NCBI GenBank assembly: GCA_028713995.1
Contig: JAQTNF010000042.1
Location: 1-34,349, forward strand
Length of the DNA: 34,349 bases
Direction: 5' to 3'
From: Deltaproteobacteria bacterium
Lineage (GTDB): Bacteria > Myxococcota_A > Polyangia > JAAYKL01
In this document: positions 1 to 34,349 of the stretch, piece after piece
Numbering within the stretch: position 1 is the stretch's first letter
Layout of the letters: each line of letters starts with the position of its first letter
Notes under the pieces: generated by a model
Database searches by the model: none
Told to the model about the DNA's origin: nothing
What the model saw: the letters and a program-made list of their open reading frames with translations, nothing else
Program-made: the position numbers and the translations under genes

Positions 1-64
1 GACCGAGGGACAGGACGGCGAGCACCACCGCGACGGACAACAGGTTCCTGCAATTCGTTTCCAT
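1..64 (-). CDS. Secreted protein, N-terminal fragment (runs off left edge)
   Basis: Only the first 21 codons are inside the window. They read as a signal peptide: a short polar start (METNCRN) and then a hydrophobic run (LLSVAVVLAVLSLG). A good ribosome binding site (GGAGG) sits 7 bases before the ATG. A sigma-54-like promoter lies just upstream (89-104), with a predicted start point about 14 bases before the ATG. Being next to flgE on the same strand, it could be a periplasmic flagellar protein such as FlgA, FlgH or FlgI, but nothing in these residues decides this. Confidence 0.6.
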   Translation of the reverse strand, partial: METNCRNLLSVAVVLAVLSLG

Positions 65-88
65 GGCGATCCTCCGGCTCTTCTCTTG

Positions 89-104
89 AGCAAGGACGAT
101 GCCA
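89..104 (-). promoter_or_regulatory. Sigma-54-like -24/-12 promoter for the edge gene
   Basis: On the minus strand the sequence reads TGGCATCGTCCTTGCT. It matches the sigma-54 consensus TGGCACG-N4-TTGCA at 9 of 12 positions (10 if T is allowed at the last base), with correct spacing between the invariant GG and GC. The predicted start, near 78, gives a short leader that contains the GGAGG site. The match is by eye and untested. Confidence 0.55.
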
Positions 105-236
105 TGGGCGTTGAGCATGTAAGTCGCTGTTACTACTGACTTTACGAAGGGAGCGGGATGCTGATTGCGCTGATTCGGCGCGCTGTTTCCGCGCATCACG
201 CCGCAAATGGCCTGGTTCCTATATCGGGCAGGAGGC

Positions 237-1526
237 CTAACGCTTCAGGTTCACGATCTCCTGGTACAGCTCGTCGGCCGTGGACACGGTGCGGCTGTTG
301 GCCTGGAACCCGCGCTGGTACGCGATCATGTCGACGAACTCCTTGGCCAGGTCGACCGTGGACTGCTCGAGCGCGCCCGAGGTGACCGATCCGGCCGAGC
401 CCGCCGCGGGAGTGCCCACGCGCGCGGATCCCGAGTCCTGGGTCTCGGCCCACATGTTCTCGCCGGCGCGCGCCAGCTCGGACTCGGCCTCGAAGGTCGC
501 GAGCGCCACCTGCCCCACCATGCGCTGCTCGCCGTTCGAGTAGATGGCCATGACGTCGCCGTTGTTCTCGATGCCCACCGCGGTGAGCTCGCCGGTGCTG
601 TAGCCGTCCTGGTCCTGGCTGCGGATGCTGTTTGACGCGGCGTACTGCGTGCTGCCGCTCTGGCCGGTTCCGCCGTCCGTCGTGATGCTGTCGCCGAAGT
701 CGAAGGCGATCGCCTGTCCGGCGGTCGCGCCCACGAAATCGAAGGAGGGCGCCGCGGTCACGGTCTCCTGGTCGAGCCAGCCGTCGGACGTGAAGACAAG
801 CTGCCCGGTTCCGCACTCCTGCGGCACGCCGGCCGTGCCCCCCGCCAGCTCGCCGCCGTCCACCAGGGCGTGCCAGTCCCACGTGTTGTCGGACACCTTG
901 GCGAAGTACACGTCGACGCGGTGCGCCGCGCCCAGGGAGTCATACACGGTGAGCGCTGTCGAGAAGTTGGACGTGGTTCCGGGGGCGAGCGGATCGAACG
1001 TCGGCGGCACGGTCGAAGCCGAATCGAGGTTCGATGTGATCTCCGCCGTGGTCGACGCCCTGGGCGGCAGGATCGAGTCCGCGATGGTCAGATCCCCGAG
1101 CTGGTTGTCGAGCGTGCCGCTCGGATTGACGAGGTAGCCCTGCACCACCATGCCCGCCGGGTTGACCAGGTTGCCGTCCGTGTTCAGCGTGAACTGGCCG
1201 GCGCGGGTGTAGAAGTTGCCGTTCATGCCGCCCACGTTGCCCCGGCAGATGAAGAAGCCCTTGCCGTTGATGGCCAGGTCCGTGGGCGAGTCGGTGGTGA
1301 GCAGGGTGCCCTGCGAGAAGTTGCGCGTGATCTTGGACAACATCACGCCCGACCCCGGGGAATCGACCGCCAACATCGAACGCCCGAGCAGGTCGGCGAA
1401 GACCGCGCGCTCCGCCTTGTAACCCACCGTGTTGACGTTGGCGACGTTGTCTCCGACCACTCCGAGCGCCTCCCCGTGGACGGTGAGCCCGGTGACGCCG
1501 GTATAGAGGGTCTTGAGAATCGTCAT
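237..1526 (-). CDS. flgE: Flagellar hook protein FlgE
   Basis: FlgE polymerises into the extracellular hook that joins rod and filament. The 429-residue product has the N-terminal signature of rod/hook/hook-associated proteins (TLYTGVTGL, then DNVANVNTVGYKA at about 26-38) and the matching C-terminal helix (EFVDMIAYQRGFQANSRTV), which coil together in the assembled axial structure. The central part (about 80-340) is the variable surface domain. There is no signal peptide, as expected for type III export. The ATG is preceded by AAGGAG at 8 bases. It is the last gene of the flagellar operon, 33 bp after flgD. A shorter homologue such as FlgF or FlgG is less likely given the length and the flgD neighbour. 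Confidence 0.93.
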   Translation of the reverse strand: MTILKTLYTGVTGLTVHGEALGVVGDNVANVNTVGYKAERAVFADLLGRSMLAVDSPGSGVMLSKITRNFSQGTLLTTDSPTDLAINGKGFFICRGNVGGMNGNFYTRAGQFTLNTDGNLVNPAGMVVQGYLVNPSGTLDNQLGDLTIADSILPPRASTTAEITSNLDSASTVPPTFDPLAPGTTSNFSTALTVYDSLGAAHRVDVYFAKVSDNTWDWHALVDGGELAGGTAGVPQECGTGQLVFTSDGWLDQETVTAAPSFDFVGATAGQAIAFDFGDSITTDGGTGQSGSTQYAASNSIRSQDQDGYSTGELTAVGIENNGDVMAIYSNGEQRMVGQVALATFEAESELARAGENMWAETQDSGSARVGTPAAGSAGSVTSGALEQSTVDLAKEFVDMIAYQRGFQANSRTVSTADELYQEIVNLKR

Positions 1527-1559
1527 TCAAATGCTCCTTCGATGACCGCGGCCTTTGGC

Positions 1560-2264
1560 CTACGGGGTCGTTTGCGCTCCCAGGACTGTTTCGCCGGCCG
1601 GGTAGACCCCGACCACGTCTCCGAGCGCGGCCTTGATCGACCCGCCCACAATCAGCTCGGGATAACCGTTCTCGTAACTGACGCCGTTCACCACGCCGCG
1701 CGCGTGCGCCTCCCAGTTGACGGGGGAGCCGGCGTCGTCCTTCGCCACCACATCCATCCTGTAGGAACCGGGCGGCACGACCACGCCCTGGTCGTTGCGC
1801 AGATCCCAATCGAACGTCACGTCGCCCTTGGGGTTGCCTCCCAGGTCGATCGTGCGGACGACCGCGCCCGAGGCGTCGCGGATGTTCACCTGGACCGTGG
1901 CCGCGTCGCCTTCGATCTTGAACCCGACCTTGAGCTCCTTGTCATCGGAGCCCACCTCCAGCGTGTCGGAACGGACCTCGACATCCTTCCCGATGAAGGA
2001 CGCAGCCTGGGCGTTGGACATGCCCATCTGCTGCATCTGAAGCGTGTTCAACCCTTCGTTCACGGACACGAGCTGCTCCACGCTCGAGAACTGGGCCAGC
2101 TGCGCGACGAACTCCGTGTTGCTCATGGGCTCGAGGGGATTCTGATTGCGAAGCTGGGCCACGAGGAGCTTGAGGAACGCCGTCTTGTCCAGCTCCTTGC
2201 CGCCCACGGGGTTCAAGGCGCTCGCTGCCGCGGACTTCGTGTCGCCTGTGACGTCTACCTGCAT
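1560..2264 (-). CDS. flgD: Hook-capping scaffold FlgD
   Basis: FlgD caps the growing hook and is needed for FlgE polymerisation. The 234-residue product carries the conserved N-terminal FlgD segment (DKTAFLKLLVAQLRNQNPLEP at about 25-45, then NTEFVAQLAQFSSVEQL). The C-terminal part is beta-rich, in line with the FlgD Ig-like and tudor-like domains (for example WDLRNDQGVVVPPGSYRM). It lies between a fliK-like gene and flgE, the usual hook-assembly trio. A purine-rich AGGGGA stretch precedes the ATG by 8 bases. Confidence 0.95.
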   Translation of the reverse strand: MQVDVTGDTKSAAASALNPVGGKELDKTAFLKLLVAQLRNQNPLEPMSNTEFVAQLAQFSSVEQLVSVNEGLNTLQMQQMGMSNAQAASFIGKDVEVRSDTLEVGSDDKELKVGFKIEGDAATVQVNIRDASGAVVRTIDLGGNPKGDVTFDWDLRNDQGVVVPPGSYRMDVVAKDDAGSPVNWEAHARGVVNGVSYENGYPELIVGGSIKAALGDVVGVYPAGETVLGAQTTP

Positions 2265-2303
2265 CGCCCGTTCCCCTGCGCTCCTGCGCGCGTGTTTCGC
2301 CCT

Positions 2304-2975
2304 CTATGCGCCATCCCGAAAATCGAGCCGGTGGAGCGAGAGTCCGACCGCCGCGAGGTGCGCCGCGAGCTCCTTGACGGTCGCCGCAAGCATCCGCTCG
2401 ACAGCCGGGCTCGCGCTCCACGCCACGATCGAAACGTCGATTCCCGAGACCCTGACATCGAAACGCACCTCTCCGATTTCTCCGAGGTCGAGCGTCAACG
2501 CAACGCTCGGCTTCCCTGCCGCCATCGAGCTGAGCAAGACCCGTACCAGCCTGCGGGACTGCCGGCCGAAGCGTCCTCCAGGCATCGCACCCGCGGCGAT
2601 TCCGGCCGTCCCACACGGTTCCGGCGGCGCCCCGGGCACGCACATCCGCCCGTCATTGCTGGACTTTTCGCGTCCGGACAGGCGCCTGTCGCGACGCGCG
2701 GCCCGTTCCTCGGCGTTTTCGACCATCGCGTCCCGGCTCCGCTCGTCCGGTTCGCCTCGATCGGCGTTGTCCGGGCAAGCGCCATTCGGCTGACACCACG
2801 GGGGCAGATTCCCGACATCGGTCCGGTTCCCGCCGCGGCCGTCCGCCTGCACCGAAGCCTCGCCGAGCAGGGCGAAGAACGCCTCGCGGTCGGAGGCCCT
2901 GGGACACGGCACGGCCCCGGATAGGATGTCGCGCGAACCGGAAACAGCAGCGGCGCTCTGCGGAATCGACGTCAT
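2304..2975 (-). CDS. fliK: Short FliK-like hook-length control protein
   Basis: FliK measures hook length and switches type III export specificity. The identification rests on the C-terminal part (about 140-223), where LDLGEIGEVRFDVRVSG followed by a helical segment matches the pattern of the FliK C-terminal domain (substrate-switching region), and on the position just before flgD and flgE. The N-terminal half (about 1-130) is low-complexity and charged with no recognisable fold, as in other FliK proteins. At 223 residues it is much shorter than enterobacterial FliK (about 400), so the molecular ruler part would be short. Its ATG overlaps the stop of the MotE-like gene by 4 bp. Confidence 0.7.
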   Translation of the reverse strand: MTSIPQSAAAVSGSRDILSGAVPCPRASDREAFFALLGEASVQADGRGGNRTDVGNLPPWCQPNGACPDNADRGEPDERSRDAMVENAEERAARRDRRLSGREKSSNDGRMCVPGAPPEPCGTAGIAAGAMPGGRFGRQSRRLVRVLLSSMAAGKPSVALTLDLGEIGEVRFDVRVSGIDVSIVAWSASPAVERMLAATVKELAAHLAAVGLSLHRLDFRDGA

Positions 2976-3718
2976 CTGACGCCACCATCCGCTTGGCCGT
3001 CGCGCCCTGAGGCAGGGGACTCCCCGATCATCGCGCGGGCCATGGACGCCGCCTTGTCCGGGTCCATGGCGCCGAGCATCTCGGCCGTCAGGCGCGAGCC
3101 CATCCGTTGCAGCACGGTGATGGCGTCTCCAGTGGGGAGCGACGCGAGCAGGCCGGCGCCGCTGGCCGCGCGCATCCCCTTGATGGTGGCCACGAGCTGG
3201 CCGATGCGGACCTCCCGCTCCTCCGCGGTCAGGGCGCCCGTCTTGCCTTCCCGGACGTTCTCCCGGCGGCCCTGCAACTTGGCCAGCATGGACGCCGTCT
3301 CGTCGTGCAGCTTCCTGAGCTCCTGTTCGTTCATGAGCGCGGCGGCCTCGAGCCGTTCGAGCATCTGCTCCCTTTGGATGAGGTCGCGCTCCCTCAGATC
3401 GAGGGCGCGAACGCGCTCGGCCAGCGCCTCGGCCAGCGCCTCCATGGCGTCCTCACCCGTCGTGGGCCCTGCCGCGGGCGCCGCAACCCCGGCCCGGGGT
3501 CTGTCCGTGCCGGCGTCGCGCTGGGCGGCCGTATCCCCGGCGTCGTGCTTCGCGGCCGTTCCGGCGTCCGCCCTGTCCTCTGTCGTCTCGACCGCCGCGG
3601 CCGAGGTCGCCTCGGTCGCACCCGCCTTCACCGGCTCGGCCTTCGAATTGCAGCCGGGCGTCGCCGCGAGCGCCAAAGCCGCCACGCACATGGTCCATGC
3701 GATACGCACCGTGCTCAC
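2972..3718 (-). CDS. MotE-like flagellar coiled-coil lipoprotein
   Basis: The 248-residue protein starts with a lipoprotein-type signal (VAALALAATPGC), then an Ala/Asp/Thr-rich linker, a long coiled coil (about 90-165, RVRALDLRERDLIQREQMLE) and a C-terminal helical domain resembling the MgtE N-terminal fold (LQRMGSRLTAEMLGAMDPDK). This coiled coil plus MgtE_N-like arrangement, just after fliJ, is typical of MotE, a periplasmic chaperone for MotC studied in Sinorhizobium. The membrane anchor here seems to be a lipid rather than a transmembrane helix, although the lipobox is not ideal (Pro at -2). The start is GTG, overlapping the fliJ stop (GTGA). Confidence 0.65.
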   Translation of the reverse strand: MSTVRIAWTMCVAALALAATPGCNSKAEPVKAGATEATSAAAVETTEDRADAGTAAKHDAGDTAAQRDAGTDRPRAGVAAPAAGPTTGEDAMEALAEALAERVRALDLRERDLIQREQMLERLEAAALMNEQELRKLHDETASMLAKLQGRRENVREGKTGALTAEEREVRIGQLVATIKGMRAASGAGLLASLPTGDAITVLQRMGSRLTAEMLGAMDPDKAASMARAMIGESPASGRDGQADGGVR

Positions 3719-4158
3719 CTGCGCACCTTCCTCGTGGTGACGAGATCATCGATCTCCCGCTGCCCGCGCAGCCGATCGCTCCGCTGCAACCTTGCGGTCA
3801 CGGTCGACAGGAGGAGCTCCATCTGCCGCGCCTTGATATGGGTGTCGAGGAGTCGCTTCCGGGTCGTTTCCACCTCGTTTTCGGCCGCGGCCTCCTCGTC
3901 CCTCTTCCGTGCGGCCTCCTCCTCGGCCGAAAGCACGCATCCCAGGGCCAGCTCCAGATCCTCGCGCGTGACCGGGCCCTCCATGGAGCCGCGCACGTCC
4001 GACATCTCGCCCTCCGCGACCCGCTCGGCGCACCTCGCCTCATCCGCGCTGCGCTCGCGCCGGACCATGGCGAGCCCCACCTCGGCGCCCGCCCGGTCGC
4101 GCTCCTTCCGGCGGAAGTCGAGCAGCCGCTCGACCCTCTCCAGCGCCTTCCGGCTCAT
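3715..4158 (-). CDS. fliJ: Flagellar export chaperone FliJ
   Basis: FliJ is a small coiled-coil protein of the export ATPase complex; it inserts into the FliI hexamer and escorts substrates. The 147-residue product is almost wholly charged helix with the FliJ-type opening KALERVERLLDFRRKERD and a long E/R-rich coiled coil. The ATG at 4158 was chosen because it overlaps the fliI stop as ATGA and gives the usual length near 150; the reading frame stays open further upstream, but only as a shadow of fliI. Primary sequence conservation in FliJ is weak, so the call rests on length, coiled coil and position between fliI and the MotE-like gene. Confidence 0.85.
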   Translation of the reverse strand: MSRKALERVERLLDFRRKERDRAGAEVGLAMVRRERSADEARCAERVAEGEMSDVRGSMEGPVTREDLELALGCVLSAEEEAARKRDEEAAAENEVETTRKRLLDTHIKARQMELLLSTVTARLQRSDRLRGQREIDDLVTTRKVRR

Positions 4159-5510
4159 GAATCCCCCTTCAGCCCGCGGCCCGGTGCCGCGCCCTGCCTG
4201 GCGAGGTCGAACATCGCATCGACCGCATGGGGCAGGCTCGCCGCGTCGCCGAGCGCCTGCTGCTGGAACTTCTCGAACACGGGAAGCAGCTTGCGCGCCC
4301 GATCCACGACCGGATCGCTCCCCGGCTGGTACGCCCCGATCCGGATGAGATCCTCGGCCTGACGGTGGGCCGCGAGAAGAGCCATGATCTGGCGCGCGGC
4401 CGCGAGGTGCTCCGGAGCGACGACCTGCGGCATGAGGCGGGATGAGCTCGCGAGCACATCGACCGCCGGCAGGAGGCCGCGGTTGGCCATGTCTCGGGAG
4501 AGGCACACGTGGCCGTCGAGCAGGGCGCGCGTCGCGTCGGCCACGGGGTCGGACATGTCGTCGCCCTCCACCAGCACCGTGTAGACCGCGGTGGTGCAAC
4601 CCTCGTCGTCGCAGCCCGCGCGCTCGAGCAGCCTCGCGATCTCCGCGAACACGGAAGGGGGGTAGCCCTTGCTGGCCGGGATCTCCCCGGCGGCGAGGCC
4701 CGTCTCGCGCAGCGCCATGGCGAAGCGCGTGAGCGAGTCGAGGAGCAGGAGGACCTTCGCGCCCCGCGCGCGGAAGAACTCGGTGATGGTCGTGGCGAGG
4801 AGCGCGCCGCGGATTCGCGCGAGGGGCGCCTCGTCACCCGTCACGGCCACCGTCACGGTGCGGGCCCGGTTCGCGTCGGTGATCGAGTCCTCCACGAACT
4901 CGCGCACCTCGCGACCGCGCTCGCCGATGAGCCCCACGACGCACACGTCGGCGTCGCTGTTCCTGGCGATCATGGAAAGGAACGTGCTCTTGCCCACTCC
5001 CGCGCCCGCGAACACCCCGATCCTCTGGCCGAGGCCCACGGTGGGCATGGCGTCGATCACGCGGATGCCGGTCGAGAACGGCATCCTGATGCGGGCGCGA
5101 TCGAGCGGGGGCACGATCTCGCCGCGCAAGGGGCGACGGTCCGTGAGCGCCGGCAGGGGGCGCCCGTCGAGCGGCCGGCCGAGTCCGTCCACCACGCGTC
5201 CGAGCAGCCCCTCGCCCACCGGGACCAGGGCGTCGCGGCCGCGCGTGCCGACCGCACAGCCCGGGCCTACGCCGTCGAGAGGGCCGAGGGCCATGAGGAG
5301 CACGTCGCGTCCGTCGATCCCGATCACCTCGGCCGGGATGGGCGAAAGCCCACCGGACGGCCACAGGTCGGCCTGCTGCCCCACCACGCAGGCCACCCCC
5401 CGGCAGCGCACGACCGGCCCGGCCACCCCGACCACGCTTCCGTGCACCTCGAGCGCGGACAGCCGGCGCAGCCGGTCGCCCAGGTCTTCGCCCTCGATGC
5501 CCAAGGTCAC
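4155..5510 (-). CDS. fliI: Flagellar export ATPase FliI
   Basis: FliI is the cytoplasmic ATPase of the flagellar type III export apparatus, related to the F1 beta subunit. The 451-residue protein shows an N-terminal beta-barrel region (about 20-90), Walker A GAGVGKST (about 169-176), the family motif LIGERGREVREFVED, the Walker B strand VLLLLDSLTRFA and SKGYPPSVF. The C-terminal helical domain includes DLIRIGAYQPGSDPVVD. The GTG at 5510 is taken as start because it overlaps the fliH stop (GTGA) and gives the normal family length; the frame is open far upstream, but that part overlaps fliH. Confidence 0.97.
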   Translation of the reverse strand: MTLGIEGEDLGDRLRRLSALEVHGSVVGVAGPVVRCRGVACVVGQQADLWPSGGLSPIPAEVIGIDGRDVLLMALGPLDGVGPGCAVGTRGRDALVPVGEGLLGRVVDGLGRPLDGRPLPALTDRRPLRGEIVPPLDRARIRMPFSTGIRVIDAMPTVGLGQRIGVFAGAGVGKSTFLSMIARNSDADVCVVGLIGERGREVREFVEDSITDANRARTVTVAVTGDEAPLARIRGALLATTITEFFRARGAKVLLLLDSLTRFAMALRETGLAAGEIPASKGYPPSVFAEIARLLERAGCDDEGCTTAVYTVLVEGDDMSDPVADATRALLDGHVCLSRDMANRGLLPAVDVLASSSRLMPQVVAPEHLAAARQIMALLAAHRQAEDLIRIGAYQPGSDPVVDRARKLLPVFEKFQQQALGDAASLPHAVDAMFDLARQGAAPGRGLKGDS

Positions 5511-6175
5511 GCGCCACCTCCGCTCTGCTCGAACAGGTGCCTGAGGCGCTGCAGGCGCGTCCGCACGCCCGCGTCGACCTTCCGCACGTCGGACTCGACC
5601 ACGCAGCCCGCTTCGTCGAGAGCGGGATCCGGCCGCACCGCGACCTCCGCGTCGCCGGCCAGCCCGGCGAGAAGCCCCTTCCCTTCCATGCGCCTGTACA
5701 GATCCGGATGGAGCCGCACCCTCAAGGGACCCTCGCCGATGAGGAGCTCGAACGCGCCGCGCACCAGCTCCGCGACCCTCTCCGGCTGCGCCTCGATGGC
5801 GCCGGCCGCCAGCTCTCCGGCAACGACGAAGCCGAGCTCCACCGTCTGCTCCTGCGCGCGCCGCCGCTCGAGCTTCCCGGCCTCGGCGACCTGCGTGATG
5901 GCCCGCGCGAGCAGATCGAGCGAGCGATCCATCTCCTCGATCCTGACCGCCAGCTCGGGCTCGGGTCGGGCCCGTCCCTTTGCCTCGGCCTCCGGCTGCT
6001 CCGGGGCGGCCCGGGCCGGATCCTTGGACGCGCCTGACCGGGCGTCTGACGGCTTGCCCGTGGCAGTGGCGAAGGCCGGATGCTCCGAGGGAACCGGTCT
6101 CTTCACGATCCAATCGACGGCCTTGGAGCCCGCGGGACGCCCCTGTGCGGCCGGCGGCCATGATCCGGTGCTCAT
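5507..6175 (-). CDS. fliH: Flagellar export ATPase regulator FliH
   Basis: FliH binds FliI and anchors it to the C-ring and export gate, and restrains its ATPase activity. The 222-residue product has a variable Pro/Ala-rich N-terminus, a helical middle (about 85-145) and a C-terminal domain of the FliH/V-type ATPase E-subunit kind (GPLRVRLHPDLYRRM, AEVAVRPDPALDEAGCVVES, typical of the GGCxVE-type ending). It lies in the invariant order fliG-fliH-fliI. Start ATG at 6175 overlaps the fliG stop as ATGA. Confidence 0.9.
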   Translation of the reverse strand: MSTGSWPPAAQGRPAGSKAVDWIVKRPVPSEHPAFATATGKPSDARSGASKDPARAAPEQPEAEAKGRARPEPELAVRIEEMDRSLDLLARAITQVAEAGKLERRRAQEQTVELGFVVAGELAAGAIEAQPERVAELVRGAFELLIGEGPLRVRLHPDLYRRMEGKGLLAGLAGDAEVAVRPDPALDEAGCVVESDVRKVDAGVRTRLQRLRHLFEQSGGGA

Positions 6176-7197
6176 ACGAGCTCCTCCCCGCCGCGGCCGG
6201 CGATGACGATCTTGCCCTCGGCCTCGAGGCGCAGGGCCATGTCCACGATCTCCTGTTGCGTGCGTTCCACGTCGCTCAGCTTGACCGGCCCCATGGCCGA
6301 GAGGTCGTCGATGAGGATCTCCGCGGCGCGCTTGGACACCGAGGTCAGGATCTTGTCCTTGAGCGCGTCGCTGGCCGTCTTGAGGGCGAGCAGGAGCTGG
6401 TCGTTGCTGACCTCCTTGACGAGCGTCTGCATGCCGCGCCCCTGCACGTTGACGAGGTCCTCGAAGCTGAACATCTGGCGCCGCAGCTTGAACGCCAGCC
6501 CCGGATCGCCCTCGCCGATGCCGCCCAGCAGATCCTCGGCCTCGGCCATGGGCAGCCGCTGCAGGATCGACGCGGCCCGGCCGATGCCGTCCACCGGGAT
6601 GCCGCTCTCGGCCTCCACGTTCGAAAGCTGCTCGCGCACGGCCCGGTGCAGGGCGTCGATGGTCTGCGTGGGGATCTGGTCGAGCGAGGCGAGCCTGAGC
6701 ATCACCTTCACGCGCAAAGCGGTCTCGAAGTGCGCCAGCACGCTCGCCGCGTACGCCGCCGAGATCTCGGAGAGGATCGCCGCGATCACCCGCGGGTTCT
6801 CGCCCTCGAGCACCGTCGCCACGGCCTTGGCGTTGCGCCGCTCGAGATCGGAGAACGGCACCTCGGTGTCGCGCGTCTGGAAGATGATCTTGCTCTCCTC
6901 CCGCCCGAGGGAGCGCTGGGCGAGGCGCTCGATGTACGCGCTGCCCTCGCCGGTGGGGAGCACCGGCTCGCGCGTGGCGGCCAGGAAGCCCTGGTAAGCG
7001 GCGGTCAGCCTCGGCCCGGTGGGCGCGAACTCGCGCGAGGCGAGCTGGTGCAGGGTCCTGATGTCCTCCGGGTCGAGGTGGCGCAGCACGCGCGAGACGG
7101 CCTCCTCTTCGAGCGAGAGGACGAGCAACAGGGCGCTCATCGGCTTGTCGATGGCTTGCGTCGCGGTCATCGGGGTCATCGGGGTCATCGGGGTCAC
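6172..7197 (-). CDS. fliG: Flagellar motor switch protein FliG
   Basis: FliG is the C-ring protein that docks to FliF and takes torque from the stator. The 341-residue product contains the N-terminal FliF-binding domain (SALLLVLSLEEEAVSRVLRH), the middle domain (about 120-200, with the helix-turn region LARLDQIP-like LASLDQIPTQTIDALH) and the charged C-terminal domain ending in DLSAMGPVKLSDVERTQQEI. GTG at 7197 overlaps the fliF stop (GTGA) and is preferred. Three more in-frame ATG codons follow at 7188, 7179 and 7170, produced by a 9-bp tandem repeat (ATGACCCCG), so the true N-terminus is uncertain by up to 9 residues. Confidence 0.96.
   Translation of the reverse strand: MTPMTPMTPMTATQAIDKPMSALLLVLSLEEEAVSRVLRHLDPEDIRTLHQLASREFAPTGPRLTAAYQGFLAATREPVLPTGEGSAYIERLAQRSLGREESKIIFQTRDTEVPFSDLERRNAKAVATVLEGENPRVIAAILSEISAAYAASVLAHFETALRVKVMLRLASLDQIPTQTIDALHRAVREQLSNVEAESGIPVDGIGRAASILQRLPMAEAEDLLGGIGEGDPGLAFKLRRQMFSFEDLVNVQGRGMQTLVKEVSNDQLLLALKTASDALKDKILTSVSKRAAEILIDDLSAMGPVKLSDVERTQQEIVDMALRLEAEGKIVIAGRGGEELV
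7168..7197 (-). repeat. 9-bp tandem repeat carrying four candidate fliG starts
   Basis: The minus strand reads GTGACCCCG, then ATGACCCCG twice, then ATGACCGCG. Each unit is an in-frame start codon followed by Thr-Pro. Unit gain or loss would not shift the frame, but it would change the distance between the fliF stop and the fliG start. Confidence 0.85.
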
Positions 7198-8822
7198 TCT
7201 CCGGGCTTCTGTTCGGGCTTGCGCGCCTCGCGCAGCCACGCCTTGAGCACGCGCGACGCGCTCTCACTCTCGTCCATGAACGCCTGCCGCACCTCTCCCA
7301 CGAGGGCGTTCGGCGAGCCCGGGTTCGCGTTCCCGTTCTGCCCCCCGGCGAGCGCGAGCGCCCGCGGCTGCTGCATGAGCATCTCGAGCTCGCGCACGTT
7401 CCTCGGCAGAGGCAGCATCTCGGCCGGGATCGATTGCGCCTCTGCGCGCCTGCGAAGGGCGAGGAGCGCGAGGAGTATGGCGGCGGCCACGGCCACCCCG
7501 ACGCCGACCGGCAGCCACCTTTGAAGGACCGGCGGCCCCGGGATCGGGACGGGCTCGACCACCTCGGGTGCCTTAAACGGCACGGACTGCACGTTGATCG
7601 TGTCCCCGCGCTTCGCGTCGAACCCGATGGCCCCGCGCACGGCCGTCTCGATCTTGCGCAGCTCCTCGGATGAGCGGGGCACGAACGGCGTGCCCTCCTT
7701 GTTCGTCCCGCCCACGAGGACCGCCACCGAGAGCCTCGTCAGGAGGGCGCCGGGCTGCACGATGTGGCTCACGACCTTGTCCACCTCGTAGTTGCGCGTC
7801 TCGGTCTCGCGCTTCGTGCTCGCGCCCTCGGCGGACGCGACCGGAGGGATTCCTCCCGGCAGGTTGGAGCGGGCGCCCGGCGTGCCCTCGGCGCCGCGCG
7901 ACGTCGAACCGGTCGTTTCGGTCTCGCGCTGCTCGCTGCGCAGCACCGATCGCTCGGGATCGAAGTGCTCCTCGGTGCTCTCGCGCTTCGAGAAGTCGAA
8001 GTCGGCGGCCACGCGCACCACGGTCGCATCGGGGCCCACGATCTTGCCGAGCATCTCGTGCACCCGCGCCTCGGTCTCGCGCTCGAAACGCTTCTTGAAG
8101 TCCATCCCGCTGTCCCCGGCCTCGTACTCGCCGCCGCTCGATGAAAGCAGCCGGCCGCGCGTGTCGACCACCGTGATCTGATCGGGGCTGAGCCCCTCCA
8201 CGCTCGACGCGACCAGGTGCACGACGGACCGTATCGCCCCCTCGGAGAGCTCCCGGCCCTGCTTCAGCTCGACCACCACGGACGCCTGCGCCGGAGACGA
8301 CTGGGCGCCGAGCATCGAGCGCTTGGCGAGCACCAGGTGGACCCGCGAGCCGCGGACCACCTCGAGCCGTCCGATGGTCCGGGCCAGCTCCCCCTCGAGC
8401 GCGCGCGTGAACGCCACGCGCTCCTCGAACTCGGTCATGCCGAAGCGCTGCTGGTCAAAGAGCTCGAACCCCACTCCGCCGCCGGACGGCAGGCCCGCGC
8501 CGGCCAGCTCGAGCCGCAGCTCGTGCACCTGCTCGGCGGGCACGAGGATCGCGTTGCCCTCCCCCTCCAGGCGGTACGGCACCCGCTTAGCCTTGAGCTG
8601 GGTCACGATGGACGAGGCGTCCTGCGCGCTCAGCCCCGAGAAGAGCACCTGCATTTCGGTGCGATCCATCACGGCCAGCATGGCTCCGCCGGCGATCGCC
8701 ACGACGAGCGTCAGGATCATCCCCACGCGCATGATCCGCGGCAGCCTCTGCCAGAAGCCGCGGCCGTCGGCGAGGGCTCTGCTCAGCCATTCCTTGGAAA
8801 CGGGCTCAACCTGTTCGGGCAT
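7194..8822 (-). CDS. fliF: Flagellar MS-ring protein FliF
   Basis: FliF forms the inner-membrane MS-ring on which rod, export gate and C-ring are built. The 542-residue product has an N-terminal membrane helix (about 33-51, VGMILTLVVAIAGGAML), the first ring-building motif region (QVLFSGLSAQDASSIVTQLK, VPYRLEGEGNAILVP, FELFDQQRFGMTEFEERVAF), a large periplasmic part with a low-complexity insert (about 290-335), a second membrane helix near 440-460 (GVAVAAAILLALLAL) and a C-terminal cytoplasmic tail for FliG binding. The ATG has GAGGAG about 9 bases upstream, and fliE ends 14 bp before it. Confidence 0.97.
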   Translation of the reverse strand: MPEQVEPVSKEWLSRALADGRGFWQRLPRIMRVGMILTLVVAIAGGAMLAVMDRTEMQVLFSGLSAQDASSIVTQLKAKRVPYRLEGEGNAILVPAEQVHELRLELAGAGLPSGGGVGFELFDQQRFGMTEFEERVAFTRALEGELARTIGRLEVVRGSRVHLVLAKRSMLGAQSSPAQASVVVELKQGRELSEGAIRSVVHLVASSVEGLSPDQITVVDTRGRLLSSSGGEYEAGDSGMDFKKRFERETEARVHEMLGKIVGPDATVVRVAADFDFSKRESTEEHFDPERSVLRSEQRETETTGSTSRGAEGTPGARSNLPGGIPPVASAEGASTKRETETRNYEVDKVVSHIVQPGALLTRLSVAVLVGGTNKEGTPFVPRSSEELRKIETAVRGAIGFDAKRGDTINVQSVPFKAPEVVEPVPIPGPPVLQRWLPVGVGVAVAAAILLALLALRRRAEAQSIPAEMLPLPRNVRELEMLMQQPRALALAGGQNGNANPGSPNALVGEVRQAFMDESESASRVLKAWLREARKPEQKPGE

Positions 8823-8836
8823 CTAGGGGCTCCTCG

Positions 8837-9139
8837 CTACACGCTCATCCGCATGATTTCGTGGTACGAATCGAGCAACCGGTTCCGGATGGCGCCCACG
8901 AGGCGCAAGGAGATCGCGGACTCCTCGACGGCCAGCATCGTCTCATGGATGTTGTTCGTCTCGCCGGCCGCGAAAGCCGCGTCCATGCTCTCGGCCTGCT
9001 TCATCGTCGCGTTCGCCTTGGCCAAATAGTCGGTGAACAGCTCGGAGAACCCGCTCTCCCGGGGTCTCGCCGCCGCGCCGGGCTGGATCGCGCCGAACTC
9101 GGGGGTCATCGTGATGTTGCCGATGGGCATCTTCCTCAC
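8837..9139 (-). CDS. fliE: Flagellar hook-basal body protein FliE
   Basis: FliE connects the MS-ring to the rod. The 100-residue product matches FliE in length and in its C-terminal helix (NNIHETMLAVEESAISLRLVGAIRNRLLDSYHEIMRM). The start is GTG at 9139, overlapping the flgC stop (GTGA); an ATG three codons later (9130) is an alternative. It sits in the standard flgB-flgC-fliE-fliF order. Confidence 0.95.
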   Translation of the reverse strand: MRKMPIGNITMTPEFGAIQPGAAARPRESGFSELFTDYLAKANATMKQAESMDAAFAAGETNNIHETMLAVEESAISLRLVGAIRNRLLDSYHEIMRMSV

Positions 9140-9573
9140 TCTCCGATCTTGATTGACGACTTGGCCATGCCGGTGGCCGCCTGAAGGGCCGTGACGCCCG
9201 CGTCATAGGCCCGCGAGGCCATGATCATATTGACCATCTCCTCGACCGCGGTGACGTTCGGGTAGGCCACGAACCCGTTGGGATCCGCGTCCGGGTGCCC
9301 CGGATCGTAGACCATGCGCGGCGGATTCTGATCCTCGACGATGTCGACGGTCCTCACGCCGGGGATCTCCCGGGCCAGGGGATCGTTCGCGAGCTCATGG
9401 AACCTGAGGTACACGGGGTCGGTGCCGAAGACCGGGTCCTTGCGCCGGTACGGTCCGCCCTCGGGCGTCCGCGTGGTCTCCGCGTTGGCCAGGTTGGCCG
9501 CGGTCACGTTCAGCCGCGTGCGCTGCGCGGTCAGCGCGCTCGAGATGATCTCCATCGCACTGAAGACGTTCAT
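9136..9573 (-). CDS. flgC: Flagellar proximal rod protein FlgC
   Basis: FlgC is one of the proximal rod subunits. The 145-residue protein shows the rod-protein N-terminus (ISSALTAQRTRLNVTAANLANAETT), the FlgC-type PYRRKDPVF segment and the C-terminal helix (VNMIMASRAYDAGVTALQAA). Length agrees with the family (about 135-150). A strong ribosome binding site (AAGGAGG) lies 5 bases before the ATG. It follows flgB after 13 bp. Confidence 0.96.
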   Translation of the reverse strand: MNVFSAMEIISSALTAQRTRLNVTAANLANAETTRTPEGGPYRRKDPVFGTDPVYLRFHELANDPLAREIPGVRTVDIVEDQNPPRMVYDPGHPDADPNGFVAYPNVTAVEEMVNMIMASRAYDAGVTALQAATGMAKSSIKIGE

Positions 9574-9586
9574 GGCAACCTCCTTC

Positions 9587-9979
9587 TCACCGATCGGTGG
9601 CCGCGTAGCGCAGCCCGCCCAATCGCAGGGCGACGAGCTTGGCCACGGCCTCGAACCGCACGGCGTTGGCGGTCATTCGCGCCATCTCGCGATCGAGGCT
9701 CACATAGTTGAGATCGTTGCCGGGCGTGACCTCGCGCTGCTCCACGACCTCGAAGCCGTTTCCGCCGCCTTCCTCCGACGCCCGGATGTGGCTCCCGTCG
9801 GTCGTGGCGAGGGGCAGGACGTGCCTCCCGCCGTCGCTCTCCCCGGGGCGCACGAGCTCGCGTGGAACGTACCCGGGGGTGTCCACGTTGGCGATGTTCG
9901 CGGAGATGGCGTTCTGCCGCGCCACGTGGAAGTCGAGCGCCCGCGCCATGCCGTCGATGCCCGAGAAGATCGTGTTCAT
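9587..9979 (-). CDS. flgB: Flagellar proximal rod protein FlgB
   Basis: FlgB is the first rod subunit after FliE. The 130-residue product carries the rod signature near the N-terminus (ALDFHVARQNAISANIANVD, then TPGYVPREL) and the C-terminal helix of the family (DREMARMTANAVRFEAVAKL). ATG at 9979 overlaps the stop of the upstream unknown gene as ATGA; the frame is open further upstream but only as a shadow of that gene. A glycine-rich central loop (EEGGGNGFE) replaces part of the usual middle. Confidence 0.95.
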   Translation of the reverse strand: MNTIFSGIDGMARALDFHVARQNAISANIANVDTPGYVPRELVRPGESDGGRHVLPLATTDGSHIRASEEGGGNGFEVVEQREVTPGNDLNYVSLDREMARMTANAVRFEAVAKLVALRLGGLRYAATDR

Positions 9980-11541
9980 CGCGCCGCCTTTCGCTTGCCC
10001 TTGAGCCCATCGACCTCGAGCCGCAACGCGGTCGTCTGCGCGTCGATCCGGGCGATCACGCCCCACCCGCCGCTGCCCCGCCCCGCCTTCACCATCAGCC
10101 GCGCGTAGGTCTCGCGATCGCCCCTCTCGAGCGCCGCCCGCCCGGCCTGATACAGAACGTACGCCGGCAGGGCATCGAGATTCCGCGCCGGTGCGCTCAC
10201 GGCCGCGACCAGCTCGGCCTGGGTCATGACGCGCCCGAGCCAGCCGGCCAGCTCGGCGGGGATGCGTGTTCCGGCGGAAACGATCGCGGCGCTCAAGCCC
10301 CTGACCGCTTCGCCGGGCTTGTCGCCCCGCCGCAACGACGCCTCGGCCACGGCGATCTCGTCCTCCAGGGTGACTCCGGCGAGCAGCCCGCGCGCCGCGA
10401 CCAGATCGATCTTCGCGCCGGCCCAGTTGCCTTGCTGGAGCAGGGCGTGGCCCCGGACCCGGTGCAGGCGACCGCCGATCCAATCCGGGAGCGGCTTCGC
10501 CAGGAAAAAGGAGGCGATCGCCGAGCCGCGCACGTGCTCACCCTCCGCCAGGTACGCCTCGGAAACGAAGGGCGCGAGATCCGCGCTGCGCGCCATGTCC
10601 TCGCTTCCGGACAGCCGCTCCGCGATGCGGGCCAGGACCGTCGCGAAGCCCGAGCGCGACATCTGTCTGAAGATCGGATCGAGCAGGGATGCGATCGCCG
10701 GATCGTCGGCGACCACCTTCGAGCTCTCGATGACGGATTTCGTGATCTGGAAGCGCCCGCCGCTTCGCAGGGCCGACTCGATCCGGCCGAAGGCGAGCCG
10801 CCTCGCGAGCGCCTCGGCCCTCTTCTCGACGTCCGCGGGCGGCCGGGACGCGAGCAGTGAGCGCAGATCGGCGAGGGCCAGATCCCGATCGCCGAGGGCG
10901 CTCGAGCAGAACGCCGACAGGTAGATCGCCTCGAAGGTCGCGGGATCGACCGCTTCGGTCGGGCGACGCGGGCACACCGTGGCCTTGGGTCCGAGCGCCA
11001 CCCACTCGAGCAGCGCCAAGCGGGCGCGATCGAGCAGGTTCTCGCGTCCTTCGGCGGCCACGTTCACGGACAGGATCTCCCGCGCCCTGTCGAACTTCCC
11101 GGCCGCGAGCGCCTCGGTCACGTCGGCAGACATGGGCTCGAGACCTTCGCCCTCGCGGAGCGTGCGCTGCACGAGGCGCTCCGGACGCAGGCGCCCGATG
11201 AGCACGTGGGTCATGCCGCGCCTGCGCTCCGTCGCGAACTCGAGGATGTCCTTGTCGGAAAAGATCTCGACCATCATGCCGGTCGTGGCAAGCGGCACGA
11301 GCCGGTATTTGAGCGGCGTGACGGACAGGGCGAGCTCGACGCGATCCTCGTGCCGCGGATCCCACCGGGCGAAGCGCAGCTCGACGCCCTGCTCGTCGGG
11401 CGACTTGCGCACCTCGACCTTCGGATCGTCGAGCATGACCACGACCAGCTGCTCGAACGAATCCAGCCTCTCGTCGTCCGCACGGGCCGCAACCGCGGCG
11501 AGCGCGACGAAGATCAATGCCGCGTGGACGCTGCACCTCAT
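9976..11541 (-). CDS. Unrecognised secreted helical-repeat protein heading the flagellar operon
   Basis: I do not recognise this 521-residue protein. The ATG at 11541 starts a convincing signal peptide (MRCSVHAALIFVALAAVAARA, cleavage expected before DDERLD). Residues about 25-120 look beta-rich (FEQLVVVMLDDPKVEVR, VELRFARWDP). The rest (about 125-521) is Ala/Leu/Arg-rich paired helices resembling degenerate TPRs (ALGDRDLALADLRSLLASRP, HALLQQGNWAGAKIDLVAAR). It overlaps flgB by 4 bp (ATGA), so it is probably the first cistron of the flagellar operon and may act in the periplasm in basal-body or motor assembly. In-frame starts further upstream (ATG 11571, GTG 11619) lack a ribosome binding site and a signal-like sequence. 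Function is unknown. Confidence 0.75.
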   Translation of the reverse strand: MRCSVHAALIFVALAAVAARADDERLDSFEQLVVVMLDDPKVEVRKSPDEQGVELRFARWDPRHEDRVELALSVTPLKYRLVPLATTGMMVEIFSDKDILEFATERRRGMTHVLIGRLRPERLVQRTLREGEGLEPMSADVTEALAAGKFDRAREILSVNVAAEGRENLLDRARLALLEWVALGPKATVCPRRPTEAVDPATFEAIYLSAFCSSALGDRDLALADLRSLLASRPPADVEKRAEALARRLAFGRIESALRSGGRFQITKSVIESSKVVADDPAIASLLDPIFRQMSRSGFATVLARIAERLSGSEDMARSADLAPFVSEAYLAEGEHVRGSAIASFFLAKPLPDWIGGRLHRVRGHALLQQGNWAGAKIDLVAARGLLAGVTLEDEIAVAEASLRRGDKPGEAVRGLSAAIVSAGTRIPAELAGWLGRVMTQAELVAAVSAPARNLDALPAYVLYQAGRAALERGDRETYARLMVKAGRGSGGWGVIARIDAQTTALRLEVDGLKGKRKAAR

Positions 11542-11554
11542 GGCAGGCGGCAAA

Positions 11555-11570
11555 CGCAAGTCGCATGCCA
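11555..11570 (-). promoter_or_regulatory. Sigma-54-like -24/-12 promoter of the flagellar operon
   Basis: The minus strand reads TGGCATGCGACTTGCG, which matches TGGCACG-N4-TTGCA at 10 of 12 positions, with invariant GG and GC at the right spacing. The predicted transcription start is near 11544, only about 3 bases before the chosen ATG (11541), so the message would be almost leaderless. The neighbouring gene encodes a sigma-54 activator. Confidence 0.55.
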
Positions 11571-11682
11571 TCACGACCCAAGGGCGGACGCTTCGAAAGC
11601 GGGCGATTTCCCCGGCCACGGACCGCGGGAAAGGGGCCGGATTGTCAATGGGGTGACGGTCTTCGCGCAGGAAATATGACGG

Positions 11683-12681
11683 TCAACCGGTGGCGTCGAG
11701 GGTGTCGGGAACGGCGCGCTTCAGCTTCTCGACGAGCGTGGTGCGGTTGAGGCCGAGCAAGTGAGCGGCCTGGTTCTTGTTCCCCGAGGTCTTGCGCAGG
11801 GCCTCGCCGATGTAGTGGGCCTCGATCCTGCGCAGCACGGCCTGGAGGTCGATCCCGTCGCCCGTGAGCGGGCTCACGAAGTCGCCGATCTCCCCGCTCG
11901 AAAGCGCCTCGACATGGGGGAGATCGTGCTCCTCGATCACCGGGCCGGCCGCCATCAGCACGGCGTGCGCCATGGAGTTCTCGAGCTCTCTCACGTTTCC
12001 GGGCCAGTGATGCGCCTCAAGCCGGCGCAGCGCGCCGGACGAAATGCCTTCGATATCCCGGCCGTAGCGTTTCGTCTCCTGCACAAGAAAGTGCCGGGTG
12101 AGCAGCTCGATGTCGCACAACCGCTCCCGAAGCGGCGGAATCCGCAGCTGGATCACGTTCAACCGGTAGTAGAGGTCCTGGCGGAAGAGCCCGTCGCGCA
12201 CCATGCGCGCCAGATCCGCGTTGGTCGCCCCGATCACCCGCACGTCCGCGCGCCGCACGCGAGAGTCGCCCACGGGCGTGAACTCCTTGAATTGCAGCAC
12301 GCGCAGGAGCTTGGCCTGGAGCGCGAGCGGCAGCTCGCCGACCTCGTCGAGGAAAATCGTGCCGCCCTCCGCCACCTGGAAGGAGCCTTCCCGGCTTCGC
12401 AACGCGGTCGTGAATGCGCCTTGCACGTGACCGAAGATCTCGCTCTCGAGCAGGTCCCGCGAGATGGCGGCGCAGTTGACGGCCACGAAGGGCTTGCGGC
12501 CGCGGAGGCTGGCGCGGTGTATGCCCCGCGCGAGCAGCTCCTTGCCGGTGCCCGTCTCGCCGCAGATGAGCACCGTGCAGTCCGTGGGCGCCACGCGCTT
12601 GGCCCGCTCGAGAGTCGCGAACAGTGAGGAAGAGGTTCCGATCATGTCTTCACAGAAACCCGCGGTCCTGTCGTCGCTCAT
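11683..12681 (-). CDS. Sigma-54-dependent activator (AAA+ and Fis-type HTH, no receiver)
   Basis: The 332-residue protein is an enhancer-binding protein that would remodel sigma-54 RNA polymerase. It has a complete AAA+ domain: Walker A GETGTGKE (41-48), Walker B GTIFLDE (107-113) and [20 protein letters not shown] Fis-type helix-turn-helix follows (297-320, [21 protein letters not shown]). There is no N-terminal receiver or sensor domain. The sigma-54 contact loop reads GAFTTA instead of GAFTGA (88-93). ATG 12681 is chosen because AAGGAG lies about 6 bases before it; an in-frame start at 12750 falls inside a sigma-54-like promoter. Position next to the flagellar operon suggests a FleQ/FlrA/FlgR-like role; this is inferred. 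Confidence 0.88.
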
Positions 12682-12743
12682 CCCGCTCTCCTTTTTCGAC
12701 CCGTTCGAAGCTCCGCTCTCGCCCTCGTCGACAGCGAGGGCTT

Positions 12744-12759
12744 TGCACAAACGGTGCCG
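12744..12759 (-). promoter_or_regulatory. Sigma-54-like promoter of the activator gene
   Basis: The minus strand reads CGGCACCGTTTGTGCA. It keeps the GGCAC core and TGCA with correct GG-to-GC spacing (9 of 12 consensus bases). The predicted start near 12733 gives a leader of about 52 bases containing the AAGGAG site of the 12681 start. It would imply autoregulation. Confidence 0.45.
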
Positions 12760-12994
12760 AAGATCGCGGAGGTTTGCTCATGAGGCCGACCGATGCGCCA
12801 AGTGCGCGAAAGAGCTACCCAACACAAGCTCTTGCCGAAACCACCCCGCTCTATCGGATGGGCGTTGTTTGAATCGAACGAGGCAGTATTGACCCATCAG
12901 AAATCCCGCCGCCGACCTTGTTATTCCATGTTTTTGTAATTTTTCTCGCAGACAGTAAAAATCCTGCCATATTCCTTACAAGGTTCCGGTATAT

Positions 12995-13071
12995 GTGTCA
13001 TAAAAGGGTGGATATGACCTCAAGTGGTGTCATATCCACCCCCGCCACCAATTCTGAACGTCCATATCCAC
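12995..13071. promoter_or_regulatory. Array of CATATCCAC half-sites (candidate operator)
   Basis: Half-site CATATCCAC occurs directly at 13031-13039 and 13063-13071 and inverted at 13008-13016. The first pair sits in a perfect 13-bp inverted repeat (GGGTGGATATGAC at 13006-13018, GTCATATCCACCC at 13029-13041, 10-base spacer). GTGTCATA also repeats at 12995-13002 and 13027-13034. The direct copies are 32 bp apart, about three helical turns. No T-run follows the hairpin, so an operator or enhancer fits better than a terminator. Confidence 0.5.
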
Positions 13072-13208
13072 AGGCTCCATCGTGCTCATGCGACGTCGGC
13101 TCGACACTTGGCATCGTACCGACGGATCGGAGACCGCTGTCCGGCTCAAGTTCCGGGTTCGCAAGACGATATCTTTTTTTAGTTTTCTTTTCTTAACGTG
13201 AGATCCCG

Positions 13209-14465
13209 ATGAAGACACGCACAAGAACCTCACGACAGCCGTCAGCCGGCTCGATTTCCGGCCGACGCCACCTCTTTCGGACGCGAATGGCCGCGTTGCG
13301 GTTCGTGCCGGGACCATGGCTCCTTGTCGACAGAGAGACGACCGCCGTTCTTGCCGCGAATCGGCCGCTCGAGCAGATCCTCGGAGTCGACAGATCGTGC
13401 CTGTTCGGGCATCCGGTCGCGACGATCACATGCGAAGGGGAAGTCTCGGGTTGGGCCCTCAAGGCACTCGACGCGGACATGATCCGCCTCCCCGGTCTCC
13501 ACGAGGACGTGGGGCTGCGGCGTGCGGACGGTTCTCCGATGCCGGTCGACGTCCACGTCTCGCACCCGCCCGTCTTTAAAAGAAGCCGCGTGGCCTTCTG
13601 TCTCGTGTCCGACCGCACCGAGCAGCGCCGCCTGGAGGGCGAGCTCATCGCGAAGCACAAGGAGATCAGGCGCGCGTTCGCCGAGCTCGAGAGGAAATCC
13701 GCGGAGCTCGCGCTGGCCCAGGAGACCCTCAAGCGGAAGAATCGGGAGCTCGGCGCGTTGTCCGTGGAGCTGAGCAGGGCGGGCGAGCTGGCCACCATCG
13801 GCGAGGTGACGGCGGAGCTGGTGCATCAGTTCTCGAACCCCCTCGCCGCCGCCGTGGGAACCGTGCGGCAGATCGCGAGGCTCACCGCCCCGGACGAGCG
13901 GCCCGAAATCGCCACGGCCGTCGCGGTGCTCCGGAAATCGCTCGACCGCCTGACCGACACGATGGCGGAGGCGCGCCGCCTCTACCGGAGCTCGCGGCCG
14001 CAGGACAAGCCGAAGACCGCGTTCGATCTGGCCGGACAGGTGGAGGGGGCCCTCGCGCTCATGCAGCAGCGCCTGGAGTTGAGCCGGCTCATCGTCCAGC
14101 TCCCGCCCGACCTGCCGAAGATCGCGGGACGCCCCTCCCAGATCCAGCACGTCATCGTCAACCTGCTCGAGAACGCGGTGGAGGCGGCGGGCCCCGGCGG
14201 TACGGTACAGATGCGCGCGTCGCGGATCGATGGGAAGGTCGTGTTCGCGGTCGGGGACAGCGGACCGGGCGTCCCGGAGCCCCTGAAGAGCAGGATTTTC
14301 GAGCCGTTCTACACGACGCGTCCTCAGGGAACCGGGCTGGGGCTCGCCCTGGTCCGCCGCAACCTGGACGCGGACGGCGCAACCATAGAGGTGGGAAAGT
14401 CCGCCCACGGCGGAGCGGAATTCCGGATCGCATTTCCGGTCGCGCACCGGGAAGGGGAACAATGA
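13209..14465 (+). CDS. PAS sensor histidine kinase
   Basis: This 418-residue soluble kinase has no membrane helix. It holds a PAS-like domain (about 30-140, PWLLVDRETTAVLAANRPLE), a coiled coil (140-190), a dimerisation/phosphoacceptor helix with His206 (LVHQFSNPLAAA) and an ATPase domain with N box VNLLENAVEA (Asn322), G1 GDSGPGVP, F box FEPFYTT and G2 GTGLGLAL. The layout resembles FleS/FlrB/FlgS kinases that act with flagellar sigma-54 activators. It overlaps the next receiver gene by ATGA, which makes that its likely partner. The ATG at 13209 has only a weak ribosome binding site (GTGAGA); an ATG at 13287 is possible. Confidence 0.88.
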   Translation: MKTRTRTSRQPSAGSISGRRHLFRTRMAALRFVPGPWLLVDRETTAVLAANRPLEQILGVDRSCLFGHPVATITCEGEVSGWALKALDADMIRLPGLHEDVGLRRADGSPMPVDVHVSHPPVFKRSRVAFCLVSDRTEQRRLEGELIAKHKEIRRAFAELERKSAELALAQETLKRKNRELGALSVELSRAGELATIGEVTAELVHQFSNPLAAAVGTVRQIARLTAPDERPEIATAVAVLRKSLDRLTDTMAEARRLYRSSRPQDKPKTAFDLAGQVEGALALMQQRLELSRLIVQLPPDLPKIAGRPSQIQHVIVNLLENAVEAAGPGGTVQMRASRIDGKVVFAVGDSGPGVPEPLKSRIFEPFYTTRPQGTGLGLALVRRNLDADGATIEVGKSAHGGAEFRIAFPVAHREGEQ

Positions 14466-15580
14466 TGGGCGAAACAACTGAGAGCATTCTGGTAGTCGAC
14501 GACGATCCCGAGGTGCTGTCGGCCCTGCACGCCGAGCTGTGCCAGCAATACGAAGTGACCCCGGTCGGGAGCGCGGAGCAGGCGCTGGTCTACCTCCAGA
14601 ACAAGGAGTTCGATGTGGTCATCAGCGACGTGCGCATGCCAGGCATCGACGGGCTGAGCCTCATCAAGCAGTGCGCGATCCGCTACCCCAGCATGGTGCG
14701 CATCATCCTCACCGCATTCGACGGCTGCGACGTGCACGAGGCCGCGCTCGGCCCGCACGGAGCGTACAAGCTGGTCAAACCGTGGGGCGACGACCTGATC
14801 ATCACGCTGGAGAACGCCCTGCGGCAGAGAAAGTTCCTGCTCGCGACGCGGCGAAGGCTCGCGCTCGAGTCGGAGATCCTCGAGTTCGACCAGCGCCTCG
14901 GCCCGAATCTCGACGTGGCCGAGATCGTCCATCGGACTGCGACCGAGATGACCCGCCTGCCCGAGGTGATCGCCGTCGCGATCTATCGCCTCAGCGACCG
15001 CAAGACGCCGTCTCTCGTGGAGCTGGTCTCGGCCCACAACGAGGCGGTTGCGCCGGACCTCCTGTTCGGGAGGCGGACGCCCATGGCGTCCCGGGGCAAC
15101 TACTTCTACTCGGTGCCGATCGGCGGATGGGACACCTTCGAGTTCGCGCTCGCTTTGCAGTTGACGGAAGCCACCCCGGAGATCACCCAGTCTCTGGACT
15201 TCGTCGGACGCCAGGCCCACCGCGCGATCCTGGTCTCCAAGGCCAGGGAGCGCGAGGCGGTCTCCGGGACGGAGTCGCGGCCGGTCCGCCAGTCGCGCAT
15301 GCCCTCCACTCCGTCTCTCGTCCCGCCGCACTGGGTGGCCGACACGCTCATCACGCCCGCGACCATCGTCGCGAGCATCGCCGACGATCTGACCCGCCTG
15401 TCCCGGGAGATGAGGCACTGGGCGAACAGAGACTCGAAAACCTCACCGACCCTCGAGGAGCTGCACGATCTGTACGCCGACCTGATGACGGCCTGCTCGC
15501 ACCTGTCGATCATCATGGACAAGCTGCGGGCCCAGGAGCGGGCGCTGCTCGAGTTCGCGGCTTCGGAGCCGTCGGCATGA
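14462..15580 (+). CDS. Receiver protein with GAF-like C-terminal region, no DNA-binding domain
   Basis: The 372-residue protein begins with a full receiver domain: acidic pocket DDD near 13-15, phosphoacceptor Asp56 (VVISDVRMPGIDG) and Lys106 in KPW. Receivers with KPW are common in HD-GYP-type regulators, but no HD-GYP domain is present. Residues about 115-245 may be a GAF-like sensor fold (ATEMTRLPEVIAVAIYRLSD, NYFYSVPIGGWDTFEFALAL). The rest (about 275-372) is mainly helical. There is no AAA+ or HTH output, so it would act by protein contact, possibly on the separate sigma-54 activator. It overlaps both the kinase and the ATPase gene by 4 bp. Confidence 0.82.
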   Translation: MMGETTESILVVDDDPEVLSALHAELCQQYEVTPVGSAEQALVYLQNKEFDVVISDVRMPGIDGLSLIKQCAIRYPSMVRIILTAFDGCDVHEAALGPHGAYKLVKPWGDDLIITLENALRQRKFLLATRRRLALESEILEFDQRLGPNLDVAEIVHRTATEMTRLPEVIAVAIYRLSDRKTPSLVELVSAHNEAVAPDLLFGRRTPMASRGNYFYSVPIGGWDTFEFALALQLTEATPEITQSLDFVGRQAHRAILVSKAREREAVSGTESRPVRQSRMPSTPSLVPPHWVADTLITPATIVASIADDLTRLSREMRHWANRDSKTSPTLEELHDLYADLMTACSHLSIIMDKLRAQERALLEFAASEPSA

Positions 15581-16839
15581 AGCTGACCGTCGCGGTGGGC
15601 GGCGGCAAGGGCGGCACCGGCAAGAGCCTGGTGGTCGCCAACCTGGCCGTGGCCATCGCGCAGTCCGGCAAGCGAGTGATCGCGGTCGACGCCGACCTCG
15701 GCGCCGCGAACCTGCACACCCTCCTCGGCATCGCACGGCCGGCCGCCCTGCTCGAGCACTTCGTCTCGCGCAAGGTCGAGCGCCTCGACCAGGTGCTCGT
15801 CCCGACCCAGCAGCCCGGCCTCTCGGTGGTCTGCGGCGGCATGGCCGTCCTCGGCAGCGCCAACCCGAACCACGCGCAGAAGCAAAAACTCATCCGCCAC
15901 ATCCACAACCTCCCCGCGGACGCGATCGTGGTGGACGTCGGGGCCGGATCGTCGTTCAACGTCCTCGACCTCTACAACTCCGCGGCGATCAAGCTGGTCG
16001 TGCTCACGCCCGAGATCACGTCGGTCCACAACGCCTACGGTTTCCTCAAGGCCGCCTTGCTCAGGCGCATCGCGGGCGCCGTCGCGCCCGGTGCGAGGGA
16101 GCAGCTTGAGACGGGGGACGCGGGAAAGGGCGCCGAGCTCATCAAGGACATGATCGGCAGGCTGGAACGCTTCGACCTGGAGCAGGGCCGGATCGCGTCG
16201 CGCGTCCTGTCCGAGTACCGCATCCGCCTCGTGGGCAACATGCTCGGCGCGCCCAAAGAGGCGCATGTCATCGAAGCCGTCTCACGCCTCGTGACCGACC
16301 ACCTCCACGTCGACGCTCCGATCGCCGGGCTCCTGTGGCGCGGCGACAAGATGCTCCGCTCGGTGAACGAGCGACGCCCCTTCATGCTGTCGGCCGGCGT
16401 CGAGGCGAACGCGATCACGTTCCGCGACATGGCCCAGGGCCTGCTCGCGATGGCCCCCGAAACCGACATCGACGTCGATATGCGTCTGCCGCCGGCGAAG
16501 ACCTACGAGCGGGAGAGCCCGCGTTTCCCGGTCTACCTGCCGGCGACGCTGAATGCCGACGGCCGCTCGCTGGCGGGCGAGGTGCGCAACGCTTCCGAAG
16601 GCGGCTTCCTCGTGGCGTTCCGTGAGCCCATGGCCGGCGTGGCCAGCGGTCGCCTGCGCGTGGGACCGGCCGCCGACGGGTTCGAGATCGCCGTGTCGGT
16701 TCGGGAGTGCCACCGCGATCCGAGCGGTCTCGAAATCGGCTTCCAGCTCGTCGACGCGACCGAGGACGTGCGGGAGGCGATGACAAGGCTCGTCGCGCGC
16801 GCCGCGGTCTCGAGCGCCCTGCCCCACCACGAGATCTGA
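15577..16839 (+). CDS. MinD/FlhG-type ATPase fused to a C-terminal PilZ domain
   Basis: Residues 1-300 form a MinD/ParA-family ATPase with deviant Walker A GGGKGGTGKS (8-17), the A-prime motif VDADLGAAN (Asp38, Asp40) and Walker B VVDVGAGSS (Asp120). FlhG, the family member that sets flagellar number and place, is the best match given the flagellar context. The C-terminus (about 310-400) has both PilZ signatures for cyclic di-GMP: RxxxR (Arg312, Arg316) and N338-x-S-x-x-G343. The enzyme would therefore bind both ATP and cyclic di-GMP. The FlhF-binding N-terminal tail of classical FlhG is absent, and no flhF is in the window. ATG 15577 overlaps the previous stop (ATGA). Confidence 0.85.
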   Translation: MKLTVAVGGGKGGTGKSLVVANLAVAIAQSGKRVIAVDADLGAANLHTLLGIARPAALLEHFVSRKVERLDQVLVPTQQPGLSVVCGGMAVLGSANPNHAQKQKLIRHIHNLPADAIVVDVGAGSSFNVLDLYNSAAIKLVVLTPEITSVHNAYGFLKAALLRRIAGAVAPGAREQLETGDAGKGAELIKDMIGRLERFDLEQGRIASRVLSEYRIRLVGNMLGAPKEAHVIEAVSRLVTDHLHVDAPIAGLLWRGDKMLRSVNERRPFMLSAGVEANAITFRDMAQGLLAMAPETDIDVDMRLPPAKTYERESPRFPVYLPATLNADGRSLAGEVRNASEGGFLVAFREPMAGVASGRLRVGPAADGFEIAVSVRECHRDPSGLEIGFQLVDATEDVREAMTRLVARAAVSSALPHHEI

Positions 16840-16878
16840 GGTTGAACGGGCCCCCGGCTTGGGTCATAGTGGGGGGCC

Positions 16879-18186
16879 ATGAAATACGAAGAAGAGCGCG
16901 ATTCCATTCCTCCCATCGTGCTGTACGTCAGCAACGACGCGGCGCACCTCAACATGGTGCGCAAGGCGCTCGGGGAGGTGGGATTCAGCGTGGTCACCTC
17001 GCGCAGCGCGGCCGAGGCCCGCGACCTCGCCCGGACGCCGGAGATCGACGCGGTCGTGTGCGACTACGACATGTCGCAGGTGGACGGAGTCAGCCTGTGT
17101 CTCGAGATGCAAGGCGAGCGCGTGGAGCCGACGCCCATGCTGGTGGTGAGCGAGCATTGGGCGCCGGCCGTGCTGGCGCGCTGCCTCAAGGCCGGGCTGG
17201 CCGGCCTGCACGTCAAATCCGAACCGCCCGAGCTCCTTGTCGACCGGGTGCTGTCCATGATCAAGGACGAGGGCAAGCGGGAGCTCATCGAATCGCGGGT
17301 CGCCAAGCGCCAGGTCGGCGGCGGAACCGATCCGGTCACACGGATCGGCACGCGGCAGCACTTCCAGCGAAGGCTCAACGCCGAGTCCGGAGCGAGCTAC
17401 CGCGACGAGTCCAGCCTCTCGGTCGTCATCATCGAAATCGACCGGTTCAGCCTCATCGAGGAGCGCCACAACCGTGAGCTGGCCGAGGGCGTCCTCGTGG
17501 CCGTGGCGCGGCTCGTGGAGAGCGAGATGCGCAGCCGCGACAGCATCGCCCGCTTCGACGACCACACGTTCGCCGTAGTGCTCCCCGATACATCTCGCGA
17601 GGTCGCCTCGGAGTTGGCCCAGAGGCTGCGCCAGCTCTTCGCCAGCTCCGAATACGGGGACGTGGACCACCCGATCTCGATCCGCGCCAGCCTGGGCGTG
17701 GCCTGTCGGCCGGCGGGCGATCTTTCGTCCGTGGACGATCTGGTCGATCAGGCCGTACGCGCCTGCTCCGCGGCCGCGGCCATGGGCGGCGATCGCGTGG
17801 TCTGCGACGATACGCTCACCGGAAGGCCCCTCATCCTCCTCGTCGGGTCGCCGGAGAAGTCGTGCAAGGGTCTCATGGCGGGCTTCCTGGAGTGCAAAGT
17901 CGAGGTGCGGGTCGCGCCTTCGACGGCCGAAGCCCGTAGCGCGCTGGAGTCGATCCCGGTGGCCATGATCGTGGCCACTGACTACGTCGGCAACGACAGC
18001 GGAGTGGATTTTCTCGCGTGGGCGCGCGGCAAATTCCCGGGAATGCGGCGGGTCCTGGTCGCCGAGAATGTGACGAGCGAGCTCATGGAGAAGGCCGTCA
18101 ATCAGGCCGCGATCCACCACTTCCTGGCCCTGCCCTGCGACATGGCGTCCTTGCCGACCGTACTCGAGCAGATGATCTTCACCTGA
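16879..18186 (+). CDS. Receiver / degenerate GGDEF / receiver protein
   Basis: The 435-residue protein has a first receiver domain (about 12-130; Asp62 in VVCDYDMSQVDG), a GGDEF-like fold (about 150-312) and a second receiver-like domain (about 317-433; Asp368 in IVATDYVG). At the place of the catalytic GGDEF loop the sequence reads DDHTF (227-231), and the substrate-binding FKxxND segment is also altered (IDRFSLIEERHN), so cyclic di-GMP synthesis is not expected. The second receiver lacks the usual Lys (LALP for xxKP). It may act as a scaffold or nucleotide sensor beside the PilZ-fused ATPase. It starts 39 bp after that gene, behind a G-rich site. Confidence 0.82.
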   Translation: MKYEEERDSIPPIVLYVSNDAAHLNMVRKALGEVGFSVVTSRSAAEARDLARTPEIDAVVCDYDMSQVDGVSLCLEMQGERVEPTPMLVVSEHWAPAVLARCLKAGLAGLHVKSEPPELLVDRVLSMIKDEGKRELIESRVAKRQVGGGTDPVTRIGTRQHFQRRLNAESGASYRDESSLSVVIIEIDRFSLIEERHNRELAEGVLVAVARLVESEMRSRDSIARFDDHTFAVVLPDTSREVASELAQRLRQLFASSEYGDVDHPISIRASLGVACRPAGDLSSVDDLVDQAVRACSAAAAMGGDRVVCDDTLTGRPLILLVGSPEKSCKGLMAGFLECKVEVRVAPSTAEARSALESIPVAMIVATDYVGNDSGVDFLAWARGKFPGMRRVLVAENVTSELMEKAVNQAAIHHFLALPCDMASLPTVLEQMIFT

Positions 18187-18193
18187 ACGCGGC

Positions 18194-18952
18194 TCAGCCG
18201 AGGACCTGGACCACGACCGCCGTGACGTTGTCCTTGCCGCCGCGATCGTTGGCGAGCCGGATGAGCTCCTCGCACGCGACATCCGGGACGCGGCCGAGGA
18301 TGTCCGGAATCTCCCCGCGCCGCAGGTAACCGTGCAGCCCATCGGAGCAGATGAGGAAACGATCACCCGGCGTCACCGACACGACCTGCGTGTCCACCTC
18401 CACGTAGTCCTTGTTGCCGACCGCGCGGGTGATGATGTTGCGGTGAGGCGAGTGCTGGGCCTCTTCGGGGCTGATGACGCCCTCGCGGATCTGCCAGTTG
18501 AGCAGCGTGTGATCCTCGGTCAGCTGCACGACCTCGCCGTCGCGCAGGCAGTAGATGCGCGTGTCCCCGACCTGGGCCGTCACGCCGCAGGCGCCCACGA
18601 GCAGGAGCGCCGAGACCGTGGTCCCCATGCCGTGGTAGCCCGGGAGCTGCGCGGCCATGCCGTAGACCATGTACGTGGCCGACTGGACCGCACTCTCCAT
18701 GAGGCGGCAGATGGCGCCGGACGTCTCCTTGGTGACCGGGCTCATGCGGAAATGCTCGATGACATCCTTGCCGCGGCTGACCATGTCGCGCACGGCCTCC
18801 ACGGCCTCCTGGGCCGCCACGTCGCCGCCCGCGTGCCCGCCCATGCCGTCCGCGACGATGTAGAAGCCGAGCTCGTCGTCGCAGAAGAAGGCGTCCTGGT
18901 TGCTTTTGCGGCGCTTTCCGATGTCGGTCCTGCCGCAAGAAACAATCTGCAT
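18194..18952 (-). CDS. PP2C-family Ser/Thr protein phosphatase
   Basis: The 252-residue enzyme removes phosphate from Ser or Thr, using two bound metal ions. All PP2C motifs are present: SNQDAF near the start, ADGMGGHAGGD, GTTVSALLL, GDTRIYCLRDGEV, TEDHTLL, ITRAVG, CSDGL and GGKDNVTAVVV. Length and lack of membrane segments match the stand-alone Stp/PrpC type. ATG 18952 has GGAGG 5 bases upstream; the frame is open far beyond, but as a shadow of the divergent lipoprotein. It converges with the receiver gene (7-bp gap). No partner kinase is in the window. Confidence 0.95.
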   Translation of the reverse strand: MQIVSCGRTDIGKRRKSNQDAFFCDDELGFYIVADGMGGHAGGDVAAQEAVEAVRDMVSRGKDVIEHFRMSPVTKETSGAICRLMESAVQSATYMVYGMAAQLPGYHGMGTTVSALLLVGACGVTAQVGDTRIYCLRDGEVVQLTEDHTLLNWQIREGVISPEEAQHSPHRNIITRAVGNKDYVEVDTQVVSVTPGDRFLICSDGLHGYLRRGEIPDILGRVPDVACEELIRLANDRGGKDNVTAVVVQVLG

Positions 18953-18994
18953 TCGGCCTCCGGTGAAAGCCCACGTCCGCGCATGGGGTTTTTT

Positions 18995-19000
18995 ACTATA
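18995..19000 (-). promoter_or_regulatory. Candidate -10 box for the phosphatase gene
   Basis: The minus strand reads TATAGT, one base off TATAAT, inside the only AT-rich patch upstream of the phosphatase. A weak -35 (TTGGTC) lies 17 bases before it. The predicted leader would be about 36 bases. Confidence 0.3.
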
Positions 19001-19021
19001 GCGTGGCCGTCGCAACAGACC

Positions 19022-19053
19022 AACGGGATTTTGCCCAAACGGGATTTTGCCCG
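19022..19053. repeat. Two tandem 16-bp repeats between divergent genes
   Basis: AACGGGATTTTGCCC plus one base occurs twice in a row (19022-19037, 19038-19053), differing only in the last base. It lies in the 186-bp gap between the phosphatase and the lipoprotein operon and could be a double binding site. Confidence 0.7.
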
Positions 19054-19138
19054 GCGTTTCGCCTGACTCGCTTTCTGGTATCTTCGCAGGAGTCGTTAAG
19101 ACAGTATTCGTTTTGGAATTCCAGGCGAGGTGGGAATC

Positions 19139-20968
19139 ATGAAACGAACAAGAAGCTTCTTCGGCATGGCCGTGCTCCTCGCGACCGTTGCCGCGTGCGC
19201 CGGGTGTGCCCCGCCGAGCAACACCTCGACCAACGGCGACGCGTCGTCGACCGACACCGGCTCGGATGCGGACGCCGACTCCGATTCCGATTCCGATTCC
19301 GATTCCGACGCGGACGGCGACTCCGACACGACCACCTCGACCGGCTTCCTCGACGGAGGACCGGGCGATGACTGCGCGCACGCCATCGAGGTGGACGCGC
19401 CGGACGGCGGCGTGGCCGTGTACACGGGCTCGTGGGACGACTACGGGAACGACTTCGACTCCGCCAACGCCTCGTGCGACCTGGTCGCCGGCAAACCCGA
19501 CGTTTTCTTCCACGCGATGGTGCGGCCGAGCAACCGGCTGCTCGTCGAGGAGCCGGGGTTCATCAGCTCGACGATCAACATCCTCTCCTCCTGCGCGGCC
19601 AAGGAGTGCTTGGCCACGAGCCGTATCGAGGGACGGGACAGCGCGTACTACGTGAACGGCGGGACCAAGCCCATGTCGCTCTATGCCGTGGTGGGGACTC
19701 GATGGGCCATGCGGGGCGACTTCGAGATCAGGATCACCAACTCCACGGTTCCAGCAGGCTCTTCGTGCACCTATCCGATCGTGGTGCCCACCGACAAAGC
19801 GCCATGGACCACGGACGATCTCGCGTGGTCCGGCTTCTTCGACAGCTTCACGGCGGACGCGACCACGTGCCCCATTCCCTCGTACCCGACGCCGGTTCTC
19901 GGGAACGACATCTGGTTCCGGGTGGACGTCCCGCCCCACCAGATTCTGGGCGTTGTGAACAACGACTTCGTGTCCGGCGTCCAGGGGCACGTCCTGCACG
20001 TGGTGGCCGAATGCGGCGTGAGCACCTGTCTCGACACGGCGGACGGCTACTCCGCGGGCACCGTGACGTACGCCAACGACGCGGATGCGGCCAAGACGAT
20101 CTTCGTGGTGGTGCAACAGGTGAACGGCATCGCGACCCCGCCGGATCTCACCTTCGCTCTGCTCCCCATCCCGGAGGGCTTCACGTGCAAGACCGCGTTC
20201 GAAGTGGCGCCCGGCGCCCTGCCCTATGCCAAGTCCGGCCAATGGCTCAAGTTCATCGACACCGGCTCCTCCACGGGAACAGGGTGCTCACCGTCCTCGA
20301 TCCTGTCGGGCAGTGAGGATGTCTGGTTCAAGGTGACCGTGCCGGGCGGCCTGACCCTCGCCGCCGTGGAGGACGGCCTGATCTCCACCTCGTACAACAA
20401 GGCCAACCTCACCTTGCACGAGGGCTGTGGGGACAGCACCTGCCTGGCCAGCGGCTCCGGCAAGCTCGCGTGGAGCAACGACGCCTCAGGTGAGCGCACC
20501 GTGTACCTGCACGTGGAACGCACCGATACGGCCATGGGCGACAACTTCCACGTCGCGCTCTTCGCGCTCGAGGTCGACGAGGGCGTGGACTGCAAGAACC
20601 CGTTCGTGGTGAGCTCCCTGCCCTGGGTCAAGGACTTCCCGATCGGAATCGATATCTACCTCGACGACATGCAGTTCACCGATGCGACCTGCGCCTCCTC
20701 CTCCACTCAGGGCCCCGAGGTGGTGTTCCGGCGCGACATGCTCAAGGACGAGACAATCAAGATGGGGCTCGGAGGGTTGAGCGGGCTCTCCGACTCGAGC
20801 TTCCAGATCATGGTGCAGCGGGCCTGCGGCGGGGACAAGCAGTGCTCCGCGTCCATGGCCGCGAGCTCTCTCACCTATACCGCCGCCGAGAACGGACCTG
20901 TCTATTTCATTGTCGAAGACATCTACGATTTGGGTTATTCGTTTTTCGTGAGCTTCTGGACACCCTAA
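19139..20968 (+). CDS. Surface lipoprotein with SD-repeat linker and four similar domains
   Basis: The 609-residue product opens with a lipoprotein signal (lipobox VAAC, near residue 20), followed by a linker of Asp, Ser and Thr (about 30-65). Then come four domains of 120-150 residues that share a pattern: a Cys near the start (DDCAHAIEV, SSCTYPIVV, FTCKTAFEV, VDCKNPFVV), a central strand such as DVWFKVTVP, a second Cys pair (for example CGDSTCLA) and a closing beta-rich stretch (RTVYLHVE). They resemble PPC-like beta-sandwich domains, but I cannot assign a family firmly. The ATG has AGGTGG upstream. It probably heads an operon with the FGE-like, glycosyltransferase and SGNH genes. Binding or structural role on the cell surface is inferred. 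Confidence 0.8.
   Translation: MKRTRSFFGMAVLLATVAACAGCAPPSNTSTNGDASSTDTGSDADADSDSDSDSDSDADGDSDTTTSTGFLDGGPGDDCAHAIEVDAPDGGVAVYTGSWDDYGNDFDSANASCDLVAGKPDVFFHAMVRPSNRLLVEEPGFISSTINILSSCAAKECLATSRIEGRDSAYYVNGGTKPMSLYAVVGTRWAMRGDFEIRITNSTVPAGSSCTYPIVVPTDKAPWTTDDLAWSGFFDSFTADATTCPIPSYPTPVLGNDIWFRVDVPPHQILGVVNNDFVSGVQGHVLHVVAECGVSTCLDTADGYSAGTVTYANDADAAKTIFVVVQQVNGIATPPDLTFALLPIPEGFTCKTAFEVAPGALPYAKSGQWLKFIDTGSSTGTGCSPSSILSGSEDVWFKVTVPGGLTLAAVEDGLISTSYNKANLTLHEGCGDSTCLASGSGKLAWSNDASGERTVYLHVERTDTAMGDNFHVALFALEVDEGVDCKNPFVVSSLPWVKDFPIGIDIYLDDMQFTDATCASSSTQGPEVVFRRDMLKDETIKMGLGGLSGLSDSSFQIMVQRACGGDKQCSASMAASSLTYTAAENGPVYFIVEDIYDLGYSFFVSFWTP
19283..19306 (+). repeat. GATTCC x4 coding repeat (Asp-Ser linker)
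   Basis: Four exact tandem GATTCC hexamers encode alternating Asp-Ser in the linker of the lipoprotein; imperfect units continue on both sides. Confidence 0.9.
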
Positions 20969-20985
20969 CGATCAATGGAGGCCCC

Positions 20986-22041
20986 ATGATGCGTAGCCGC
21001 CGCTGTGTCGTGTCGTTGACGCTGTGCTCGATCATGGCCGGAGGTTGTGGTGGAAACAACGGCGGTGGCTCGGGCGACGCCGGGCAGGACGGACAGGACG
21101 GGGCCGACGCGGCGGGGGACGGCGGTGTGGATGATGGCGGGCTCGACGGCGGCACGGGGATCAAGTGGATGCCCATCTCCAAGGGCTCCTTCGTCATGGG
21201 CACGTCCCCGGACGACTCCTGCATGATGCTCGAGTCCGTCCAGCGCTCGGTGACGCTGACCCACGACTTCGAGATGGCGGCCACCGAGGTGACCCAGGGC
21301 CAGTATCGCTCCGTCATGGGCACAAACCCTGCGAAGTTCACGGCCTGCGGGGACGACTGCCCGGTCGAAAACGTGACCTGGTTCATGGCGGCAGCGTTCT
21401 GCAACCGCCTCTCGGAGATGAGCGGTCTTGCCTCTTGTTACGACTGCACGGGCGAGAGCGACGCCACCATGTGCGTCGAGAATCCGGCCTTTCGGCAGGC
21501 CGATTTCTACTCCTGCCCCGGCTACCGTCTGCCCACCGAGGCCGAGTGGGAGTATGCGTACCGGGCCGGGAGCGCGACCGAATTCTACAACGGGCACGGC
21601 GATCCCTCCCTCTGCGGTTGCGTCGATATCAATCCTCTCGTCGACGAGATCGCCTGGTACTGCGGCAATAGCGCCGTGTCCTATGCCGGCTGCGACGACC
21701 TTACCGACTGCGGCAACACCGGCCCCGACGGCCCCGACTGCGGCGCCGCGTGCGCCGGGCCGCATCCTGCCGCCCAAAAAGCTCCAAACGCCTGGGGCCT
21801 GTACGACATGGCCGGGAACGTCGAGGAATGGTGCAACGACTGGACCTCCGCGGAGCCCGCGTCGCCGGACCCGGTCACCGATCCGGCCGGGCTCGCGATT
21901 GGCACGTACCGCGTGTTCCGCGGCGGCGCCTACTCCTCGAACCCGGATGAGCTCCGGGCGGGCACCAGCATCGGCGTCGTCCCATCGGCGGGCGGCTACA
22001 TCCAGGGGTTCCGGTGCGTGCGGAGCCTTTCGGAGCCGTGA
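20986..22041 (+). CDS. FGE/SUMF1-fold lipoprotein, probably without FGE activity
   Basis: The 351-residue protein has a lipoprotein signal (LCSIMAGGC), a Gly/Asp linker (about 22-55) and then a formylglycine-generating-enzyme type domain (about 60-351). Typical family stretches are GSFVMGTSPDD, EVTQGQYRSVMG, PVENVTWFMAAAFCNRLS, YRLPTEAEWEYAYRAG, GLYDMAGNVEEWCND, RVFRGGAYSSNPDELRAG and a final GFRCVR. True FGE has two copper-binding cysteines after RGGS; here that region reads AYSSNPDEL, so sulfatase activation is unlikely. The extra Cys-rich insert (DCTGESDATMC, CGCVD) may form disulfides. GGAGG precedes the ATG; a second ATG follows at once. It is 17 bp from the upstream lipoprotein gene. 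Confidence 0.85.
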   Translation: MMRSRRCVVSLTLCSIMAGGCGGNNGGGSGDAGQDGQDGADAAGDGGVDDGGLDGGTGIKWMPISKGSFVMGTSPDDSCMMLESVQRSVTLTHDFEMAATEVTQGQYRSVMGTNPAKFTACGDDCPVENVTWFMAAAFCNRLSEMSGLASCYDCTGESDATMCVENPAFRQADFYSCPGYRLPTEAEWEYAYRAGSATEFYNGHGDPSLCGCVDINPLVDEIAWYCGNSAVSYAGCDDLTDCGNTGPDGPDCGAACAGPHPAAQKAPNAWGLYDMAGNVEEWCNDWTSAEPASPDPVTDPAGLAIGTYRVFRGGAYSSNPDELRAGTSIGVVPSAGGYIQGFRCVRSLSEP

Positions 22042-23558
22042 CGGCCAATAAGAATGAAAGAGGCGCGGGGGAAGCGCACAAGACGGGCGCGGCCGCGCCG
22101 CTCCGCCTTTGGCCTGTGGCGGTGTGTCTGCTCGCCGTCGCGGCGGTCGTGGCGCAGAGCCTGTATCTTCGCTGGACGCTGGACGACGCGTACATCGCCT
22201 TTGCCTACGCGCAAAACTGGGTGCTGGGCAACGGCCTGGTCTTCAACGTCGGCGAGCGCGTCGAAGGCTACACGTCCTTCTCGTGGGTGGCCCTTTCCGC
22301 CTTGGGCCTCCGGCTCAAAGCCGATGTCGTTCCGTGGAGCATGGGCCTCGGAATCCTCGCCGCGGTCGGGACGGTGCTGGTGACCTGGCGACTCGCGGGC
22401 GAGCTCATGCCACGGGAAAAACGAAACGGCGCGGTGCTCGGCGCGCTGCTCGTCGCGAGCTATCCCGCCGTCGGGTGGTGGGCGCCGTCCGGGATGGAGA
22501 CGGTGTTGTTTGCGTTGCTGGCGACGCTCGTCCTCTGGCGGCACGTGCGCGACGGCGCCGGCTCCACGTTCACGCCGATCTGGCTGGCTCTCGCGTCCAT
22601 GACACGGCCGGAAGGCTGCCTGCTCGCGGCGGTGGTGTGCGCCGACGTGTTCCGGACCGCGCGCTGGCCCGTCGCCGTTCGCTATGCCGCGCGGTTCCTC
22701 GCAATCTTCCTTCCGTACTGCGCCTGGCGCCTCTGGTATTACGGCCATCCGTTTCCGAATACATTTTACGCGAAGGTCGGATACACGCCGGACCAGGTGC
22801 TGCGGGGCCTCGTCTATCTGAAGGACTTCGTGACTTCGGGGAACGGCGCGATACTGGTCGGCGGCGCGTTGATGGCTCCGGTGACAGGGATCGGCCGGCG
22901 AGCGGCCGCGGTGTACGTCTTCATTGTCGCGTACTTCGGCTACATCGTCCTCGTCGGCGGCGACTATTTCCTTTTCCATCGTTTCTTCGTGGCGGTCGTC
23001 CCGACGCTCGCGGCGCTGACGATCGCCGGCATCGGACGGGGCGTGGCCCGGCTCACCTCTTCCAATCGCATCGCTGGCGCGACCTTCCTGCTGGTGCTCC
23101 TCCTGTGGGCGGCCGCCGGTCTTTCGTTGTGGCGTGCGGAGCGGTTTTTTTTGCCGCAGATGCGTTTCGGAGCCGGGTTGACCCGCGGGATCGCGACCTT
23201 CGCCAGGGAGCACACGCGTAAGGACGAGTCGATCGCGACGATCTTCGTCGGCGCGGTGAAGTTCTACAGCGGCCGCACGGTCATCGACATGGTGGGCATG
23301 ACGGACGAGCACATCGCGCACCGGTCCGCCCCTGGCTTCGGGCGCGGATTGGCGGGGCATGAGAGGTACGATTCACAATACGTGCTCGGCCGAAGGCCGC
23401 GGTACATCGTCATCGGCGGCGTGAACCCCGACCTGGGGGCCGCAAGTGACATGTGGACCCAACCGCTGTTCAGAAGATGCTACGTCCGAGAACAGGGGAC
23501 GTCCGCAGCGGGAATGGGCTTCTTTCGCCGTATCGACGGGTGCACGGACGCACGCTAG
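22038..23558 (+). CDS. GT-C family glycosyltransferase, copy 1
   Basis: The 506-residue integral membrane protein has about ten hydrophobic segments and the acidic first-loop motif TLDDAYIAFAYAQN (Asp49, Asp50), followed by NGLVFNVGERVEGYTSFSW. This pattern is typical of GT-C enzymes of the ArnT/PMT/AftB kind, which use polyprenyl-phosphate sugars on the outer face of the inner membrane. A soluble C-terminal region (about 365-506) follows. The sugar and acceptor are unknown. GTG 22038 overlaps the FGE-like stop (GTGA); no better start is visible. The first two thirds are identical in DNA to the next gene, while the 3' third differs. Confidence 0.8.
   Translation: MTANKNERGAGEAHKTGAAAPLRLWPVAVCLLAVAAVVAQSLYLRWTLDDAYIAFAYAQNWVLGNGLVFNVGERVEGYTSFSWVALSALGLRLKADVVPWSMGLGILAAVGTVLVTWRLAGELMPREKRNGAVLGALLVASYPAVGWWAPSGMETVLFALLATLVLWRHVRDGAGSTFTPIWLALASMTRPEGCLLAAVVCADVFRTARWPVAVRYAARFLAIFLPYCAWRLWYYGHPFPNTFYAKVGYTPDQVLRGLVYLKDFVTSGNGAILVGGALMAPVTGIGRRAAAVYVFIVAYFGYIVLVGGDYFLFHRFFVAVVPTLAALTIAGIGRGVARLTSSNRIAGATFLLVLLLWAAAGLSLWRAERFFLPQMRFGAGLTRGIATFAREHTRKDESIATIFVGAVKFYSGRTVIDMVGMTDEHIAHRSAPGFGRGLAGHERYDSQYVLGRRPRYIVIGGVNPDLGAASDMWTQPLFRRCYVREQGTSAAGMGFFRRIDGCTDAR
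22054..23135 (+). repeat. 1082-bp tandem duplicate, unit 1
   Basis: These 1082 bases match 23585-24666 with no difference that I could find, at an offset of 1531 bp. Predicted proteins agree in several frames on both strands, which supports identity also at silent sites. The match begins abruptly at ATGAAAGAGG and ends abruptly at GGCGT. Confidence 0.92.
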
Positions 23559-23559
23559 G

Positions 23560-25101
23560 ATGTCAACGGACATGCGGGAGTCGGATGAAAGAGGCGCGGG
23601 GGAAGCGCACAAGACGGGCGCGGCCGCGCCGCTCCGCCTTTGGCCTGTGGCGGTGTGTCTGCTCGCCGTCGCGGCGGTCGTGGCGCAGAGCCTGTATCTT
23701 CGCTGGACGCTGGACGACGCGTACATCGCCTTTGCCTACGCGCAAAACTGGGTGCTGGGCAACGGCCTGGTCTTCAACGTCGGCGAGCGCGTCGAAGGCT
23801 ACACGTCCTTCTCGTGGGTGGCCCTTTCCGCCTTGGGCCTCCGGCTCAAAGCCGATGTCGTTCCGTGGAGCATGGGCCTCGGAATCCTCGCCGCGGTCGG
23901 GACGGTGCTGGTGACCTGGCGACTCGCGGGCGAGCTCATGCCACGGGAAAAACGAAACGGCGCGGTGCTCGGCGCGCTGCTCGTCGCGAGCTATCCCGCC
24001 GTCGGGTGGTGGGCGCCGTCCGGGATGGAGACGGTGTTGTTTGCGTTGCTGGCGACGCTCGTCCTCTGGCGGCACGTGCGCGACGGCGCCGGCTCCACGT
24101 TCACGCCGATCTGGCTGGCTCTCGCGTCCATGACACGGCCGGAAGGCTGCCTGCTCGCGGCGGTGGTGTGCGCCGACGTGTTCCGGACCGCGCGCTGGCC
24201 CGTCGCCGTTCGCTATGCCGCGCGGTTCCTCGCAATCTTCCTTCCGTACTGCGCCTGGCGCCTCTGGTATTACGGCCATCCGTTTCCGAATACATTTTAC
24301 GCGAAGGTCGGATACACGCCGGACCAGGTGCTGCGGGGCCTCGTCTATCTGAAGGACTTCGTGACTTCGGGGAACGGCGCGATACTGGTCGGCGGCGCGT
24401 TGATGGCTCCGGTGACAGGGATCGGCCGGCGAGCGGCCGCGGTGTACGTCTTCATTGTCGCGTACTTCGGCTACATCGTCCTCGTCGGCGGCGACTATTT
24501 CCTTTTCCATCGTTTCTTCGTGGCGGTCGTCCCGACGCTCGCGGCGCTGACGATCGCCGGCATCGGACGGGGCGTGGCCCGGCTCACCTCTTCCAATCGC
24601 ATCGCTGGCGCGACCTTCCTGCTGGTGCTCCTCCTGTGGGCGGCCGCCGGTCTTTCGTTGTGGCGTATGGAGCGGAGCTTTCTTCCGGGGATGCGTTCGG
24701 GGAACGCTTTGACCCGCGGCGTCGCGGCCTTCGCCAGGGAGCACACGCGTAAGGACGAGTCGATCGCGACGATCATCGTCGGCCCGATGAAGTTCTACAG
24801 CGGTCGCACGGTCATCGACATGGTGGGCATGACGGACGAGCACATCGCGCATCGCCCTGCCCCTGGCTTCGGAAGCGGATGGGCCGGGCATGAGAGATAC
24901 GATTCACGGTACGTGCTCGGCCGCCGGCCGCGATACATCATCGTCATCGGCGGCGTGAACCCCGGCGCGCCGCTCATGGCCGTAAGGGACATGGGAGCGC
25001 AACCACTGTTCAGGAAGTGCTACGCCCAAGAAAAGGGGACGCCCGAAGCGGGAGTGTTCTTCTTCTTCCGCCGCATCGACGGGTGCACGGACGCACGCTA
25101 G
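23560..25101 (+). CDS. GT-C family glycosyltransferase, copy 2
   Basis: The 513-residue paralogue of the preceding gene has the same membrane domain with TLDDAYIAFAYAQN and the same loop sequences. After the identical block the C-terminal region diverges (MERSFLPGMRSGNALTRGV against AERFFLPQMRFGAGLTRGI) but keeps KFYSGRTVIDMVGMTDEHIA and the ending RRIDGCTDAR. The start is ATG 23560, one base after the stop of copy 1; an in-frame ATG at 23572 is also possible. The difference in the extracytoplasmic tail may give the two enzymes different acceptors or partners. That is inference. Confidence 0.8.
   Translation: MSTDMRESDERGAGEAHKTGAAAPLRLWPVAVCLLAVAAVVAQSLYLRWTLDDAYIAFAYAQNWVLGNGLVFNVGERVEGYTSFSWVALSALGLRLKADVVPWSMGLGILAAVGTVLVTWRLAGELMPREKRNGAVLGALLVASYPAVGWWAPSGMETVLFALLATLVLWRHVRDGAGSTFTPIWLALASMTRPEGCLLAAVVCADVFRTARWPVAVRYAARFLAIFLPYCAWRLWYYGHPFPNTFYAKVGYTPDQVLRGLVYLKDFVTSGNGAILVGGALMAPVTGIGRRAAAVYVFIVAYFGYIVLVGGDYFLFHRFFVAVVPTLAALTIAGIGRGVARLTSSNRIAGATFLLVLLLWAAAGLSLWRMERSFLPGMRSGNALTRGVAAFAREHTRKDESIATIIVGPMKFYSGRTVIDMVGMTDEHIAHRPAPGFGSGWAGHERYDSRYVLGRRPRYIIVIGGVNPGAPLMAVRDMGAQPLFRKCYAQEKGTPEAGVFFFFRRIDGCTDAR
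23585..24666 (+). repeat. 1082-bp tandem duplicate, unit 2
   Basis: Second copy of the identical block. Beyond position 24666 the two genes are still homologous but clearly diverged, and similarity even extends past the stop codons (TAGGAYGKCAACGG), so the ancestral duplication was longer than the identical part. Confidence 0.92.
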
Positions 25102-25124
25102 GACGGCAACGGTCAGGCAGAGGC

Positions 25125-26132
25125 ATGCGCACCAGAACCAAACCGATCATTTTCGCATCGTTGACCCTGTTGATTGGGCTCTGCGTTTCGCTGGGAGCGA
25201 CGGAGCTGTTCCTGCGCCTGTACGGATTCTCCTTCCTCTTCTCCCCCCCCGAGATTCAGTTCGGGTGGCCGGATCCCGTAACCATCAAGGGCGTGTTTCA
25301 GGCCGACCGGGATCTCTTCTGGGTCACGAGGGACTATTACCCCAAGGTCGCGTCATGGCGTGGAAAGCATCCCGCCGTCGCATTCATGGGATGCTCCTGC
25401 ACGCAACTCTCGTCGTATGACAAACACTTGATGGACCTCGTCGCCGCCTATTCCAACAGGCCCGCGCCGAAATTCGTCAATCTCGGCGTAGCGGGCTGGA
25501 GCACCTACCAGGGAGCGCTTCAGCTCGAACGCGACGTCGTGCCCATGAAACCCCGTTTCATCACCGTGTATTACGGCTGGAACGATCATTGGATCAGCCT
25601 GGGAATCCAAGACAAGGATATCGGGAAGCTCCACATAAAAGGCATGAGGGCCCTCGATCGCCTCAGGGTGGCTCAATTGCTCAACCAGACAATCGTCAAC
25701 CTGAAAAGCCGGATCTCCAACGAGAAACGCCATCCGGAACGCGTGTCTCTCGACGATTTTCGCGCCAATCTCGTGGAAATCGTTCGTACGGCGCGCGCCG
25801 ACGACATCGAGCCCATCCTGCTCACGGCGCCGACCTCCCATCAGAAGGGCAAGGAACCCCCTTATCTCGCCGGAAGATGGCTCGACGACCTGAACGACCT
25901 CGTCCCCCTGCACCAACGCTACGCCGGCGCGGTGCGCGATGTCGCCGCGAGGGAAAAGGTGCTGCTCGCGGATCTCGCCCGGGAAACCGGAAATCGTCCG
26001 CACGAGCAAATCGCCCCCTGGTTCTGGCCGGACGGCATCCACCTCACCGAGCCGGGAAGCCAGGCCGTCGCCGGGATGCTTTTTGACTTTTTCAAGGACA
26101 ACAAGCTGATCGAACGGCTCACTCGCGAATAG
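25125..26132 (+). CDS. Membrane-anchored SGNH/GDSL-type hydrolase
   Basis: The 335-residue protein has one N-terminal membrane helix (about 8-26) and a periplasmic SGNH fold. Block I reads FMGCSCTQ with the likely nucleophile Ser91, block II has NLGVAGWST (about 119-127), block III is GWND (Asn153) and block V is WPDGIHLTEPG with Asp303 and His306. Such enzymes are esterases or acyltransferases acting on glycans or lipids. It starts 23 bp after the second glycosyltransferase and is the last gene of the operon, so removal or transfer of acyl groups on a surface glycan is plausible. Only a weak ribosome binding site (AGAGG close to the ATG) is visible. Confidence 0.8.
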   Translation: MRTRTKPIIFASLTLLIGLCVSLGATELFLRLYGFSFLFSPPEIQFGWPDPVTIKGVFQADRDLFWVTRDYYPKVASWRGKHPAVAFMGCSCTQLSSYDKHLMDLVAAYSNRPAPKFVNLGVAGWSTYQGALQLERDVVPMKPRFITVYYGWNDHWISLGIQDKDIGKLHIKGMRALDRLRVAQLLNQTIVNLKSRISNEKRHPERVSLDDFRANLVEIVRTARADDIEPILLTAPTSHQKGKEPPYLAGRWLDDLNDLVPLHQRYAGAVRDVAAREKVLLADLARETGNRPHEQIAPWFWPDGIHLTEPGSQAVAGMLFDFFKDNKLIERLTRE

Positions 26133-26176
26133 ACGTTTCGCGCTTTTCCCCGCATCACGTCTTCTCGATCGCCGTC

Positions 26177-27610
26177 CTACCTGATCATCGCCGGCAGATC
26201 CTCAATCCCATCCCGCCGCAGGATCTCTCGGACGAAAGGATGCCCGGCGCGTTGCAAGGTGGTTTTCGGGTCGAGCCGATAGGCTTCCCTCCAGGTGGCG
26301 AGCGAGCTCTCGGCCCGGCCCTGGAGCGCGGTCAGGATGGCCAGCGAGCACAGGATGCCGGCGTCCCTCGGTCCCATTTCCATGGCCTGTTTCAGGTAGA
26401 GCTCTCCCCGTTTGAGCCGCTCGCTCGGGTTCCAGGTCATGGTGGCCATCATGTAGCAGTATTGGCCGCGGCCCGCGATGACCTCGCGCGTGAAGCTCCT
26501 GTCGATCCGGAGGGCGCGTTCCAGGGCGGTCATGTCGATCTCGGCCGGACGCCGCTGCTCGCCGAACATCTCCCGCATGGTCTCGGCGAACCCGCGGGCG
26601 ATCCGGGCGTAGCCTTCCAGCGTCGGATGGCAGTTGTCCCACAGGAACTCGAATCCGAGCAGCCCGTCCGTGGTGGCCGACTCCAGGATCTTCACCGCAT
26701 CCACCACCGGCACCCGGCGGCGGGCGCAGATCTCCCGAAGGATCCGGGTCTGTTCCGAGATCTCGCGGTACGGGCTGCCGTCCTCGTCCACCGCCTTTTG
26801 ATAACAGGTGCGCGCATCGTCGAACCGGCCGCTCAGGCGGTGGCAATCCCCCGCCTTCTTCCACGCCAGGGCAAAAGCGGGCTCCAACTCCAGGATCCGC
26901 AGGTAATCCTTGAGGGCCGCCTCCGTCTGGCCCGCTTCCAGCTTGCGGTCCCCGTCGAGCAGAAGCCCCTTCACGGCCGGCCCGTCGGCCGGGTCGTGCA
27001 GCACGGAACGGTTCGGTTCCCAGTCCTTCATGTTGACGGCGATGGTCGAGACGATAACCCCGATGCCGGCGGCCTCGAGCGTGTCGATGATCTCCTCGAT
27101 GGTGGCAGCGTAGTCCCGAAAGACCTGCTCTTTCTCGGCCGGGGTGACCGTCGGTTGATCGAACAGGGGGCGCCCCTGCGCACGAAGGTCGGGGCGGCCG
27201 TCGAGGCGGAGAAACTCGTTGTTGCCCAGGTACAGGAATGCGACCGCCGTTCCGGCCTCGAACCGGGTGCGGGAAATCCGCCGGGCATGGGCTATCGCGT
27301 CCCGCGCCGGCTTTCCCGGTTCGCCGAGATTCACCACGCGGATGGGCCGCCCGTTGAACCGGCCGTCCCACAGCCGACTCACGATCCGGCCGAAATCCGC
27401 CCTGGGCGCGTAGGGCTCGCCGAACGCCGTCGAACCACCCAGGAGGAAGATCGTGAAGTCCCTGCTGCCGGGCGCGAGGTTTGCGTCCGTCCGGTCGCCC
27501 CGCGCGCCGGACAATCGCCAGACGCCGATCCCGGCCATCGCAATGAGGATCAGGCAGCCCGCCCAGAACAATGGCCCGCGAAGAAGCGCATGTTTGAGTG
27601 ACTTGTTCAT
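26177..27610 (-). CDS. Membrane-anchored SGNH hydrolase with inserted TPRs
   Basis: The 477-residue protein has an N-terminal membrane helix (about 12-32) and SGNH blocks: LLGGSTAFGEPY (Ser60), VVNLGEPGKPARD (block II), YLGNNE (Asn131) and WDNCHPTLEGY (Asp325, His328). Between blocks III and V lies a TPR-like pair (about 213-275, TEAALKDYLRILELEPAFAL), and more helical repeats form the C-terminus (about 400-477). This mixed SGNH/TPR design suits a periplasmic enzyme that recruits partners. It converges with the other SGNH gene (44-bp gap) and diverges from the next lipoprotein gene (48-bp gap). Confidence 0.8.
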   Translation of the reverse strand: MNKSLKHALLRGPLFWAGCLILIAMAGIGVWRLSGARGDRTDANLAPGSRDFTIFLLGGSTAFGEPYAPRADFGRIVSRLWDGRFNGRPIRVVNLGEPGKPARDAIAHARRISRTRFEAGTAVAFLYLGNNEFLRLDGRPDLRAQGRPLFDQPTVTPAEKEQVFRDYAATIEEIIDTLEAAGIGVIVSTIAVNMKDWEPNRSVLHDPADGPAVKGLLLDGDRKLEAGQTEAALKDYLRILELEPAFALAWKKAGDCHRLSGRFDDARTCYQKAVDEDGSPYREISEQTRILREICARRRVPVVDAVKILESATTDGLLGFEFLWDNCHPTLEGYARIARGFAETMREMFGEQRRPAEIDMTALERALRIDRSFTREVIAGRGQYCYMMATMTWNPSERLKRGELYLKQAMEMGPRDAGILCSLAILTALQGRAESSLATWREAYRLDPKTTLQRAGHPFVREILRRDGIEDLPAMIR

Positions 27611-27625
27611 AGCCCGCGATAGGAA

Positions 27626-27634
27626 TGCTACAAT
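27626..27634 (+). promoter_or_regulatory. Extended -10 promoter of the 27659 lipoprotein gene
   Basis: TGCTACAAT is an extended -10 (TGN plus TACAAT, one base off TATAAT). The predicted start lies about 7 bases downstream, followed by AAAGGAGG and the ATG. No -35 with normal spacing is visible (TTGTTC is 20 bases away). Confidence 0.4.
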
Positions 27635-27658
27635 ACCATCATCAAAGGAGGGATATCC

Positions 27659-28294
27659 ATGCGACGTGCACTCTTTGTTCTGATGATGCTGTTCGCGCCG
27701 GCCTGTTCGAGCAGATCGAGCGACGACGACACCGGGATCGGATCCGACACGGGAACCGACACGAGCTCGGACACGGCAGACGCCGGAGCAGACTCCGACG
27801 GTGATACCGACGGTGACACGGACGCCGACACAGACACGGACTCCGACACAGACAGCGACACGGGCGCCGACACAGACAGCGACACGGGCGCCGACACAGA
27901 CAGCGACACGGGCGCCGACACCGATGGCGACACGGACGCGGACGGGGGGAGCTACGAGGGCGTGCCGTGCGGCAACGGCGTCTGCATCACGATGCATGAG
28001 GCTTGTTGTGTGACAGAGTCGCCCTGGTCCCAGGATTGCAACTCAATCGTGGCGTCGTGCACGGGCGACTTCAAATTGACCTGCGACGGCCCTGAGGACT
28101 GCGGCGGCGTTGGCCATGCTTGCTGCCTGCCGTCCGGCGCGATCAACCAGTCGAACTGCATTGCAGGCGAGTGCCTGTCGCCGGAGCTCACCATGTGCCA
28201 TGAGAACAAGGACTGCGGCAAAGGCGAGTTCTGCTGCCCGGATGTGTTCTTCGGCTATTCCTACAAAGCCTGCCACACCTCGAGCTGCGGCTAG
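27659..28294 (+). CDS. Cys-rich lipoprotein with Asp/Thr repeat linker
   Basis: The 211-residue product has a short lipoprotein signal (LFVLMMLFAPAC), an acidic linker rich in Asp, Thr, Ser and Ala (about 20-100) and a compact Cys-rich end (about 103-211). The end has three modules closed by Cys-Cys (MHEACC, VGHACC, GEFCC), so a set of disulfides is likely. The linker should lift the domain from the outer membrane. No enzyme motif is seen. The ribosome binding site AAAGGAGG is strong. Its stop codon overlaps the stop of the opposite gene within CTAG (28291-28294). Confidence 0.8.
   Translation: MRRALFVLMMLFAPACSSRSSDDDTGIGSDTGTDTSSDTADAGADSDGDTDGDTDADTDTDSDTDSDTGADTDSDTGADTDSDTGADTDGDTDADGGSYEGVPCGNGVCITMHEACCVTESPWSQDCNSIVASCTGDFKLTCDGPEDCGGVGHACCLPSGAINQSNCIAGECLSPELTMCHENKDCGKGEFCCPDVFFGYSYKACHTSSCG
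27851..27922 (+). repeat. Three 24-bp tandem repeats in linker
   Basis: The unit GACAGCGACACGGGCGCCGA plus CACA occurs at 27851-27874, 27875-27898 and 27899-27922 (the last base differs). It encodes DSDTGADT, so unit number can change in frame. Confidence 0.92.
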
Positions 28295-29592
28295 TCGGTC
28301 GGCTTTCCCTCGGCGGACGGGGTCTCGCCCGCGGGCGCCGGCGCGGACAGGCCGAGCGCCGCCTCGAGCTTGGCGACGTTCGAGCGGGCCGTGGCGGCTC
28401 CGCGACCCGTGGGGTTCTCCGACAGGTACCGTTTGTAGAGCGCGAGCGCCTCTTGCTTCTGGCCTTGCGCCTTCAGGGCCTCGGCGAGCCCGAGCACGGC
28501 CGGCCCGTTGGACGGGCTGATGGCGAGCACCTTGCGGAACGAGGCCGCGGCCTGACCGTAGGAGCCCTTGTCCAGGTAGCACGAGCCCAGGCCCGACAGG
28601 GCGTCCACGTTGGACGGCTGCTTCGTCAGCACCTTCTGGAAGAGCGCCATCGCCTCGGTGATGTTGCCGCCCGCCTTTGAAGCCGAGGCCTGCTCGAGCA
28701 GGGCGTCCGTGCTGTTGGCAGCGGGCGCAACGGGCGCAGATGGAGTGGGCTTGCCCTGCGAAGCCGGCGCGGCGGGCGAAGCATGGGGCGCCGCCGGTTT
28801 GGGGGCCGGCGCAGGCGCGACTGGAGGGGGCTCGGGAGGTGCGGGCGCCGGAACGGGCTCGGGTGGTGGCTCGGGCCTGGCCGCCACGCCTGCATCCGGT
28901 TTGGGCGCAGGCGCCGCGACAGGAGCCTCGGGCGTCGGGCTCACCAAAGGCCTGACCTTTTCCTGCTCCGCGACCGCCGGCGCTTCGCCCTGCTCCTCGG
29001 TCGCAAGCTTGCCGCGATCCTGCGAGCCGGAGACGGCGAACCAGGCCGCGATGGCGATCCCCGCGACCACGACGGCCGCCGCGATCCACGTCGCCTTCGA
29101 GCGCCCCGTCCTCGCCGGCGACGGAGAATCCGGAGAAGTCTGCGTGGCGGGTTTCGATGGTTCGCCGCCCGGCTTGGCCTTCCGGGGCGGAGGAGGAGTG
29201 CTGAACGACTCGATCCTCGCCGGCCGCACGCCCTTTGGCGACACGGGCGCGAGCGAGGCGCGGACCTCGGCGGCCTTGTGCGCCTCGGCAAAGAACGATT
29301 TCATCTCGGAGAAGTCGCCGAGCCGCTTCCACTCCTTGCCCGCGCGCGAGATCTCATCGTCCTCGCTCACCTCCTCCGCGAGTATCCACCCTTGCAGCAC
29401 GCCCAGGTGCTCGAACGGAGTGGTCTCTCCGTCCTTCCTGCGCAGGATCCACGTGTCCATGCCCGACCCGGTACGCCGGAACACCTTGAAGACGTGCCCG
29501 CAGTTCGTGCAACGGACCGAGGTTCCGCCCGCACCGACGAGGGTCTCATCGAGAGAGTATTCGAACTCGCATTTTGCGCATTTGACGTCCAT
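28291..29592 (-). CDS. MJ0042-type zinc-ribbon, transmembrane TPR protein
   Basis: The 433-residue protein begins with a zinc ribbon (CAKC at 5-8 and CTNC near 28-31, in the pattern VKCxxCxxxY...VRCxxCGHVFKV of MJ0042 domains). A conserved-looking cytoplasmic segment follows (about 45-105, WILRRKDGETTPFEHLGVLQ), similar in style to GYF-2 type adaptors. One membrane helix lies at about 168-186 (WIAAAVVVAGIAIAAWFAV). The periplasmic part has a long Pro/Ala linker (about 210-290), three or so TPRs (about 293-400) and a tail. Such proteins occur widely in Myxococcota, mostly without known function. It shares a 197-bp divergent promoter region with the ECF sigma gene. Confidence 0.82.
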   Translation of the reverse strand: MDVKCAKCEFEYSLDETLVGAGGTSVRCTNCGHVFKVFRRTGSGMDTWILRRKDGETTPFEHLGVLQGWILAEEVSEDDEISRAGKEWKRLGDFSEMKSFFAEAHKAAEVRASLAPVSPKGVRPARIESFSTPPPPRKAKPGGEPSKPATQTSPDSPSPARTGRSKATWIAAAVVVAGIAIAAWFAVSGSQDRGKLATEEQGEAPAVAEQEKVRPLVSPTPEAPVAAPAPKPDAGVAARPEPPPEPVPAPAPPEPPPVAPAPAPKPAAPHASPAAPASQGKPTPSAPVAPAANSTDALLEQASASKAGGNITEAMALFQKVLTKQPSNVDALSGLGSCYLDKGSYGQAAASFRKVLAISPSNGPAVLGLAEALKAQGQKQEALALYKRYLSENPTGRGAATARSNVAKLEAALGLSAPAPAGETPSAEGKPTD

Positions 29593-29671
29593 GGATGTGG
29601 ATCATGCCTCCGGTACCTGCGGGTTGGCAATGCAAACCCGCATTTTTAGCTTTGTCGCCCAAGACCCGTTT

Positions 29672-29682
29672 CACGGCTCAAG
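29672..29682 (-). promoter_or_regulatory. CTTGAGCCGTG element upstream of the zinc-ribbon gene
   Basis: On the minus strand the sequence reads CTTGAGCCGTG, 80 bases before the start of the zinc-ribbon/TPR gene. With the copy at 29711-29721 it forms a perfect 11-bp inverted repeat around a 28-bp AT-rich spacer. Confidence 0.5.
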
Positions 29683-29710
29683 AAAAGAATATTAATACAT
29701 GGGCACTGTA

Positions 29711-29721
29711 CTTGAGCCGTG
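29711..29721 (+). promoter_or_regulatory. CTTGAGCCGTG element upstream of the ECF sigma gene
   Basis: The same 11 bases as at 29672-29682, pointing towards the sigma gene, about 68 bases before its ATG. The match with the site at 33311 extends two bases further (CG). It may be a -35 element of an ECF promoter or a repressor site. Confidence 0.5.
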
Positions 29722-29789
29722 CGAAGGTCGCGAAAACACTTTACCTGTGGCATGAACGCTCAGGATGCGGTTGGCAGGGACGGCCGGAG

Positions 29790-30443
29790 ATGAGATTCGA
29801 CACGAACGCGCAAGACACCCAGGTCGGCTCCAACGACGCGGTCGTGCGCGCTCTGCGCTTCGTCGGGAACGATCGGGCGCTCCTCGCCGGGCTCAAGGAC
29901 AGCCATCCGGGCGCGGCCGCGGAGCTCTACGATCGGTACGCGGACCACGTCCAGCGCGTGCTGGCGCGCATCCTCGGCCTCGACCAGGATCTCGCGGACG
30001 TGCTCCAGGAGGTGTTCCTCGAGGCGCTCCGTTCTATCCGTTCGGTCGAGGACGGCTCACGCCTCAAGGCCTGGCTCACCAGCGTGGCGGTCCATACGGC
30101 CCATGCCTGCCTGCGCCGCCGTGGACGCCGAAAATGGCTCCTCATCCGCGAGCCGGAGCTGGTCCCTGAGCAGGCGGTTGCGGGGCCCGACCACGAGGCG
30201 CGCCAGATGCTTCAGGGGGCGTACGAGGTGCTCGATCGAATGCCCGTCAAAGAGCGCATCGCGTTCGCGTTGCGCCATGTGGAGGACCTCCCGCTTGCCG
30301 AGGTCGCCGAGGCGTGCGGCGTCTCGCTCGCGACCGTCAAGCGAGTTCTTGCGCGGGCCGAGAAGAGGTTCACCGCGCTGGCGGGGCGACACCCCTTGCT
30401 CAGGGCGCGGCTCGCCGAACTCTCCGGAAGGAGGAACCCATGA
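29790..30443 (+). CDS. ECF-type RNA polymerase sigma factor
   Basis: The 217-residue protein has region 2 (about 38-110, AELYDRYADHVQRVLARILG, DLADVLQEVFLEALRSI, LKAWLTSVAVHTAHACLRRR) and region 4 with a helix-turn-helix (about 148-200, LPLAEVAEACGVSLATVKRV). It lacks regions 1 and 3, as expected for the ECF group. It overlaps the FecR-like gene (ATGA), the usual pairing of an ECF factor with its regulator. ATG 29790 is chosen by homology of the fold start; GGAG directly before it is too close, and AGGGA at about 9 bases may serve instead. The frame is open upstream without a clear start. Confidence 0.92.
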   Translation: MRFDTNAQDTQVGSNDAVVRALRFVGNDRALLAGLKDSHPGAAAELYDRYADHVQRVLARILGLDQDLADVLQEVFLEALRSIRSVEDGSRLKAWLTSVAVHTAHACLRRRGRRKWLLIREPELVPEQAVAGPDHEARQMLQGAYEVLDRMPVKERIAFALRHVEDLPLAEVAEACGVSLATVKRVLARAEKRFTALAGRHPLLRARLAELSGRRNP

Positions 30444-31735
30444 GCGTTTTCCGGCGATTCGGAAAAGAGATCGCCCGCGCCCAGGACGCGCTGCTCGGCG
30501 GCCGCGACGACACGGTCCGGGCCCGGGAGAGCTTCCTCGCACAGGCCGTCTCGGGCGGTGGACGAAGAGCGAGGCCTCGACGCGTCACGGGTTACGCGCT
30601 GGCCGCGGGCTTCGCGACGGCGGCCGCTGTGACCCTCCTCTTCATCCTTCCGCCAAACGATGACGATTCGCTTCGAGCCTTCGTGGACGAGAGCGGCGCG
30701 CCGATCGCGGCCGGAGAGTGGATCTCGGCCCCGACCGAAAACGGACGCAGGATCCGCTTCTCGGACGGCTCGTCCGTCGTGCTCGGACCGGCCTCGGCGG
30801 CACGAGTGATCGCCCTCGACGCGAACGGCGCGAGGGTGTTCCTGGAGCAGGGAACGGCCCGGGCGACCGTGACGCGCAGGCCCGGCGCCCATTGGACCGT
30901 GGACGTGGGTCCCTACGCGGTCGAGGTCAAAGGAACGCGTTTCTCGGTCACGTGGGAGCCCAGGCCGCAGCTGTTCTCCATCGTCCTCGAAAGAGGGCAC
31001 GTGATCGTCCGTGGGCCGCTCATCGCGGACGGGAGAAAGCTCGTCGCGGGCGAGAGCATCCGGGCATGGGTCGCGGAGCGGCGCCTCGAGATCGGCTCGG
31101 GGGCGATCCCGGCGGTCGCGGCGGCTCCCGAGCCCCTTGCTCCAGCCGAGCCCACGGTCTCCTGCACCCCCGCGACGAGGGCGACAGGCAACGTCGCACC
31201 CCCGACGCCGGCCCCGCCGAAAAGCTCCGAGCCGCAAGCCGCGACCGGCGGGGGCTGGCAGGACCTGGCAAGATCCGGAAGCTGGGACGCCGCCCTCGAC
31301 CGCGCGCAAGAGGCCGACCTCGACGTGGTCGTTTCGTCCGCGACCGCGGGCGATCTCCTGCTGCTCGGCGATGCCGCGCGCCTGGCGCGCAGGTGCGATC
31401 TCGCGGAGCGCAGCTACCTCGCGTTGCGCGAGCGCTTCCCGGGCACGCCCGCGGCGGTGGATGCGGCGTTCTCGCTGGGCAGGATGGCGTTCGACCAGCA
31501 GCACTTCTACTCCAAGAGCGCCAAGTGGCTCGGCTTCTACATCGAGGAGAGCGGCGGCGGTACGGTGCTCGCCCGCGAGGCGCTCGGCCGGCTCGTGGAG
31601 GCGCACTCCCGTGCCGGAAACCGCGATCTCGCGCGCGAGGCCGCCCGGCGCTATTTGGAGAGCTTCCCGGACGGGCCCCACGCCGGTTTCGTCCGGCAGA
31701 TCCTCGAGGAGGCCGCCCCTGCGCAGACGCCCTGA
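30440..31735 (+). CDS. FecR-domain transmembrane protein with TPR tail
   Basis: The 431-residue protein has a short cytoplasmic N-terminus (about 1-50), one membrane helix (about 53-75, GYALAAGFATAAAVTLLF) and a periplasmic FecR domain (about 85-215; IRFSDGSSVVLGPASAARV and YAVEVKGTRFSVTW). A Pro-rich linker and TPR-like helices follow (about 270-431, DAAFSLGRMAFDQQHFYSKS). FecR proteins relay outer-membrane signals to, or restrain, the ECF factor of the same operon. Here the TonB-dependent receptor of the classical system is missing. A strong AAGGAGG site precedes the ATG, which overlaps the sigma stop. Confidence 0.88.
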   Translation: MSVFRRFGKEIARAQDALLGGRDDTVRARESFLAQAVSGGGRRARPRRVTGYALAAGFATAAAVTLLFILPPNDDDSLRAFVDESGAPIAAGEWISAPTENGRRIRFSDGSSVVLGPASAARVIALDANGARVFLEQGTARATVTRRPGAHWTVDVGPYAVEVKGTRFSVTWEPRPQLFSIVLERGHVIVRGPLIADGRKLVAGESIRAWVAERRLEIGSGAIPAVAAAPEPLAPAEPTVSCTPATRATGNVAPPTPAPPKSSEPQAATGGGWQDLARSGSWDAALDRAQEADLDVVVSSATAGDLLLLGDAARLARRCDLAERSYLALRERFPGTPAAVDAAFSLGRMAFDQQHFYSKSAKWLGFYIEESGGGTVLAREALGRLVEAHSRAGNRDLAREAARRYLESFPDGPHAGFVRQILEEAAPAQTP

Positions 31736-32771
31736 CCGTTCGCGACGGCGCGCCGCTCTCCTCGGCTCCGCGCTCGCCGGACTGTCCTTGTCCGTCGCCA
31801 TCCCATCGCACGGAGAAGAGACCGTGGTCATCGTCGTCCACGAGGGCGACGGCCCGTCCCTCGTGTCGCGCATCGTCGCGGAGCTCGAGGCCATGGGGCT
31901 CGGCGCGCGGGCCGTGCGCCTCGATCCCGAAGATCCGATCGCGCTCGAAGAGCTGGCGCGACGTACCGGCGCGGCCGCGGCGATCCGCATCGTCCCCCGG
32001 ACCGGGACGCTCCACGTGTGGATCGCGGATCGGGTCACGGGCAAGGTCGTGTCGCGCGAGGTCGTGATCCCGAACGACACCCCCAAGTCCGAGGCGATCG
32101 TGGCCACCGAGGCGGTCGAGCTCCTGCGCGCGAGCCTGATGGAGCTGCGCACCACGCGCGAGCCCAAGGGCGATGTCGCACCCACGCCCGCCGTGAAGAA
32201 GCCCGTGGAGCCGCAGCCCGCCCCGCCGGTCGCCACGGAGACCAAGGCGACGACAAGGCTTGCGCTCGAGGTCGGGCCGGCCGTTGCGGGCAGCGGGTTC
32301 GACCTCCCGCCCACCGTGAACGTCTTCGCGGGCGCGTGGGCCACGATCTTCGACCCGCTCGGGATCGAGGTGCTCGGGCTCACGCCGCTCGTGGCGTCGC
32401 GAACCTCGACCAACGGCGGCGAGGTGCGCCTGAACCTGGGTCTGGCCGGGGCCGGGCTGCGCCTGGGGTTCTCACCCGGGACGGGCCGATGGCTCCCTTC
32501 CCTGGCCGCGGGCTGCGCCGCCGTGTTCTTCCTGCTGGACGGCCGTGCCAGGGAGGGTCACGAGGATCACGAGGAGACGATCGTCCGCGCCGCACCGTTC
32601 CTGCGCGCCGGGCTCGCGGTGCTGCTCGTGGGGAGGCTGCGCCTGCGCCTTGATGCGCTCGGGGGATGGGCGTTCCCCGGAACCTCGGTGCGCGTCGACG
32701 GGAAGGAGATCGCCGACCTGGGCCGCCCGCTCCTCGCAGCGGTGTTGGCGCTCGAGCTGGTGGTCTGGTGA
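31719..32771 (+). CDS. Secreted, probable outer-membrane beta-barrel protein with CTG start
   Basis: No ATG, GTG or TTG in this frame lies near the start of the coding signal. CTG at 31719 has an ideal AGGAGG (31707-31712) six bases before it and opens directly into a signal peptide (LRRRPDRSRRRAALLGSALA), which has a twin-arginine look (SRRRAALL). Of the 350 residues, about 35-165 form an alpha/beta region (VVIVVHEGDGPSLVSRIVAE), about 170-190 are Pro-rich, and about 195-350 are Gly-rich alternating strands. The last residue is Trp after LALELVV, a typical end of an outer-membrane barrel. It overlaps the FecR-like gene by 17 bp. Role unknown; as part of the ECF operon it may be the sensed or regulated surface protein. 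Confidence 0.7.
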   Translation: MRRRPDRSRRRAALLGSALAGLSLSVAIPSHGEETVVIVVHEGDGPSLVSRIVAELEAMGLGARAVRLDPEDPIALEELARRTGAAAAIRIVPRTGTLHVWIADRVTGKVVSREVVIPNDTPKSEAIVATEAVELLRASLMELRTTREPKGDVAPTPAVKKPVEPQPAPPVATETKATTRLALEVGPAVAGSGFDLPPTVNVFAGAWATIFDPLGIEVLGLTPLVASRTSTNGGEVRLNLGLAGAGLRLGFSPGTGRWLPSLAAGCAAVFFLLDGRAREGHEDHEETIVRAAPFLRAGLAVLLVGRLRLRLDALGGWAFPGTSVRVDGKEIADLGRPLLAAVLALELVVW

Positions 32772-33289
32772 ACGCCATGGGCCGATTCGCGGCAACAGCG
32801 TCCTCGCTCGTTTTTCTCGCGCTCGCGTGCGGGTGCGGGAACGGGGTCGTGGACGTGATCACGGGCAGCGACGCCGGCCGGAGCACAGACTCCGACAGCG
32901 AGACGGGCACAGGCTCCGACGCGGATTCCGGCCTCGAGCCCGACCTTGTGGTCGCGACCGTCGTGGTGCCCCCGGTCTTCGACGCCGTTCCGGCGCGGAT
33001 CGCGGCTGCGTTCCTCCACGAACCCGACCCCCGCACCAAGCCGGACGCGCTCGGGGCCCAGTACGACGAGCCGGCCATCGGCGCGGGCCAGCCCTATGAC
33101 CTCGTCTCCACCCAAGCCGGCCTCACCGGCCCCCACTACCTGAGGGTGATCCTCTTCGTAGAGGGCGGCGGAACGGGCGAGCCGATCCCCGGGGTGGACT
33201 TTGTCGGCATCGCGCAAAAGCCCGTGTTCCTGGGCCCCGGCACCGGAACCGTGAAGGCGGGCACCATCCACCTGCACCTCACGCCTTGA
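32768..33289 (+). CDS. Small lipoprotein with short Asp/Ser/Thr linker
   Basis: The 173-residue product has a lipoprotein signal (VFLALAC), a short acidic linker (DSDSETGTGSDADSG, about 41-55) and a beta-rich domain (about 58-173) with PDLVVATVVVPPVFDAVPAR and HYLRVILFVEGGG. I do not recognise the domain. GTG 32768 overlaps the preceding stop (GTGA); ATG 32777 is equally possible. It is the fourth cistron of the ECF operon. Confidence 0.75.
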   Translation: MNAMGRFAATASSLVFLALACGCGNGVVDVITGSDAGRSTDSDSETGTGSDADSGLEPDLVVATVVVPPVFDAVPARIAAAFLHEPDPRTKPDALGAQYDEPAIGAGQPYDLVSTQAGLTGPHYLRVILFVEGGGTGEPIPGVDFVGIAQKPVFLGPGTGTVKAGTIHLHLTP

Positions 33290-33310
33290 ACCCCGGCCCG
33301 GCTCGATTTT

Positions 33311-33321
33311 CCTGAGCCGTG
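33311..33321 (+). promoter_or_regulatory. CCTGAGCCGTG element upstream of the Cys-rich lipoprotein gene
   Basis: This 11-base stretch differs in one base from the pair at 29672 and 29711. The match with 29711 continues with CG and a similar GC-rich spacer, then ACACTTTA against CCACTCATA. It lies 96 bases before the next gene. Confidence 0.45.
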
Positions 33322-33416
33322 CGTGGCGCGGACAGCCACTCATAGACATGATATGGGTAAGAAGTGACCTACCGTCGGCCAGCGTCGACGGTTCTATCGA
33401 CGAAAGGAGTATTGTC

Positions 33417-34226
33417 ATGAAGCGGAGAACTTGGTTGGGTCTTTTGATTTCGGTTCTCGCGATTGGCGCTGTCGCATGCGGCGACAACACACCGTCGAGC
33501 GTCGGGGACGGCGGCCTTGACGGCTCGCAGGACACGGACACCGGCACGGACACGAACACGAGCGCCGACGGAGACACCGATGGAGACACCGACGCGGACG
33601 GAGACACCGACGGAGACACCGACGCGGACGGAGACGCCGACGCGGACGGAGACACCGACGCGGACGGAGACACCGACGCGGACTCGGACGCCGACTCCGA
33701 TTCCGACAGCGACACGACCACGAGCTCGACCGGCTGCCCGTACGATTGCCTCGCCTACAACCAGTGCAACGGCGACATCTACACGGAGTACGACTGCGGC
33801 GGCGGAATGAACGTGTGCTGCTCGCAGTCCACCGACACCGGCTCGACCACCGAGCCCTGCCCGTTCGAATGCGGGTCGCCGTTCGACTGCACGGGGATCC
33901 TGCACCAGGAGTACGACTGCGGCGGCGGAATGCAGATGTGCTGCGAGCCCGACACCTCCGCCGGGACCGACACCGGCACGCCGTGCACGTTCGAATGCGT
34001 CGGAGGCCCCGGTGGCTGCACCGGCACCCCGCACCCCGAGATGGACTGCCCGAACCCCTGGCAGACCTGCTGCGAGGGAGGCACCACCGTGGATTCCGGC
34101 CCCTCGGTCCGCTGCGTCGACAACGGCGGCGCCTGCCGCGACAGCGCGACGGGCTGCCAGGGGAACGAGACGCAGAACGATTCCTACACGTGCCGTAACG
34201 GCCGCGTCTGCTGCATCCCCAACTAG
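33417..34226 (+). CDS. Cys-rich lipoprotein with long Asp/Thr repeat linker
   Basis: The 269-residue product has a lipoprotein signal (LISVLAIGAVAC), a long acidic linker (about 35-107, units such as DGDTDADGDT) and four Cys-rich modules of about 30-35 residues. Each module ends in Cys-Cys: CPYDC...NVCC, CPFEC...QMCC, CTFEC...QTCC and RCVDN...RVCC. The first two share YDCGGGM. They resemble small disulfide-knotted binding modules, but I cannot name the family. AAAGGAG precedes the ATG. It is separated from the ECF operon by 127 bp with its own motif, so it may be a separate target of the sigma factor. Confidence 0.82.
   Translation: MKRRTWLGLLISVLAIGAVACGDNTPSSVGDGGLDGSQDTDTGTDTNTSADGDTDGDTDADGDTDGDTDADGDADADGDTDADGDTDADSDADSDSDSDTTTSSTGCPYDCLAYNQCNGDIYTEYDCGGGMNVCCSQSTDTGSTTEPCPFECGSPFDCTGILHQEYDCGGGMQMCCEPDTSAGTDTGTPCTFECVGGPGGCTGTPHPEMDCPNPWQTCCEGGTTVDSGPSVRCVDNGGACRDSATGCQGNETQNDSYTCRNGRVCCIPN
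33567..33680 (+). repeat. Composite 30-bp and 18-bp tandem repeats in linker
   Basis: Two 30-bp units (33567-33596, 33597-33626) are followed by three 18-bp units (33627-33644, 33645-33662, 33663-33680). All are built from blocks coding DGDT and DA, so the length can change in frame. Confidence 0.9.
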
Positions 34227-34349
34227 GAGCCTGTTGCGCATAAGCCCGCCGCGCTGACTTGCCGACTGGTCCGACTTCGCGGAGGTCGGATTCGCTCTCG
34301 CGGAAATCGAGCGCTCGGAGACGCCGTTCGGCGGTGGGGGCGGTTTCCG
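34227..34349. other. Right-edge stretch without an assignable gene
   Basis: No start codon with a ribosome binding site is visible. A 6-bp hairpin (TCCGAC 34270-34275, GTCGGA 34285-34290) could be part of a terminator, but no T-run follows. From 34258 one plus frame is open to the edge with GC-rich third positions but no start codon. Confidence 0.4.

Follow-up and report, generated by a model that had tools for sequence, protein, structure and literature searches.

The change between swimming and a sessile existence is governed chiefly by cyclic di-GMP (c-di-GMP), and the number and site of flagella are set by FlhG-type ATPases, which, like FleN and MinD, form ATP-dependent dimers with altered partner or membrane binding. 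To our knowledge the two have so far been found to meet only indirectly, in the FleQ-FleN pair and in YcgR-like brakes, and we know of little work on the flagella of Myxococcota. According to the accessible text of one report, FleN inhibits FleQ in Pseudomonas, FleQ itself binds c-di-GMP, and the K19A variant of FleN loses efficient dimerization and hydrolysis (PMC10723142). PilZ domains undergo a substantial conformational change on binding c-di-GMP, as described in the accessible part of PMC10333796, and FlhG is defined, in the accessible sections of a 2025 FlhF/FlhG review, by an N-terminal DQAxxLR helix which stimulates FlhF (PMC12826062). Here we describe a locus in which a FleN-like ATPase and a PilZ domain lie in one chain, within a window (the whole stretch of DNA analysed) of 34,349 nucleotides. 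The relevant features are as follows.

237..9986, minus strand: hook-basal-body operon flgB, flgC, fliE, fliF, fliG, fliH, fliI, fliK, flgD, flgE
11683..12750, minus strand: sigma-54 activator with AAA+ and Fis-type HTH, without a receiver (Sigma54_activat, 8e-68)
13209..14465, plus strand: histidine kinase, first gene of an apparent operon (HATPase_c, 5.2e-22)
14462..15580, plus strand: response regulator with a receiver domain (Response_reg, 1.4e-18)
15577..16839, plus strand: MinD/FlhG-like ATPase fused to PilZ, 420 aa (Pfam, predicted structure, fold matches)
15577..16464, plus strand: ATPase domain, residues 1-296 (deviant Walker A GGGKGGTGKS, D38/D40, D120; FleN-like fold)
16051..16236, plus strand: stretch K158-N221, holding a 47-residue helical insert (alignment, predicted structure)
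16465..16515, plus strand: disordered linker, residues 297-313 (pLDDT <50 in the AlphaFold2 model)
16510..16797, plus strand: PilZ domain, residues 312-407, with R312/R316 and N338xS340xxG343 (PF07238, 39.4 bits; Foldseek)
16879..18186, plus strand: receiver-degenerate GGDEF-receiver protein, 39 bp downstream of the ATPase-PilZ gene (Pfam; FDDHTF)

The ATPase-PilZ gene runs through 420 codons from an ATG at 15577 to a stop ending at 16839, with no internal stops, and encodes a 420-residue chain. The first-pass annotation had described a deviant-Walker ATPase joined to a PilZ domain with both ligand motifs, and each part was recovered. In the ATPase part, which matched Pfam CbiA (4.2e-13) and ParA (4.8e-12), alignment located K11, K16, D38, D40 and D120; we take the first four to occupy the same positions in E. 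coli MinD, and in our own alignment K11 and D40 fall on K19 and D48 of FleN. The nearest solved structures by sequence were FleN/FlhG (1.7e-17), and using VIA-align with the AlphaFold2 model (mean pLDDT 86.5 over the whole chain) the top structural match of the ATPase part was FleN 5j1j_B (Z 32.9, rmsd 1.9, 244 residues), followed by FlhG and then MinD. Between the K158 and N221 columns the protein has 62 residues compared with 15 in canonical FlhGs, and the resulting 47-residue insert is common to its subfamily but found in none of 18 canonical FlhGs. At the other end of the chain, residues 312-407 matched PF07238 with 39.4 bits (E 7.9e-10) against a gathering score of 22.5, so the region 310-400, which the first-pass annotation had proposed as the decisive profile check, scores above threshold, and R312, R316, N338, S340 and G343 make up complete RxxxR and NxSxxG motifs at exactly the residues it had given. 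When residues 305-420 were folded separately (pLDDT 73.9), Foldseek returned PilZ structures alone at E <= 0.001, mostly c-di-GMP-bound and including Alg44, BcsA, MotI/DgrA, YcgR and MapZ, although a sequence search of the PilZ part alone against the PDB gave no matches. FlhG/FleN proteins are marked by a C-terminal membrane-targeting helix; here, in the AlphaFold2 model, the chain ends in a helix (396-414) C-terminal to PilZ, which may or may not target a membrane. From its sequence, the ATPase-PilZ protein probably senses c-di-GMP.

The ATPase-PilZ gene is tightly packed with its neighbours, as both the histidine kinase and response regulator genes, and the response regulator and ATPase-PilZ genes, share 4-bp ATGA overlaps. 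Downstream, the receiver-GGDEF-receiver protein has FDDHTF at its active site, in keeping with the degenerate GGDEF neighbour noted earlier, but retains RxxD (RSRD) at the position of the product-binding I-site. This combination suggests a protein that may bind c-di-GMP instead of producing it and that, by analogy with known degenerate-GGDEF receptors, might be the operon's second c-di-GMP receptor. The sigma-54 activator gene is divergent from the operon, and beyond it the flagellar operon also reported by the first-pass annotation is real, with Pfam naming FlgE, FlgD, FliK, FliI, FliG, FliF, FliE and two rod proteins, and FliH found as well. Scans for sigma-70 and sigma-54 promoters around the ATPase-PilZ operon gave matches at chance level. 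Positions 9976-11619, between the sigma-54 activator and flgB, encode a 521-547 aa protein with no Pfam matches, a homologue of which (25% identity) follows the same activator in another genome (L140 in G008).

The source genome has an FlhG elsewhere. An flhA-flhF-flhG-fliA order spans a contig break (end of C127, start of C94) which splits FlhF, and directly 3' of FlhF lies a 287-aa ATPase, the FlhG, then a FliA-type sigma factor; the ATPase-PilZ gene has no flhF neighbour. The same order, whole or up to the fragment end, is present in the fusion-bearing genomes G002, G004, G005, G007, G011, G013 and G032. Maximum-likelihood trees set FlhG apart from the insert-bearing ATPases, a 100/100 branch dividing the FlhGs from the 57 other rows, the ATPase-PilZ protein among them. 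A DQAxxLR helix is also absent from the ATPase-PilZ protein, whose first strand in the AlphaFold2 model begins at residue 3, but since no clear DQAxxLR was found in the canonical FlhGs of its own family either, this absence alone is not decisive. Those family FlhGs (L141, L247-L253) share an LPRVxRG-like N-terminal motif instead. With a canonical flhG beside flhF, a separate clade and the 47-residue insert, FlhG was rejected as the identity of the protein; the earlier description of a MinD/FlhG-type ATPase-PilZ fusion with a flagellar connection stands, but not its identification as the flagellar placement ATPase FlhG, and the reading becomes that of a second, flagellum-linked FlhG-like ATPase.

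Compared with described systems, the ATPase-PilZ protein shares with FlhG/FleN its fold (Z 30-33), a deviant Walker A, lysines and aspartates placed as in FleN/MinD, and the flagellar linkage, but differs in forming its own clade, coexisting with a canonical FlhG, carrying the insert and a PilZ tail after the ATPase, and lacking both the DQAxxLR helix and the FlhF neighbour. MinD/ParA proteins share the ATPase core, whereas the ATPase-PilZ gene is linked to flagella rather than to division or partition and adds the PilZ tail. YcgR, MotI/DgrA and MotL share the PilZ fold, the ligand motifs and a c-di-GMP input to flagella, but lack an ATPase, being either stand-alone or YcgR-N/PilZ chains. FleQ-FleN likewise joins c-di-GMP, a MinD-type ATPase and flagella, although its c-di-GMP receptor is the transcription factor FleQ, whereas the one predicted here lies in the ATPase chain. 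Finally, BcsQ-BcsR-BcsE of cellulose secretion places the MinD-type ATPase BcsQ in a c-di-GMP-sensing complex, but through separate chains with a non-PilZ receptor, and serves cellulose instead of flagella.

Surveyed across genomes, as the first-pass annotation had suggested, the fusion recurs in at least six families of the class. Orthologues of identical architecture and 46-50% identity were found in five other genomes of the window's family, and the same architecture in at least five further families; because these orthologues come from other genomes, the fusion is not an assembly artefact, and an assembly chimera was rejected. Fusions were seen in class families f1, f4, f14, f17, f25 and f27, and also in MAGs labelled Myxococcaceae and Sandaracinaceae, while in a phylum sample of 187 genomes full-length fusions were confined to the window's class. 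A single-protein query against genome contigs gave no matches, and homologues were recovered with an alignment query. Insert-bearing relatives are spread over Myxococcota, Nitrospirota, Desulfobacterota and others, with C-termini that vary between none, a 'VQTE' tail, DnaJ plus HTH, or PilZ. Among these, a single clade in maximum-likelihood trees (SH-aLRT 97 with 107 rows; 100/99 with 66 rows) unites the window protein and the PilZ fusions with many short homologues from flagellar clusters. In the FlhG-rooted tree both earliest branches of the clade carry PilZ, namely L132/L133/L181, where it is weak or degenerate, and the window's own family, and at least four changes of PilZ state are needed, so that the simplest history is one old fusion followed by several losses. 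Judged from these sequences, the PilZ tail looks ancestral in the clade and was lost several times. No PilZ gene was found beside a PilZ-less ATPase, as a split form, in eight genomes among the matches listed (E of about 1e-8 and better).

Other insert-bearing proteins were observed during this survey. Two PilZ fusions, L179 (G084) and L180 (G094), have altered Walker A motifs, RGRGGVGKS or RGRRGVGKS, in which Arg replaces the signature lysine, and are possibly inactive ATPase relatives going by these motifs; L180 lies upstream of flgBC-fliEF. A paralogous MinD-like ATPase with the insert (L002 in G000:C16, L187-L206, L232-L246), whose C-terminal regions read from sequence as DnaJ-like and RodZ-type HTH, is widespread in the class without a flagellar link. 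A third insert-bearing lineage, in family f7 (L137, L139, L222-L226), has several members with a C-terminal 'VQTE' domain and in some genomes lies next to sigma-54 activators and flagellar operons.

We compared the clade with the occurrence of flagella in 192 genomes of the class, taking a genome that carries the P-ring gene FlgI as flagellated. FlgI was present in 42 of 42 clade-bearing genomes versus 45 of 150 without the clade (Fisher 2.8e-18), kin genomes being counted separately without phylogenetic independence, which makes this and the following p-values optimistic; the pattern recurs inside several families. Genomes with only the DnaJ-HTH paralogue had FlgI in 11 of 32 cases. Within the window's family all seven fusion genomes were FlgI-positive (G007, where a contig end cuts the fusion ahead of PilZ, was counted by its ATPase part), while five of seven genomes without the fusion were negative, the exceptions being G008, which has another insert-bearing ATPase near a flagellar sigma-54 activator, and G009, which is 71% complete. 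Likewise, at least two flagellar genes lay within about 8 kb of 19 of 46 clade members, as against 5 of 93 other homologues (4e-7) and 1 of 30 DnaJ-HTH paralogues (1e-4). The clade thus behaves as expected of a flagellar protein, being present in FlgI-positive genomes only (42/42) with a neighbourhood enriched in flagellar genes. Flagellins, fliD and fliS lie beside the fusion in L048 and L173, flgB-flgC-fliE-fliF and sigma-54 activators are near it in L180, resembling the arrangement in the window, and GGDEF genes accompany it in the window, L048, L057, L126, L173 and L178, those flanking it in L048, L057, L126 and L173 looking active. None-the-less, no flagellar genes were found within about 8-10 kb of the five closest orthologues (G002, G004, G005, G011, G013), so the gene neighbourhood is not fixed. 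Furthermore, the flagellar link persists in PilZ-less clades of f12 and f9, which indicates that the sensor is dispensable for part of the function.

The predicted fold, intact nucleotide and ligand motifs, conserved fusion, lineage apart from FlhG and strict co-occurrence with flagella were all computed. On balance we consider it probable that the ATPase-PilZ protein serves the flagellum specifically, as a second FlhG/FleN-like ATPase with a predicted c-di-GMP receptor of its own, and couples c-di-GMP to flagella. By such a mechanism the ATPase domain would be brought to dimerize by ATP, as FleN/FlhG/MinD are, and c-di-GMP would close the PilZ domain over the flexible linker to alter dimerization, hydrolysis or partner binding. 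In the window's operon the signal might be set by the histidine kinase/response regulator pair together with the degenerate-GGDEF protein, with rising c-di-GMP expected to change, and probably reduce, the assembly of flagella, the activity of the motor or the expression of flagellar genes. Candidate partners are the motor/C-ring, the sigma-54 activator or an export/assembly factor, and gene neighbourhoods support the stator/C-ring and the sigma-54 activator about equally as targets. More tentatively, we propose that Myxococcota possess an ancestral second flagellar ATPase in which the fused PilZ lets c-di-GMP directly gate the FlhG-like ATP/dimer cycle; if true, flagellar number, placement or activity would be set within a single chain by ATP state and c-di-GMP.

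The first-pass annotation knew of no described example, and we found no description of an FlhG/MinD-PilZ fusion in the open-licence literature, covering 5.39 million papers. Neither PilZ nor c-di-GMP comes up in the accessible part of the FlhF/FlhG review of December 2025. The ATPase and PilZ modules are known, but their conserved combination and the clade of second flagellar ATPases appear to be undescribed, pointing to an undescribed direct link between c-di-GMP and flagella. A conserved chain with both parts offers a testable molecule for second-messenger control of a positioning ATPase, and marks out, in flagellated Myxococcota, a second lineage of flagellar ATPases that is as yet uncharacterised.

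Four other readings were weighed. The protein could be a FleN-type anti-activator that, as an ATPase dimer, docks on the AAA+ domain of the sigma-54 activator encoded nearby, with PilZ and not the activator sensing c-di-GMP, which is the FleQ-FleN logic with the sensor shifted to the FleN-like partner. Structurally it matches FleN best, also in FleN-FleQ complexes, the fusion has a sigma-54 activator gene no more than 4 kb away in the window, L052, L144, L179 and L180, and the Pseudomonas precedent described in the accessible text of PMC10723142 supplies both FleN inhibition and c-di-GMP binding of FleQ. However, the window's activator lacks a FleQ-type N-terminal domain in Pfam, the majority of fusions have no sigma-54 activator inside 4 kb, and FlhG-FlrA/FleQ binding is characterised in monotrichous species only, according to the accessible sections of PMC12826062, and we regard this reading as rather unlikely. 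Alternatively, the PilZ domain could act like YcgR/MotI as a motor brake or stator regulator, with the ATPase placing or loading it at the motor. Genes for the stator, confirmed by Pfam, abut the fusion as motA-motB-fusion in L057 and fusion-motA-motB in L178, and a PilZ-less member as fliL-(PilZ-less member)-motA-motB in L134, and the PilZ fold neighbours include MotI/DgrA and YcgR. Against this, the YcgR-N-like partner domain of YcgR/MotI is missing, and several clade members beside flagellar genes kept the ATPase and lost PilZ, which indicates that PilZ is not the core effector; a brake of this kind also seems unlikely to us.

PilZ might instead no longer bind c-di-GMP and have become a protein-interaction module only. 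Among 23 aligned members R312 is invariant (23/23), R316 is present in 22 and 18 match Pfam PilZ at E <= 0.01, but the five closest full-length orthologues (G002, G004, G005, G011, G013) have Nx[AG]xxG in place of NxSxxG, making c-di-GMP binding there less certain, though still possible, and the domain is degenerate in some deeper members (L132, L181, L014). As the complete RxxxR and [DN]xSxxG set is retained in nine of the 23, the window protein and eight other divergent members, loss of binding is an improbable explanation. That the protein is the organism's FlhG under c-di-GMP control, as first proposed, is scarcely credible, for although its nearest solved relatives are FlhG/FleN and its neighbours flagellar, a canonical FlhG adjoins FlhF both in this genome and in every family member with the fusion that was checked, and the protein has its own clade, the 47-residue insert and no N-terminal enhancer helix.

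Elsewhere in the window, three ORFs (19130-20968, 27659-28294 and 33348-34226) are secreted- or lipoprotein-like, with long Asp/Ser/Thr(Gly) repeats past the signal region. Two adjacent, nearly identical large membrane-protein-like genes occupy 22014-23558 and 23560-25101, and a 300-nt block of 100% identity at a spacing of 1531 marks this pair (22014-25101) as a recent tandem duplication.
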